Source: Hyphomicrobium facile (lineage in GTDB: Bacteria; Pseudomonadota; Alphaproteobacteria; Rhizobiales; Hyphomicrobiaceae). Taken from it: DNA of 64,000 nt. The notes under the pieces are model-generated. The model saw nothing but the letters and a program-made list of their open reading frames with translations, was not told the DNA's origin and ran no database searches. Shown piece after piece: positions 1-64,000 of this stretch (the stretch's first letter is position 1; every line of letters starts with the position of its first letter). The translations under genes and the position numbers were made by a program. The stretch is taken from positions 186,001 to 250,000 of the forward strand of contig NZ_FPCH01000002.1 of NCBI RefSeq assembly GCF_900116175.1. The letters run 5' to 3'.

Positions 1-20
1 AGACCCGGGCCTAAAGACCA

Positions 21-52
21 AAGCGGCCGCCCCCAGGTGGAGACGGCCGCTT
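21..52 (-). terminator. Candidate terminator downstream of rpoC
   Basis: A 9-bp perfect inverted repeat (AAGCGGCCG at 21-29 with CGGCCGCTT at 44-52) lies 37 bases past the rpoC stop, with a 14-base loop. On the minus strand it is followed by only a modest T-rich run (positions 20 to 12), so it could be a weak intrinsic terminator or a processing hairpin before the next genes of the operon, which lie outside the window. Confidence 0.5.
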
Positions 53-89
53 GTCATTTCAATGCCGGAAACCGGGTGGACGCGAAGTC

Positions 90-4310
<4,221 letters not shown>

Positions 4311-4418
4311 CGGCTGTCTCCTCGGGGGCTCGGCGGGGGTGGCCGCGCCCGTGGAATCTAGTGGTCGAGTCGTGAAGACCTCCGCTCTCATCCGAGCGGA
4401 GGCCGTCTTGAATGTTCC

Positions 4419-8576
<4,158 letters not shown>

Positions 8577-8816
8577 GTCGGTCCCTTCGTGCTCTCGTTT
8601 GCGGGGCTGCGCCCCGCGATTCAAATTCGACGCGCTCAGGGTCCCTGGAAAACCGGGACCTCTTGAAACGGTTCACCGGAAGGTCCTTTTGAGGTTCTGG
8701 CGAACCCCGGGACCCTCCGGAAAACCGTCTTGCTTGCACATTGCTGCTCACCTGTCGGGAGCCGGCCGCAATGTGCGGTATGTCAGTCACGCCCGGCCGC
8801 CGGGCGGGAAGCACGC

Positions 8817-8852
8817 ATCGGCACCGGCCAGGAGGTCCCAGCCGGTGCCGAT
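8817..8852 (-). promoter_or_regulatory. 12-bp hairpin in the rplL-rpoB gap
   Basis: ATCGGCACCGGC (8817-8828) and GCCGGTGCCGAT (8841-8852) form a perfect 12-bp stem that begins seven bases past the rplL stop in the minus-strand transcript. A second stem, GCCCGG/CCGGGC at 8791-8805, follows, and GCGGGGC/GCCCCGC at 8601-8617 lies just upstream of rpoB. None is followed by a T-tract, so a simple intrinsic terminator is unlikely. By analogy with E. coli, where this gap holds an attenuator and an RNase III site, this probably sets the L7/L12 to RNA polymerase ratio. That role is inferred; the pairing is seen. No gene is visible in 8577-8858. Confidence 0.6.
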
Positions 8853-8858
8853 CGTCGA

Positions 8859-9230
8859 TTACTTCACCTCGACGACTGCGCCCTGATCCTCAAGCTGCTT
8901 CTTGAGCTTCTGGGCTTCGTCCTTCGAGACGCCTTCCTTCACGGTCTTGCCGCCGGCCTCGACGAGGTCTTTGGCTTCCTTCAGGCCGAGGCCCGTGATG
9001 GCGCGAACTTCCTTGATGACGTTGATCTTCTTGTCGCCGCCAGACTTCAGGATGACGGTGAACTCGGTCTGCTCTTCAGCGGGCGCTGCGGCAGCTGCTG
9101 CGGGTGCGGCAACTGCGACTGCTGCTGCAGCCGACACGCCCCACTTCTCTTCCAGAGCCTTGGCAAGCTCTGCAGCTTCGAGCACGGTCAGGCCCGACAA
9201 GTCTTCAACGATTTTCTCGATCTTAGACAT
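8859..9230 (-). CDS. rplL: 50S ribosomal protein L7/L12
   Basis: Stalk protein that recruits translation GTPases to the large subunit. 123 aa, the usual length. It has the N-terminal dimerisation helix ([20 protein letters not shown]), then an Ala-rich hinge around residues 34-52, then the C-terminal domain with the conserved [19 protein letters not shown] stretch. It is encoded 107 bases downstream of rplJ. That gap contains a GCAGCAC/GTGCTGC inverted repeat, but no separate promoter is obvious. Confidence 0.99.
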
Positions 9231-9337
9231 ATATAGTGTCCTTACGGTTTGAACCTAGAGGTTGAATTGCAGCACCCCCGTTGGGCCGTGCTGCGTGTGG
9301 GTTTCGAGGGCTCAAAGGCCCCACAACTCGGCTTCGG

Positions 9338-9859
9338 CTAAGCAGCAGCCTCTTCCTTCGACGCCTTCGCCTGGATGACGCGTGCGAGCTTGGCACCGGG
9401 CTCCTTGACGGTCCGGGCGATTTTCGTCGCCGGAGCATTCAAGAGACCGATGATCTTCGCGCGCAGTTCATCAAGCGACGGCAGATCGGCAAGGGCTTGC
9501 ACGCCTTTCGCATCAAGGATCGTTTTGCCCATCGCGCCGCCGAGGATCACGAGCTTGTCGTTACCCTTGGCATAAGCGACGGCCGCCTTCGCCGCGGCGA
9601 TCGGGTCCTTCGAGAAGGCCAGAACGGTCGGCCCCTTCAAAAGATCTGAAAGCTTTTCGGCGTCGGTATCCTTGAGCGCGAGCTGTGCCAGCTTGTTCTT
9701 GGCCACCTTCACAGAGCCGCCTGCGTCTTTGACGCGCCTGCGGAACTCTGCGGATTGAGCAGCCACCATGCCGGTGTTGTGGGCGACCACAACCACGCCA
9801 GTGCTCTTCAGCTCTGTGTGGAGATGATCAATGAGCTCACGTTTCGCGGCTCTATCCAC
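9338..9859 (-). CDS. rplJ: 50S ribosomal protein L10
   Basis: Ribosomal stalk base that anchors L7/L12 dimers to 23S rRNA. 173 aa. The start codon is GTG at 9859, with an AAGGAG ribosome binding site seven bases upstream. The sequence begins MDRAAKRELIDHLH, and the conserved NTGMVAAQSAEFRRRVKDAG segment follows. The C-terminal helix that binds L7/L12 is Ala/Lys-rich (ARVIQAKASKEEAAA). It is separated from rplA by 328 bases, which suggests that rplJL has its own leader and probably its own promoter. Confidence 0.98.
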   Translation of the reverse strand: MDRAAKRELIDHLHTELKSTGVVVVAHNTGMVAAQSAEFRRRVKDAGGSVKVAKNKLAQLALKDTDAEKLSDLLKGPTVLAFSKDPIAAAKAAVAYAKGNDKLVILGGAMGKTILDAKGVQALADLPSLDELRAKIIGLLNAPATKIARTVKEPGAKLARVIQAKASKEEAAA

Positions 9860-10187
9860 GTCTCGTCTCCTTGCTGCGAAGCTTCATTTACGAAGCTCCG
9901 CGGGTTGCACCTTTGCCGCCGTCTCCAGTTAGGATCGGGCGACTCTAGTCTGTCCTCGTTCCCGTGGACCGCGTATGAGAGCGGCACGGTGCTGACCCAG
10001 AAGGTTCAAACCGAACTTCAGGCTCTCGCCTCAAATCCGATCCACTTCTGTCTCATGCAGGCTCTCTGGAAAGAGAGACTTAGGCTTTCCGGCGAACCGG
10101 TACGGCACCCGCAATCTCGGACAGTGCTGAACCGAAGCGCGAAGCCCCGGTTCAGGGTTTTCCGGGTTGCCCCGGAATTCTTCAAAC
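9860..10187 (-). promoter_or_regulatory. rplJL leader region with hairpins
   Basis: This 328-base gap has no gene. In the minus-strand transcript, a short stem TTCCGGG/CCCGGAA with a GCAA loop (10160-10177) comes about 10 bases after the rplA stop. At the other end a 10-bp stem with one G-U pair (9876-9885 with 9892-9901) ends about five bases before the AAGGAG ribosome binding site of rplJ. The position fits the L10 autoregulatory leader known upstream of rplJ in many bacteria. I did not match the leader consensus itself, so the identity is an inference from location and pairing. Confidence 0.45.
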
Positions 10188-10937
10188 TTAGACGACTGGT
10201 CCCGATGCGACGGTCGCCGTATCGAGCTTCAATCCCGGCCCCATCGTCGAGGACAGCGAAACCTTCTTGAGGTACGTGCCCTTCGAGCCCGTCGGCTTGG
10301 CCTTCACGACCGCATCGACAAACGCCTTGATGTTCTGGACCAGAGCTTCCTCGGTGAAGCTTGCCTTGCCGACGCCGGCGTGAACGATGCCAGCCTTCTC
10401 GACGCGGAACTCTACCGAGCCGCCCTTCGCACCCTTGACGGCAGTCACGACGTCCATCGTCACCGTGCCGACGCGCGGGTTCGGCATCAGGCCGCGGGGG
10501 CCCAACACTTTACCGAGGCGGCCGACGAGGCCCATCATGTCCGGCGTCGCGATGCAGCGATCGAAATTGATCGTGCCCTTCGAGACGATCTCGACGAGGT
10601 CCTCGGCTCCGACGATGTCGGCTCCGGCGGCCTTGGCTTCTTCGGCCTTGGCGCCGCGCGCGAAGACGGCAACGCGAGCCGTACGGCCTGAACCGTTCGG
10701 CAGGTTGCAGACGCCGCGCACCATCTGATCGGCGTGCTTCGGATCGACGCCGAGGTTGACTGCAACCTCGATCGTTTCATCGAACTTCGCCTTGGCGCGT
10801 TCCTTGATGATCTTCACGGCTTCGTCGACGCCATAAGACTTGCCCGCCGGGAGACCCTGCTTGATCGCTTCCATGCGCTTGCCACCGGCATCGCGCGTCT
10901 GCTTGATTTTCTCAGCGCTGATTTGAGCTTTTGCCAT
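10188..10937 (-). CDS. rplA: 50S ribosomal protein L1
   Basis: L1-stalk protein of the large subunit; in many bacteria it also represses its own rplKA mRNA. 249 aa from ATG 10937 ([20 protein letters not shown]). The upstream 16 codons are open but overlap rplK and are not family-like. The L1 signature region ([20 protein letters not shown]) is intact. Only four bases separate its start from the rplK stop, and its ribosome binding site (GGTGGAG) lies inside the end of rplK, so the two are translationally linked. Confidence 0.98.
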
Positions 10938-10941
10938 CGGA

Positions 10942-11388
10942 CTACTCCACCACCTTGAGACCCATCGAACGCGCACTACCCGCAAGCGTGCGGGCGGCGG
11001 CGTCGAGATCGTCGGTGTTCATGTCCTTGAGCTTGCCCTTGGCAATCTCTTTCAGCTGATCGATCGTCACCTGACCGGCAACGATACGGCCCGGCTCTTT
11101 CGAGCCCTGACCGCCCTTGCCCGTGGGGCGAAGACCGGCTGCCTTCTTGATCAGATACGTCGCCGGCGGCTGGCGCATCTCGAATGTGAATGAACGGTCG
11201 GAGTAGACCGTGATCTTCACGGGAATCGGTGTACCCTGCTCGAGGTCCTTCGTTTTCGCATTGAAGGACTTGCAGAATTCCATGATGTTGACGCCGCGCT
11301 GGCCAAGCGCGGGACCGATCGGTGGCGACGGATTGGCCGCCCCTGCCGGTACTTGAAGATTGATAAAGCCGTCTATTTTCTTCGCCAT
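10942..11388 (-). CDS. rplK: 50S ribosomal protein L11
   Basis: GTPase-associated-centre protein of the large subunit. 148 aa, with the proline-rich N-terminal motif [20 protein letters not shown] that is the target of thiopeptides and of PrmA methylation. The C-terminal RNA-binding domain has the usual GSARSMGL ending. It lies 185 bases downstream of nusG, and that gap probably holds the rplKA leader or promoter. Confidence 0.98.
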
Positions 11389-11573
11389 AGTTCCCCTTCA
11401 GCGTTAGAGCCCGCACCGGATGGCCGGGCTCAGGGTTAGCGGTCAAACGGACCGGCCTCCGCAAACGGATGACCCGTCCTCCCGCACGTCACCGCTCCGG
11501 AATTCAAATCCCGATGCGGTTTCCGGCGGCACTGCGCCGGAACTCTCTTGCCTGCAACACCGAAACGGCGACG

Positions 11574-12149
11574 TCAGGCAGCCACTTTCTCAACCTGCGT
11601 AAATTCGAGTTCGACCGGCGTCGGACGCCCGAAGATCGAAACCGCGACCTTGACGCGCGAACGCTCCTCGTCGACCTCTTCGACGATGCCGGTGAACGAG
11701 GCAAACGGGCCGTCGGCCACCTTGACGTTCTCGCCGATCTCGAAGGTGATCGTCGGCTTTGGCCGCTCGACGCCCTCCTTGACCTGATTCAAGATGCGCA
11801 TCGCCTCAGCTTCGGGGATCGGCATCGGCTTGTTGTCCGCGCCGAGGAAGCCCGTCACCTTGGGCGTGTTCTTGATCATGACGAACGCGGCGTCGGTCAT
11901 CTTCATTTTGACGAGCACGTAGCCCGGCAGAAACTTCCGCTCGGTCGGGATCTTCCGGCCGCGCTTGATCTCGACGACTTCCTCCGTCGGCACGACGATC
12001 TCTTCGAAGAGATTATCGAGACCGCCCGCCTTGGCCCGCTCGCGTATAGCGTCGGCGACCTTGCGTTCGAAATTCGTGTAAGCATGGACGATGTACCAGC
12101 GCGTACCGGCAACCGTACCTTTATCTTCGCGTTCTTGCGCGACAACCAT
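11574..12149 (-). CDS. nusG: Transcription termination/antitermination protein NusG
   Basis: RNA polymerase elongation factor that also couples transcription to Rho or ribosomes. 191 aa. The N-terminal NGN domain starts at RWYIVHAYTNFERKVADAI and includes LPGYVLVKMKM. The C-terminal KOW domain is VKVADGPFASFTGIVEEVDEE. The first 16 residues are a charged extension common in Alphaproteobacteria. It follows secE by 49 bases in the conserved secE-nusG order. Confidence 0.98.
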   Translation of the reverse strand: MVVAQEREDKGTVAGTRWYIVHAYTNFERKVADAIRERAKAGGLDNLFEEIVVPTEEVVEIKRGRKIPTERKFLPGYVLVKMKMTDAAFVMIKNTPKVTGFLGADNKPMPIPEAEAMRILNQVKEGVERPKPTITFEIGENVKVADGPFASFTGIVEEVDEERSRVKVAVSIFGRPTPVELEFTQVEKVAA

Positions 12150-12198
12150 TCTTAAAGGCCCTCTGGCGCGTCACTCAAATCGATATGCGAGCCGGTTT

Positions 12199-12396
12199 TC
12201 AGCTGGCCACCCCTAGGACGAAACGCACGATGTGGCTCAACGCTTGATCAACGAGCAAAAAGAAAACAGAGGCGAGCGCGACCATGATGAGCACCATCAA
12301 AGTCGTGATCCACACCTCTTTCCAAGTCGGCCAGGTAACCTTTGCGACTTCCTGCCGAACTTCCTGCATAAAGGTTATGGGATTGAACTTCGCCAT
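12199..12396 (-). CDS. secE: Preprotein translocase subunit SecE
   Basis: Small essential subunit of the SecYEG channel. 65 aa from ATG 12396 (MAKFNPITFMQEVRQEVAKV). The codon before it is TTG and could add one residue. It has the family motif VTWPTWKEVWITT, followed by one transmembrane helix (about residues 33-60). This is the short single-helix SecE typical of Alphaproteobacteria. It sits between tRNA-Trp and nusG. Confidence 0.97.
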   Translation of the reverse strand: MAKFNPITFMQEVRQEVAKVTWPTWKEVWITTLMVLIMVALASVFFLLVDQALSHIVRFVLGVAS

Positions 12397-12488
12397 CAAA
12401 ACCGCTTTCCGTGCGCATAAGCGACAACATGCCGCACCCGACCGCGGTCTTTTACCGGGTCGGTCGGCAGATCAAACCGTCACGAGGC

Positions 12489-12564
12489 TGGCAGGGGCGG
12501 AGGGTCTCGAACCCCCGACCTTCGGTTTTGGAGACCGACGCTCTACCAATTGAGCTACACCCCT
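12489..12564 (-). tRNA. trnW: tRNA-Trp (CCA anticodon)
   Basis: A 76-base cloverleaf on the minus strand. The 5' arm AGGGGTG pairs with CGCCCCT (one G-U pair), the D arm is TAGCTCAATTGGTAGAGC, the anticodon loop is CTCCAAA with CCA, and the T arm is GGGGGTTCGAACCCTC. The 3' CCA is encoded. Its place just upstream of secE is the standard order in proteobacteria. Confidence 0.98.
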
Positions 12565-12665
12565 AACGCGACACGAGCAAAAACCCGATCGCCGAGCAGC
12601 CTCTTTCGGGGCGTGCACCCTTAACTGATGTTTTCGACCTTGTCAGCCCCGGCGACGCCTTTTTT

Positions 12666-13049
12666 CTACCGAACCGTCCGAGGGGCTGTCCAGGGCCCTC
12701 CGGCGTCGCTCGAAGTCGCGCCTGAACCGGCGATAGGCTCGATGACGACGGCCGAGCCGTAGGCCAGAACTTCCGTCACAGCCGCGGCGATCTCGTTCGC
12801 GTCATATCGCATCGCAATAACAGCATTGGCGCCCATGCTTTGGGCGTGCTCGACGAGCAGGTCGAACGCCTCTTGCCGGGTATGCTCGGCAAGCCGGGTA
12901 TAAACCGAGATATTGCCGCCAAAGAAGATCTGGATCGCCGCGCCAATGTTGCCGACGACGCTCCGCGAGCGGACCGTCAGCCCGCGTACAAGCCCCAAAT
13001 GACGGACAATGCGATAACCTGGAATGTCGTTCGTTGTCACGACCAGCAT
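12666..13049 (-). CDS. YbjQ/UPF0145 family protein
   Basis: About 127 aa, starting at MLVVTTNDIPGYRIVRHLGL; an ATG five codons upstream is possible. The order VVTTNDIPGYRIV, then LGLVRGLTVRSRSVVGNIGAAIQ, then EHAQSMGANAVIAMRYD is typical of the YbjQ family (pentamer-forming, once called heavy-metal-binding), whose function is unknown. No signal peptide. It is a single gene between tRNA-Trp and the GGDEF-EAL gene, both on the same strand. Confidence 0.85.
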   Translation of the reverse strand: MLVVTTNDIPGYRIVRHLGLVRGLTVRSRSVVGNIGAAIQIFFGGNISVYTRLAEHTRQEAFDLLVEHAQSMGANAVIAMRYDANEIAAAVTEVLAYGSAVVIEPIAGSGATSSDAGGPWTAPRTVR

Positions 13050-13174
13050 GGCGCTCCCTTTCATCCCTGTCCGGCATGGCGCCGAACCTCCCCGTTGAAT
13101 CGCACGCTAACGCGAGATCCGCTTCCTTACGACTGTCGAAGCGATAATCCGGCGAATCTTCCGGCAAGCTACCA

Positions 13175-14998
13175 TCAAGCGCTATTTTCGAGCGTCCGGG
13201 AGAAAATTTGCCGAACCCGGGAGACCGTCGCGGCGATTTCGCCGACGGGAACCGGCTTGCTGAAATAGAAGCCCTGCACTTCTTCGCAGCCCGCATTCGC
13301 GACCATGGCGAGCTGGTCCGCGGTCTCCACGCCCTCGGCAACCGTCGTCATGTGCAGGCGCTTGGCGAGTTCGGCGATGGATTGGACGATCGCTGCGCAA
13401 TCGCGCTCATTGGGTGTACCGAAATCCCGCACGAAAGAGCGGTCGATCTTAAGCTTGTCGAATGGAAAGCTCCGCAGATAGCTGAGCGCCCCGTAAGCGG
13501 TCCCGAAATCGTCGAGCAGGATTTTGATACCGAGCGCGCGAAGCCGATGCAGAAGATCGTGCGTTTTCGGATGATCCCTCAGCAAGACGGATTCCGTTAT
13601 CTCAAGCTCGAGCCGGCCGGCCGGCAGCCCCGACGCGGAAAGGGCCCCGGTAACGGCGCCGTAGAGATCGCCCTTCTCGAACTGAACCGAAGACAGATTG
13701 ACGGCGACCTTTATCTCGGCCGGCCATGCTGCCGCATCTTTGCACGCGCGCGTCAGAGCCCAGTTGCCGATTTCGACGATCCACCCGCTCGCCTCCGCGA
13801 AGGGAATGAAATCACCGGGCGAAATCATGCCACGCTCGGGATGGCGCCAGCGTATCAGCGCCTCGAAGCCGTTCACGCGGTTGGCGCGGATGTCGACGAT
13901 CGGCTGGTAGTGAAGCTCGAACTGCTTCTTCTTCAATGCGAGCTTCAAGTCGGCATCGAGCCGCTTCACGCGGCCGCTCTCGTAATCGCGCTCCGGATCG
14001 TAAAATGCGTAGCTGCCGCGTCCCGACGTCTTGGCGGAATGCAGCGCAAGATCGGCATTTTTCATGATCGTATCGCACGTGCGGCCATGCTCCGGGGCAT
14101 GCACTACGCTCAAGCTTCCAGTGATATACACCTTGCGACCCAACAGCCTATGTTCGGTGCTGATCGTTGCCAACAGCCGCTGCGCCAAGCGTTCCAATTG
14201 TTCGTGCGTCGCGGCGCCGAACCTGATCAGCGCGAATTCGTCGCCGCCGAGCCGTGCCAAAACGTCGGTTTTGCGAACGACCCTGATCAAGCGCCTTGCG
14301 ACGCTTTTCAGCAGCGCATCGCCGACAGGTTGACCGAACGTGTCATTGACGCTTTTGAAGCCGTCGAGATCGATCCAGAGAACAGCAAGCTCGCTGCCGC
14401 TCGCCAGGGCGCCTTGAAGCTGTTCGTGGAAGTAGGAGCGATTATAGAGTTCAGTCAGCGTGTCGTGTTGGGCGAGCCATTCGATCTTTTTTTCAGCTTG
14501 GCGCTCCTCGGTGATGTCCTCGTGTATGTCGATCCAGCCGCCGTCCAACAGAGGCTGACTGGTGACAACAATTATCCGGCCGCTTTTCAGATGTCTCATT
14601 GCTGAAAAAGATTTGCCTTCCGACAGCGCGGCCAGATGATCGTTGATCCAGCGATGCTGAATGTCGCGAACTTCTTTCGCGGTCTGGCCGTCTTCTTTCG
14701 ACACGATGTAGGCGACAATATCCGCAAAGGGTGTCCCCTGCTCCGTCACCGCGTCCGGCAAATCGTAAAGTTCGCGATAGAGATTGTTGCAGACAACGAG
14801 CCGCTGTTGATTGTCGAACATCGACAAGCCGCGGACCATGGTGTTCAGCGCACGAGCGAAGAGCCCGCTTGGTTTTTCGACTTGCTTTTTCCCGGGCCTT
14901 GAAGACCCACGCGCTGCTTTGGAATCTTTCTGACCGGAAGGGATGTCAGCATTGCGTGGCTTAATAGGCTTGGAGGACGGACGGCCGCCGGGCTTCAT
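13175..14998 (-). CDS. PAS-GGDEF-EAL cyclic-di-GMP protein
   Basis: About 607 aa, starting at ATG 14998 (a TTG one codon earlier is open). A basic, Ser/Lys-rich N-terminus (1-45) is followed by a PAS-like domain (about 48-165). The GGDEF domain (about 170-335) has an intact GGDEF at 251-255 and an RKTD inhibitory site ending exactly five residues before it. The EAL domain (about 350-600) has EAL at 379-381 and the LLDDFGTAYG motif. Both catalytic motifs look complete, so it could make and break cyclic di-GMP; many such proteins use only one activity. No transmembrane segment is seen, so it is probably cytosolic. It stands alone. Confidence 0.93.
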   Translation of the reverse strand: MKPGGRPSSKPIKPRNADIPSGQKDSKAARGSSRPGKKQVEKPSGLFARALNTMVRGLSMFDNQQRLVVCNNLYRELYDLPDAVTEQGTPFADIVAYIVSKEDGQTAKEVRDIQHRWINDHLAALSEGKSFSAMRHLKSGRIIVVTSQPLLDGGWIDIHEDITEERQAEKKIEWLAQHDTLTELYNRSYFHEQLQGALASGSELAVLWIDLDGFKSVNDTFGQPVGDALLKSVARRLIRVVRKTDVLARLGGDEFALIRFGAATHEQLERLAQRLLATISTEHRLLGRKVYITGSLSVVHAPEHGRTCDTIMKNADLALHSAKTSGRGSYAFYDPERDYESGRVKRLDADLKLALKKKQFELHYQPIVDIRANRVNGFEALIRWRHPERGMISPGDFIPFAEASGWIVEIGNWALTRACKDAAAWPAEIKVAVNLSSVQFEKGDLYGAVTGALSASGLPAGRLELEITESVLLRDHPKTHDLLHRLRALGIKILLDDFGTAYGALSYLRSFPFDKLKIDRSFVRDFGTPNERDCAAIVQSIAELAKRLHMTTVAEGVETADQLAMVANAGCEEVQGFYFSKPVPVGEIAATVSRVRQIFSRTLENSA

Positions 14999-15001
14999 CA
15001 A

Positions 15002-15333
15002 ATTAATCCGAGAAATCGCGTCTTTGAAAATTCGTCAGCATGCAAATGAAACAATAATTTTGCATATGTTGTGTGCACGCGAGTTATGCAGCTACTGGCG
15101 CATTAGCCAGTCTTATCGCGGCATAAACGTTATGCTCAATGTCGCGGGGCTTGCCCGCTTCACGAGGTGGCTGCTTTCGAGCCTCAGGATGAGCTACAGG
15201 GCAATCGGTTCATTTGGCTCATCTGAATGAACTTGATTGCAAACTCGATGGCCTTTAACTCACCGGCTATCCCTTCTGCTCCAGTCCAATCAATCAAAAC
15301 CGCGTGTCTAGTTCACGTCACGCCAGCACATGT
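15002..15333. other. Divergent intergenic region, no gene seen
   Basis: An AT-richer stretch between two divergent genes, so it should hold both promoters. An inverted repeat ATGCAAA/TTTGCAT (15040-15046 with 15059-15065) and a small ACTGGC/GCCAGT repeat (about 15095-15112) are visible. No convincing open frame or RNA gene was found. Confidence 0.4.
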
Positions 15334-16239
15334 ATGAGACAAAGCTTGTCAGCATCTTCGCCCCGCCTCGAGGCCAACGTTCCGTCGATCTTGGCGCACG
15401 CCGGCCCGATCTTGACGCGTTATGACGTGATTTTCTGCGATGTCTGGGGCGTTGTCCATAACGGCCAGACGGCATTCGAGGGGGCCTGCCGGGCGCTCGA
15501 GAAATTTCGTGACGGCGGCGGCACGGTCATCTTCGTGACGAACGCGCCGGTTCCCAAGCGGCGCGTCGCCGATATGCTCGCGGCACGAAAGGTTCCAGCG
15601 AAAGCTTGGGACGATATCGTTTCATCGGGCGATCTTGCACTCGACCATGTGACGGCGCGCGGGTTTCAAGCGCTGCACTGCATCGGCCCTCAGGATCGCG
15701 ATCAGGCTCTGTTCTCGGCGCTTCGCGCCCGCTCCGTTCCGCTTGCGGAGGCGGAGGCGATCATCTGCACCGGGCTCAATGACGACCGGAACGAAACGCC
15801 CGACGATTACCGGCCCCTTCTCGAGGATGCGCTCGAGAAGCGCTTGCCGTTCGTTTGCGCAAATCCGGATCTCGTCGTCGATGTCGGCGGAACGCTTTAC
15901 TATTGCGCCGGCGCGATCGCGGACCTCTATGTCCACATGGGCGGCGAAGTCTTCTGGGCCGGAAAGCCGTATCTCAACACGTACGAGACGGCGCATCAAA
16001 AGGCGGAAGCGCTTCGCAACGCCAATGTCGAGCGGAACAAGGTTCTGGTCATCGGCGATGCGCTTCGAACGGACCTGAAGGGCGCGCAGAACTACGGTTG
16101 CGACGCGCTCTTCATTGCCTCCGGCATTCATCGCCACGAGACCGTCGACGGGCTCGATCTCTCGGCAACGAAGCTCAGCGATTTGTTCGGACCAGGCGCG
16201 CCGCCGGCTCTCGGCGCCATGCTGGAGCTCGCCTGGTAA
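15334..16239 (+). CDS. HAD superfamily class IIA hydrolase
   Basis: About 301 aa from ATG 15334; a GTG at 15304 would add ten residues and neither has a good ribosome binding site. The first HAD motif is DVWGVVHNG, with the nucleophile Asp36, but Trp replaces the usual second Asp of DxDG. The second motif is VIFVTNAP and the last is VLVIGDALRTDLKGA. Such DVWG proteins form a recognised alphaproteobacterial branch of the NagD-like class IIA phosphatases with unknown substrate. The gene converges on the next one, with nine bases between. Confidence 0.85.
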   Translation: MRQSLSASSPRLEANVPSILAHAGPILTRYDVIFCDVWGVVHNGQTAFEGACRALEKFRDGGGTVIFVTNAPVPKRRVADMLAARKVPAKAWDDIVSSGDLALDHVTARGFQALHCIGPQDRDQALFSALRARSVPLAEAEAIICTGLNDDRNETPDDYRPLLEDALEKRLPFVCANPDLVVDVGGTLYYCAGAIADLYVHMGGEVFWAGKPYLNTYETAHQKAEALRNANVERNKVLVIGDALRTDLKGAQNYGCDALFIASGIHRHETVDGLDLSATKLSDLFGPGAPPALGAMLELAW

Positions 16240-16248
16240 CTGTTTCGC

Positions 16249-17262
16249 TCACTCGGCCTTCGTTACCGGGAGTGGCGGCGGCGGTTCGCTTTTCGGGCGC
16301 TTCGGCGTCGGCCCATCCGAGAAGCTGTTGAACACGACATCGGGCGACGTCGTGTTGTGCTGGGACGGCACCAGCCGGCCGATCCAGATGTCGGTTGCCC
16401 GGGCGTGATCGAACTTCATGATGTTGTCCTCGCGCCAGCCCTTGGCTCCCTGCTCGCGGACAGCGATGCGCGCCGTATCGTTGTTGAATTCGGTGATGTA
16501 CATCGATCTTAACATCGCGAACGGGCCGCCGCCGATTCCATGATCAAAGACGACGTCGATGGCTTGGCGGTTGTCGTCGATGGAGACCATACGTACGGAC
16601 GCCGAGCCACCTTTCTCGAATTCGAGATTGAATGTGCGCGTTGCGGGATCGAACACAACTTCCTTTATTTTGACCAGGGGCCGGCCGTCATGCTCGATGG
16701 GGCCGACGATGAAGGACGAGCCGTAGGCGGTATTGCGCATGCTTGAAGGCGTCAGCGGGCGGGCGCGCCAGTAGCCGTCCTGAGGGTAGAGAACGAGCAC
16801 TTCTTCGGCGCCATCGTCGCGCTTCAACCAGACCTGCAACAGGTGCAGGCCGCTTTCAACGTGATCGCCAATGCGCACGTTCGTCACTGCGGGGCGCCAG
16901 AAAGAGGGATAGGTGAAACCGACGACCCAAAGCTTGGTGTCCTCATAAAGCGTCACCATTTTGGGCGGGTTTGGCGCCGCATAGCTCGGGTCCGACGCCA
17001 TATCGCACGCAGTCCAGTCGGCTTCGACGTTCGCGCGCATGTTGGGGGTCAGATAAACCGGGTGGGCCGCTTCGATACGGAATGCTCGTACGTTCTGGTT
17101 GGCAAACGAGACTGCGACGTTGTCCTTCTCGGCACAAAGCACCGGCTCGCTTTCGTTCACGACGTCGACGGCAAGACCGTCGAGCGACGCGGCGCGCGCG
17201 GGCGTTAGTGGCGCCGCCAGGAGCAGCAGCGCGGTGGCGATCAGACGGACGTACAAGGGCAT
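16249..17262 (-). CDS. Exported protein of unknown function
   Basis: About 337 aa from ATG 17262, with GGAG six bases before the start. A signal peptide is clear (MPLYVRLIATALLLLAAPL, cleavage likely after TPARAAS). The mature part is mostly beta-strand-like, with no domain I recognise, and ends in a Pro/Lys-rich tail. Two cysteines (LCAEKD and TACDMA) could pair in the periplasm. It lies downstream of opgH and the FkbM gene on the same strand (75 bases), so a role in periplasmic glucan handling is possible but not shown. It is not OpgG-like in length or motifs. Confidence 0.8.
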   Translation of the reverse strand: MPLYVRLIATALLLLAAPLTPARAASLDGLAVDVVNESEPVLCAEKDNVAVSFANQNVRAFRIEAAHPVYLTPNMRANVEADWTACDMASDPSYAAPNPPKMVTLYEDTKLWVVGFTYPSFWRPAVTNVRIGDHVESGLHLLQVWLKRDDGAEEVLVLYPQDGYWRARPLTPSSMRNTAYGSSFIVGPIEHDGRPLVKIKEVVFDPATRTFNLEFEKGGSASVRMVSIDDNRQAIDVVFDHGIGGGPFAMLRSMYITEFNNDTARIAVREQGAKGWREDNIMKFDHARATDIWIGRLVPSQHNTTSPDVVFNSFSDGPTPKRPKSEPPPPLPVTKAE

Positions 17263-17337
17263 TCCCCACTCCAATTTAATTCATCCAATTTTCGTGAAAT
17301 GTGTTTAGCGCGACCCGCTCGGCGCTTGCCGAGTCGA

Positions 17338-18081
17338 TCACGGCTGAAGCACAGCATAGATGTCGCCCGAGTTCGCGTCGTGCGGCAGATTGCTGAGATA
17401 GCCGGCCATCTCTGCATCAGAAAGCCAGCGATCGAATGACAAGTTCTGATTTTCGCCCAGCGCGACGTTGTAGCCATAGGCACCGAGGGCCGACATCCTG
17501 TCGAAGCAGGCCATCGCGACATCGCGTGCAATCGTCGTGAATTCGAAGGACAGAGCCTTTATCGGCCGCGACAGGCCGCGCAGCACCGCGTCTTCGAAGC
17601 CTTCGACGTCGATCTTGACGAACGACGGCGATCCGTAGCGTGCGATGAGGCCGTCGAGCGTCACGACTTCGATCGGGATCTGGCCGTCCCATATCTGGCC
17701 TTCCCAGCCCTTTGCGCCCTCAGCCTGGTGCACGAACTCTTCGGACAACGTGGAGACGGTCGGGTTTGCGGTGTTGATGAAAAGCTCGCGAGTGCCTGCT
17801 TCTGCTCCGACCGCACGGTCGATGATCTCGACCAGGGGATCTCGCCCGTGGATGTGGGTTAGCGCGGAGAAGAGCAGCGGTTGCGGCTCAATCGCGATGA
17901 CGCGGGCGCCGAGCCGGCGAAATGAGGATACGCGATCGCCGACGTGGGCGCCGACATCGAACACGAGATCGCCCGGTTCGACGAAACGGCGATAGAGCGC
18001 GTCCATGGCGCTGCGCGGGGCCTCGGGTCCGAGATAGATCCGCAGCGACCGGAATACGCCTTCGAGAGCCGGTGACGCCAT
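17338..18081 (-). CDS. FkbM family methyltransferase
   Basis: 247 aa. The S-adenosylmethionine site is LVFDVGAHVGDRVSSFRRLG (about residues 39-58), followed by VIAIEPQP. The family's FVKIDVEGFEDAVLRGL motif is intact in the C-terminal half. FkbM-type enzymes O-methylate sugars and other small molecules. It starts four bases after the opgH stop, so it is in the same transcript, and a substrate linked to the periplasmic glucan or its precursor is a reasonable guess. No signal peptide, so it acts in the cytosol. Confidence 0.88.
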   Translation of the reverse strand: MASPALEGVFRSLRIYLGPEAPRSAMDALYRRFVEPGDLVFDVGAHVGDRVSSFRRLGARVIAIEPQPLLFSALTHIHGRDPLVEIIDRAVGAEAGTRELFINTANPTVSTLSEEFVHQAEGAKGWEGQIWDGQIPIEVVTLDGLIARYGSPSFVKIDVEGFEDAVLRGLSRPIKALSFEFTTIARDVAMACFDRMSALGAYGYNVALGENQNLSFDRWLSDAEMAGYLSNLPHDANSGDIYAVLQP

Positions 18082-18085
18082 GAGG

Positions 18086-19882
18086 TCAGCTCCCGGCCTG
18101 AACGGATCGGATTTCGGCGGGCGGCGCGAAGTCCTCAGGGATCCCCGCTATGCCATGACGGCGGAAAAAGGGGCCGACGGCGGGGCTCGCGGTGAAAACG
18201 ACAAAGGGAACCGCAAGCCCGTAACCCGCCGTCAGCGGCAAACTCCATAGGAGTGCGGCGGGGGATACGAGCGCGATGGCCACGTAGAGCAGCACGCCGA
18301 AGAGGAGTTGCGGCCAAAGCCACCGGATGGCGTCGCCCCATGTCACGCCGCCGCCGTCGCGGCGCTGGCCGTTCCAGACGATCGTTCTTCCGAACAATAG
18401 CCCGACCATGAAAATCGACGTTCGTATCGTCGTCACCGCGCCGAGAACGAGCGAGAACAAAATCTCGATGATTGCGCTCGATGCAAATCTCAGGCGGCCG
18501 CCGAAGCGGCTGATCTCGCCCGGCGTCAGAATGGCGTCCGCTATCCCCGCAAGCTTCGGCGCGAGATGCATCAACAAAAGGAGGCCGTATATCGTTTCGA
18601 CGGCCAACCAGGGGAAATCGCTCTGGCGTTCCGCGCTCAGCATGGCGAGCGGCAGGACGGCGGCGAGCAGCGTCCACGCCGGAACGCCGAGAAACATCAG
18701 GACCGCCCAGAAAAGTTGAAAGCGGCTAACCGGCTCGATCCCGGGCATTCCGATCAGACGCAGATACTGCATGTTGCCCTGACACCAGCGCGCGTCGCGG
18801 CGCATGAATTCGAGCGCGTCGGGGGGATTGTCCTCGTAGGAGCCCATTTCGACAGGCAGCACGCGCACCTCGTAGCCCGCCTTGCGCATGAGAACGGCTT
18901 CGACCTGATCGTGCGATAGGATCGTCTCGCTCTTCATCAGCCCCTTCAGGGCGCAATGCTCGACGTAGGGCGCGATACGAACGAGAGCGTTGTGGCCCCA
19001 GAACGGTCCACAGTCTCCCACCCACCAGGCCTGCCCCATCGTGTAAGTCCGCATACCGAGGCGCATGCCGAACTGGAAAATGCGCGCGAACGCCGACGAC
19101 GACGGCGTGCCGACGACAAGGCTTTGCAGAATGCCGATGCGAGGATGCTTCTCCATGATGCGCACGAGCGTAACGATGGCATCGCCCGTCATCAGACTAT
19201 CCGCATCGAGCGGCAGCATGAACTCGTAATCGGAGCCCCAGCGCAGGGCGAACTCGCGGACGTTGCCGGCTTTGAAACCCGCGTTGCCAATTCGCCGGCG
19301 ATAGACGATGCGGCCGGGATCCGGGTCGGGTTGCTTCCACGCGGCGACTTCCGCTTCTTCGCGCTGGATGATCTCATCGCGATCACTGTCGCTCAGCACG
19401 AAATAGGAGAAGCGATCCCCCTCCGCCATCAGATCCAGACTTGCCTTCACGGTTTTCAGCCGCAGCAGGGCCCGTGCCGGATCCTCGTTACGCAACGTCA
19501 TCAAGATTGCAGTATTAACCGTAAGGGGCGACTGATCGCCCTTCGTTTCGTAATACGGCTCGGCGTGCGTACTTTTCGTCCCATGAAGCTGCCACAGCCC
19601 GATGACAGCATTCCAGAAACCAAGAACCGGCCAAGGGGCGCCGAGTGCCAAGCAAATGACCATCGTGAGGCCGACCACAGTCCAGCCGCCGCTCATGAAA
19701 ATCGCGCCGGCGACGAGCACGATGAGAAGCCACGTCGCAAGATTGAGAAAAAGGACAACGCGCCGCCGCTTGTTCAGCGTGGCTATTGCGTCCAGGCCTG
19801 CGGGAGTCGTAAGGCTTGGGGCCTCGACGACAATCGTTCTGTTAATGTCCGACACCCCGTCGTGCTCGGCACCGATCGTCAT
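18086..19882 (-). CDS. opgH: Periplasmic glucan glucosyltransferase OpgH/MdoH
   Basis: Inner-membrane GT2 enzyme that polymerises UDP-glucose into osmoregulated periplasmic glucan. 598 aa from ATG 19882; the frame stays open upstream but runs into the divergent gene. Two N-terminal membrane helices (about 32-75) are followed by the catalytic domain with SDSDRDE, LPLDADS, the ILSHDQVEA segment and RRDARWCQGN, the QxxRW-like site. Several C-terminal helices follow. The size matches the shorter alphaproteobacterial OpgH rather than the 847-residue E. coli enzyme. The usual partner opgG is not next to it; instead an FkbM methyltransferase follows at once. Confidence 0.92.
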   Translation of the reverse strand: MTIGAEHDGVSDINRTIVVEAPSLTTPAGLDAIATLNKRRRVVLFLNLATWLLIVLVAGAIFMSGGWTVVGLTMVICLALGAPWPVLGFWNAVIGLWQLHGTKSTHAEPYYETKGDQSPLTVNTAILMTLRNEDPARALLRLKTVKASLDLMAEGDRFSYFVLSDSDRDEIIQREEAEVAAWKQPDPDPGRIVYRRRIGNAGFKAGNVREFALRWGSDYEFMLPLDADSLMTGDAIVTLVRIMEKHPRIGILQSLVVGTPSSSAFARIFQFGMRLGMRTYTMGQAWWVGDCGPFWGHNALVRIAPYVEHCALKGLMKSETILSHDQVEAVLMRKAGYEVRVLPVEMGSYEDNPPDALEFMRRDARWCQGNMQYLRLIGMPGIEPVSRFQLFWAVLMFLGVPAWTLLAAVLPLAMLSAERQSDFPWLAVETIYGLLLLMHLAPKLAGIADAILTPGEISRFGGRLRFASSAIIEILFSLVLGAVTTIRTSIFMVGLLFGRTIVWNGQRRDGGGVTWGDAIRWLWPQLLFGVLLYVAIALVSPAALLWSLPLTAGYGLAVPFVVFTASPAVGPFFRRHGIAGIPEDFAPPAEIRSVQAGS

Positions 19883-19967
19883 TACGGACCCATCCTTCGC
19901 AATGAGTGACCCGCAGAGCAGATTCGACTCCAATGCCCAGCGCTTAAGGCGCAGCCAAGGCCAGATC

Positions 19968-20927
19968 GTGGTTGCCCGAGCCCTCTGGTACGTCAAACCC
20001 GGCATTGCGGAAGTTCGACCCGAACGCCTCTCTCCGCCTTCACCGGGTGAAGCACGCATCGCGACGGAGTATTCCGCAATCAGCCGCGGCACCGAACGTA
20101 TGGTCGCGCTTGACGAAATCCCTCAAAGCGAATGGGCACGAATGCGTGCCCCGTTGCAAGCTGGAGACTTCTCCTTCCCCGTCAAATACGGCTATTCCGC
20201 GACAGGGGTCGTGACCGCGGGTTCCGAGAGATTGGTGGGTAAACGCGTCTTCGTGTTGCACCCGCACCAGGATCATTTTCATGCTCCGGAAGCGCTGCTC
20301 GCGATCCTTCCGGACAACGTGCCATCGCGCCGCGCCGTGCTCGCGGCGAATATGGAGACTGCGCTCAACGCCCATTGGGACGCGGGCACGACGCTCGGCG
20401 ACCGGGTTCTCGTGGTGGGCGCCGGCATCGTCGGATTGCTGACAGCGCATCTCGCGAATCGAATTGCGGGAACGGACGTCACGATCACCGACATCAATCC
20501 AGCGCGGGCGAAATACGCCGAGAAGCTCGGGATCAAGTTCGTGTCCAACACGGACGTCCCCGCCGGCAACCGCATCGTGTTTCACGCAAGCGCCACGTCG
20601 GCTGGTCTCGAGACCGCGATCAACGCTTGCGCCTTCGAGGGCAGCGTGATCGAGATGAGCTGGTATGGGACGAACCCCGTGACGGTGAACCTCGGCGGCG
20701 CCTTCCACAGCCGCCGCCTCAAGATCATCTCATCGCAGGTGGGGCACGTGGCGCCTCTCCACCGCAACCAACTGAAACACAAAGACCGCCTCGAACGGGC
20801 GATTGCCATGCTCGACGACGACCGTCTAGATGCGCTCGTCGCCGATGCCGTCAATTTCGAGGATCTACCCTCGGCGCTTCCGAAAATCTGGTCATCGTCC
20901 GACCTTCCGCCCATCGTCCGCTATTAA
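19968..20927 (+). CDS. Zinc-less MDR-type dehydrogenase
   Basis: About 319 aa from GTG 19968, which has AAGG seven bases upstream and gives the family-like N-terminus VARALWYVKPGIAEVRPE. ATG 19902 is in frame but lacks a ribosome binding site and leaves only 19 bases to divergent opgH. The Rossmann motif is VLVVGAGIVGLLTAHLA (residues about 145-161) with acidic TDINPARAKYA after it. The cysteine cluster that binds structural zinc in alcohol dehydrogenases is missing, as in BchC-like members. It is the first gene of an operon with the PTPS-like, glycosyltransferase and methyltransferase genes (22 bases to the next), so it probably oxidises or reduces a side chain in that pathway. Confidence 0.85.
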   Translation: MVARALWYVKPGIAEVRPERLSPPSPGEARIATEYSAISRGTERMVALDEIPQSEWARMRAPLQAGDFSFPVKYGYSATGVVTAGSERLVGKRVFVLHPHQDHFHAPEALLAILPDNVPSRRAVLAANMETALNAHWDAGTTLGDRVLVVGAGIVGLLTAHLANRIAGTDVTITDINPARAKYAEKLGIKFVSNTDVPAGNRIVFHASATSAGLETAINACAFEGSVIEMSWYGTNPVTVNLGGAFHSRRLKIISSQVGHVAPLHRNQLKHKDRLERAIAMLDDDRLDALVADAVNFEDLPSALPKIWSSSDLPPIVRY

Positions 20928-20949
20928 TTCGCACAGGTTGAAGCCATCC

Positions 20950-21354
20950 ATGTACTCCGTCGAAGTTCGCGACCGCATCATGATCGCCCATTCGCTGCCC
21001 AATCCCTTTTTCGGACCGGCGCAGAACCTTCACGGTGCGACCTACGTCGTCGACGTTGCGTTCTTTCGTGAAAAACTGACCGAGCAGAACGTCGTCGTCG
21101 ATATCGGCGCGGCCTTGAGCGTGCTCGGCGCGACGCTGCAGCCGCTCGCCTATCAGAACCTCGACGTGCTTCCGCAATTCAAGGGCGCCCTCACCACGAC
21201 GGAATTTCTCTGCAAATATATTTTCGACCGCATCGCCAAGGCCGCCGCTTCGGGTGCGCTTGGCGAGGAAGGAAAAACGCTTGCACGAATTCGCGTGACG
21301 CTGTCGGAAACCGACCTGGCGCGCGCCAGCTACGAGGGACCGATCGGTGGCTGA
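20950..21354 (+). CDS. PTPS/QueD-fold protein lacking catalytic residues
   Basis: 134 aa, the right length for the 6-pyruvoyl-tetrahydropterin synthase / QueD family. The fold signature aligns: AHSLP (His14), NLHGATY (His28), the middle VVVDIGAALSVLG and the end RVTLSETDLARASYEG, with the substrate-anchoring Glu at 120. Key positions differ. The catalytic Cys four residues before the HGH His is Ala24. The third zinc ligand (second His of HGH) is Ala30. The Asp-His pair of the LDHxxLN motif is Ala67-Tyr68. It therefore cannot work as a normal QueD and may bind a pterin or catalyse a different step. Its stop overlaps the next gene's GTG start. Confidence 0.85.
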   Translation: MYSVEVRDRIMIAHSLPNPFFGPAQNLHGATYVVDVAFFREKLTEQNVVVDIGAALSVLGATLQPLAYQNLDVLPQFKGALTTTEFLCKYIFDRIAKAAASGALGEEGKTLARIRVTLSETDLARASYEGPIGG

Positions 21355-22393
21355 AGCCGTTTTCGCCATCCCCGGAGATCTGAAAGCGACGACCGGAGGC
21401 TATGCCTACGATCGCCGCGTGATCGAGCTGTTGCCTGCGTTCGGCGTTCCCGTATCGGTTCTCTCGCTGCCCGGCTCGTTTCCAAATCCGGATGCGAACG
21501 ATCTGGACGAAACGCGCCGCATTCTCGAGACGCGGCATGCGGATTCGGTGCTGCTCGTAGACGGCCTCGCCTACGGCGCTTTTCCCGACACGATTCTCGG
21601 TAAGATTCCGGGACGCGTCATCGGCCTCGTCCATCATCCGCTGTTTCTTGAAACCGGGTTGCCGCACGCGCGGAAGGTCGAGCTCAAAGCCAGCGAAGAG
21701 CGGGCGCTGGAGCGCGCCAACCACATCATCGTGACGAGCCGCGCGACGAAGCGCATCCTCACCGAGCACATGGCGATTTCGCCCGATAAGATCACGATCG
21801 CGGAGCCTGGAACGGACCCCGCGCAGCGGGCGACCGGCACCGGCGCGCCGTTGCAGATTCTGGCCGTCGGCGCCGTCATGCCGCGCAAAGGTTACGACCT
21901 TCTCGTCGAAGCTCTCGCGCCGCTCGACACAATCGATTGGCGGTTGACGATCGCGGGCGCGCTCGACCGTCATCAGCAGGCTGTCGAGGCTGTTCAAAAT
22001 GCAATAGCCAAGCACGGCCTTGAAAATCGCGTCACCCTCGCGGGCAAAGTCGTGCCGGCGACGCTCGACCGGTTCTACGATTGTGCAGATCTCTTCGTCT
22101 CGGCATCGCTGTTCGAAGGATACGGCATGGTTCTGGCCGAAGCGATGGCTCGCGGCCTGCCGATCGTGCTGGCTGCCGGGGGCGCTGCGGCCGATACGGC
22201 GGGCGAAGCGGCGGCGCTTCACGTCGAGGCGGGCAACGTCGGCCAGCTCACGTCGGCGCTGCAGCGCGCGCTGACCGATAAGAAGCTTCGCGACCGGCTT
22301 GCCGATGCGGCCTGGGAAGCGGGCCGCACCTTGCCGACCTGGCACGAAACAGCGCGGCGCATTGCAGCCGTCATTCTTGGATTACGCCCGTGA
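21347..22393 (+). CDS. GT4-family glycosyltransferase
   Basis: 348 aa from GTG 21347, overlapping the PTPS-like gene by eight bases. It is a GT-B enzyme: an N-terminal acceptor domain, then the nucleotide-sugar domain starting near ILAVGAVMPRKGYDLLVEAL, with the EX7E motif in SLFEGYGMVLAEAMARG. No signal peptide or membrane anchor, so it is cytosolic. The tight overlaps on both sides say its acceptor is the product of this operon and not a cell-wall polymer, though the sugar and acceptor cannot be read from the sequence. Confidence 0.88.
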   Translation: MAEAVFAIPGDLKATTGGYAYDRRVIELLPAFGVPVSVLSLPGSFPNPDANDLDETRRILETRHADSVLLVDGLAYGAFPDTILGKIPGRVIGLVHHPLFLETGLPHARKVELKASEERALERANHIIVTSRATKRILTEHMAISPDKITIAEPGTDPAQRATGTGAPLQILAVGAVMPRKGYDLLVEALAPLDTIDWRLTIAGALDRHQQAVEAVQNAIAKHGLENRVTLAGKVVPATLDRFYDCADLFVSASLFEGYGMVLAEAMARGLPIVLAAGGAAADTAGEAAALHVEAGNVGQLTSALQRALTDKKLRDRLADAAWEAGRTLPTWHETARRIAAVILGLRP

Positions 22394-23223
22394 GCGATTT
22401 CTCGCCCGAATGGCTTGACCTGCGCGAAGCCGCCGACGCGCGCGCGCGTAACGCGAGCGTTGCCAATGCGGTGGCAGCACGCTTTGCGCTCAGAGGCGAT
22501 CTCCGCATTCTCGATTTGGGAGCCGGCACCGGCGCCAATCTCAGGGCGACGTCGGCTTTGCTGCCGGAGCGGCAGACATGGACGCTCGTCGATCACGACC
22601 CGGCCTTATTAGACGTGGCGAAATCCAAGCTCATTCAATGGGCAGACCGCCACGAGGAAACCGGCGAGACGTTGCTGCTCGAAAAGGGCCGCCTCAGGAT
22701 CACTGTCACCTTCAAGACCGCCGATCTCGCCCGCGACACGCAAATGCTTCTCGACGAGAAGCCTCAGCTCGTCACAGCGTCAGCCTTCTTCGATCTGACG
22801 TCGGAAGACTACATACGGACGCTGGCGAAAGCCGTCACTGCTGCGGGCGCGGCGTTCTACGCGACGCTGACCTACAACGGCCTGCAAAAGTGGACGCCTC
22901 ACCGGCCCGCCGACAATCAAATGACGGCAGCCTTTCAGCGTCACCAGATGCGGGACAAAGGTTTCGGTCCGGCCGCAGGACCGCTCGCGCCTTCGCACCT
23001 GGTCGATCAATTCCGCATCAACGGGCACGTCGTCGTCGAGGGCGACAGCCCATGGCGGCTCGAGCGCAACGACCGGATGCTGATAGACGAATTGATCCGC
23101 GGATATGCGGTCGCCGTGACCGAAAGCGGCGGCGTCGACGCGAAGGCCGTTGTCGGTTGGGTGAACGTTACGCGGACCGCAGCGTTTGTCGGACACACCG
23201 ACGTGTTCGCTGCGCCACCCTGA
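22390..23223 (+). CDS. Class I SAM-dependent methyltransferase
   Basis: 277 aa from GTG 22390, overlapping the glycosyltransferase stop (GTGA). The cofactor motif is ILDLGAGTGANLRATSALLP (about residues 40-59), followed by TLVDHDPALLDVA. The C-terminal half (TYNGLQKWTPHRPADN onward) is not one I can tie to a named substrate. It is the last of four co-transcribed genes: dehydrogenase, PTPS-like, glycosyltransferase, methyltransferase. The next gene converges on it from the other strand with 13 bases between. Confidence 0.86.
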   Translation: MSDFSPEWLDLREAADARARNASVANAVAARFALRGDLRILDLGAGTGANLRATSALLPERQTWTLVDHDPALLDVAKSKLIQWADRHEETGETLLLEKGRLRITVTFKTADLARDTQMLLDEKPQLVTASAFFDLTSEDYIRTLAKAVTAAGAAFYATLTYNGLQKWTPHRPADNQMTAAFQRHQMRDKGFGPAAGPLAPSHLVDQFRINGHVVVEGDSPWRLERNDRMLIDELIRGYAVAVTESGGVDAKAVVGWVNVTRTAAFVGHTDVFAAPP

Positions 23224-23236
23224 AACCGGCCGCCGG

Positions 23237-23836
23237 TTAGACTACCCGCTTCGGTATCATTCGCTCGACGACCCGGTCCCTGCGAATGAACCGATGATAG
23301 ACGGCGGCTGCGATGTGTATCGATGCGAATACGATGATCAGGATCGCTCCGGTCTCGTGCCACTCGAAGACTTCCTTAGCGAGGTTCTCGTTCTTTTCGC
23401 TGATTGCCGGGAGGTGGACTCCGAAGACGTCGAGATAGTTGCCGTAGGAAATCGCCTTGTAGCCGATAACCGGAACGGCGATCAGCAGCGCATAGAGCGC
23501 CCAATGGACGAAATGGCTAATGCCGGTCAACGCGGGTGGAACGGTCGGATCGGAACGCGGTGCTCCACGAGTCAAACGGTAGAGCAGGCGCAGAATGACA
23601 AAGAGCAATATCGTCAGCCCGATGACTTTATGCGAACTATAGAGAGTGTCCGTCAGCGCATCCCAGACGCCCTTGACCGGCTCACCCTTTTCATTGACGC
23701 CGGGCATTTCGTTGCCCCGGTACGCCATGTAAAAGCCGAGCGGTAGCTGGATGAAGACGAGCAACGCGATCCACCAATGCAAACCGCGCGCTACTGGCGT
23801 GTACGTCGGGAGATCGTACTTGGGATCCTGGGCCAT
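23237..23836 (-). CDS. Cytochrome b561 family protein
   Basis: 199 aa integral membrane di-heme cytochrome b. Four helices are visible, near LHWWIALLVFIQLPLGFYM, HKVIGLTILLFVILRLLYR, FVHWALYALLIAVPVIGYK and TGAILIIVFASIHIAAAVYH. The histidines that normally bind the two hemes are present in each (for example GLHWW, SSHKVIG, HWALYAL, WHETGA/SIHIAA). Such proteins move electrons between quinol and periplasmic acceptors. It starts three bases after the RibD-type reductase stop, so the two form an operon. Confidence 0.9.
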   Translation of the reverse strand: MAQDPKYDLPTYTPVARGLHWWIALLVFIQLPLGFYMAYRGNEMPGVNEKGEPVKGVWDALTDTLYSSHKVIGLTILLFVILRLLYRLTRGAPRSDPTVPPALTGISHFVHWALYALLIAVPVIGYKAISYGNYLDVFGVHLPAISEKNENLAKEVFEWHETGAILIIVFASIHIAAAVYHRFIRRDRVVERMIPKRVV

Positions 23837-23839
23837 GCT

Positions 23840-24595
23840 TTAGCCTCGCCGCTGATGCCTCAGATCACAATCGAACAGCACATCGCCGCCGTCAAGAACG
23901 TGCACTGTGGTTTCCGGCCGTATCGCCTCGTTGACGCTGTCGATCGGCATCAGTGACAGTCCGGGAATTCCGGAACCCAAGATCAGCGGCGCGGCCAGGA
24001 TATGAATCCGGTCCACTATCCCGGCATTGATGAAATGCGAGATCGTCGTTCCCCCGCCCTCCACCAGGATCTTCTTAAGCCCTCGCTTGAAAAGCGCTTC
24101 GACGATGTCGGCAGGCTCGATCCGCTGCGCGGCGGCTTTTATTACGAGCCCTTCGGCGCCTTTCGGCACGAGCCCTCCACTGCTCGTCACGACGAGGCAG
24201 GCGCTTTCACCCGTCGCGAGGCAGCGTGCGGATGCCTGAAGGCGTCCTCTCGGATCGATGATGACGCGGACCGGCTGCGGACCGTCGACGCGTCTGACGG
24301 TGAGTTGCGGATCGTCGGCTATGATCGTTCCAATCCCAACTACGACGGCATCGACCTTGGACCGCAGCCGATGCAGGTGATCCAGGGCGGCGGCACCGTT
24401 AATTCCGCGCGAGTCGCCGCTCCCCGTCGCAATTCGTCCGTCGAGGGATTGGCCCAGCTGCGCGATGATGAACGGCCGGTCCGCCGGCGCATTGACGATG
24501 GGATCGAAGATCGACTGCGGCAGCTCGCCCGCACGAGCGGATTTGCCGCCACGGCGCGGCGCAGAACCTTCCTTACTAATTTTGCCGGATGTCAT
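23840..24595 (-). CDS. RibD C-terminal-type pyrimidine reductase
   Basis: About 251 aa from ATG 24595; ATG 24640 is also possible and neither start has a clear ribosome binding site. It is a stand-alone RibD_C (DHFR-like) domain: PFIIAQLGQSLDGRIATGSG (start of the fold), RSKVDAVVVGIGTIIADDPQLTVR, VRVIIDPRGR, then ILVEGGGTTISHF and HILAAPLILG. The family reduces the ribosyl side chain of the GTP cyclohydrolase II product with NADPH. There is no fused deaminase domain, so it is not a complete riboflavin RibD. Together with the nearby GTP cyclohydrolase II it suggests a side branch off the riboflavin route. Confidence 0.85.
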   Translation of the reverse strand: MTSGKISKEGSAPRRGGKSARAGELPQSIFDPIVNAPADRPFIIAQLGQSLDGRIATGSGDSRGINGAAALDHLHRLRSKVDAVVVGIGTIIADDPQLTVRRVDGPQPVRVIIDPRGRLQASARCLATGESACLVVTSSGGLVPKGAEGLVIKAAAQRIEPADIVEALFKRGLKKILVEGGGTTISHFINAGIVDRIHILAAPLILGSGIPGLSLMPIDSVNEAIRPETTVHVLDGGDVLFDCDLRHQRRG

Positions 24596-24712
24596 GAGAT
24601 CTCGGAGTGATATAACGCAGTCGAATGATCGTAGCGCCATCGGGCCGCCATCGAGATTTCGCACTCCTCGCTAAGGGCATTCGTTTCCTCTCATCTTACA
24701 TAGCATCCCATC

Positions 24713-26488
24713 ATGAATTCGAAGCCGCTTGGCCTCATTGCAATCTATACGCGCGCGCTCGCTCTTTTAGCTCCCGAAAAATACCTCGCCATGGGGCTCG
24801 CGGCAGCAGGCGTGGTGATCGCGGTTACCCAGCTTGCCGAACCCATCCTGTTCGGGCGGGTTGTGGATGCCCTGAGCAAAGGCGAAAGCGCATTTTTCTA
24901 TATCGGACTTTGGGCGCTTCTCGGTCTTTTCGGGATCTTCGCCGGCGTCATCGTCGGGATAAACGCGGATCGCCTTGCGCATCGCCAGAAGCTGGCTCAC
25001 CTCGCAAGCATTTTCGAGAAAACGATCGCCCTGCCGCAAAGTTCACATGCCACGCGCGGGTCGGGGGCGACTATACGGACGATCCTTTCCGGAATGAGTG
25101 CGCTGTTTTGGCTCTGGCTCGGCGTCATGCGCGAGCAGCTGGCGACGGTTTTCGGCATCATCCTGCTAGTGCCGACGGCGTTCGCGATGGACGTCCGGAT
25201 GTCGGTCATTCTGGTGACGCTCGCTGCCGTTTACACGCTGATGCACGTGGTCGTCGTCAAGCGTACGGCCGTTGGCCAAGCGGCCGTCGAGGAGCACGAA
25301 ACCGCGCTTTCCAGCCGCGTCGTCGATGTCATCGGAAACGTGACCGTCGTGCAGAGTTATGGGCGTCTCAAGGCTGAAGCCGATGCGCTCAGAGGATTGG
25401 CGAACGATCTTCTCGCCGCTCAATATCCAGTGCTGACGTGGTGGGGCGTGCTGACCGTCCTGCAGCGCTCAGCCGCGACCCTGACGATGGTCATTATCTT
25501 CTCCGCGGGCGCCGTCCTCGCCGGGCGCGGCGAGCTGACCGTCGGCGAGATCGTCAGCTTCGTCGCCTTCGCGGCGCTCTTGATATCGAAGCTCGACGCG
25601 TTATCAGGATTTGCGGTGCGGATCGACCAGCAGGCTCCGACGCTCACGGCGTTGTTCCGGCTCATCGATGAAGGAGGCGCGCCTGTCGATGCACCGAGCG
25701 CCAAACCGCTTCGCACCGTCGAAGGCGCGGTCACCTTCGATGATGTGAGCTTTCGCTACGAGGGCGCACCGCAGGGCATCAGCGATCTTTCGTTCTCAGT
25801 CAAAGCCGGAGAAACGATTGCGTTCGTCGGCCCGACGGGATCGGGCAAGTCGACCACGATCGGCTTGCTGCAACGTTTCCTGAAGCCAAAATCCGGGCGC
25901 ATCTTGGTCGACAATCAGGATATCGCCGGGGTTACGCTGCAATCTTTGAGAGGCGCGATCGCCGTCGTTTTTCAGGACGCCGGGCTCTTCAATCGTTCCA
26001 TCGGCGAAAACATTCGCATCGGCCGACCCGGTGCGACGGATGCGGAAGTCGAGCATGCGAGCCGTCTCGCCGAAGCGCACGACTTCATCATGCGGAAGCC
26101 CGGTGGATACGACTTCGTGATCGGGGAACGGGGTCTGGCGCTGTCGGGCGGCGAGCGTCAGCGCATTGCAATTGCGCGCGCCATTTTGAAGGATGCGCCG
26201 ATCCTCATTCTCGATGAGGCGACGAGCGCGCTCGATTCAGAGACAGAAGCCAAGATCAAGCGGGCGCTCGATACGCTGCGCGCGGGCCGCACGACCTTCG
26301 TCATCGCGCATCGGCTCTCGACCGTCGCCGATGCCGATCAGATCCTGGTGCTCGATCAGGGTAAAATCGTGGAGCGCGGGCAGTTCGTCGAACTTGCGGA
26401 ACGTGGCGGCCTCTTCTCGCGTCTCGTCGCAGAGGGCGGGTTCACCGTTCCGAAGACGACCGAGAAACCACGCGAGCCGATCGCTTAG
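24713..26488 (+). CDS. ndvA: NdvA/ChvA-like glucan ABC exporter
   Basis: 591 aa half-transporter: six-helix membrane domain (about 1-310) fused to an ATPase. Walker A GPTGSGKST, Q-loop VVFQDAGLFNRSI, signature LSGGERQRIAIARAIL and Walker B ILILDEATSALD are all intact. Much of it resembles rhizobial NdvA, for example AEPILFGRVVDAL, ADRLAHRQK, EAQYPVL-like AAQYPVLTWW and FQDAGLFNRSI. Those proteins export cyclic beta-1,2-glucan. No cyclic glucan synthase is in the window, while opgH is, so here it could export another glucan or the product of the pterin-like cluster that surrounds it. Confidence 0.88.
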   Translation: MNSKPLGLIAIYTRALALLAPEKYLAMGLAAAGVVIAVTQLAEPILFGRVVDALSKGESAFFYIGLWALLGLFGIFAGVIVGINADRLAHRQKLAHLASIFEKTIALPQSSHATRGSGATIRTILSGMSALFWLWLGVMREQLATVFGIILLVPTAFAMDVRMSVILVTLAAVYTLMHVVVVKRTAVGQAAVEEHETALSSRVVDVIGNVTVVQSYGRLKAEADALRGLANDLLAAQYPVLTWWGVLTVLQRSAATLTMVIIFSAGAVLAGRGELTVGEIVSFVAFAALLISKLDALSGFAVRIDQQAPTLTALFRLIDEGGAPVDAPSAKPLRTVEGAVTFDDVSFRYEGAPQGISDLSFSVKAGETIAFVGPTGSGKSTTIGLLQRFLKPKSGRILVDNQDIAGVTLQSLRGAIAVVFQDAGLFNRSIGENIRIGRPGATDAEVEHASRLAEAHDFIMRKPGGYDFVIGERGLALSGGERQRIAIARAILKDAPILILDEATSALDSETEAKIKRALDTLRAGRTTFVIAHRLSTVADADQILVLDQGKIVERGQFVELAERGGLFSRLVAEGGFTVPKTTEKPREPIA

Positions 26489-26498
26489 CGTCCGTTGC

Positions 26499-27140
26499 CT
26501 AGAGCTTGTGGGCCATGCGGGCGCGCTTCGTTTCGAGATAGCGCTTGTTGAACTTGTTCGGCATGGCGACGATGGGCAGCCGCTCGACGACGCGGATGCC
26601 GTGCGATTTAAGCGCCTGCTCCTTTGCCGGGTTGTTCGACAAAAGTTTGATCTCCGGCATCTGGAGGTCAGCCAGCACGCGCGCGGTCAGGCCATAATCG
26701 CGGCTATCGATCGGCGCGCCGACCTCGATGTTGGCTTCGACGGTATCGAGCCCCTGGTCCTGCAGCGCATAAGCCTGGATCTTCTTGAACAGGCCGATGC
26801 CGCGCCCTTCGTGGTACGGCACGTAGATAATCGCGCCATAGGGCACATCGGAGATGATCTTCAAAGCGGCCTGGAGTTGCTGGTAGCAGTCGCAGCGCAG
26901 CGAGTGGAAGATATCGCCCGTCACGCAGCCGGAATGAACGCGAACCACCGGGATCGGCGCTGAACCGTTGAATTTGGCCGCATCGCGATGCACGAGCGCC
27001 AAAATCTGCTCTTCATCGGTCTCTCCGCGATAGGCATGGGCTTCGAGCATCAGCTCTTGTCCCTGGAATTCGATCGGGAGAATGGTTTCCACCGACCAAT
27101 CCGCTGGCAGTTTTACAGACGTCAAGGTACCCGACTTCAT
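26499..27140 (-). CDS. ribA: GTP cyclohydrolase II
   Basis: 213 aa from ATG 27140, close to the 196 aa of E. coli RibA; the frame is open further upstream, but the residues there are not family-like. The zinc site is GCVTGDIFHSLRCDC, with all three cysteines at the standard spacing. The catalytic stretch HEGRGIGLFKKIQAYALQDQ, then DTVEANIEVGAPIDSRDYG, is canonical. The enzyme opens GTP, releasing formate and pyrophosphate, to a diamino-ribosylamino-pyrimidinone phosphate. It is not fused to a RibB domain and has no FMN riboswitch that I can see, unlike the usual riboflavin supply gene, so it may feed the neighbouring reductase. Confidence 0.93.
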   Translation of the reverse strand: MKSGTLTSVKLPADWSVETILPIEFQGQELMLEAHAYRGETDEEQILALVHRDAAKFNGSAPIPVVRVHSGCVTGDIFHSLRCDCYQQLQAALKIISDVPYGAIIYVPYHEGRGIGLFKKIQAYALQDQGLDTVEANIEVGAPIDSRDYGLTARVLADLQMPEIKLLSNNPAKEQALKSHGIRVVERLPIVAMPNKFNKRYLETKRARMAHKL

Positions 27141-27372
27141 TGTTACCGTGGCTCCGGGGTCTTCAAAGGCATATGCCTCATTTGCCGAGGGAACGCAAAG
27201 TCTCGTACCTCTGCTTGGCCCAGCGATGTTCCTAAGGGAACAGCCGAGCCGTATTGTGTCTGGCAACGCGTTTACTTAGGCATGCTCGCCCTGAAGATTT
27301 AGAATGTCAGGATGCCGCGGCTGAGAACGGCGCCCCGTCCGCTTTCCAAGAGGTTTCCCAGTGTCGGGCGCG

Positions 27373-27831
27373 TCAGTCTGTTCGACATTTGCCTTTCAGC
27401 ATCAATCTGGCGATTTCTATTTTCGGGCAACGGTCCATCACGACGGTGAAGCCGGCAGCACGAGCCATCGCCGCGGCTTCTTCGTTAATGACGCCGAGCT
27501 GCATCCAAACCACGCTTGCGCCCGTGCTTCCCTTGACCGCGATCGCGTCGCGCACGACGTCCGTCACTGCCTCCGGCGCGCGAAACACATCGACAACATC
27601 GACGGGTGCCGGCACGTCGGCGAGCCTCGCGTAAACCGTCTGGCCGTGAATGGTTTTGCCTGCGATGCCGGGATTGACGGGCTTAACGACATAGCCCTCG
27701 CCGATCAGAAAGCGCATGACGCCGTTGCTCGGGCGTGCGGACTTTTGCGACGCACCAACGACGGCGAACGTTTTCACGCGCTTCAGGAGGCTCCGGATTT
27801 CGTCGTCGCTCAACCCGTCGATGGTCATCAT
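27373..27831 (-). CDS. CoA-binding domain protein
   Basis: 152 aa. It starts at ATG 27831, overlapping the VOC gene's TGA (ATGA); a second ATG follows directly. It has a single Rossmann-like CoA-binding domain: FAVVGASQKSARPSNGVMRF, VVKPVNPGIAGKTIHGQTVY, and late GASVVWMQLGVINEEAAAMA. It belongs to the YccU-like small family, of unknown function. It is the last gene of a three-gene operon (enoyl-CoA hydratase, VOC protein, CoA-binding), which fits acyl-CoA metabolism. Confidence 0.87.
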   Translation of the reverse strand: MMTIDGLSDDEIRSLLKRVKTFAVVGASQKSARPSNGVMRFLIGEGYVVKPVNPGIAGKTIHGQTVYARLADVPAPVDVVDVFRAPEAVTDVVRDAIAVKGSTGASVVWMQLGVINEEAAAMARAAGFTVVMDRCPKIEIARLMLKGKCRTD

Positions 27832-28259
27832 GCGGGTGCCGGAATAGACACTCGGCCCTCTGCGTCGAGCGACATGAACGGGTTGTAGGCAACCTCCCAA
27901 AGGTGGCCGTCAGGATCGGCGAAGTAGCCGGAATATCCGCCCCAAAAAACCTTCTGACCGGGCTTCAACAGCTTTGCCCCCGCGGAGACAGCTTCCTTCA
28001 GAACCAGATCGACTTCGGCTTCGGAGTTGACGTTGTGGGCGAGAGATACGCCGGAAAATCCAGGCTTGCTGGCGGACACGCCTGCATCGTTCGCCAAGTC
28101 TTCGCGGCCGAACAGCGAAAGAACAATTCCACCGAGGTCGAAGAACGCGACTTCCGCCTTGCTTGCGGCGGACGCGCGAAAGCCTACCGCCTCATAGAAC
28201 TTGCGAGACTTTCCGACGTCGGCGACACCGAGCGTGACAAATGAAATTCGCGGCTCCAA
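27828..28259 (-). CDS. VOC (glyoxalase-like) family protein
   Basis: 143 aa with a TTG start at 28259, one base past the enoyl-CoA hydratase stop. AAGGA lies eight bases upstream, and the N-terminus EPRISFVTLGVADVGKSRKF fits the family; a GTG at 28304 gives 15 more residues. It has two beta-alpha-beta-beta-beta modules, with the second ending PGQKVFWGGYSGYFADPDGH and then LWEVAYNP. Metal-dependent VOC enzymes include glyoxalases and dioxygenases; the substrate here is unknown. Confidence 0.85.
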   Translation of the reverse strand: MEPRISFVTLGVADVGKSRKFYEAVGFRASAASKAEVAFFDLGGIVLSLFGREDLANDAGVSASKPGFSGVSLAHNVNSEAEVDLVLKEAVSAGAKLLKPGQKVFWGGYSGYFADPDGHLWEVAYNPFMSLDAEGRVSIPAPA

Positions 28260-28260
28260 T

Positions 28261-29076
28261 TCAGCTGTCCTTCCATTCGGGCTTGCGCTTTTCGAGGAAC
28301 GCACAGATGCCCTCGCCCGCGTCGGCTTCCATCATATTCTTGACCATCACTTCGCTGGCGTACGCGTACGCTTCATCGAGCGGCAGCTCGGCTTGCCTGT
28401 AGAAAGCGGCCTTGCCGATCGCGACAGTCGCTTTCGATTTCGCTGCAATCGCGCGCGCCATACTCAGGGCTTCTCGCATCACATCGCCATCCGGCACGAC
28501 GCGGTTCAGGAGGCCATAGGCAACCGCGTCGGTCGCCGAGATCGCCTCACCGAGGAGCAGCATTTCCATCGCGCGCTTCCGGGAAACATTTCGGGAGAGC
28601 GCGACCATGGGCGTCGAACAGAACAGTCCGATATTGACGCCGGGCGTCGCGAAGTCCGCCGACGCGGCGGCAACGGCCAGATCGCAGGTGGCGACGAGTT
28701 GGCAGCCCGCCGCCGTTGCGCGTCCCTCGACGGCGGCGATGACCGGTTTCGGGCAGGCGACGATGCCGCGCATCATTGCCGAGCACGCGGTCATGGTGTC
28801 CCGGAAAAAGGCTTCGCCACAGTCGGCGTCGGTGCGGTGCGCGGTCATTTCCTTCAGGTCGTGACCGGACGAGAAGACCTTACCCGCGGCAGCAAGGATG
28901 ATGACGGCGACCGACTTGTCCCGACCGAGCTCAACGATCGCCGCATGCACGTTATCGAGCAGAGCGCGCGAAAGAGCGTTTCGCGCCTCGGGTCGGTTCA
29001 ATGTCAGGCGGACAACTCCGGGCTCGACGACGTCGGTCAGGAGCAATGGCGCGCCGGCTGGCGAAAGATCTTGCAT
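28261..29076 (-). CDS. Enoyl-CoA hydratase/isomerase family protein
   Basis: 271 aa from ATG 29076 (MQDLSPAGAPLLL). It has the crotonase fold with LNRPEARNALSRALLDNV, the first oxyanion-hole region AAGKVFSSGHDLKEM and the second VIAAVEGRATAAGCQLVATC. In that second block the usual catalytic Glu after GG is not present (AAGCQLV instead of GGGxEL), so the reaction may not be hydration of crotonyl-CoA. It ends with EGICAFLEKRKPEW, a common family tail. It is first in the operon with the VOC and CoA-binding genes. Confidence 0.88.
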   Translation of the reverse strand: MQDLSPAGAPLLLTDVVEPGVVRLTLNRPEARNALSRALLDNVHAAIVELGRDKSVAVIILAAAGKVFSSGHDLKEMTAHRTDADCGEAFFRDTMTACSAMMRGIVACPKPVIAAVEGRATAAGCQLVATCDLAVAAASADFATPGVNIGLFCSTPMVALSRNVSRKRAMEMLLLGEAISATDAVAYGLLNRVVPDGDVMREALSMARAIAAKSKATVAIGKAAFYRQAELPLDEAYAYASEVMVKNMMEADAGEGICAFLEKRKPEWKDS

Positions 29077-29157
29077 GAGAGGACTCACAAATTCCAAGGC
29101 CAATGCTCTGGCCAATTTTTGGGCCACCTCACCGCCGCAAGGCGCGCGCTTGTCCTA

Positions 29158-29754
29158 CTACTGCAACGCCTTCTCGATTTCGGCGCGGTGTGCCTTCACC
29201 AACTCGACGTTCTCCTTGAACTTGAGGTTCGGCGTCGTGCTGATCGCTTCGTTCAGTTCATCGAGAAGCTGCTTCTTGTCGGCCTCCGGAATACTCTTGT
29301 CTTTCTGAACGTCGTCGCGCTCCTTCTTCAGCGCGTCAACGGGATCGACGAAATTTCCGGTCGTGCTGTCGAGCCCTGCCATGACGATCGATATGTTGGC
29401 CGCCACGTCATCGAGCTCGGCGAAGTTGGCGAAGCCGTGCTTCGTCGCAATGCTTTCGAGTTCGGCCTGGAGCGCCGGGTCGGGCTTGTCGCCGGCCGAC
29501 TGAATTTTCGACGCGATGGATGCGAGATCGCTTTGAGCGGCGATGAAATGCGTCACCTGCTCGTCCGTCAGCTTGATCTGCTTCACGTCATCCTGCGAGG
29601 GCGGATTGCCGCCAGCCGCAGCGGGGGCGCCTTGCTCGGCCGGCGCGCCTTGCGGCGCGGCCGCGTCCTGAGCTGACGCCATCGCGATCGCCGCGCATAG
29701 GCCAAATGCTCCGATGATAACGCCAGCCGCCGTACGGGTCAGAGAGACCGCCAT
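29158..29754 (-). CDS. Exported hypothetical protein
   Basis: 198 aa from ATG 29754, with GGAG eight bases upstream. A signal peptide (AGVIIGAFGLCAAIAMASAQ) precedes an Ala/Gln/Pro-rich linker. A helical domain follows with LTDEQVTHFIAAQSDL and ATKHGFANFAELDDVAANI, and it ends in charged helices. The layout resembles small periplasmic DUF4168-like proteins, but I cannot assign it firmly. It faces away from rplM across a 399-base gap. Confidence 0.75.
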   Translation of the reverse strand: MAVSLTRTAAGVIIGAFGLCAAIAMASAQDAAAPQGAPAEQGAPAAAGGNPPSQDDVKQIKLTDEQVTHFIAAQSDLASIASKIQSAGDKPDPALQAELESIATKHGFANFAELDDVAANISIVMAGLDSTTGNFVDPVDALKKERDDVQKDKSIPEADKKQLLDELNEAISTTPNLKFKENVELVKAHRAEIEKALQ

Positions 29755-29904
29755 CGTGTTGCTCCACATTGCGCTCGCAGCCCGCGAGCGTGATTTACCG
29801 TTCGAACTGATACGCCGACTAAGACAAGAATAAGAAACGTTGCACACCTCTTAGTTCCGATTTCCGGGAGGGTGTCGCCTCGAATTCGTCCGGAGGTCTA
29901 TCGC

Positions 29905-29961
29905 ATGCTGGATTTATCGCAAATGAACAAGGAGGAAGCGCTGCGGGCGCAGCGCCTTTGA
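29905..29961 (+). CDS. Possible 18-codon leader ORF upstream of rplM
   Basis: An ATG at 29905 is preceded by GGAGG at eight bases and opens an 18-residue frame (MLDLSQMNKEEALRAQRL) ending in TGA. Its last codons overlap a perfect 7-bp stem GCGCTGC/GCAGCGC with a four-base loop (29938-29955). Short frames occur by chance, so this is only a candidate. It lies upstream of the putative rplM promoter, so it would be a separate small transcript rather than part of the rplM mRNA. Confidence 0.25.
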   Translation: MLDLSQMNKEEALRAQRL

Positions 29962-29968
29962 CGGTAGA

Positions 29969-30030
29969 ATAATACCACATAGCGGTATTATATTACCTCA
30001 TTGACTAATCGATTGATTTAAAACGATATT
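29969..30030 (+). promoter_or_regulatory. Putative rplM promoter with upstream palindrome
   Basis: An AT-rich block in an otherwise GC-rich gap (29755-30153). An 8-bp perfect inverted repeat ATAATACC/GGTATTAT (29969-29976 with 29984-29991) is followed by TTGACT at 30001-30006 and GATATT at 30025-30030 (18-base spacer), a plausible housekeeping promoter for rplM-rpsI. Nothing else except the possible 18-codon frame was seen in this gap. Confidence 0.45.
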
Positions 30031-30153
30031 CCGTTGTCTTCCAGATTTCTCTTGCGCCGCGATCGCGTTTTCGCGTATGCACGCCCCTTCTCGGAATGCA
30101 GCGCGCAGTAGACGTTTGAAGCGTGCGCAGCCATCCGCCAAGGAGCTTCAATA

Positions 30154-30615
30154 ATGTCTACCTATGTCGCCAAGCCGGCCACGGTGGAGAAGAAGTGGGT
30201 TCTCATCGACGCCGAAGGGCTCGTTGTCGGCCGACTTGCTGCTCTCATCGCGACGCGCCTCAAGGGCAAGCACAAACCGATTTACACGCCTCACGTTGAC
30301 TGCGGCGACAACATCGTCGTCATCAACGCCGAGAAGGTCGTCTTCACCGGCGCCAAGCGTGAAGACAAAGTCTACTACCGGCACACCGGCTACCCGGGCG
30401 GCATCAAAGAGCGCACGCCGCGCCAGATCCTCGACAGCAAGCATCCCGAGCGGATCATCGAGAAGGCCGTCGAGCGCATGCTCGCACGCGGTCCTCTGCA
30501 TCGTGAGATCATGCGCAACCTCCGAGTTTATAAGGGCGGCGCGCATCCCCATGAGGCGCAAAACCCGGAAAAGCTCGATGTCGCGAAGCTCAACCGTAAG
30601 AATGTGAGGGTCTGA
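30154..30615 (+). CDS. rplM: 50S ribosomal protein L13
   Basis: Early-assembly large-subunit protein. 153 aa; AAGGAG at 30140-30145 precedes ATG 30154. The family core [20 protein letters not shown] is at residues 15-34, with [20 protein letters not shown] and [20 protein letters not shown] later. It has a slightly long C-terminus ending in RKNVRV, as in other Alphaproteobacteria. It is followed by rpsI after five bases, the universal order. Confidence 0.99.
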
Positions 30616-30620
30616 GATCC

Positions 30621-31100
30621 ATGGCTACTGAAACAAAGACCCTGGCCGATCTTGCCACCGTCAAGGGCGCCGAGCCGCAGGCAGCGCCTGTCCGGACGCA
30701 GAAGCTCGACAAGCTTGGCCGCGCTTACGCAACCGGCAAGCGGAAGAACGCCGTTGCCCGCGTCTGGCTGAAGCCCGGCAAGGGCCTCATCACGGTCAAC
30801 AACAAGGACTTCAAGGCTTATTTCGCCCGTCCCGTGCTGCAGATGCTTTTGCAGCAGCCGCTTAACCTCGCCAACCGCTCGACGCAATACGACATTCGTA
30901 TTTCTGTCGCAGGCGGCGGACTTTCGGGTCAGGCCGGTGCGGTTCGTCACGGCATCTCGAAGGCGCTCACCTATTATGAGCCGGACCTTCGTGGCGTCCT
31001 GAAGAAGCAGGGCTTCCTGACCCGCGATAGCCGCGTCGTCGAACGTAAGAAGTACGGCAAGGTCAAGGCCCGCAAGTCGTTCCAGTTCTCGAAGCGCTAA
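30621..31100 (+). CDS. rpsI: 30S ribosomal protein S9
   Basis: 159 aa small-subunit protein whose C-terminal arm reaches the P-site tRNA. The first 35 residues are an alphaproteobacterial extension. The domain begins [20 protein letters not shown] and includes [20 protein letters not shown]. The invariant end [11 protein letters not shown] is present. It is co-transcribed with rplM and is followed by a strong terminator. Confidence 0.99.
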
Positions 31101-31124
31101 TCCGCTCCGGATACCTGAGACAAA

Positions 31125-31153
31125 AAACAGCCCGCCCAACCGGCGGGCTGTTT
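31125..31153 (+). terminator. Intrinsic terminator after rpsI
   Basis: A perfect 12-bp stem AAACAGCCCGCC/GGCGGGCTGTTT (31125-31136 with 31142-31153) with a five-base loop and T-runs at its 3' end, 24 bases after the rpsI stop. Confidence 0.93.
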
Positions 31154-31255
31154 CATTTCATGTTGCAGACGGGTTGCGGACCTGCCGCCCCAGTGCCACA
31201 TACGGCTCCATGTGCCAGCGCGGCTCGGCCGTGGCTATGAGGGATTTGGGATACG

Positions 31256-32011
31256 ATGGATTGGCTGCTGAACGGCTTACATGAGCTGTTTTCGACTCTC
31301 GTTACGGACGTCGGCTATCTCGTATCACCCCAGTGGTGGCGCACCCATGCCGTCGCGCTCTTCAACATCCTGATGATCGACCTGACGCTCGCGGGCGACA
31401 ACGCCATCGTCGTCGGCATGGCGGCATCGCGCGTTGAAAAGTCGATGCGCGCCAAGGTGATCTTCTGGGGCATTCTCGGAGCGGTCGTCCTCAGGATCAT
31501 CTTCTCGAGCATCGCGCAGCAGATGTTGCAGGTGATCGGCTTGACGCTTGCCGGTGGCCTCCTTCTGCTCTTCGTCTGCTGGAAGATGTACAAGCAGATT
31601 GTCGAGGCCGACACGCACTCGATCCATGAGGTGGAAAAGAACCTCGCCTCCAATGCCCCTATCCCCAACCAGACGACGTTCTGGAGTGCGCTCTGGACCA
31701 TCATCCTCGCCGACCTGTCGATGTCGCTCGACAACGTTCTGGCGGTCGCGGGCGCAGCGGGCGAATCCACGCTGGTGCTGGTGATCGGGCTCGGTTTCGC
31801 CATCATCCTGATGGCCGTCGCCTCAACGTTTATCGCCAAGCTTCTTGCCCAGTATCCTTGGATTGCCTGGTTCGGCCTCCTTATCATTCTCTACGTGGCA
31901 GCCGATATGATCTATCGTGACAGCCATCGCATCTTCTGCGAGGCCTACGGCGTCGGCTGTTCGGAAACCCTTTGGCAGGGCATCAAGCACCGGCTTGGCT
32001 TCGGCGGTTAA
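31256..32011 (+). CDS. TerC family membrane protein
   Basis: 251 aa with about seven membrane helices. The two TerC repeats carry their acidic motifs: DLTLAGDNAIVVGMA in the first half and ILADLSMSLDNVLAVAG in the second. Members such as Alx, MeeY and YjbE export manganese or help metallate secreted proteins. No yybP-ykoY manganese riboswitch is visible in the 100 bases upstream. It is followed by argC after one base, an odd pairing that suggests read-through. Confidence 0.9.
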   Translation: MDWLLNGLHELFSTLVTDVGYLVSPQWWRTHAVALFNILMIDLTLAGDNAIVVGMAASRVEKSMRAKVIFWGILGAVVLRIIFSSIAQQMLQVIGLTLAGGLLLLFVCWKMYKQIVEADTHSIHEVEKNLASNAPIPNQTTFWSALWTIILADLSMSLDNVLAVAGAAGESTLVLVIGLGFAIILMAVASTFIAKLLAQYPWIAWFGLLIILYVAADMIYRDSHRIFCEAYGVGCSETLWQGIKHRLGFGG

Positions 32012-32012
32012 A

Positions 32013-32963
32013 ATGACGGCCATGGCAACGACGAAAACCAAACTTGCGCGCGTCTTCATCGACGGCGAGGCGGGCACGACGGGCCTCGAAATCCGCGAGC
32101 GGCTCGCGGGCGTCGCGCAGATCGAGGTCAAGAGCATCGATCCGGCGAAGCGGAAGGACCGTGCCGCGCGCGCCGAAATGCTGAGCAATGTCGATCTCGT
32201 CGTGCTTTGTCTGCCGGACGACGCGGCGCGGGAAACGGTGGCGCTCGCGGACGAGCTTGGCCCGAACGCTCCGAAGATCGTCGACGCCTCGACAGCCCAT
32301 CGGATTGCCGACGGATGGGTCTATGGCTTCGCCGAGATGACACCTGGACAGGCCGGCGCCATTAGAACTGCCGCTCGCGTTGCCAACCCCGGATGTTATC
32401 CGACGGGCGGGATTGCGCTCATTCGGCCCCTTGTCGAAGCGGGTATCGTCGAGCCGGATTACCCCATCACCGTCAACGCCGTGTCGGGATATTCCGGCGG
32501 CGGGCGGAGCATGATCGAAGCCTACGAGGCGGGAACCGCGCCCGCGTTCGAGCTTTATGGCCTCGGCCTCGAGCATAAGCACGTTCCGGAGCTGCAGAAG
32601 TATTCGGGCCTGACGCGGCGGCCCATCTTCGTGCCGAGCGTCGGCAACTTCAGGCAGGGCATGCTCGTCTCGGTGCCGCTTCACCTCGATGCCCTGAGCG
32701 GCCGCCCGAGCCTCGCCGACATCGAAGCCGTGTTCGGCGATTACTATAAATCGGCGGACTTCGTGAGCGTCGTTACAGGGCCCGCGGCAAAAGCCGGCCG
32801 GCTCGAAGCGGAGGCCTTGAACGGCACCGACCGGCTCGAAATCTTCGTGTTCGGGAAGCCCGAACTCAATCAGGCCGTGCTCGTCGCCCGGCTCGATAAC
32901 CTCGGCAAGGGCGCCGCCGGCGCCGCGGTTCAGAACATCAAGCTGATGCTCGGCCTAAATTAG
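32013..32963 (+). CDS. argC: N-acetyl-gamma-glutamyl-phosphate reductase
   Basis: Third step of arginine synthesis: NADPH-dependent reduction of N-acetylglutamyl phosphate. 316 aa from ATG 32013; ATG 32022 is also possible. This is the short type-2 form. The nucleotide-binding start is VFIDGEAGTTGLEIRERL, the active-site cysteine is in VANPGCYPTGG, and the downstream GLEHKHVPELQKYSGL is conserved. The last residues are KLMLGLN. An almost identical coding tail (KLMLGLD plus stop) lies 174 bases further on, which suggests that the original 3' end was displaced by an insertion. Confidence 0.95.
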   Translation: MTAMATTKTKLARVFIDGEAGTTGLEIRERLAGVAQIEVKSIDPAKRKDRAARAEMLSNVDLVVLCLPDDAARETVALADELGPNAPKIVDASTAHRIADGWVYGFAEMTPGQAGAIRTAARVANPGCYPTGGIALIRPLVEAGIVEPDYPITVNAVSGYSGGGRSMIEAYEAGTAPAFELYGLGLEHKHVPELQKYSGLTRRPIFVPSVGNFRQGMLVSVPLHLDALSGRPSLADIEAVFGDYYKSADFVSVVTGPAAKAGRLEAEALNGTDRLEIFVFGKPELNQAVLVARLDNLGKGAAGAAVQNIKLMLGLN

Positions 32964-32990
32964 AGCCCGTCGTTTTCCGCCGAGACAACG

Positions 32991-33044
32991 CCGGTTCTTT
33001 CACCCCACCCGGTTCTCTCGCCCCACCCGGTTCTTTCACCCCAC
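32991..33044 (+). repeat. Three tandem 18-bp repeats
   Basis: Three contiguous copies of CCGGTTCTTTCACCCCAC (32991-33008, 33009-33026, 33027-33044); the middle one differs at two bases (T to C and A to G). They directly precede the hairpin at 33051-33073. No spacers, so not a CRISPR array. Confidence 0.92.
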
Positions 33045-33050
33045 CCCTAA

Positions 33051-33073
33051 CCCCTCCCCGTCAAGGGGAGGGG
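33051..33073. repeat. GC-rich REP-like hairpin
   Basis: CCCCTCCCC/GGGGAGGGG forms a perfect 9-bp stem with a five-base GTCAA loop. The composition (CCCCTAACCCCTCCCC leading into the stem) is that of dispersed intergenic palindromes common in GC-rich proteobacteria. It sits between the convergent argC and ctaA and could stop transcription from either side, but there is no T-tract. Confidence 0.75.
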
Positions 33074-33111
33074 AATTGAAGTTCTTCCGTCTCCGCGTGG
33101 ATGATTGCCGG

Positions 33112-34230
33112 CTAAGCTGATGCTCGGCCTCGACTAGAGAAATCGCGCGGCTCTATTCCCGCTCGCCGCGTCGCATAAAGGTGCACGACGGCTATCGCGA
33201 GCACGACCGCTCCGCCAGCCTGATGCAATAGGCCGAGATGAAGCGGCACGTGCGCGAGAAGCGTCGCGATGCCGAGCACAGCCTGGAGGATGACCGCTCC
33301 GCCAAGCCAAAGCGCGCTGAGGCGAATGCGATCGTCGACCGGCGTCCGGTAGGTCAACCAGACTTGTACCAGCACGAGCGCGGTGACGATGTACGCCACC
33401 ACACGGTGGTTGAACTGCGCGGCGGCGTGGCCTTCAAAAAAGCTCAAGTATGCGGGGTTGACCCAATAGTCGCTCGGGAACCACTGGCCGTCCATCGTCG
33501 GCCACGTATTGTAGATGAGCCCGGCTCTGAGGCCCGCGACGAACGCTCCGAGAACCACCTGTACGAGAACAGCGGCGACGATGATCGAAGCCATCCGCTT
33601 TATGAGCGGCGTCGCAATTTCACCGGTAACGTAGGGCTCTGCCGGCCACTCATCGAGCGCGAGCCAGACAAGCAGGCCCAGGATCATGAAAGCCGTCGTG
33701 AGATGCAGGGCGAGACGATACTGACTGACTTCGATGCGGTCACTCAGACCCGACTTCACCATGTACCAGCCGATGGCACCTTGAAGCGCGCCAAGCGCGA
33801 GGATGCCTAGGAATTTCATTCCGGTCCCGCGATCGAGCCGGCCGGTCCACCAGAAGAATACGAGCGGCAATGCGAAAACGACGCCGATGAGGCGGCCAAG
33901 CAGCCTGTGGCCCCACTCCCACCAGTAAATGAATTGGAAGTCCTCCAGCGACATGCCGTGGTTCAGGGCCGTATACTGAGGGATCTGCTTGTATTTCTCG
34001 AAGGCCGTCATCCAATCGGCGTGAGTGAGCGGCGGAAACGCGCCGAGAAGCGGTTGCCATTCCGTGATCGACAATCCGCTCTCCGTCAGCCGCGTCGCGC
34101 CACCGACGACGACCATCGCGAAAACGAGCAATGCGACGAACCACAGCCAAAGCGACACAGCGCGATTGCCGGAGTTTCGTCCAAGCGTTGCAGCGGCTTC
34201 TCGTTTTACAGAAAGTTGCGCAGTCGTCAT
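33112..34230 (-). CDS. ctaA: Heme A synthase (CtaA/Cox15)
   Basis: Converts heme O to heme A for aa3-type cytochrome oxidase in the inner membrane. 372 aa with eight predicted helices in two four-helix halves. Family motifs: VVGGATRLTESGLSITEWQP in the first helix region, WWEWGHRLLGRLIGV, AGLRAGLIYNTWPTMDG and FNHRVVAYI, then LLHQAGGAVVL, which supply the heme histidines. This is the alphaproteobacterial Cox15-like type without the paired cysteines of Bacillus CtaA. Its last codons overlap the duplicated argC tail. Confidence 0.95.
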   Translation of the reverse strand: MTTAQLSVKREAAATLGRNSGNRAVSLWLWFVALLVFAMVVVGGATRLTESGLSITEWQPLLGAFPPLTHADWMTAFEKYKQIPQYTALNHGMSLEDFQFIYWWEWGHRLLGRLIGVVFALPLVFFWWTGRLDRGTGMKFLGILALGALQGAIGWYMVKSGLSDRIEVSQYRLALHLTTAFMILGLLVWLALDEWPAEPYVTGEIATPLIKRMASIIVAAVLVQVVLGAFVAGLRAGLIYNTWPTMDGQWFPSDYWVNPAYLSFFEGHAAAQFNHRVVAYIVTALVLVQVWLTYRTPVDDRIRLSALWLGGAVILQAVLGIATLLAHVPLHLGLLHQAGGAVVLAIAVVHLYATRRAGIEPRDFSSRGRASA

Positions 34231-34353
34231 TGCTCAGACATATCCTCGGGCCGTCTTGAAGGGCGTGTGATACTCCTTCATGCGCACAGGGCAAATGCGC
34301 CCATGAGGCGCGGCAGAACGGAAATCCAGGGTTCAGGGGCTATTTCAAAACAG

Positions 34354-34563
34354 ATGACGCAACGCAAAAGGAAACTCGTGGGCACGGTCCTTCTACTATT
34401 GCTGATCACCGCCTATGCGGTCTTGGCAGTCGCAGTCGCGGTCGTCTTACAAGTCCGCAATGTCAGCACGACCGTGGAACTCATTTACTACGTCGTCGCC
34501 GGGCTTCTCTGGGTTCTACCCGCCGGCTGGCTCATCGCCTGGATGCAACGCCCCGACGCGTGA
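34354..34563 (+). CDS. Small DUF2842-like membrane protein
   Basis: 69 aa from ATG 34354. Basic start (MTQRKRKLVG), two membrane helices (about 10-32 and 43-63) and the family-like end LLWVLPAGWLIAWMQRPD. DUF2842 proteins are found across Alphaproteobacteria, often beside ctaA, and have no known function. Its last 48 bases overlap the 3' end of the convergent deacetylase gene. Confidence 0.8.
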   Translation: MTQRKRKLVGTVLLLLLITAYAVLAVAVAVVLQVRNVSTTVELIYYVVAGLLWVLPAGWLIAWMQRPDA

Positions 34564-35643
34564 CGGCGCGAGGCCGCCGCGCCGCAGTGGAGAGAGCGCA
34601 CGCTTAACACCGTTCCGGAGCGCGAAGGGTAGACCTGAGAGCAACACCTTGACTGAGCGCTGATCCTGAAAATCCCCGTTGAGGGAAAGACGCGGCAGCG
34701 CCGTCATCGTCGAAACATTGGATTTGTCAACGAGACCCTTGCGTGTCGTGACGGCGGTTTCGATCCCAAGATTCCGGGCGATTTCGAATTCTCGCTCGCC
34801 CGCGCTTCCCTCGTCGCCGTAGGGATAGCTGAAGTGCCGGCAAGGCTGGCCGAGCTCTTCGCCTACGCGCGCCACGCTGTCGGCAATTTCGCGCGTCGCC
34901 TCGGACAATGGCAATTTGGCGAGCGCGAAGTGATTGCACGTGTGGGCGGCGATCGTGGCCAGCGGATCGCGCGCGAGCGCGCGGATCTCGTCCCAGTTCA
35001 TGACCAGTTTTCGGCAGAGCGCCAGCGGATCGAAGCCCGCTTGCGAAGCGAGGTTGCGGGTAATGGCGCGAGCACGCGCCTCCGGCATCCGGCGAAGCCA
35101 CCAGTAGATGTCTTCGAACGCGGCCGTCTTTTCAGCATCGGTCCCGAGCGCGTAAATATGTGGCACGCCATCGCGATCGATTTTGACGTTCGGAAGCCGC
35201 CTCAGCGCTTCTTCCAGTACCAGCCACCAGAGATCGCCCTCGCCGTCCGCATAGGCTGTCGGCACATAGATGGTGAAGGGCGCGTTGTGGCGCTTGAAGA
35301 CGGGATAGGCGAAATCCAGATTGTCTTTGTAGCCGTCGTCGAGCGTGAAAACGGCAAACGGCTTTCGAGCCGAGCGACCGTTCTCGAGCCGCGCTTTGAC
35401 ATCATCGAGCCCGGTAATCTCGAAGCCCTCGCCGCGTACGGTATCGATCACGGCATCGAGAAATTCCGGCGTGACCTTCAGGATGCCGTTGGGCTCGAAG
35501 CCTCGCGGCTTCTCCGGCGTCACGTGATGAAGCATCAGAATGACGCCGGCTTTGGGAATATTGCGGGACGCGATACCGGCCGCCCCGGAATAGTGAAGAG
35601 CAGCAAGGGTCGCTTTCAAAAACTCGTTCGTTCTGCGCCCCAT
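34516..35643 (-). CDS. Polysaccharide deacetylase family protein
   Basis: 375 aa, NodB-homology (CE4-like). Motif 1 is FAVFTLDDGYKDN (the metal-binding Asp pair) and motif 2 is IAAHTCNHFALA (HxxxH). The catalytic-arginine region is in CRHFSYPYGDEGSAG. No clear signal peptide, so it may act in the cytosol or be membrane-associated. It lies 30 bases downstream of the Wzc-like gene and probably removes acetyl groups from, or otherwise tailors, the exopolysaccharide. The 3' end overlaps the DUF2842-like gene tail to tail. Confidence 0.88.
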   Translation of the reverse strand: MGRRTNEFLKATLAALHYSGAAGIASRNIPKAGVILMLHHVTPEKPRGFEPNGILKVTPEFLDAVIDTVRGEGFEITGLDDVKARLENGRSARKPFAVFTLDDGYKDNLDFAYPVFKRHNAPFTIYVPTAYADGEGDLWWLVLEEALRRLPNVKIDRDGVPHIYALGTDAEKTAAFEDIYWWLRRMPEARARAITRNLASQAGFDPLALCRKLVMNWDEIRALARDPLATIAAHTCNHFALAKLPLSEATREIADSVARVGEELGQPCRHFSYPYGDEGSAGEREFEIARNLGIETAVTTRKGLVDKSNVSTMTALPRLSLNGDFQDQRSVKVLLSGLPFALRNGVKRALSPLRRGGLAPSRVGALHPGDEPAGG

Positions 35644-35673
35644 ACGCCCCTACTCAAACTCGATTGACTAACG

Positions 35674-37938
35674 CTACGCCTGACGCGCCGCGGCTGCCTG
35701 GTTCTGCGTGACGCGCGCCAAGCGTTGCATGAGCGCCGGCGCTACGGCCTCACGCCGCTCGTAACGAATGACGTCGATTTCGGCGACTTCGAAGCCGAGG
35801 AACGTGCCGTCGCGATCTTCAGGTTCCGCCGCTTTCCGCAAGGAGGACGCGACGGTAATTCCGGCATCGAAGCGGCCTTCTATGCCTTCGAAAAGTCTGC
35901 GCGCCTCATCGTGACGTCCGACCACGACGATGTGATCGTAGGCCTCGTCAAGCGCGTCGAGCACGAGATTCAAGCGATCGATGTCGAGTTCGCGTTCGTC
36001 TTCGCTCACGGCTCGGCCGCTCGCGACAACGTGCGCGGTCGTTCCCGGAAGACGTTGAATGATGTCCTCAAAACCAGCGTGGCCAGTCAGCAAATCATTA
36101 AAGCCGGCGTTCATGTCGAGGCCTGCGTCACGAGCAAAGCCTTCGCCGCTCGGGCTCCAGTCGACGAGGATCGGCTGAACGCCGCTCTTCGCCAGCGCCT
36201 TCACAAGCTCGGTCGCTTCGGCATAGGGAACGATGTCGTCCGACTCGCCAGTGATCAGCGTGCGGAAGCCGCCTCCGACGCTCCGTCGCCCCTTGAGACG
36301 CCCGGCCAATTCTTCCATCTCGCCGTCGTTGAAAGCCGCGAACGACGCTTCCTTCGCGGCGGGCTCGGATGTCGTACCGGCAATTGCCGCATGAGCCGGC
36401 GCGGTCGCGAGAGCGGGCTCCGGCTCGGTCTCCGGCTCGGTCTCGGGCATTTCGCTGATAAGCGGCTCTTCCCGTAACAGCGGGGGCTCGGAACGGCGGC
36501 GATCCGATGCGTTCAGCTTCCGGTATCCTTGCGGCGGCACGCCGTGGAACAGCGCGCCCATAACGATCCAGGCCGTTCCGAACATCAGCGACGCGAACGC
36601 CACCAATGCGGAAAGCTGGAACTTCTTCGGGAAGATCGGGACGCTCTCGGCCTGCGCCTTGGAGATAATCTGCGCTTCGACCGGCTGAGCCCGCGCATCG
36701 AGTTTCTTGCGATTGGCCTCGAGCTGGGCCTGGAGATTCTCAAGCTCGGTTCTCTTGGCTTTCGCGTTGGCTTCGAGTTGCCTTAGCTGGGCCTCTTCCG
36801 GCGCATTCGTCACAACGCGGTTTTTGATATCCGCGAGACTCTGCGCAATGCTGCTTTCGCGGCCCTGCGCGACCTTCGCTTCCTTTTCCAGGCTCGAGAC
36901 GATCTTGGAAATTTCGGAATCGATCTGAAGCTTCAGCCCTGCGAGATCGGCATTGAGCTGGCGCATCCGCGGATGGGCCGGAAGCAACGTCGCGGAAAGT
37001 TCAGAGATCTGCCGCTCGATGCGGACACGCTGCTGCACGAGATTCTGGATCAGCGGCGACTTCTGCACATCGGCCAGTGCGTCGGCCGTACCTGCCTTCA
37101 TCATCTCGCGTGCGGATGCGGCGCGGGCATCAGCCTCGCCACGTGCCGCCTTGGCGCGCGACAGTTCGGCGGTGAGGTCCGACATCTGCTGTTCGTTAAG
37201 ACCGGTGTTCTGCGCGCCACCGCGGAAGCCATCGATCTTGCCGCGATACCGATCGATCTCGGTCTCGGCTGTCGCCACTTCGGCTCCGAGCTTATCGATC
37301 TTGGCTTTCAGGACAGTCTGAAGATCATCGATTTCGGTCACGCCCTGCTCGGCGAGGGACGCGCGGTAATTCTCGGCCATCGCGTTGGCGATCTTCGACG
37401 CGAGTTCTGCGTCGATCGACGTCATGCGAATGCCGATGAAGCGGCTCTCTTTCGCCGTGTAGACTTCGAGACGGCTCCGCAATGCCGACATGACGCGATC
37501 ACGTTCGCTTTCGCCGCTGCGGGGACCGCCGATGCCGATCATGCGGAGCACGGCGTCGAGCTGATCGACGGGGCCAAGCGCGCTGTTGAACTCGGGCCGC
37601 TCAGCGAGTTTCAGGTCGTTGGCGATTTGCAGCATCAGATCGGACGATTGCAAAGCGCGGACGTGGGTGTTGATGGCTTCCTTATCCATCCGCGTCGTGA
37701 CGAGATCGGGGCCCGAGGACGCGCTGCGCGGATCGGAAAACGTGCTTGAGGCGCCTTTCGCAACGATCGCCAGCTCAGCTTCGCTTTGATAACGCGGCGC
37801 CATCATCATCAGCACGACAAAGGTCAAGCCGCCGAGCACGACGGACAGAGGCACGAGCCATCTGCCTTTCCGCTTCAAGGCGTCGAAGACTGTCGACATT
37901 TGAATTTCGTCGGGCGAAGCGGGGGCTCGCGGCGGCAT
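35674..37938 (-). CDS. Wzz/Wzc-like protein with degenerate kinase domain
   Basis: 754 aa from ATG 37938, beyond which the frame would run into the divergent gene. N-terminal Wzz domain with a first helix at 27-47, a long periplasmic coiled coil (about 200-440), a second helix (near LVAFASLMFGTAWIVMGALF), then an acidic linker and a C-terminal BY-kinase-like domain. In that domain the Walker A loop is replaced (LITGESDDIVPYAEATELVK, no GK[ST]) and Walker A' reads ILVDWSPSGEG. No tyrosine cluster ends the protein. It should organise chain length and export, but probably does not phosphorylate. Confidence 0.85.
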   Translation of the reverse strand: MPPRAPASPDEIQMSTVFDALKRKGRWLVPLSVVLGGLTFVVLMMMAPRYQSEAELAIVAKGASSTFSDPRSASSGPDLVTTRMDKEAINTHVRALQSSDLMLQIANDLKLAERPEFNSALGPVDQLDAVLRMIGIGGPRSGESERDRVMSALRSRLEVYTAKESRFIGIRMTSIDAELASKIANAMAENYRASLAEQGVTEIDDLQTVLKAKIDKLGAEVATAETEIDRYRGKIDGFRGGAQNTGLNEQQMSDLTAELSRAKAARGEADARAASAREMMKAGTADALADVQKSPLIQNLVQQRVRIERQISELSATLLPAHPRMRQLNADLAGLKLQIDSEISKIVSSLEKEAKVAQGRESSIAQSLADIKNRVVTNAPEEAQLRQLEANAKAKRTELENLQAQLEANRKKLDARAQPVEAQIISKAQAESVPIFPKKFQLSALVAFASLMFGTAWIVMGALFHGVPPQGYRKLNASDRRRSEPPLLREEPLISEMPETEPETEPEPALATAPAHAAIAGTTSEPAAKEASFAAFNDGEMEELAGRLKGRRSVGGGFRTLITGESDDIVPYAEATELVKALAKSGVQPILVDWSPSGEGFARDAGLDMNAGFNDLLTGHAGFEDIIQRLPGTTAHVVASGRAVSEDERELDIDRLNLVLDALDEAYDHIVVVGRHDEARRLFEGIEGRFDAGITVASSLRKAAEPEDRDGTFLGFEVAEIDVIRYERREAVAPALMQRLARVTQNQAAAARQA

Positions 37939-38093
37939 ATGTGGTGCTCGGTCAAGGATTTCAGCGCAGCTAGAGTAAGCGGTCCTCGAGGTTAGCAACT
38001 GCTTAAGCGCACCGAAAAAATACACCTTCTCAGGTTTTGTTAACCTCGCGGACCTAATGTTCCGGGTGTTCATTTGCCCCGGAAAAGTTGCTG

Positions 38094-38768
38094 ATGTCAG
38101 TCCGCCTGATCTCGTTTTGTGCTGCCGCTCTGTCGCTCTTTGCAGGGGCATGTGCGCCTGATCAGGACATCGCGCACCTTAATACCCGGATTGGCGGCGA
38201 TAGCGGTCCCGTGGCGGACGGATATCCGGTTCCGGTCGTGCCGGCTTCGGCGGAGTCCGTCGCATGGGGGAGGCCGGCTGTCTTCACGGTCGCTGCCGAT
38301 GACAACGAGGGGCCGTACCGGCTCGATACCGGCGACCGGCTTCGGATCTTTGTCTATGGCCAGCCAAATCTCTCGCGCCTCTACATCGTCGATCAAGAAG
38401 GCAAGATTTCCGTGCCGTTGATCGGCAATATCGGCGCGCGCGGGAAGACAACCTACGAACTTCAAAAGCTCATACGTTCACGGCTTGGCACCGAGTTCGT
38501 CAAAGATCCGCAAGTCACGGTCGATATTCAGCAGAACCGGCCCTTTTTCATCCTCGGCGAAGTGAAGAGCGCGGGTCAGTATCCCTACGTTTCCGGGATG
38601 ACCGTCGAAACGGCCATCGCCATCGCAGGCGGCTACACCGAGCGCGCCAGCGATCGCAGCTTCCGCATCAAGCGGCGGCAGAACGGGTTCGTTCAGGAAC
38701 TCGAAGTTCCGGCCGACTATCTCGTGAAGCCGAGCGACACCGTTTACGTGTTCGAGAGGTTCTTCTGA
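38094..38768 (+). CDS. Wza/ExoF-like polysaccharide export lipoprotein
   Basis: 224 aa from ATG 38094 (TTG two codons earlier is open). A lipoprotein signal ends LFAGAC. The Poly_export domain starts YRLDTGDRLRIFVYGQPNLS and continues VDQEGKISVPLIGNI. A SLBB-type domain follows at RPFFILGEVKSAGQYPYVSG. It probably forms the outer-membrane exit for the polymer organised by the divergent Wzc-like protein; 155 bases between the two hold both promoters. Confidence 0.92.
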   Translation: MSVRLISFCAAALSLFAGACAPDQDIAHLNTRIGGDSGPVADGYPVPVVPASAESVAWGRPAVFTVAADDNEGPYRLDTGDRLRIFVYGQPNLSRLYIVDQEGKISVPLIGNIGARGKTTYELQKLIRSRLGTEFVKDPQVTVDIQQNRPFFILGEVKSAGQYPYVSGMTVETAIAIAGGYTERASDRSFRIKRRQNGFVQELEVPADYLVKPSDTVYVFERFF

Positions 38769-38821
38769 TCTCTCCTTTCCTTCGCCCGCCGTTCCCCCAC
38801 AAATCGTCGAGTTGAGAAAAG

Positions 38822-39988
38822 ATGCGGATCCTTCACTGTCTCCGGGCTCCTGTGGGCGGCCTCTTCCGCCATGTTCTCGACCTTGCCGAGGAACAGGCGA
38901 ACCGCGGTCACGATGTCGGCATTCTCTCCGGCAACACAGCAGAGGACCGTCTGACGGCGGGAAGGTTCGCCGCTCTTGCTCCAAAGCTCACGCTCGGGAT
39001 TTCGCGCATTCCAATGAAGCGCATGCCGGGTCTTGGAGATTTCGCGGCCGTTCACGCCGCTTTCCGGCATGCAGGCTCACTCGATCTCGACGTCGTGCAC
39101 GGCCATGGCGCCAAGGGCGGCGCCTATGCGCGCCTTGCTTGCTACGGCCTGTCGGTTACCGGGCGCGATGTGAAGTCGTTCTACACACCGCACGGCGGTA
39201 GCTTGAATTTCAAACCCGGCACGCTCGAAAGCAGGGTTTTCCTCTCCGTCGAGCGCAGCCTTGATGCCATGACGACCGGTCTCATCTTCGAAAGCCAGTA
39301 CGCCGCCGACAAATATGCCGCCCACGTCGGAACGCAGGGGGCGCCCCGGCGTGTTATTCCGAACGGTTTGGGAAGCCGGGATTTCGAACGCGCCGCAGCG
39401 CTGCCCAACGCGACTGACGTGCTTTTCATCGGCGAGCTTCGTCAGATCAAAGGCGTCGACATTCTTCTCAAGGCGATCGCGAAGCTCAAACCTTCACGCG
39501 CCGTCACAGCGACGATCGTCGGCTCCGGGCCGGATAGCGAGGCGCTTCGCAGCTTGGCGTCGAGCCTCGGACTTGATGACATCGTGCATTTCGCCGGTGC
39601 AATGCCCGCGCGCGAGGCGTTCAAGCTCGGTCGCGTCATGGTCGTCCCGTCACTGGCGGAGAGCTTTCCCTACGTCGTGCTTGAAGCATCGGCGGCTGGG
39701 CTTCCCCTGATCGCGACAAACGTCGGCGGCATTCCCGAGATTGTCGCTGGCACCGATACGGGGCTCATCGAACCGGGAAGCGTCGACGCGCTCGCGATCG
39801 CTCTTACCGATACACTCGGCGATCTCGACGCCGCGGCGGAACGCGCGAGCCGCGTCAGAGCAAAGGTCGAGCAGACATTCACGGTCGCTGCGATGACCGA
39901 CGCGGTACTCGACTTTTATGAAGAGGCCTCGTTCCGCCGGACGCGGCTGCCGCTTCGGATTCCGAAGCTCCTCGGACAGCGCGGTTAA
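38822..39988 (+). CDS. GT4-family glycosyltransferase (exopolysaccharide locus)
   Basis: 388 aa. The N-terminal domain starts MRILHCLRAPVGGLFRHVLD, with DVVHGHGAKGGAYARLA and TPHGGSLNFKPGT. The donor domain has VLFIGELRQIKGVDILLKAI, and the EX7E motif is ESFPYVVLEASAAGLP. It is 53 bases downstream of the export lipoprotein, with which it is probably co-transcribed. No polymerase (Wzy) or flippase (Wzx) is present, so the locus is partial and other genes must lie elsewhere. Confidence 0.9.
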   Translation: MRILHCLRAPVGGLFRHVLDLAEEQANRGHDVGILSGNTAEDRLTAGRFAALAPKLTLGISRIPMKRMPGLGDFAAVHAAFRHAGSLDLDVVHGHGAKGGAYARLACYGLSVTGRDVKSFYTPHGGSLNFKPGTLESRVFLSVERSLDAMTTGLIFESQYAADKYAAHVGTQGAPRRVIPNGLGSRDFERAAALPNATDVLFIGELRQIKGVDILLKAIAKLKPSRAVTATIVGSGPDSEALRSLASSLGLDDIVHFAGAMPAREAFKLGRVMVVPSLAESFPYVVLEASAAGLPLIATNVGGIPEIVAGTDTGLIEPGSVDALAIALTDTLGDLDAAAERASRVRAKVEQTFTVAAMTDAVLDFYEEASFRRTRLPLRIPKLLGQRG

Positions 39989-39998
39989 CGCGACGTCG

Positions 39999-40193
39999 TT
40001 AATGGGTGTCGGCGTCGGTTTCGGTAGCTGATGCTTCGCGAGGGTTAACGGCGCGCGGCTGGTTGATCAGCGGATTGATCACAATCGAGAGCCGCACCTT
40101 GCCATGGCGAACGCGCGCCAGATGATGATCGATCAGCTCTGCGAGACGCACGCGGTTCAAATTCGAGACATAAGATTTAAAATACGTTGACAT
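39999..40193 (-). CDS. Small hypothetical protein
   Basis: 64 aa. Composition is compatible with a real protein: a helical, basic middle (RLAELIDHHLARVRHGKVRL) and a polar, acidic end. There is no recognised domain and only a poor ribosome binding site. It lies in the gap between the glycosyltransferase and the sensor kinase, opposite in strand to both. Confidence 0.4.
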   Translation of the reverse strand: MSTYFKSYVSNLNRVRLAELIDHHLARVRHGKVRLSIVINPLINQPRAVNPREASATETDADTH

Positions 40194-40365
40194 AAAACGG
40201 TACGTTCCCGGTCTCGGATGCGCTTTCGCGTGCCAGCCCTCGCGATGGATGCACGTTCTCTGCCAGCGAGCCGGTTCGGGAATTTTTCCCTATATAACTG
40301 TGGCTTGACGGCCAATGCGGTGTGGCTCAAAGCTATAATGTTACACAGATCCTGGCGATTTTCGG

Positions 40366-41730
40366 ATGCCTCTCAGACGCCGCCTTCTCGCGCTTGTCGC
40401 GCTCGTCTTGGCGTTTTGCCTCATCGCCGGAGGTGCGCTCACCTATTGGCACGGGCTCAGGAAGGTCGATCTCGAGATGTCGTCGGCGATCGACGTCGGC
40501 TCTAGCGCCGTCAGCGATGCGTTGTCGACGATCGGCTCGAGCGCGGACGCTCCGGCTCAAGTGCACAGGCTCATTTCGTCGTTTGATGGCGACCGCCACC
40601 TCTCCGTGCGCCTTATCTCTCCTAATGGAAAAGTCACCAGCGCTTCGCGCCTTCCGCCACCGTCAGATCCTCCGCCGAGATGGCTTTATTGGCTGCTTTC
40701 CGGCTCACCGCGCACGCGCTTGTTCGACATGCCCGGTGAACTGAAGCAATTCGGAACGATCGCGATCGCTGCAGACTCTCACAACGAGGTGGGCGAGGTT
40801 TGGGAAGATCTCAAACTGAAGTTCACTATCATCGGGAGCTTTTGCTTTGTCGTGCTGGCCCTCATCTACGCCTCTCTGGGGCGAGCGCTGCGGCCACTCG
40901 AGCAGCTTTCCTCGGCGCTCGACCGCGTCGGCCAGGGAGATTATACGGCGCACGTCCCGGAAGACGGACCCCAGGATCTGAAGCTCATCTATCGCGCCTT
41001 CAACCGCATGGCCGGACAGCTGCAGGAGTCCGAGCAGCAGAACCAGCGGCTCAACGAACAGCTGTCGACAGTCCAGGAAGAAGAGCGCTCGGAAATCGCC
41101 CGCGATCTTCACGACGAGATCGGGCCGTTTCTGTTCGCGGCTGATGTCGACGCGCAGGCGATACCTCTTCTCCTATCGCGGGGCGCGGCGGACGAGGCCG
41201 TCGATCGCAGCAAGGCGATCCGGCAATCCGTCCAGCATATGCAGGTGCATTTGCGGGGTGTCCTCAGCCGCCTGAGGCCGGCACTACTCATCGATCAGGG
41301 TCTGACGCATGCGGTGGAGAACCTCGTCGCCTTCTGGAAGGCGCGGCGTCCCCAGATCGAATTTCGCATGGATATCGAGGACGCGCGGTACCCGTCTGCG
41401 ATCGAGGACACGGCATTCCGCATTCTGCAAGAAGGTACCAGCAATGCCGTTCGCCACGGGCAACCGGCGTCCGTCGGGCTCGCCGCGCGGCGAACGGACG
41501 AGGGAATGCTGCGTGTCGTCGTCACCGATGACGGCTCTGGAATTACTGCAAAAGGAACACGTGGCTTCGGGCTTCCCGGGATGCGAGAGCGCGTTGCTTC
41601 GCTCGATGGGCGGCTCAGCATTGCCGATCGTGAAGAAGGTAAAGGTGTGATGTTGATCGTTGAAATCCCCCTCCCCGCCTCGACCGGCAGTGCCGCGCGG
41701 CAAGAACCCCTATCTGAGAGCGCGGCATGA
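40366..41730 (+). CDS. NarX/UhpB-type sensor histidine kinase
   Basis: 454 aa. The N-terminal helix (about 8-27), a small periplasmic domain, a second helix (near FTIIGSFCFVVLALIYASLG), HAMP, a short coiled coil and a HisKA_3 domain follow in order, with the phospho-accepting His in EIARDLHDEIGPFLFA. The ATPase domain has LQEGTSNAVRHG and DDGSGI. The stop overlaps the next gene's start (ATGA), so kinase and regulator are co-translated. The signal is unknown. Confidence 0.93.
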   Translation: MPLRRRLLALVALVLAFCLIAGGALTYWHGLRKVDLEMSSAIDVGSSAVSDALSTIGSSADAPAQVHRLISSFDGDRHLSVRLISPNGKVTSASRLPPPSDPPPRWLYWLLSGSPRTRLFDMPGELKQFGTIAIAADSHNEVGEVWEDLKLKFTIIGSFCFVVLALIYASLGRALRPLEQLSSALDRVGQGDYTAHVPEDGPQDLKLIYRAFNRMAGQLQESEQQNQRLNEQLSTVQEEERSEIARDLHDEIGPFLFAADVDAQAIPLLLSRGAADEAVDRSKAIRQSVQHMQVHLRGVLSRLRPALLIDQGLTHAVENLVAFWKARRPQIEFRMDIEDARYPSAIEDTAFRILQEGTSNAVRHGQPASVGLAARRTDEGMLRVVVTDDGSGITAKGTRGFGLPGMRERVASLDGRLSIADREEGKGVMLIVEIPLPASTGSAARQEPLSESAA

Positions 41731-42344
41731 AAATTCTCATCGTTGACGATCACGGCGTCGTTCGTGAAGGCTTGAGGAAGCTCTTCGTCGTGCATTTCGA
41801 AGCTACCGTCATCGAAACGGCAGGCCTTGAGGATGCGCTCGCGGTTTACGCGGCCGAGCGTCCGGACGTCGTCGTGCTCGACCTCAACCTCGAAGGCGCG
41901 GGCGGGCTCGAAGTCCTGAGGCGGATCGTGGCGGCGGATAGTGCGGCTCGCGTCGTCGTTTTCAGCATGCATCACGAACCGATCTACGCCGTGCGGGCGC
42001 TTCGCGGCGGGGCACGTGGCTATGTCAGCAAGAGCGCGCCTGTCGAGGAACTGATCTCGGCCATCCGCAAGGTGCGCGCGGGCGAGCAATACATCGACCG
42101 CGATCTCGCGTCTCGCATTGCGGTCAGCCAGATTTCATCCGACGATCCATTGCAATCGCTTTCGACACGCGAAGTCGAAATCCTGAGAATGCTCGGGCAA
42201 GGCAAGAGCATGACGGCGATTTCCGACAATCTGGGCATCGCGTACAAGACGGTCGCCAATATCTGCACGCAGATGAAGGTGAAGCTCGGCGTTGACCGCA
42301 CCGCCGATCTCATTCGCCTCGCAATCGAGACGCTGAAGACGTGA
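41727..42344 (+). CDS. LuxR/NarL-family response regulator
   Basis: 205 aa. Receiver domain with acidic pair DDH (residues 7-9), phospho-acceptor Asp in VVVLDLNLEG, Ser in VFSMHHE and Lys in YVSKSAP. The C-terminal LuxR helix-turn-helix is LSTREVEILRMLGQGKSMTA followed by ISDNLGIAYKTVANI. Cognate partner of the overlapping sensor kinase. A strong terminator follows. Confidence 0.95.
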   Translation: MKILIVDDHGVVREGLRKLFVVHFEATVIETAGLEDALAVYAAERPDVVVLDLNLEGAGGLEVLRRIVAADSAARVVVFSMHHEPIYAVRALRGGARGYVSKSAPVEELISAIRKVRAGEQYIDRDLASRIAVSQISSDDPLQSLSTREVEILRMLGQGKSMTAISDNLGIAYKTVANICTQMKVKLGVDRTADLIRLAIETLKT

Positions 42345-42346
42345 AC

Positions 42347-42377
42347 AAAAGGGCGCCGGATCGACCGGCGCCTTTTT
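42347..42377 (+). terminator. Intrinsic terminator after the response regulator
   Basis: A stem of 13 pairs (42347-42359 with 42365-42377, one G-U pair) with core GGCGCCGG/CCGGCGCC, flanked by AAAA and TTTTT, and an ATCGA loop. It begins three bases past the stop. Confidence 0.93.
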
Positions 42378-42424
42378 GCGTGCTCTCTCTTTCAGCACGA
42401 TAGCTTCGCGAGACCGTCCTGCGG

Positions 42425-42955
42425 TCAGTCGTCCGCCTTGGCGCCGGCCGTCGCTTTGATGTTGTCCAATCCGGCCTTGAAGATGCCTTCGATGACGCCC
42501 TTGGCTTCCGCATCAGGTTTGCCTTCAGCGTCGAAAACCGCCGACCAGGCAAAGTTGATCTCGTCCTCGTCATCATCGTCGGGCGTCAGCGCGAACTGAG
42601 CCTGATAATTTTTGACGGGCAGCGGGCTTTCGATGATCTCGTAGCGATAGAAGTTCGGCTTCTCGTCCAGAAGCTTTTCCTTGATCTTGCCGCCGTCCTT
42701 GAGCGTCAAAATGCGGAATTTCGCGTCACCTTCGGTGACCTCCTCGCAACTCGCAATTGCCGGATGCCAATCCTTGATTCCGCACCAGCCCCCGAACTTG
42801 GCCCAGAGCCTCGCCCGCTCTTCGTTCATCTTCGCGGCGTCGACTTTGAGTTCGAGCTTCTTGCCTACCGCGAGGCTTGCGGCGTCGGCGTGCGGAGCAG
42901 CGGCTAGCATTCCCGCAACCGCGCCAGCGATCACAAGGCCCTGTGCGAATTTCAT
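42425..42955 (-). CDS. Exported SRPBCC/MxaD-like protein
   Basis: 176 aa with a signal peptide (MKFAQGLVIAGAVAGMLAAA, cleavage near PHADA). The mature part is a START/SRPBCC-type domain: ARLWAKFGGWCGIKDWHPAI near the start, RYEIIESPLPVKNYQAQFAL in the middle, and a long C-terminal helix. MxaD of methylotrophs is a periplasmic SRPBCC protein of the same size that assists electron transfer from methanol dehydrogenase. The resemblance is in size, location and fold; no other methanol-oxidation gene is in the window, so the role is open. Confidence 0.8.
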   Translation of the reverse strand: MKFAQGLVIAGAVAGMLAAAPHADAASLAVGKKLELKVDAAKMNEERARLWAKFGGWCGIKDWHPAIASCEEVTEGDAKFRILTLKDGGKIKEKLLDEKPNFYRYEIIESPLPVKNYQAQFALTPDDDDEDEINFAWSAVFDAEGKPDAEAKGVIEGIFKAGLDNIKATAGAKADD

Positions 42956-43132
42956 TGGACGTAACTCCCTTCTCTTTTTTGCCCTACGCTATTACCGAAA
43001 AAACGCGGGTGGCTGCATTCACAACCGTGTTACTTTATTACAAGGAAGTTTTCTACGCCGACGTGGCCGGTGCAGCGGACGACATCACAGCACGGACCCA
43101 GCACGCCCCCTGTGCGGGTCGCCCAACTCATT

Positions 43133-43936
43133 CTAAGCGGCGGCCGTTCTCGGATGGGCTTTGGTGTCGAAAAACAACGCCTGGCTGATGATGGCCATGA
43201 CCGTGTCGCGCTGGAAGGGCTTTGAAATCAGAAACGTCGGTTCGGGCCGTTCGCCGGTCAGGACCTTCTCGGGGTAGGCCGTTATGAAAATGATCGGCAC
43301 CTCGCGCTCGGCGACGATCTCTTTGGCGGCCTCCAGTCCGCTGCTGCCGTCAGCGAGCTTGACGTCGGCCAGGATCAGCCCCGGCATCTGACGTTTGACC
43401 GCGGCGAGCGCCTCATTCTTCGTCGTCGCGACGTCCTGTACGGTGTGGCCGAGGCTCGTCACGATCGTTTCGAGGTCCATTGCGATCAGCAGCTCATCCT
43501 CGATGATCAGGACGTTTGTCGCCACCTGGTGAGCGATTTCCTGCCCAGCGATCTCGAGCAGCTTTTCAACTTCGGGCTCGCCGACTTCCAGAATTCCAGC
43601 CGTCTCAGAGGACGTGAAGCCCTCTACCGCGACCAGCAGGAAGGCCTGCCGCGGCAGCGAGCTTATGGAATTTATGCGCCTCTGGGCGGCGCCGAGAGAA
43701 TTCGGGCCGTCCTCCGCGCCTTGTCCGTCCAGACGGACGGAATTCCATACCCGCAGAAACATATGATAGAGCGCCATCCGCGGCGGCATGTTCGCTGGAA
43801 AATCGGACGGCGTGGAAACCAAGCTTTCAAGCAGCGTGGCAACATAAGCGTCACCCGTTTGCTGAGCGCCGGTCAGCGTGCGCGCGAACCGCCGAAGGTA
43901 CGGCAAATGCACGCGGATCATCTGGGCAATCGACAT
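43133..43936 (-). CDS. phyR: General stress response regulator PhyR
   Basis: 267 aa from ATG 43936; the longer open frame upstream covers the promoter. N-terminal EcfG-like (sigma-mimic) domain, about residues 1-135 (MSIAQMIRVHLPYLRRFART, ending with the sigma4-like EGFTSSETAGILEVGEPEVE). C-terminal receiver with Asp191 in ILADVKLADG, and Thr and Lys in FITAYPEK and ISKPF. Phosphorylated PhyR takes NepR away from EcfG. It is divergent from nepR-ecfG, the classic arrangement. Confidence 0.97.
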   Translation of the reverse strand: MSIAQMIRVHLPYLRRFARTLTGAQQTGDAYVATLLESLVSTPSDFPANMPPRMALYHMFLRVWNSVRLDGQGAEDGPNSLGAAQRRINSISSLPRQAFLLVAVEGFTSSETAGILEVGEPEVEKLLEIAGQEIAHQVATNVLIIEDELLIAMDLETIVTSLGHTVQDVATTKNEALAAVKRQMPGLILADVKLADGSSGLEAAKEIVAEREVPIIFITAYPEKVLTGERPEPTFLISKPFQRDTVMAIISQALFFDTKAHPRTAAA

Positions 43937-44041
43937 AATTCCTGAGCCTCCCGAACCAGCCAGATGAGCTTTTTTCAACTCTCTGGAACCACCAGCTCCA
44001 CCGCGTGTTTCTGCATGGCGGCCAATATGCACCGTAACACC

Positions 44042-44067
44042 AACGCGGGACCAATCGGGACGGTTCC
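44042..44067 (-). promoter_or_regulatory. EcfG promoter of phyR
   Basis: On the minus strand GGAAC (44067-44063) and CGTT (44045-44042) are separated by 17 bases, an exact match to the alphaproteobacterial EcfG consensus. Transcription would start about 100 bases before the phyR ATG. Confidence 0.85.
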
Positions 44068-44073
44068 CCCTCA

Positions 44074-44098
44074 GGAACAAATTCTCTCGCGCCACGTT
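44074..44098 (+). promoter_or_regulatory. EcfG promoter of nepR-ecfG
   Basis: GGAAC (44074-44078) and CGTT (44095-44098) with a 16-base spacer, an exact EcfG consensus. It starts six bases from the minus-strand phyR promoter, so the two are back to back. nepR begins 87 bases downstream. Confidence 0.88.
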
Positions 44099-44184
44099 CG
44101 GCAGACGAGCCCCACATCAGAACTTTCCTAGAGGAGTTTGTCCCAATCGGGGCCAATCATGAACTTCAAGGGCAAATAGCTATC

Positions 44185-44424
44185 ATGCAGCAGCGCCTCG
44201 ACCCGCCTGATGATAGCGCGCGGACCGAAGATGAATTTCCGAATTCCGAGCGCCATCCGGAGCTCGATGTTGCACAGCCTGCGGTTCCGCAGCTTCCAGG
44301 CTTCGCAGCGCAGCTGATCGGGCAGCGCATGCGAGCCATGTACGACAACATCGCTCAGGAACCTGTACCTGACGACCTTCTCGATCTCGTTCGCCAGCTC
44401 GAGAGCAAGGAGCAGTCAAAGTGA
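44185..44424 (+). CDS. nepR: Anti-sigma factor NepR
   Basis: 79 aa. The conserved core IGQRMRAMYDNIAQEPVPDD followed by LLDLVRQLES is the two-helix NepR element that holds EcfG in the resting cell. The N-terminal 40 residues are acidic and Pro-rich and are typically disordered. Its stop overlaps the GTG start of ecfG. Confidence 0.96.
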   Translation: MQQRLDPPDDSARTEDEFPNSERHPELDVAQPAVPQLPGFAAQLIGQRMRAMYDNIAQEPVPDDLLDLVRQLESKEQSK

Positions 44425-44957
44425 CAGAAACTCCAAGCTTCGGCGACGCCCTCATACAGGCGATCCCAAATCTCCGGGCTTTCGCTCATTCACTCAGCGG
44501 CGATGCGCAGCTTTCGAACGACCTCGTGCAGGAAACGCTTTTGAAGGCCTGGACGCACAAAGACTCGTTCGTGCCCGATTCCAACCTGAAGGCCTGGCTC
44601 TTCACCATCCTTCGCAACACGTACTTTACGCATTACCGCAAATCGCAACGCGAAGAGCTCGATGAGGATCACGCGGCCATGAACGCAAGCGTTCCGGCCA
44701 CGCAACTTACCCACCTCGAATTCGACGATATGCAGAAAGCCTTGATGCGATTGACGGCCGATCATCGCGAGGCGTTACTGCTGATCACGGCGGAAGGATT
44801 TTCCTATGAAGACGCAGCGAGGGTCTGCGGTTGTGCGGTCGGCACGATGAAGAGCCGCGTCAATCGGGCTCGCAGCCGGTTGCTCGAGGAGATGACGGGG
44901 CGGCCGGCAACGGAAGATCACGGCCACGAGCCGTTCAAAACTTCGACCAGCCGCTGA
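44421..44957 (+). CDS. ecfG: ECF sigma factor EcfG
   Basis: 178 aa from GTG 44421, overlapping nepR (GTGA). Sigma2 region includes NDLVQETLLKAWTHKDSF and LKAWLFTILRNTYFTHYRK. Sigma4 is HREALLLITAEGFSYEDAAR followed by VCGCAVGTMKSRVNRARSRL. This is the ECF15 (EcfG) group, which directs the general stress regulon at GGAAC-N16/17-CGTT promoters. The promoter ahead of nepR makes it self-activating. Confidence 0.96.
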   Translation: MTETPSFGDALIQAIPNLRAFAHSLSGDAQLSNDLVQETLLKAWTHKDSFVPDSNLKAWLFTILRNTYFTHYRKSQREELDEDHAAMNASVPATQLTHLEFDDMQKALMRLTADHREALLLITAEGFSYEDAARVCGCAVGTMKSRVNRARSRLLEEMTGRPATEDHGHEPFKTSTSR

Positions 44958-45050
44958 GACCGGGGCGCCGAAGTCCCAAGGGGCCGACGCCGCATAAAAA
45001 AGACGGATAACGAGCCTCAGTAGGTAGAACTTGTGCTGTCCAAGAAGCCG

Positions 45051-45076
45051 GGAACTATTTTTCGGGGCCGGGCGTT
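45051..45076 (+). promoter_or_regulatory. EcfG promoter of the poly-HAMP kinase
   Basis: GGAAC (45051-45055) and CGTT (45073-45076) with a 17-base spacer, an exact EcfG consensus. The expected transcription start is only about 30 bases before the ATG at 45112, so the kinase should belong to the general stress regulon. Confidence 0.82.
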
Positions 45077-45111
45077 GTTTGGGGTTAATTGTGACTCGCG
45101 GGGAGTTGTAT

Positions 45112-48100
45112 ATGTCGGAGCAGATTGTCGCCGTTGGGTCCGACCGAATAACTTCGGGGCCGGGCAGCATTCTGTTCGAGATGCTCCAAACACTTCAAGC
45201 GGTTAAGGCCGGCGATTTTAGCGTCCGCATGCGCGGCGATTGGGAAGGTCTGCCCGGAAAAATCGCCGACACGGTCAACGACATTATTATTACCAACCAG
45301 CGCATGGCGAACCAGCTTCAGCGCGTTGGCCAAGTCGTCGGCAAGGACGGCCTGACGAACGAGCGCGTGAGGCTCGGTCTTGCGCACGGCGCCTGGGGCG
45401 AGATGGAGCAGTCGGTCAACTCGCTCATCGACGACCTGCTGCAGCCAACGACCGAAGTGACGCGCACGATCGAAGCCGTGGCGCAAGGCAACCTCTTGCA
45501 GCCGATGCGTCTCGACGTGGACGGGCGTCCCCTCAGGGGCGAGTTCCTGCGTTCGGCGACCATCGTCAATACGATGATCAAGCAGCTTTCGGTCTTCACA
45601 TCCGAAGTGACGCGCGTTGCGCGCGAGGTCGGCACGGAAGGCAAGCTCGGCGGGCAGGCGCAGATTCGCGAGGTCACCGGCGTCTGGAAAGACCTGACCG
45701 AGAGCGTCAACTCGATGGCCTCGAACCTGACCGCTCAGGTCCGCAACATCGCAGACGTTACGATCGCAGTCGCGAACGGCGACTTGTCGAAGAAGATCAC
45801 GGTCGACGTGCGCGGCGAGATCCTGCAGCTGAAAGAAGCCATCAACACGATGGTCGAGCAGCTTCGCTCGTTCGCTGCCGAGGTGACGCGCGTGGCGCGC
45901 GAGGTCGGCACCGAAGGGCGTCTCGGCGGTCAGGCCGTCGTGCCGGGCGTCGGCGGCACGTGGAAGGATCTTACCGACAACGTCAACCTGCTCGCCGCAA
46001 ACCTGACGACGCAGGTTCGAAACATCGCCGAAGTGACGACGGCCGTGGCGCGCGGCGACCTTTCGCGCAAGATCACCGTCGACGTCAAAGGCGAAATTCT
46101 CGAGCTCAAGAACACCATCAACACGATGGTCGATCAGCTCAACGGCTTCGCCTCGGAAGTGACGCGCGTCGCGCGCGAAGTCGGCACGGAAGGCCGCCTC
46201 GGCGGTCAGGCCACGGTGCCCGGCGTCGCCGGTACGTGGAAGGATTTGACCGACAACGTCAACTCGATGGCCGGCAACCTGACCGGACAGGTTCGCAATA
46301 TCGCCGAGGTCGCGACGGCAATTGCGCGCGGCGACTTGTCGAAGAAGATTACCGTCAACGTGTCGGGTGAAATCCGGCAGCTGAAGGAAACCATCAACAC
46401 GATGGTCGATCAGCTCAATGCCTTTGCTTCCGAAGTGACGCGCGTCGCGCGCGAAGTCGGCACGGAAGGCAAGCTCGGCGGACAGGCCCAGGTGTCGGGC
46501 GTCGCGGGAACGTGGAAAGATTTGACCGACAGCGTCAACTCGATGGCTTCGAACCTCACGACGCAGGTTCGCAATATCGCCGAGGTTTCGACGGCGATTG
46601 CGAGCGGCGACTTGTCGAAGAAGATCGATGTCGACGTTCGCGGCGAGGTGCTGGAGCTGAAAGAGACCATCAACACGATGGTCGATCAGCTCAATGGTTT
46701 CGCCTCGGAAGTGACGCGCGTTGCGCGCGAGGTTGGCACCGAAGGCAAACTCGGCGGTCAGGCGACCGTGCCGGGCGTCGCCGGTACGTGGAAGGACTTG
46801 ACCGACAACGTCAACTCGATGGCGGGCAACCTGACGGGTCAGGTTCGCAACATTGCCGAGGTGACGACGGCCGTGGCGCGCGGCGACCTTTCGCGCAAGA
46901 TCACCGTCGACGTCAAAGGCGAAATTCTCGAACTCAAAAACACCATCAACACGATGGTCGATCAGCTCAATGCCTTTGCTTCCGAAGTGACGCGCGTTGC
47001 GCGCGAGGTGGGCACCGAAGGCAAGCTCGGCGGCCAAGCGCAGGTGTCGGGCGTCGCCGGTACGTGGAAGGATCTCACCGACAACGTCAACTTCATGGCC
47101 GGCAACCTGACGGCCCAGGTTCGAAACATCGCGGAAGTGGCGACGGCTATCGCGAGCGGCGACTTGTCGAAAAAGATCACCGTCGACGTGCGCGGCGAGA
47201 TTTTGCTGCTCAAAGAAACGTTGAACACGATGGTCGAGCAGCTTCGCTCGTTCGCGGCTGAAGTGACGCGCGTTGCGCGCGAGGTCGGCACGGAAGGGCG
47301 TCTCGGTGGCCAAGCCGTCGTGCCGGGCGTCGGCGGCACGTGGAAAGACCTCACCGATAACGTCAACCTGCTCGCCGCAAACCTGACGACGCAGGTTCGC
47401 AACATCGCCGAAGTGACGACCGCTGTGGCGCGCGGCGACCTTTCGCGGAAAATCACCGTCGACGTCAAAGGTGAAATTCTCGAGCTCAAGAACACCATCA
47501 ACACGATGGTCGATCAGCTCAACGGCTTCGCTTCGGAAGTGACGCGCGTTGCGCGCGAGGTCGGCACCGAAGGACGCCTCGGCGGTCAGGCCACCGTGCC
47601 CGGCGTTGGCGGTACGTGGAAGGATTTGACCGACACCGTCAACGTCATGGCGGCGAACTTGACGGAACAGGTTCGCGGCATCGTGAAAGTCGTGACCGCG
47701 GTTGCCAACGGCGACCTCAAGCCGAAGCTGACCGTCAAGTCCAAGGGCGAAGTCGCGGCACTGGCCGAGACGATCAACGACATGACGGACACTCTGGCGC
47801 TCTTTGCCGATCAGGTGACGACGGTCGCGCGCGAAGTCGGCGTCGAAGGCCGTCTCGGCGGCCAGGCGAACGTTCCGGGCGCTGCCGGCACGTGGAAAGA
47901 TCTCACCGGCAACGTCAACCTGCTTGCCGCAAACCTCACGACACAGGTCCGCGCGATCGCAGAAGTGACGACGGCGGTGACGAAAGGCGACTTGACCCGC
48001 TCCATTCAGGTCGACGCGCGCGGCGAGGTGGCCGAACTCAAAGACTACATCAATACGATGATCGGGAATCTGCGGTTGACGACGCAGCTCAACACCGAAC

Positions 48101-50808
48101 AGGACTGGCTAAACACAAACCTCGCCCGCTTCACGAGCATGCTGCAGGGGCAGCGTGACGTCATCACCGTCGCGAGAAAGCTGCTGTCGGAACTTGTGCC
48201 CCTGATCAATGCGCATCAGGGCGTTATCTACCAGTTCGATGCCACGCGAAGCGAGCTGAAGATTCTTGCAAAGTATGCCGACGATGTGGACGTTCGATAT
48301 CCCGAGAGGCTCGAGCTTGGTTCGAGCCTCATCGGACAATGTGCGATCGAAAAGAAACGCCGCGTCCTGACGGACATTCCGGAGCCGACGGCCAGCATCG
48401 ACGCCGTTGTGTTCAAGGCCCCTCCTCGCAGCGTCATCGTGCATCCGATCACGTTCGAGGATCAGATTAAGGCCGTCATTTCGCTCAGTTCTCTGCAGAA
48501 TTTCGAACCGGCTCAGCTGATGTTCCTCGAACAGCTATCGGTCAGCATCGGCGTCGTTCTCAACAGTATCGAAGCGACGATGCAAACGGAAAGCCTGCTC
48601 ATGCAGTCGCAACAGCTCGCCGCCGAGCTTCAAGACCAGCAGAAGGCGATGCAGAAGACGAACGAGGAGTTGGCGCAGAAGGCGCAACAGCTCGCCGAAC
48701 GCAACGTCGAAGTCGAACGCAAGAACGAGGAAATCGATCAGGCCCGCCGCGCCGTCGAAGAGAAGGCCGCCGAGCTCGCGCTCACATCGCGGTACAAATC
48801 CGAATTCCTCGCGAACATGTCTCACGAGCTTCGGACGCCGCTCAACAGCATTCTCATTCTCGGGCAGCAACTGACCGACAATCCCGACGGCAACCTCTCC
48901 GACCGGCAGGTCGAGTTCGCGCGGACAATTCATGGCGCCGGCACGGATCTTCTGAATTTGATCAGCGACATTCTCGATCTTTCGAAGATCGAATCCGGAA
49001 CGGTGTCGGTCGACGCCGAAGAGATTGCGTTCAACGGGCTGATCGAAGCGGTTGCCCGGCCGTTCCGTCACGAGGCAGAGCGCCGCGCGCTCGATTTCCA
49101 GGTCGTCTTCAATGCCGATCTCGGGAAATCGATTTTTACGGACTCGAAGCGCCTGCAGCAGGTGCTGAAGAACCTGCTGTCGAACGCATTCAAGTTCACA
49201 CGCGAGGGTCACGTTCGGCTGACGGTCAAGCCTGCGACCGGAAAGTGGGGGCCCGATCATCCGATCCTCTCGGCGGCGCAGACCATCGTCGCCTTCGAGG
49301 TGCAAGATTCAGGGATCGGCATTCCTGCCGACAAGCAGAAGCTCATCTTCGAAGCGTTTCAACAGGCCGATGCGAGTACGAGCCGAAAATACGGCGGTAC
49401 CGGACTTGGCCTCGCGATCAGCCGCGAACTCGCGCATCTTCTCGGCGGCGAGATCCAGCTCCGAAGCGAACCCGGAGTGGGCAGCGTGTTCACGCTTTAC
49501 CTGCCGCTCCGCTACGCGTCGCTGGCGAGCGAGGTTCGGACCAAGCCCGATTCCGTCGCTCCAGTGCCGGTCCCAATGTCACTCGCCGGTCCGCTGCCGC
49601 CGCCGATCGAAGACGATCGCGACAACATCGCGGCCGGAGATCAGGTTCTTCTCATTGTCGAGGACGATCCGAACTTCGCGCGGATACTGCTCGACGCGGC
49701 GCACGAGACCGGATTCAAGGGCATCGTTTCTCAACGCGGCATCGATGCCATGACGCTCGCGACCGATTTCAATCCGACCGCCATTTCGCTCGATATCCAT
49801 CTTCCGGACGTGCTCGGCTGGTCGGTTCTCAGCCAGCTCAAGCACAACCCGCTCACCCGTCATATTCCCGTTCAGGTCCTCACCCTCGACGACGATCGTC
49901 ATCACGGGCTGGCACGTGGCGCATATTCGTTCCTTACGAAGCCACTGCAGACTGAGCAGCTGAAAGCGGCGTTACGCAAGATCGGCACATTCTCCGCTTC
50001 CAGAACCAAGAAATTGCTGATCATCGAAGACGACGCTTCCGAGCTGTTGAGCGTCTCGGTGCTGCTCGAAGATAGCGACGTCGAAATCTTGACAGCATCC
50101 AGCGGAAATTCCGCCATCGAAATTCTAAAAAGCGAGAGCGTGGATTGCGTCGTTCTCGACCTCAAACTCCCGGATATGTCGGGTTTCGAAATCCTCGAAC
50201 ACATGAGCCGTCAGGATGCGATGCGGGATATCCCCGTCATTGTGTTCACAGGACGAGAACTGTCGAGCGAGGAGAACTTGCAGATACGGCAATACGCCCG
50301 TACGATCGTGGTCAAGGGCGTGGAATCCCCCGAGCGTCTTCTCGACGAGACCGCGCTATTCCTGCACCGTGTCGTTACCGAACTTCCGGCCGAGAAGCAG
50401 GAACTATTGTCTCGGCTGCACGAAACAGACGACTATCTGATCGGGCGCAAGGTTCTTCTGGTTGACGACGATGCGCGAAATATTTTCGCGTTGAGCAGTC
50501 TCCTCGAACGTCGCGGCATGGAAGTCCTGACGGCGACAACCGGATTGGAAGCGATCGAGACCTTGAGCAAGACCGATGTTTCGATCGTCTTGATGGATAT
50601 CATGATGCCGGAGATGGACGGTTATCAGACCATGCAGAAAATTCGGAGCAGCGAGAAGAACCAGCGGCTGCCTATCATCGCACTCACTGCAAAGGCGATG
50701 AAGGGCGACCGCGAGAAATGTCTCGAAGCCGGCGCATCCGATTATCTCGCGAAGCCTGTCGATACGGAGCAGTTGATTTCCGCGTTGCGCATGTGGCTGC
50801 ACCGTTGA
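45112..50808 (+). CDS. Soluble poly-HAMP hybrid histidine kinase
   Basis: 1898 aa from ATG 45112, with GGGAG six bases upstream. Residues about 15-985 are a long array of HAMP-like units in 92-residue pairs. A GAF-like domain (about 1010-1160) and a coiled coil (about 1160-1225) follow. HisKA has His1238 in [13 protein letters not shown]. HATPase_c has [20 protein letters not shown]. Three receivers follow, with Asp1561, Asp1683 and Asp1829. No transmembrane segment, so the array senses inside the cell. The plan resembles fungal group III (Nik1) osmosensing kinases with more repeats. It is followed after 10 bases by a REC-PAS-HWE-REC gene. Confidence 0.93.
45736..47943 (+). repeat. 276-bp in-frame tandem repeats (8 full units)
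   Basis: Units start at 45736, 46012, 46288, 46564, 46840, 47116, 47392 and 47668, each with CAGGT(T/C)CGC at its head; a partial ninth begins at 47944. Each encodes 92 residues (two HAMP-like modules). Units 2, 5 and 7 share almost identical DNA over about 100 bases. Units 1-2 and 6-7 match in sequence type and are 1380 bases apart (five units), which points to a block duplication. Confidence 0.9.
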
Positions 50809-50818
50809 CGGGGAAACC

Positions 50819-52750
50819 ATGACAGGCCAATCCGCTTCGACAGAACCCGTCAACATACTTCTCGTCGATGATCAGCCGGGAAAGCTGATGACGTATGAGG
50901 CCATTCTCGATGGCCTCGATGCGAACCTCATCAAAGCGACGACCGCGGAAGAAGCTCTGACCGCGCTGCTCAAAACGGACATCGCCGTTATCCTAATGGA
51001 CGTTTGCATGCCGGATCTCGATGGCTTCGAGCTGGCGGCGATGATCAGAGACCATCCGCGGCACGAGAAGACCGCGGTCATATTCATCTCGGCGGTTCGC
51101 CTTGAAATCGACGACCTGCTCAAAGGTTACCGGACGGGCGCGGTCGATTACGTGTCGGTTCCGGTCGTGCCGGAAATTCTCAAGGCGAAAGTCCAGATCT
51201 TCGTCGAGCTCTACAGAAAGAGCCGGCAACTCGATACGCTCAACGCCGAACTCGAGGAGCGCGTGCGCCAACGCGCGCTGCAGCTCGAAGAATCCCATGC
51301 CCGTCTGCAGGAGAGCGAAGAACGGCTTCGCCTTGCGAGCGAGGCCGCGAACCTTGCAACATTCGAATTCGACCAGAGGGCGCAGACCCTGCAATGGTCG
51401 GCCAATATCTCCGAGGTTCTTCATAACAACCTGCCGGAACATCAAACCTTCGAGTCGTTCGTTCAGTTCGTGCACGAAGACGACCGCGAAATGGTCCGCA
51501 GCTATGTTCGCACCGCAAATTACGCGGAAACGACGGCCGAATTGGAATTTCGCGTAACGGGTGCGCGCGGCGTTGCATGGATTCTCGCCCGTGCGCGCGC
51601 CTTCAGCACCGGCAACGCAGAGACACCGCGCGTGCTTGGAACGCTGCTCGACATCACCGATCGCAAGTCCGCCGAGAGCCATCAGCAGCTTCTCATGGCC
51701 GAACTCGATCACAGGGTGAAAAACATTCTCGCCAACGTTGCGGCGATTGCCCGGCTCTCGAGTTCCAATGCGGTTTCCGTCGGATCATTCGCATCGGCGC
51801 TCGACGGGCGCATTCATGCAATGTCGGCTGCGCACGACCTTTTGCGGCAGAGCAGCTGGACGGGCGTCGATCTCCACGAACTCGTTCAGGGAGCGCTGGC
51901 GCCGTTCCGCTCGCGATCGGACAACGACATCGTCGTCGACGGCGAGCGCGTCCGGCTGACATCGAAGTTCGGTCAGTCCATGGCTCTCGTGCTGCACGAG
52001 CTCGTCACGAACGCAGTAAAACACGGCTCGCTTTCGGCACCCGGAGGAAGGGTTGCCATCGGCTGGTCGCGGATCCCGACGCCGGACGGCGACAAGATCG
52101 GGTTCTCGTGGCGAGAGAGCGGAGGTCCGCTTTGCGCCAAGCCCGAGCGCAACGGATTTGGGCTAGCCGTCATTCGCAGCGCTGCATCGGAATGCGGCGG
52201 CGTCGCTGAAATGAATTTCGCATCGGAAGGTTTTCAATTCGACTTCCAGGGCGAGCTGTCGACACGGACACACATGGTTGGCACACGCCACATCGCGATT
52301 GTGCCGAAAGCGCGGGGGCCGCTGGTGGCGGCCAACATGCCGGCGCCTCATCGTCCCTGTCGCATCCTGCTCGTCGAAGATGAAGCCCTCATCGCCATGC
52401 AGCTGAAGCTCGATCTCGAGGCGGAAGGTCATACCGTGCTTGGGCCGATTAGCCGGCTTTCCGATGGTCTCAAGGCTGCCGCCGATTCCAATTTCGACAT
52501 TGCGTTAATCGACATAAATCTTGGAGCGGACAACAGCGCGCCGATAGCTGAAATCCTCGACCGGCGCCGGATCCCGTTCGCTTTCACCACGGGATACAAC
52601 GATCTGGTGTTTCTGCCGCCACGGCTCAGGGATTACCCGCATCTGACGAAGCCCTACAATCCGGCGGATGTGAAGGATCTCGTGACCATGCTCGCGTATG
52701 GCGCCGAGGAGCGCCGCTCGGCCGATAGCGCTTCCAACCAAGTCGCGTAA
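50819..52750 (+). CDS. REC-PAS-HWE kinase-REC signalling protein
   Basis: 643 aa. Receiver 1 (about 11-130) with Asp61 in ILMDVCMPDLDG; coiled coil; PAS domain (about 165-285, with WILARARAFSTGNAETPRV); HWE/HisKA_2 kinase with His298 in ELDHRVKNILANV, the ATPase motif HELVTNAVKHGSLSAPGG and the W-x-E signature in FSWRESGGP; then a second receiver with Asp565. It is co-transcribed with the poly-HAMP kinase (GGGGAAA at the start). HWE kinases are the usual phosphodonors of PhyR, so this protein could connect the large kinase to the stress response. That link is inferred. Confidence 0.92.
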   Translation: MTGQSASTEPVNILLVDDQPGKLMTYEAILDGLDANLIKATTAEEALTALLKTDIAVILMDVCMPDLDGFELAAMIRDHPRHEKTAVIFISAVRLEIDDLLKGYRTGAVDYVSVPVVPEILKAKVQIFVELYRKSRQLDTLNAELEERVRQRALQLEESHARLQESEERLRLASEAANLATFEFDQRAQTLQWSANISEVLHNNLPEHQTFESFVQFVHEDDREMVRSYVRTANYAETTAELEFRVTGARGVAWILARARAFSTGNAETPRVLGTLLDITDRKSAESHQQLLMAELDHRVKNILANVAAIARLSSSNAVSVGSFASALDGRIHAMSAAHDLLRQSSWTGVDLHELVQGALAPFRSRSDNDIVVDGERVRLTSKFGQSMALVLHELVTNAVKHGSLSAPGGRVAIGWSRIPTPDGDKIGFSWRESGGPLCAKPERNGFGLAVIRSAASECGGVAEMNFASEGFQFDFQGELSTRTHMVGTRHIAIVPKARGPLVAANMPAPHRPCRILLVEDEALIAMQLKLDLEAEGHTVLGPISRLSDGLKAAADSNFDIALIDINLGADNSAPIAEILDRRRIPFAFTTGYNDLVFLPPRLRDYPHLTKPYNPADVKDLVTMLAYGAEERRSADSASNQVA

Positions 52751-53070
52751 ATACCGCCGCCCCTGTGGGAATAGTGGACGGCTTCGACGCACACGATCGA
52801 AATGGATAACGGCGCGTTACTTAAGATCGCTCGTCAAAAGTCAGACATCTCGCTCTTGAAATGCCCATTTGTTGGCCCGATTTCCTACGAAGACATCGCC
52901 TTCTCGGAGCCTACTATATAAATTGGGCCGGACGCCCTGAAGCAGGCTCATCCCGTGATGCATGTCTCCGAGCGCTCCGGACGTCGACCCTGCCATCGTG
53001 CGCCGCAGGCAACCATCGCCGTCGCTTCGGAGTTGTTCCCGTTTGCACGTTTCACTCCTAGGGGGACCTG
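52751..53070. other. 320-base gap upstream of the GH15 gene
   Basis: No gene is supported here. The AT-rich piece around 52910-52925 (ACTATATAAATTG) could be part of a promoter for the GH15 gene, which has an AGGGGG ribosome binding site. No GGAAC-N16/17-CGTT element was found. Confidence 0.4.
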
Positions 53071-54981
53071 ATGACCCTGTCCACTTCCCATCCTTATCGC
53101 TCGTCACTCGACGTCGCGGCGATTGGCAACGGGCGCATCGCTGCGCTCATTGATCAGAGCGCGCGCATCGTCTGGTGGTGCTTTCCGCGGCTGGATGGCG
53201 ATCCAATCTTTTGCCGGTTGCTTGCCGGTGACGAGGAAAAAGGTTTTTGCGACGTCGTGCTCGACGGGCAGGTCTCGGCGTCATCGTATTACATTCGCAA
53301 CACGAGCATTCTCGAGACGATCCTGATTGCCGAGAATGGCGCAAGCGTCAAAGTGACGGACTTCTGCCCGCGCTTCTGGCGCTACGACCGGCCCTTCCAT
53401 CCCGCACAGCTCGTTCGCCGGATCGAACCGCTGAGAGGACGGCCGCGAATTTCCGTGCGCGTCAGGCCAACGTCCAATTACGGCCAGCCTGTCACCAACT
53501 CCTCGTACGGGTCTAACCACGTTCGCTACCTCTGCGGTTCCTCATCCGTTCGCGTCACGACCGATCTTCCGGTATCTTATATCGCGCACGAGACGTCGTT
53601 TTCGCTGACGCATCCGGCGACGCTCGTTATCGGCGCGGATGAGCCGATCGAAAGCTCGATCGATTCCATGTCGCGAGAGTTTCTGGAACGGACGCGCGAT
53701 TTCTGGGTGACGTGGGTGCGCGGGCTTGCCGTCAGCTACGAATGGCAGCCGGAGATCATACGCGCTGCAATTTCGCTGAAGCTCTGCACCTACGAGGAAA
53801 CGGGCGCAATCACAGCGGCCCTGACGACGTCGATACCGGAAGCGCCGAATACTCCCAGAACGTGGGATTACCGGTTCTGCTGGCTACGCGACGCATATTT
53901 CGTCATCCGCGCGCTCAATCGTTTGGGCGCCACGCAGTCGATGGAAAATTATCTCGACTACATCACGACGGTCGTCTCGGACACGCAGAGCCCCTTGAAG
54001 CCGGTATATGGCATCGTCCACAATGATGCGGCTCAAGAGAGCATCGCCCCGCACCTGCAGGGCTTCCTCGGCATGGGACCCGTGCGCGTCGGCAATCTCG
54101 CGTCCGACCAATTGCAGCATGATGCTTATGGCAGCGTCATACTCGGCGTCGCTCAGATGTTCATCGATCAACGCCTGCCGCGGATGGGCGACGTCAGCCT
54201 TTTTCGCGAGCTTGAATATCTCGGCGAGCATGCCCGCCGTCTCTATCTGGAACCGGATGCGGGCATATGGGAGTATCGCGGGCGGATGCGCATTCATACG
54301 CATTCCGCAGTGTTGTGCTGGGTCGCTTGCGACCGCCTGGCCCGGATAGCCACGCTTTTGGGATTGGGCGAGCGCGCCGTCTACTGGAAAGAATCCGCCG
54401 ACAAAATCCGGGCAGAGATTTTGAGCAGAGCGTGGAGCGACAAGCGCGGCTCGTTTACGGGCGCGTTCGATCACGAAGAACTCGACGCCAGTGTCTTGTT
54501 GCTGGCCGATCTCGGTTTTCTGCCGCCGAGCGATCCGCGCTTCGTCAAGACGGTCAACGCCGTTGGCCGGGAATTGATGCGCAATGGTTTGATGCTGCGT
54601 TACGCAGCCGAGGACGATTTCGGCTTACCGGAATCGGCGTTTCTTGCATGCCAGTTCTGGTACATCGACGCGCTCGAATCCGTCGGACGCAAAGAGGAAG
54701 CGCACGGGCTTTTCTGCGAACTTCTCAAGAAGCGCAACGCATTTGGCCTCATGAGCGAAGACCTCAATCCCGCAACGGGGCAATTGTGGGGTAACCTTCC
54801 GCAGACCTATTCCATGGCCGGGATGATCAATTCGGCGATGACGCTATCGAAGACATGGGAAGACGCCTGGTCGAGCGTGACGCCAAAACACGATGTAAAC
54901 CCCATTGAACAGGAGCGGGCCGAGCGCGAGCCTTCCTCCGCAGGCCTGCATCTGCCGCGCCGATCGCTGAACGTCAGCTGA
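53071..54981 (+). CDS. Glycoside hydrolase family 15 protein
   Basis: 636 aa, no signal peptide, so cytosolic. N-terminal beta-rich domain (IGNGRIAALIDQSARIVWWC at about 17-36). The (alpha/alpha)6 catalytic barrel follows, with family motifs YRFCWLRDAYFVIRALNRLG, GHNDAAQESIAPHLQG-like VHNDAAQESIAPHLQGFLGM and a late LPESAFLACQFWYIDALESV. Bacterial cytosolic GH15 members include trehalases and glucoamylases that cleave alpha-1,1- or alpha-1,4-glucose links. The nearby otsA, glucokinase and otsB make trehalose turnover the most natural role. No glycogen genes are in the window. Confidence 0.9.
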   Translation: MTLSTSHPYRSSLDVAAIGNGRIAALIDQSARIVWWCFPRLDGDPIFCRLLAGDEEKGFCDVVLDGQVSASSYYIRNTSILETILIAENGASVKVTDFCPRFWRYDRPFHPAQLVRRIEPLRGRPRISVRVRPTSNYGQPVTNSSYGSNHVRYLCGSSSVRVTTDLPVSYIAHETSFSLTHPATLVIGADEPIESSIDSMSREFLERTRDFWVTWVRGLAVSYEWQPEIIRAAISLKLCTYEETGAITAALTTSIPEAPNTPRTWDYRFCWLRDAYFVIRALNRLGATQSMENYLDYITTVVSDTQSPLKPVYGIVHNDAAQESIAPHLQGFLGMGPVRVGNLASDQLQHDAYGSVILGVAQMFIDQRLPRMGDVSLFRELEYLGEHARRLYLEPDAGIWEYRGRMRIHTHSAVLCWVACDRLARIATLLGLGERAVYWKESADKIRAEILSRAWSDKRGSFTGAFDHEELDASVLLLADLGFLPPSDPRFVKTVNAVGRELMRNGLMLRYAAEDDFGLPESAFLACQFWYIDALESVGRKEEAHGLFCELLKKRNAFGLMSEDLNPATGQLWGNLPQTYSMAGMINSAMTLSKTWEDAWSSVTPKHDVNPIEQERAEREPSSAGLHLPRRSLNVS

Positions 54982-54990
54982 GCTTCGACG

Positions 54991-56088
54991 TCAATAGAGC
55001 GAGGCTGCGCGGCCGCGCGTGCGCCGCGTCGTCGTCTGTTTCAAGACGGCGACCATGCGGCAGCGAACGCCCTGTTCATTGAACTCTCTCTCCACCTGCG
55101 CGCTCGGAAATCCGCTATCGATCAACGTGGTTCCAAGCCCTCGCCGTTCCGGGGCCGAGACGCGCGGGCCGCCTCGTTCGTCCCAGACAAGCTCGAAGGA
55201 CATTTCATCCTCATCGATTTTGCTCAGGGTCCATTTCGCGCTTACCGTTCCGCGCGCATCGGACCAGGCGCCGTATTTGATCGCGTTCGTTCCGAGTTCG
55301 TGAAGCGTCAACGCGAGCGCGCTTGCGACGTCGCCCGGGATGATCGTATCCGGCCCGCCCATCTCGAACCGTTGCGTGCCGGGCGGCACCAGAGGCTTCA
55401 ACGTTTCGGCGATCAGCTCACGCAGTGAGGCGCCGACGAAACTGCGCGTCGCGATCAGGTCCATCGCATTGCCCATCGCCGAGAGACGCCCTGCGAGCGA
55501 TTGGGCAAAGCCGTCTACGTCGCGGCTATACCGCGCCGATTGGCTGACGAGACCAGCGATGACCGCGAAGGTATTTTTCAGGCGGTGGCGAAGCTCGATG
55601 TTGAGCTGCTCGAGTTGTAGCTCTCCCAGCGCGCTGTCCTGAAACAAGGCTTCGTTGCGCGCCCGCTCGTTCATCAGACTCTCGACCTTTCGATTGAGGA
55701 GATGAACGACTGCGATGATGAAGAACGAGAGGACCGCGAAGCTTCCAAGAGCAACGACCGTCGCGGGTGTGATCTCGCCCCATCCGGGACCCGGCAGGAA
55801 AAAATACCAGCTAAAGAAAAACGACGCTGTGGCGACCAGCAAGGCGGGCCCGGTTCCCGCGACGAGAGCCGTGACGAGGATCGCCAGAAAGAACGTCAAG
55901 AACGGGACGGTGTCCTGCAACCATCTCGATAGCCCCATCCGCGCCAACGCGGCGAGGGCGAAAATCGCGATGCCTATCGGATAGGCGTAGAGTGCCCGGC
56001 GCCGCAGACGCGGAAACACACGTTCGATCAGATTGTCGACGAGTTGAACCATTCGCCCCACGAACGGCCCTGCGCCTCCATCCAGCAT
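54991..56088 (-). CDS. Membrane HWE-family histidine kinase
   Basis: About 365 aa from ATG 56088; ATG 56052 would be 12 residues shorter. Four N-terminal helices form a DUF4118/MASE-like membrane sensor with FFFSWYFFLPGPGWGEITPA. A short coiled coil and an HWE/HisKA_2 kinase follow, with His in NIELRHRLKNTFAVIAGLVS, LHELGTNAIKYGAW and the W-x-E signature LVWDERGGP. There is no receiver. It diverges from otsA. HWE kinases of this size phosphorylate PhyR in related bacteria, so it is a candidate stress sensor for the same circuit. Confidence 0.9.
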   Translation of the reverse strand: MLDGGAGPFVGRMVQLVDNLIERVFPRLRRRALYAYPIGIAIFALAALARMGLSRWLQDTVPFLTFFLAILVTALVAGTGPALLVATASFFFSWYFFLPGPGWGEITPATVVALGSFAVLSFFIIAVVHLLNRKVESLMNERARNEALFQDSALGELQLEQLNIELRHRLKNTFAVIAGLVSQSARYSRDVDGFAQSLAGRLSAMGNAMDLIATRSFVGASLRELIAETLKPLVPPGTQRFEMGGPDTIIPGDVASALALTLHELGTNAIKYGAWSDARGTVSAKWTLSKIDEDEMSFELVWDERGGPRVSAPERRGLGTTLIDSGFPSAQVEREFNEQGVRCRMVAVLKQTTTRRTRGRAASLY

Positions 56089-56271
56089 TCCGGCGGAGCT
56101 CAAGAGCCGTCGCCGTCCCCCATTTGCGTTAAACCCCGTAGCTATCACGAATTGCGCGCACTTGCGAGGGCTGGACTGCCCACCGCGGCAAAGAATGCGC
56201 GTCGTAGCCGGCCTCTCTGCGTCACGGACCCAAGCAGAACAGGCTTAGAACAGTGCGTCCGGCCGAAAAAG

Positions 56272-56296
56272 GGAACCCTTAGCAATCCCGGGGGTT
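56272..56296 (+). promoter_or_regulatory. EcfG-like promoter of the otsA operon
   Basis: GGAAC (56272-56276), then 16 bases, then GGTT (56293-56296). The -35 matches exactly and the -10 keeps the GTT core with one change from CGTT. It lies about 70 bases before the GTG start of otsA. Confidence 0.65.
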
Positions 56297-56367
56297 TACA
56301 CGCAGGTGCAATGCCACGCGGGGGTCTGGCTTTTACCAAGCTCACGCGTCGGACAGAAGGAGTTATC

Positions 56368-57843
56368 GTGGCCAGGCTTGTCATGGTTTCGAACCGGGTC
56401 ATCGACTTCAACGTGGCTCAGCAGGCAGGTGGAGTCGCGGTTGCGATTTATAACACTCTCGCACGTCAGAGCGGTTTTTGGTTCGGTTGGGACGGACAAA
56501 TCGTCGATAGCGATTGCGCAGAGATAAAAGTCTCCCGCGCGAACGGCCATATGACGGTAACAGAGCCGCTGACGCCTGCGGATTATGCCGAATATTATCT
56601 CGGCTATTCGAACTCGGTGTTGTGGCCGGTGTTTCACAACCGTCTCGATCTCGCGCAGTTCGAGGCCGGCTATTATTCCCGTTATGTGGCGGTGAACGAG
56701 CGCTTTGCGGCTCATCTCGCGCCCCTGATCGAGCCCGACGACGTGATCTGGGTGCACGATTATCACCTGTTGCCGATGGCGCTCGAATTGCGCAAGCTCG
56801 GCATAGAAAATCCGATCGGCTATTTCCTGCATATTCCAGTCGGGCCAGCGCAGGCTTTACTCGCAATTCCGGAAAACAAGGAAATTGCCAGGGCGCTCAG
56901 CGCCTACGATCTTATCGGGCTACAAACGCAGTCAGATGTGCGCAATTTGATCGACTTTCTTCAGCAAAGCGTCTTCGGGAGGCTCTTGCCCTCGGGCCGC
57001 ATTCGCGTTTTCGAGGCAGAGCTCGATATCGGGTGTTTCCCTGTCGGCATCGATCCGGCCGATTTCGCGTTCGGTCCCGGCGAGGTGGAGGCCTTGAAGG
57101 CGGCCGACACATCCGAGACAAATCGGATCATCGGCATCGACCGGCTGGATTACACCAAGGGCCTTCCGCAGAAATTCCGCGCTTACGGAAAATTCCTCGA
57201 CGAATATCCAAACTATCGCCGGCGTATCGTGCTGTCGCAATTTGCGCCGCCGACACGTGAAAGCGTCGAAGCCTATGCCGACATCAAGGCCGAGCTTGAG
57301 TCCCTCGCCGGCTCGATCAACGGCCGCTTCGGCGAACTCGACTGGGTGCCGATCAATTACATTCACAGGACCATCCCCCGTGCCGAGCTTCGCGATGTCT
57401 ATCGCTTATCCCGCATCGGGTGGGTGACGCCGCTTATGGACGGCATGAACCTTGTCGCGAAAGAGTTTATCGCGTGCCAAGATCCGGCTGATCCTGGCGT
57501 CCTCATTCTTTCGAAGTTTGCCGGCGCCGCGGCGCAGCTCACCGACGCGGTCCTCGTCAATCCGTATGACGTCAACGATATGGTGCAAGGCTTGCGGATC
57601 GCCCTCGAAATGCCGCTCGATGAACGGCGCGAGCGCCACGACCGGTTGCTCAGCGGCATTCGGAAGAACGATTCAAACGACTGGAGTCACAGCTATTTCT
57701 CGGCCCTCATGAAGGCCGGGCAGCGCCGCTTCGCGCGCTCGCCGAAGTCACCGCCCGAGATGGGGCAAGCTCTCGAACGATTGCAGAGTTCAGCCAAAAA
57801 AAACATCCCGCCGAGCCGACTAACGGCCAACGTGGTGACATAA
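56368..57843 (+). CDS. otsA: Trehalose-6-phosphate synthase
   Basis: 491 aa, GT20. It begins at GTG 56368 (MARLVMVSNRVIDFN) with AAGGAG five bases upstream; the frame is open earlier but covers the promoter. It joins UDP-glucose and glucose 6-phosphate. Motifs: VSNRV, FGWDGQIVD, WVHDYHLLPMALELRK, IPVGPAQ, GIDRLDYTKGLPQKFRAYGK and the end of the donor site DGMNLVAKEF. First gene of an operon with a glucokinase, a PfkB kinase and otsB. Confidence 0.95.
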   Translation: MARLVMVSNRVIDFNVAQQAGGVAVAIYNTLARQSGFWFGWDGQIVDSDCAEIKVSRANGHMTVTEPLTPADYAEYYLGYSNSVLWPVFHNRLDLAQFEAGYYSRYVAVNERFAAHLAPLIEPDDVIWVHDYHLLPMALELRKLGIENPIGYFLHIPVGPAQALLAIPENKEIARALSAYDLIGLQTQSDVRNLIDFLQQSVFGRLLPSGRIRVFEAELDIGCFPVGIDPADFAFGPGEVEALKAADTSETNRIIGIDRLDYTKGLPQKFRAYGKFLDEYPNYRRRIVLSQFAPPTRESVEAYADIKAELESLAGSINGRFGELDWVPINYIHRTIPRAELRDVYRLSRIGWVTPLMDGMNLVAKEFIACQDPADPGVLILSKFAGAAAQLTDAVLVNPYDVNDMVQGLRIALEMPLDERRERHDRLLSGIRKNDSNDWSHSYFSALMKAGQRRFARSPKSPPEMGQALERLQSSAKKNIPPSRLTANVVT

Positions 57844-58649
57844 TGGGTGTCATCATGGATAGAATAAGCATTCCCAACCGGGATGATGCCATGTCCAATC
57901 CGAACATTCTGTGCGTGGACATAGGCGGGACGCTGGTCAAGACGGCGACGGTCAACGCCTCCGGTACGTTGATATCGGATTTTATAACGACGCAGACACC
58001 CAAGCCGAGCACGCCGGAAGCCCTCGTCAGCCTGATTACCGATATCGTGAAGACGTTGCCGACGTTCGGGCGCGTTTCGGTCGGTTTTCCCGGCGTGGTT
58101 GGACGAGAGCACATCAAGACGGCGCCAAATCTCGGCACGCAACATTGGACCGGCTTCGACCTCGAGAACGAACTCGGGCGGGCGTTCGGCGTGCCGGTTC
58201 GCGTGCTGAATGACGCCATCGTCTACGGCTTGGGCGTTGCCAAGGGACCTGGCCGCGAATGCGTGTTGACGTTCGGAACCGGCATGGGTTGCGCACTTTT
58301 CTGCAATGGGACCGCGTTCTTCGGTCTCGAGCTTGGCCAGCACAACGCGAACGACGAAACCAACTATGACCAGTATATCGGTCACGCCGCGTATCTGGAA
58401 CTTGGCGACGAGGCTTGGAATGAACGGGCGAAGCGCGTGCTCGCCGCTGTGCAGGCTCTAACCAACGTCGATCATCTCTACATCGGCGGGGGCAATTCGC
58501 GGCGCATCACATTCGCGCTTCCGCCATGGGCCAGCGTCGTTCCACCGGCGAGTGGAATTGCAGGCGGTGCGCGCCTTTGGCGATCTGAAATGGACCAGTG
58601 GTTCAGGCAGTCGAGTAATCTTGTCGGGGAACGTACGGAGTCGAGATGA
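57843..58649 (+). CDS. ROK-family glucokinase (PPGK-like)
   Basis: 268 aa if translation starts at ATG 57843, overlapping the otsA stop (TAATG); ATG 57891 (MSNPNILCVDIGGT) is nearer the family start and may be the true one. Phosphate loop CVDIGGTLVKTATVNASG, the catalytic Asp in VRVLNDAIVYGLGVAKG, and FGTGMGCALFCNG are intact, and the layout resembles polyphosphate/ATP glucokinase. In this operon it would return glucose released from trehalose to glucose 6-phosphate for OtsA. Confidence 0.86.
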   Translation: MGVIMDRISIPNRDDAMSNPNILCVDIGGTLVKTATVNASGTLISDFITTQTPKPSTPEALVSLITDIVKTLPTFGRVSVGFPGVVGREHIKTAPNLGTQHWTGFDLENELGRAFGVPVRVLNDAIVYGLGVAKGPGRECVLTFGTGMGCALFCNGTAFFGLELGQHNANDETNYDQYIGHAAYLELGDEAWNERAKRVLAAVQALTNVDHLYIGGGNSRRITFALPPWASVVPPASGIAGGARLWRSEMDQWFRQSSNLVGERTESR

Positions 58650-59740
58650 ACGTCCTCACCATTGGCGGCGCAATGGTTGATACGATCGTCACGATTGCGA
58701 GCGACAAGATCGAACAAGTCAAGATGCGCAATGCCGAGAGCTCGTTCCTTCTTCTCGAAGAAGGACACAAGACGGAGGCGGAGGAAATCGCATCAAGCTG
58801 TGGCGGCGGGGCGGTGAACGCGGCGGTTGCGGCATCCCGCCTCGGGCATCATACATCCATCATCGCCAAGATCGGGCGGGACGATAAAGGGAAAACCATA
58901 CTCGGCCTGCTCCGCGCCGAGGGCGTCGACGTGTCATGGATTGCCGTCGACGATCGAGAGCCGACGGGATCGTCCGTCATCATTTCATCGCACGACAGGA
59001 ACGCCGCGGTCTTTACTTACCGTGGCGCGAACACGAAAATCGAAGCCAACGATCTGCCACACCAGGCATTCGCAGGCCTTGACCTGGTTTACGTAGCCAA
59101 CCTAAGCAATCAGTCGGCGAACTGCTATCCGCTCGTTGTCGAACACGCGAAGTCTGCGGGCGCGCTTCTTGCCGTCAATCCCGGCGTGCGCCAACTCACC
59201 GCCCGTTTCGACGATTTTTGGCACAGCCTCAAGCACATCGATATCCTCTGCGTGAACCGTGCCGAAGCGCAGACCTTGATGCCGCGACTCCTGCAGTCAT
59301 TCGGCGACGGCGGCGCCCCGCTCATCGCGAAAAACGATGAGCCTATTCCGCCTCTTGCCAAACGTGGCCTGCGTAGCGGCGGCTACGAAATGTCGTTGGT
59401 TAAATTCCTCGGCACGCTGATAGAGCTTGGCGTCGGCGTCATCGTGCTTACTGACGGTGCGAATGGCGCATTCATCGCGCGGGCTCAGGAACTTCATTAC
59501 CGTGCTGCGGAGCATGTCGTCGCAGCGGCAACGACGGGCGCCGGGGACGCTTTTTCCTCAACATTCGCGTGCTATCTTGCAGATACTCAAGATCCTGGAC
59601 GCGCACTGAGTGCGGCAGCAATCAATGCAGCCAGCGTCGTGAAATTCATCGACACCCAAACCGGTCTCCTTACCAGGGCGGCATTAGAGCGAGAAATCGA
59701 ACGCGCCAGCGAGGCGCCGCTATTTAGTTTTTCCATTTGA
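58646..59740 (+). CDS. PfkB-family carbohydrate kinase
   Basis: 364 aa; ATG 58646 overlaps the previous stop (ATGA). Ribokinase fold: GGAMVDTIVTI, SSCGGGAVNAAVAASRLGH, DDKGKTILGLLRAEGVD, and the catalytic TTGAGDAFSSTFACYLAD. A loop around 200-240 is longer than in most members. The sugar is not identifiable; the operon suggests one linked to trehalose or to a related storage sugar. Confidence 0.9.
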   Translation: MNVLTIGGAMVDTIVTIASDKIEQVKMRNAESSFLLLEEGHKTEAEEIASSCGGGAVNAAVAASRLGHHTSIIAKIGRDDKGKTILGLLRAEGVDVSWIAVDDREPTGSSVIISSHDRNAAVFTYRGANTKIEANDLPHQAFAGLDLVYVANLSNQSANCYPLVVEHAKSAGALLAVNPGVRQLTARFDDFWHSLKHIDILCVNRAEAQTLMPRLLQSFGDGGAPLIAKNDEPIPPLAKRGLRSGGYEMSLVKFLGTLIELGVGVIVLTDGANGAFIARAQELHYRAAEHVVAAATTGAGDAFSSTFACYLADTQDPGRALSAAAINAASVVKFIDTQTGLLTRAALEREIERASEAPLFSFSI

Positions 59741-59754
59741 GCAGGGGAATATTC

Positions 59755-60570
59755 TTGACGCAGCAATTGAAGACAAGCGCCACGTACAGCGAAAACGCCG
59801 TGTCGAGCGAGGAGCATGCTATTGCTGCGCGCAAGACGGTCGAGCGTCTCATCGCCAACGGTGAGCCGGTTGCGCTTTTCCTCGACGTCGACGGAACTCT
59901 TCTCGACGTTGCGCTGACGCCCTCGACGGTGCACGTACCCACCTACCTTCCGAAGCTTCTCGACGAGATCGCCGAACGGTTGCACGGCGCTTTGGCAATC
60001 GTGACCGGGCGGCCGTTGGAAGAAGTTGACCGTCTGCTTCATCCCGCGAAATTCGTGGCGGCCGGCGTTCACGGCGGGCAAATGAGATTGTCCGACAAGG
60101 GAAAGATTGAAACGCTCACGCCGGGCTTCAATCCGGAGCTGGTGATGGATCTCAAAAAGATCGTCGAGGATTTGCCCGGCGTCGTCTACGAGGACAAGGG
60201 CAGCGGGATTGCGCTGCATTACCGGCTCGCTCCCGAGCTTCAATCGTCCTTGTTGATGCTGCTCGAAACACTCGTGCCGAAATATCCGACCGAATTTTCA
60301 ATTTGCGAAGGCCGCAAGGTCGTCGAGGTTTTGCCTGTCGGCTTCTCGAAGGGACGCGCACTTAGAAAACTCGCCACGCTCCCGGCGTTTGCCAACAAAA
60401 TTCCCGTGATGGTCGGGGACGATATCGCCGACGTGGACGCGTTTCGGGCGGCCGAAGACCTTGGCGGGTTTGGGTTGAAGGTTCAGGGCGAAAATTTCTC
60501 CGAGTCCGAGTCGTCGTTCTATGGCCCCTCGGAAGTTCTCGACTGGCTTCAAAAAATTGCAAACATCTGA
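59755..60570 (+). CDS. otsB: Trehalose-6-phosphate phosphatase
   Basis: About 271 aa. The best start is TTG 59755, with AGGGGA six bases upstream; a TTG at 59737 overlaps the PfkB gene. HAD motif 1 FLDVDGTLLDVALTP, motif 2 ALAIVTGRPLEEVDRLL, and motif 4 MVGDDIADVDAFRAAEDLGG, where ADVDAF stands for the usual TDEDAF. Dephosphorylates OtsA's product to trehalose. It completes the otsA-glucokinase-PfkB-otsB operon. Confidence 0.93.
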   Translation: MTQQLKTSATYSENAVSSEEHAIAARKTVERLIANGEPVALFLDVDGTLLDVALTPSTVHVPTYLPKLLDEIAERLHGALAIVTGRPLEEVDRLLHPAKFVAAGVHGGQMRLSDKGKIETLTPGFNPELVMDLKKIVEDLPGVVYEDKGSGIALHYRLAPELQSSLLMLLETLVPKYPTEFSICEGRKVVEVLPVGFSKGRALRKLATLPAFANKIPVMVGDDIADVDAFRAAEDLGGFGLKVQGENFSESESSFYGPSEVLDWLQKIANI

Positions 60571-60576
60571 CGCCCG

Positions 60577-62361
60577 CTAGGCGGCTTCGGCCTGCGCCGG
60601 TCCTTCGCTCCGGGCGCCGCCCGGTTCATTCAGCACCATCAGAAGCGGCGTCAGTCCATCTGTATCGACGAGCTTGAAGATTTCGATGTCACTCCGCGCC
60701 TTTTCGCTCCAGCCCGCGATCTCGAGCGCACGTTCCGCTTTCGAGAAGAGCCCGTGATTTCGAACGGCTCTCTTATCGACGTATTGTTTTAGGTCTTCGC
60801 CCGTCAGCCCCTGCTCTTCCGCCCATTTTTTGCGGATTGCGGTCAGGTCGGTATCGCTTCCCTGCGATTCCTCCTTTTTCAATTTCTTGAGTTCGTTCTC
60901 CTGGAAGAGCCACCACTTGCCGCCCTTCGGCCAGCGAACGAGATCGAGGTCGCTCAGCACGCCTGCCAATTGATTGACGGCCATTCCTTTCGCGGCTTCG
61001 TCCACATTATCGGGATCGCAGCTGTAGAGATTTGGGATCACCAGATACGACGCCTTGTTGTGATGAACGAAGTGCCGGCGCACCCATTCGAGATCGGCGC
61101 CGGGCGCCCGATTGATTGCGGTGTCGATCGCATCGCGAATTTGCCGGGCAAGCGTGCCCGAAGGGCGGACGGACGGCGGCTCGCGCGGCGGGTTGATGAT
61201 CGCCAACGCGAGAAGGCCCATGTCGATGCCGATCGTCGCCAGAAGCGCGATGACATCGCGGCCCGTTATGGGCTCGCCTTCATCGGTGTGTCCGGCCGTT
61301 AGGACCTTGCCGCCGGAGACGATGTAACGGAACGCGCTCGCCGTGTAGGCCCCGATATTGCTCCAAAGATTTTTGACGGCATTCGCGACGCCGGCAGGCC
61401 CTTCGTTGAACACGGCTTCGCGCAGTTTCAGCTCGGCGGGTTGATCGGCTTGCGCCGCGGCATCGCGCAGCCGCTCGGCGAGCGTCGGATCGAAACACGA
61501 TGACCCGGATTTTCCAGGCGGCTGCGATACGGAATCGGCGAGCGCGCGCATTTCCGACGCCGTCGATTGACCGAGCTGGTTGCTGCGGGCAGCGATGTTG
61601 CGCGCGAGGCCGCGAATTTCGGACGCTTTATTCTCGAAGTTGCGCTGGCGTTCCTCGATCGTCGCGCCGCCGAGCACATCCGCCGCTTGGCGCAGAGACT
61701 GCACGTCGGCCTGCACCGGTTCGAGCCACGACTTCGTCATGCCGTCGCGCAGCGCGCTGACGGCGTCGCGCACACTTCTGCGTGCGTTGTAGAGCGGCCC
61801 CTTCCCGGCCCCCGATGCAACGCCGCAGCTGCCGCCGCTCGTTTCTTCGCGCGTCATTTGGCTGTCGGACCAAGTGACGACGTTGTCGAGCTGGCCGCGT
61901 ACGGCGTCGAGCCGCGCCGCGACGGCGGCGCTGGCGTCGCGTGCGTCCTCCTGGAGGCCCGCGAGGCCCGTCTTCGTTGCTTCCTGGCCCGAGATCAAGC
62001 TCCACCAGAACCCGTAGCCGAAGCCTATCGACCAGATGGCGAGGAATACGTAGAGCACCCCTGTGATCAGCCGCTGGCCGAATGGCCGCTTGGCGCCGAA
62101 CGTCTCGCGAAGCGTGAGCCATAGCAGAAACGTCAGCGCTACGACGACCGCCGCGACGAGAACGTCATTCGAGATCGAAATGCCGCCGGCAGGTGCGGCA
62201 GGGGTCGACGAGACACCGACGATGAAGTCGCGCATGCCGTGCCAGGTCGCGTATCCCGAGATGATCAGGAGCATGAACGAGGCGATGCCGATCAGCGTGT
62301 TTCGGCCGAGGATGTAGTCGATCGTTCTGCTGATCAGGTTTGGCTGCGCTTGATCCGGCAT
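60577..62361 (-). CDS. Membrane protein of unknown function
   Basis: 594 aa from ATG 62361. Three N-terminal helices (near TLIGIASFMLLIISGYATWH, DVLVAAVVVALTFLLWLTL and VLYVFLAIWSIGFGYGFWWS) are followed by a long helical region with Ser/Gly/Cys-rich spots (GGSCGVASGAG and GKSGSSCFD). A fourth helix is near DVIALLATIGIDMGLLALAI. The cytosolic C-terminal part has HHNKASYLVIPNLYS and a charged LKKLKKEESQ. I recognise no family. Two CxxG-like spots could be a periplasmic disulfide pair. Confidence 0.75.
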   Translation of the reverse strand: MPDQAQPNLISRTIDYILGRNTLIGIASFMLLIISGYATWHGMRDFIVGVSSTPAAPAGGISISNDVLVAAVVVALTFLLWLTLRETFGAKRPFGQRLITGVLYVFLAIWSIGFGYGFWWSLISGQEATKTGLAGLQEDARDASAAVAARLDAVRGQLDNVVTWSDSQMTREETSGGSCGVASGAGKGPLYNARRSVRDAVSALRDGMTKSWLEPVQADVQSLRQAADVLGGATIEERQRNFENKASEIRGLARNIAARSNQLGQSTASEMRALADSVSQPPGKSGSSCFDPTLAERLRDAAAQADQPAELKLREAVFNEGPAGVANAVKNLWSNIGAYTASAFRYIVSGGKVLTAGHTDEGEPITGRDVIALLATIGIDMGLLALAIINPPREPPSVRPSGTLARQIRDAIDTAINRAPGADLEWVRRHFVHHNKASYLVIPNLYSCDPDNVDEAAKGMAVNQLAGVLSDLDLVRWPKGGKWWLFQENELKKLKKEESQGSDTDLTAIRKKWAEEQGLTGEDLKQYVDKRAVRNHGLFSKAERALEIAGWSEKARSDIEIFKLVDTDGLTPLLMVLNEPGGARSEGPAQAEAA

Positions 62362-62419
62362 ACTCAATCCCCACGCTGACGCTCGGGTATTGAGATAGCG
62401 GAATTGCGGGGGATCTGCC

Positions 62420-62435
62420 GTTGCTCATGAGCAAC
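62420..62435. promoter_or_regulatory. Perfect 16-bp palindrome
   Basis: GTTGCTCATGAGCAAC reads the same on both strands. It lies 59 bases upstream of the membrane protein start and 61 bases downstream of the ABC exporter stop, a good place for the operator of a dimeric repressor controlling the membrane protein. Confidence 0.45.
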
Positions 62436-62496
62436 AGTCGGCGCAATCGCGTGCGCCGGGGCGGCGGCCGGCCGTCAGGACATGCGCGAGACGAGA

Positions 62497-64000
62497 TCAG
62501 ACCGCTTCCGCCAGCGGCTGTTTGTTTTCGAGATACTTCGCGAATTGAAGCTTGAAGAGGCGATTGTAGGCCCCGCCGTTCGCGATCAACTCATCGTGCG
62601 ATCCGCTCTCGATGACGCGCCCGGCCTCGATCACATGGATGAGATCGGCGTGCAGGATGGTCGACAGACGGTGAGCGATGACGAGCGTGGTTTTTCCCTT
62701 CGTCAGGTTGCGCAGCTCGCGCTGAATGGCGTCCTCGGTTTCGCTATCGAGCGCGGACGTCGGCTCGTCGAGGAGAATGATCGGCGCACTCTTCAGGTAG
62801 GCTCGCGCGAGCGCGATGCGCTGGCGCTGGCCGCCCGAGACCTGGGCTCCGAGTTCGCCGACCGGATTTTCGTATCCGCGCGGCAACGACATGATGAATT
62901 CATGAGCGCTGGCCGCTTTGGCCGCCTCGATGCATTGTTCGTCGGTAGCGTTGTCGAGGCCGGCTCTGATGTTATCGATGATCGAGCCTTCAAACAGAAA
63001 TGCATCCTGGCCGACAACGGAAATGTTGTGGCGCAGCGATTTGAGAGAGACATCCGCTATCGCCTGGCCGTCAATCTCGATAACGCCGGAATCGGGCTCC
63101 CGAAGCCTTTGCAGCAATGCGAATACAGTTGATTTTCCGCCACCGGAATGGCCGACGAGTGCCGTCACCTTGCCGGCCGGAACCGAGAACGACATTCCAT
63201 TGATGACGGGTTTGTTCGGGACGTATCTGAACGAGACATCGCGCAGCACGATCTCGCCGTTCCGGATCACAAGCTCGGGGCGCCCGGGAGGTTCATCCTC
63301 GCGTGCGGGGCTGTCCATCAATTCATACATCATGCGAACGCCGACGGCGGCTGTTGCGAGCGACAATTGAACGCGCGAGAGCCTGCGGGCGGGATCTGCG
63401 CACATCAGAAGAGCCGTGATGAAGGCGAAGAACTGCCCGGGGCTGTCACCGTGATAGAGATTTCGCCAGCCGGCATAGAAAACAACAGCGGCAACCGCAC
63501 AGCCACCGATCGTCTCCATGAGCGGGTTCACGCCGGCGCCGATGCGGAGCATTTTGTTGGACAGGCGCTGGACAGCTTCGATCGCATCGAACATTCGAAC
63601 TCGCATCTTGTTTTCGAGCTGGAATGATTTTACGACCTGCGCCCCTTGGCTGACTTCTCGCGTAATCTGAACGATGCCACTCAGCGAGTGAACCTCACTT
63701 CGCGTCGCCTTCTTGATGCGTTCGACCATCTTGCGAGACGATAGGGCAGCCACCGGGCCGCCGATCAGCGCAATGGCCGACAGGATCGGATCCAGTGCAA
63801 TCATCGTGATGACGAGACCGATGATCGTGAAGAGATCGCGCCCGAGGTTCAGAGACACCATGTTCAGCATGTCTCTAACGGCGTTCGCGTTATGCGACAT
63901 CCTGGTGACGAGTTCGCTCGAGCTGTGTCGCTGAAAGAAAGCGACGTCGACTTTCATCATATGCTCGAACATGCGCTTTTGCGTCTGCGCAACAAGACGA
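62497..64000 (-). CDS. MsbA-like ABC exporter (5' end beyond window)
   Basis: Open to the window edge; the residues at the edge (RLVAQTQKRMFEHMMKVDVA) continue the family's first loop, so the gene is cut by the window and not broken. Membrane domain to about 63340, then the ATPase with Walker A GHSGGGKST, Q-loop VVGQDAFLFEGSI, signature QVSGGQRQRIALARAYL and Walker B IILLDEPTSALD. It resembles lipid A / lipid exporters of the MsbA type; the substrate is not fixed by sequence. The C-terminus is FAKYLENKQPLAEAV. Confidence 0.92.
   Translation of the reverse strand, partial: RLVAQTQKRMFEHMMKVDVAFFQRHSSSELVTRMSHNANAVRDMLNMVSLNLGRDLFTIIGLVITMIALDPILSAIALIGGPVAALSSRKMVERIKKATRSEVHSLSGIVQITREVSQGAQVVKSFQLENKMRVRMFDAIEAVQRLSNKMLRIGAGVNPLMETIGGCAVAAVVFYAGWRNLYHGDSPGQFFAFITALLMCADPARRLSRVQLSLATAAVGVRMMYELMDSPAREDEPPGRPELVIRNGEIVLRDVSFRYVPNKPVINGMSFSVPAGKVTALVGHSGGGKSTVFALLQRLREPDSGVIEIDGQAIADVSLKSLRHNISVVGQDAFLFEGSIIDNIRAGLDNATDEQCIEAAKAASAHEFIMSLPRGYENPVGELGAQVSGGQRQRIALARAYLKSAPIILLDEPTSALDSETEDAIQRELRNLTKGKTTLVIAHRLSTILHADLIHVIEAGRVIESGSHDELIANGGAYNRLFKLQFAKYLENKQPLAEAV

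Follow-up and report, generated by a model that had tools for sequence, protein, structure and literature searches.

The locus studied here, in Hyphomicrobium facile, raises the question of what is made where a GTP cyclohydrolase II (GCH II) and a RibD_C-type reductase lie beside a tunnelling-fold protein, a dehydrogenase, a glycosyltransferase and a methyltransferase. The initial annotation of the window (the whole stretch of 64,000 nucleotides that was analysed) had proposed an undescribed pathway to a glycosylated, methylated pterin or ribityl-pyrimidine. Searches with Pfam and NCBIfam profiles recovered every gene that it had named, in the same families and positions, as follows (window coordinates).

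17338..18081, minus strand: FkbM-family methyltransferase (PF05050, 56.8 bits); possible extended member
18086..19882, minus strand: OpgH/MdoH glucan glucosyltransferase, divergent neighbour (NCBIfam MdoH models, e.g. 457.2 bits, cut-off 419); possible extended member
19968..20927, plus strand: ADH, zinc-less medium-chain dehydrogenase, distantly BchC-like (PF00107; GTG start, alternative ATG at 19902)
20950..21354, plus strand: PTPS-IV, FGPAQ-motif tunnelling-fold protein (PF01242, 75.5 bits; PDB 3d7j match)
21347..22393, plus strand: GT4 glycosyltransferase (PF00534, 99.9 bits)
22390..23223, plus strand: MT, class I SAM methyltransferase (Pfam sub-threshold; methyltransferase fold in structure model)
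23237..23836, minus strand: cytochrome b561, directly downstream of RED (PF01292, 107.5 bits); probable accessory member
23840..24664, minus strand: RED, stand-alone RibD_C reductase, Gln in place of the RibD Lys (PF01872, 144 bits)
24713..26488, plus strand: ChvA/NdvA glucan exporter, outside the cluster (NF010178, 806.5 bits, cut-off 733)
26499..27140, minus strand: GCH II, uncertain pathway member (PF00925, 175 bits)

The four genes from ADH to MT had been described as an operon with overlaps, which is accurate for PTPS, GT4 and MT (overlaps of 8 and 4 bases, respectively) but not for ADH and PTPS, which are separated by 22 bases. The cytochrome b561 gene does adjoin the reductase gene, with 3 bases between them on the minus strand, and ribE and ribH are, as had been noted, absent from the stretch. 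A complete riboflavin set comprising RibD (deaminase and reductase), RibE, RibBA, RibH and NusB lies elsewhere in the genome, at about G000:C4:526-530 kb, which agrees with the expectation of a separate full RibD and RibBA; the concern that the window might hold the only riboflavin copies therefore does not apply, and a riboflavin gene duplication was rejected as a reading.

A conserved core cassette in bacteria and haloarchaea

The core genes form one functional unit. Forty-two plasmid and phylum-sample loci were fetched, each chosen by its PTPS or MT, so that the gene used for the choice does not count as evidence, and the order ADH-PTPS-(GT4)-MT is kept in 38 of them (ADH-PTPS-GT4-MT in 33, ADH-PTPS-MT in five), with ADH upstream of PTPS in 39/42. 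The kept order spans alphaproteobacteria to actinobacteria and haloarchaea, the latter two reached through plasmid records only. The co-occurrence sought in other Rhizobiales is thus conserved there and far beyond: the cassette is widely spread, its carriers being alphaproteobacteria, other proteobacteria, actinobacteria and haloarchaea, and is partly plasmid-borne. GT4 and MT are both regular members, as had been anticipated, and are fused into a single reading frame of 656-662 amino acids in six loci. Between the five core proteins, pairwise distances are correlated (r 0.76-0.91; permutation p <= 0.001 in all 10 pairs; n 33-49), shared descent accounting for part of this correlation. Two Streptomyces plasmids carry PTPS alone, without the rest of the cassette.

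The reductase follows the cluster. Over 398 sampled genomes the RED profile is bimodal, with 24 genomes at 258 bits or more and the next at 156, and all 24 carry the cluster. MT, whose profile (A2) is matched in 26 of the 398, is present in 22 of these 24; the remaining two (G257 and G274) have PTPS, ADH, GT4, GCH and another methyltransferase. In genome G075, a second site (L165), 60 kb away from the core, carries RED together with FkbM, OpgH and a CDP-alcohol phosphatidyltransferase (CDPA), and this co-occurrence in spite of the split was counted in favour of a functional link. The same order in two domains, the single-frame GT4-MT and this split-locus co-occurrence speak against a chance neighbourhood. 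RED was found near PTPS in 20/24 phylum-sample loci, 26/59 loci from genome contigs and 7/17 plasmid loci. Of 35 relatives with PTPS, 8 lack it, as do the Streptomyces fungicidicus (S. fungicidicus) cassette and all six loci from haloarchaea, and it was not found in any of the 11 Bosea genomes searched; archaeal riboflavin synthesis already includes such a reductase.

The GTP cyclohydrolase is less constant, occurring near PTPS in 9/24 phylum-sample, 35/59 genome-contig and 4/17 plasmid loci, and several kinds adjoin the core in different genomes, among them in Haloarcula halophila a GTP cyclohydrolase III (GCH III), which is unrelated to GCH II. All 22 congeners sampled have a match of 70% identity or more to the window's GCH II, among them G003, in which PTPS was not found, and four same-family genomes without PTPS have matches of 56-61%. 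Its presence in genomes that lack the cluster makes its tie to the cassette weak, and its assignment as the cyclohydrolase of the pathway is not supported. Among 50 GCH sequences from the fetched loci, a key position, presumably that of E. coli RibA Tyr105, holds Tyr in 49 and Met in one, and the zinc-cysteine spacing is present in 50/50 by a looser pattern and 47/50 by the first pattern; the window's protein, having both the spacing and the Tyr, reads as a GCH II. Two PF00925 copies at C3:37-42 kb, which have a luciferase-like monooxygenase, a flavin reductase and a molybdopterin oxidoreductase as neighbours, were set aside as candidates.

Other neighbours vary with lineage. Cytochrome b561, probably an accessory member, is near PTPS in 47/59 genome-contig, 7/24 phylum-sample and 3/17 plasmid loci; the corresponding counts are 50/59, 10/24 and 1/17 for OpgH and 45/59, 8/24 and 2/17 for FkbM. 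A non-glucan role for OpgH was considered and rejected; 22 of 27 cluster genomes also have OpgG, so that OpgH may serve ordinary glucan synthesis. The ABC exporter that had been drawn into the pathway passes two NCBIfam glucan-export cut-offs (806.5 and 666.7 bits) and is a ChvA/NdvA glucan exporter not conserved with the core, ChvA matches lying within 9 kb of PTPS in 13/59 genome-contig, 0/24 phylum-sample and 1/17 plasmid loci. In some lineages the cluster is accompanied by the CDPA, in which the eight residues of the family motif (D-x2-DG-x2-AR-x8-G-x3-D-x3-D) are invariant in 13/13 aligned sequences. All 13 genomes scoring at least 235 bits with its profile are cluster genomes; at E 1e-25 the window's genome lacks it, as do 12 of the 13 cluster genomes in the same order, and there is none near the window.

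Signatures of the core enzymes

RED lacks a deaminase domain, as the initial annotation had recognized, and also the RibD Lys, a residue that we take to be B. subtilis RibG Lys151 and that is thought to select the deaminated substrate: Gln occupies this position in 56/57 RED sequences and His in one, against Lys in the RibD of the same genome. Asn stands at the position of the RED Gln in three reductase chains from the PDB, of which one is named diaminopyrimidinone reductase. The best PDB match of RED is likewise annotated as a diaminopyrimidinone reductase, and with the archaeal model of that enzyme (TIGR01508) RED scores 120 bits, under the cut-off of 186.45. ADH scores 34.2 bits against PF00107 (cut-off 31.8) and 65.8 bits against TIGR01202, under its cut-off of 291; its structure model has an MDR fold (pLDDT 93), and the invariant columns of two alignments (A3 and A5) contain no cysteine. 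No Pfam family rises above cut-off for MT, whose model has a methyltransferase fold (mean pLDDT 95.3) with methyltransferases as best PDB fold matches (TM about 0.6). The fold matches give no substrate for either ADH or MT.

A pterin-site Glu and zinc histidines belong to PTPS, and the pterin-acting enzymes carry three such histidines. In the window's PTPS two of the three are kept and the third is Ala (HGA, not HGH; alignment A1); its six haloarchaeal relatives have an HSH motif with three zinc-type histidines (6/6) and GPEG or GQEG in place of FGPAQ. The window's protein reads FFGPAQNLHGAT and has the FGPAQ motif by which a passage of PMC5445326 defines the PTPS-IV subfamily of COG0720. PTPS-I, -II and -III, QueD included, are given the motifs CxxxHGH, CxxxxxHGH or ExxHGH in a section of PMC5041015, and identity with any of them was rejected on the HGA for HGH, the lack of a Cys at the motif position and NCBIfam scores of 32.5 bits for QueD (cut-off 89.25) and 27.8 for 6PTHBS (cut-off 125.5). 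The best PDB relative is SCO6650 (3d7j, E 1.5e-36), a structure labelled 'uncharacterized'. Work from 2008 reportedly dealt with this S. coelicolor protein and its GCH II homologs. Another PTPS-family gene, at C2:26113 in the same genome, was a further ground for rejecting QueD.

A putative pathway and its alternatives

The functional unit and its gene order, the co-occurrence of RED, the Gln signature, the various cyclohydrolases and the GT4-MT frame are computed results; every reaction that follows is inferred, and so is the product. On balance we favour a cassette in which the first intermediate made by GTP cyclohydrolase on the way to riboflavin is drawn off into a small molecule of its own, our best guess for which is a metabolite, either pterin-type or a ribitylpyrimidine, that bears a sugar and a methyl group and is lipid-anchored in some lineages. 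GCH II would convert GTP to 2,5-diamino-6-ribosylamino-4(3H)-pyrimidinone 5'-phosphate; RED would reduce the ribosyl to a ribityl chain with no deamination beforehand; and ADH may oxidize a chain hydroxyl. PTPS-IV, with its fold and Glu kept, could bind the pyrimidine and close or reshape a pterin-type ring, a 2'-ketone beside the 5-amino group being expected to cyclize to a 7,8-dihydropterin. GT4 and MT would then place a sugar and a methyl group on the same molecule, which in some lineages the CDPA and a flippase-like protein might anchor to a phospholipid. Alternatively, the first step may be taken by GCH III or a Met-type GCH with a creatininase as possible deformylase, an idea based on the known products of these two cyclohydrolases. 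A strict pairing of creatininase with Met-type GCH was rejected, as it held in S. fungicidicus only. Creatininase and GCH occur together in five loci, four of which have a Tyr-type GCH, so that the deformylase reading is not general; three further loci have a creatininase and no GCH within the stretch, and against the ArfB deformylase model (cut-off 180) the creatininase of S. fungicidicus reaches 37 bits.

It is possible, if rather unlikely, that ADH, PTPS-IV, GT4 and MT instead turn a FolE-derived dihydroneopterin-type pterin into a methylated pterin glycoside, with GCH II and RED as loose helpers or part of another branch. That these two are the least constant members, and that haloarchaeal PTPS resemble pterin-acting enzymes in their three histidines, would fit; the confinement of high-scoring RED to cluster genomes (24/24) and the annotation of cassettes with GTP cyclohydrolases II and III, not I, argue against it. 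The favoured diversion of the riboflavin intermediate could also be carried further, in a speculative form to which we give little credence: a new pterin-type cofactor made by a cyclohydrolase-II route, glycosylated and methylated, which with CDPA and the flippase-like protein would be a phospholipid-tied, outward-facing membrane redox carrier of bacteria and haloarchaea. Ribityl reduction, followed by oxidation of the chain and closure of the ring on a tunnelling-fold protein, would here take the place of GTP cyclohydrolase I's Amadori step, and cytochrome b561 could reduce the molecule at the outer face, or glucans could carry it.

Very improbable is a lumazine or flavin variant made by the host RibH and RibE and decorated by GT4 and MT. 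Both host enzymes are present in the genome, and only the 2-amino group sets the presumed product of RED apart from the intermediate of riboflavin synthesis; against this, PTPS-IV and ADH would be left without a role, and the annotated plasmid cassettes, with incomplete gene tables, list no ribE, ribH or ribB close to the core. We hold F420 or deazaflavin biosynthesis to be scarcely plausible, even though the F420 precursor is also a ribitylaminopyrimidine and a passage of Zallot et al. 2016 (PMC5041015) mentions, as unpublished, a PTPS-IV role in F420. The F420 ligase CofE (PF01996), the sole marker searched, is absent from 28 of 29 genomes, the window's included (28 cluster genomes and G425, none actinobacterial or haloarchaeal; control matches in three archaea), which disfavours F420 for these genomes; the one carrier is G006, a cluster-bearing congener. 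A chance or housekeeping neighbourhood of no common function deserves next to no weight and is refuted for the core by the conserved order, the single-frame GT4-MT and the split-locus co-occurrence, ordinary though ChvA is as a neighbour and variable as cytochrome b561 and OpgH are.

A set conserved in bacteria and haloarchaea, on plasmids and beside varied GTP cyclohydrolases suggests a molecule worth keeping. Should it be a new cofactor or pigment of the pterin type, it would account for the orphan PTPS-IV family, correct the 'queuosine biosynthetic process' annotations on these genes and offer a testable alternative to GTP cyclohydrolase I in making the pterin ring.

Relation to known systems

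The cassette has the GCH II and RibD_C families in common with the bacterial riboflavin operon (ribD-ribE-ribBA-ribH) and differs from it in a RED without deaminase domain and RibD Lys, in a genome that has a separate complete operon. The archaeal and fungal riboflavin route proceeds through GCH III, an ArfB-type deformylase and a diaminopyrimidinone reductase, and is echoed by the GCH III beside the Haloarcula halophila core and by the best PDB match of RED; the cassette, however, lists no lumazine or riboflavin synthase, and has ADH, PTPS and MT instead. In cyanobacterial pterin glycosyltransferase systems a pterin is glycosylated by a cytosolic enzyme, which is the likeness to the present cassette; we know of no link of these systems to RibD_C or GCH II.

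Closest is the published PTPS-IV subfamily. Our literature search on this cassette found no published product, and the passages of PMC5445326 and PMC5041015 that describe PTPS-IV name neither the ADH-GT4-MT core nor the CDP-alcohol transferase nor a product. To call the pathway 'undescribed' was nonetheless too strong, given the SCO6650 structure (3d7j) and a neighbourhood of PTPS-IV with PF00925 and PF01872 already printed in 2017 in a part of PMC5445326, where PF00925, named GTP cyclohydrolase II in Pfam, is called FolE2. Both families lie near the window's PTPS, which thus has motif, sequence kinship and neighbourhood in common with that subfamily.

Gene content and conservation of the core

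The genes that the initial annotation had assembled into a pathway between about 19968 and 27140 were all found there:
Minus strand: stand-alone RibD_C reductase without its deaminase (RED) and cytochrome b561
Plus strand: zinc-less dehydrogenase (ADH), PTPS-IV protein with the FGPAQ motif (PTPS), GT4 glycosyltransferase (GT4) and class I methyltransferase (MT), in a compact run with two overlaps
Also in the stretch: the exporter, ChvA, and a GTP cyclohydrolase II (GCH II)

The closest named contig among the matches listed is a Hyphomicrobium MAG (96% identity over PTPS), which puts the organism in that genus or close to it. At 16249-17259 a protein with a hydrophobic N-terminal stretch, matching no Pfam family up to an E value of 1, adjoins the FkbM methyltransferase and OpgH glucosyltransferase genes.

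A PTPS scan of named genomes gave 179 confirmed relatives, the best 80 of which were kept; their gene orders were ADH-PTPS-GT4-MT (63), PTPS-GT4-MT (13), ADH-PTPS-GT4 (3) and PTPS-GT4 (1), some of these loci lying at contig ends. As these 80 loci are close relatives, wider sets were drawn. In an even sample of 398 genomes across the phylum, 26 were positive for the MT profile and, the window's own genome set aside, 24 of the remaining 25 carry the PTPS-IV core, the exception (G425) having the weakest MT score. Plasmid searches listed 21, 24 and 10 overlapping records, from which 17 loci were fetched. The order ADH-PTPS-GT4-MT recurs in 33 of the 42 phylum-sample and plasmid loci, the others being ADH-PTPS-MT (5), PTPS alone (2), ADH-PTPS-GT4 (1) and one locus with no PTPS; PTPS and MT are present by choice in this set, since loci were picked by one or the other, which does not apply to ADH, GT4 or RED. 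Hosts include Streptomyces, Microbacterium, Arthrobacter (in whose locus MT was not found), the gammaproteobacterium Thiodictyon, Rhizobiaceae, Rhodobacterales and six haloarchaea. In the genome G274 the ADH match is split over two overlapping frames (L163:9771-10761), possibly a frameshift or start problem. On two Streptomyces plasmids (L129 and L130, at about 9000-9400) PTPS-IV is the only core gene and has MEKHLA, cupin and MBL-fold genes close by, which we read as a second use of the fold.

PTPS-IV, whose solved relative is SCO6650 (3d7j), retains the Glu that we take to be the pterin anchor and two zinc-site histidines; the third is Ala in the aligned bacterial forms, and all three are kept in 6 of 6 haloarchaeal forms. 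ADH has a medium-chain dehydrogenase fold with no invariant cysteine. Six loci, belonging to two families that are not of the window genome's class, encode GT4 and MT in one reading frame, which argues that the two enzymes act on one molecule.

The reductase and the probable start of the route

The window's copies of GCH II, RED and PTPS are extra ones, because its genome holds a second PTPS-family gene (contig 2, position 26113; C2:26113) and, elsewhere, a complete riboflavin operon with full-length RibD (deaminase and reductase domains), RibE, RibBA, RibH and NusB, each above the Pfam cut-off. The GTP cyclohydrolase II domain (PF00925) occurs at four places and RibD_C (PF01872) at three; one copy of each lies in this operon. 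Two further PF00925 copies share another locus (L118, G000:C3:31000-48000, around 6087-13635), which groups RibA with a cytochrome c-like protein, a SoxC-like molybdopterin oxidoreductase, a RibF-like protein, a flavin reductase, RibBA, a luciferase-like monooxygenase and a flavodoxin-like reductase. It resembles a locus of the dimethylsulfide-monooxygenase type that would supply its own flavin.

The best solved relative of RED carries the annotation 2,5-diamino-6-ribosylamino-pyrimidinone reductase. RED has Gln in 56 of 57 sequences and His in one at the site of a Lys in the RibD of the same genome, and the three PDB chains displayed have Asn; in B. subtilis RibG the corresponding residue, Lys151, presumably secures recognition of the deaminated substrate. 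We infer from these observations that RED probably acts on the diamino form.

The RED profile split the 398 genomes cleanly, with 24 at 258 bits or more and the next at 156 bits and lower. The MT-positive set of 26 includes 22 of the 24 (Fisher value of the raw RED/MT table 5e-30, only a guide as species are not independent), and the other two (G257 and G274) have PTPS, ADH, GT4, RED and GCH, a methyltransferase of another family lying beside GT4 in G274. Of the 27 cluster genomes known, a lower bound since clusters with another MT and without RED would escape, 24 thus have RED, as against 0 of the 371 others; the three cluster genomes without it are G144, whose contig ends within the locus, G438 and G448. 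The link is not one of mere adjacency, for in G075 a distance of 60 kb separates the core from RED, which there forms a unit of its own with FkbM, a CDP-alcohol phosphatidyltransferase (CDPA) and OpgH (L165, 7844-12773). Among 60 relatives, RED at 46% identity or more occurs in 27 of 35 PTPS-positive genomes versus 1 of 25 PTPS-negative ones. Against RED tracking the core, PTPS has RED nearby in just 26 of 59 close-relative loci (those of the 80 with enough flank), and stand-alone RED is missing from 11 of 11 Bosea genomes, each with one match, in frames of 382-429 aa fitting full-length RibD.

That the window's GCH II is the pathway's cyclohydrolase, as the initial annotation held, is not supported: it occurs genus-wide, with or without PTPS found, and is the weakest case for membership. 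Other cores adjoin a GCH II of 368 aa (Agrobacterium, above an NCBIfam cut-off), one of similar length (Peteryoungia) or a longer one (Bosea-type loci), a GCH II with Met replacing Tyr next to a creatininase (Streptomyces), or GTP cyclohydrolase III (Haloarcula halophila). GCH III and the Met form yield a product that still bears the formyl group, so a deformylase would be needed; but a creatininase also accompanies Tyr-type GCH in four loci. In Haloarcula sinaiiensis a Gfo/Idh/MocA-aldo/keto reductase fusion adjoins the cassette (L124:4904-6874), and in H. halophila a Gfo/Idh/MocA protein adjoins CDPA.

Companion genes

OpgH lies near the core in 50, FkbM in 45 and cytochrome b561 in 47 of the 59 close-relative loci. 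In six genomes that do not belong to the window's class (L145, L146, L148, L150, L154 and L156), the periplasmic glucan gene opgG was seen at a distance of up to about 10 kb from PTPS, and four of these stretches have an OpgH match. The motif residues of CDPA are complete in each of the 13 sequences aligned. CDPA scores at least 235 bits in 13 of the 398 genomes, every one of which has the cluster; none reaches that score in the window's genome, and among five more at 168-195 bits only G397 has the cluster. A flippase-like protein lies near the core in 11 of 24 phylum-sample loci. Lipid anchoring, if real, would thus be a lineage trait.

Assessment and relation to described systems

The main idea of the initial proposal, an undescribed pathway to a glycosylated, methylated pterin or ribityl-pyrimidine, survives in corrected form: the pathway is real and common to many hosts, and has in part been noticed in print. 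That the cluster is a functional unit is near certain, a start from GTP likely and, the exceptions noted, a ribityl step probable; a pterin ring and a lipid anchor are possible features of the product. No described product was found in the literature searched, most subscription papers falling outside its coverage. Zallot et al. assign PTPS-IV to F420 synthesis, given as unpublished (PMC5041015); among 29 genomes searched, 28 lacked the F420 ligase, the sole carrier being G006, a congener with PTPS. The FGPAQ group corresponds to PTPS-IV, for which the AGeNNT study lists a single cluster of 561 sequences and gives PF00925 and PF01872 as its neighbours (PMC5445326).
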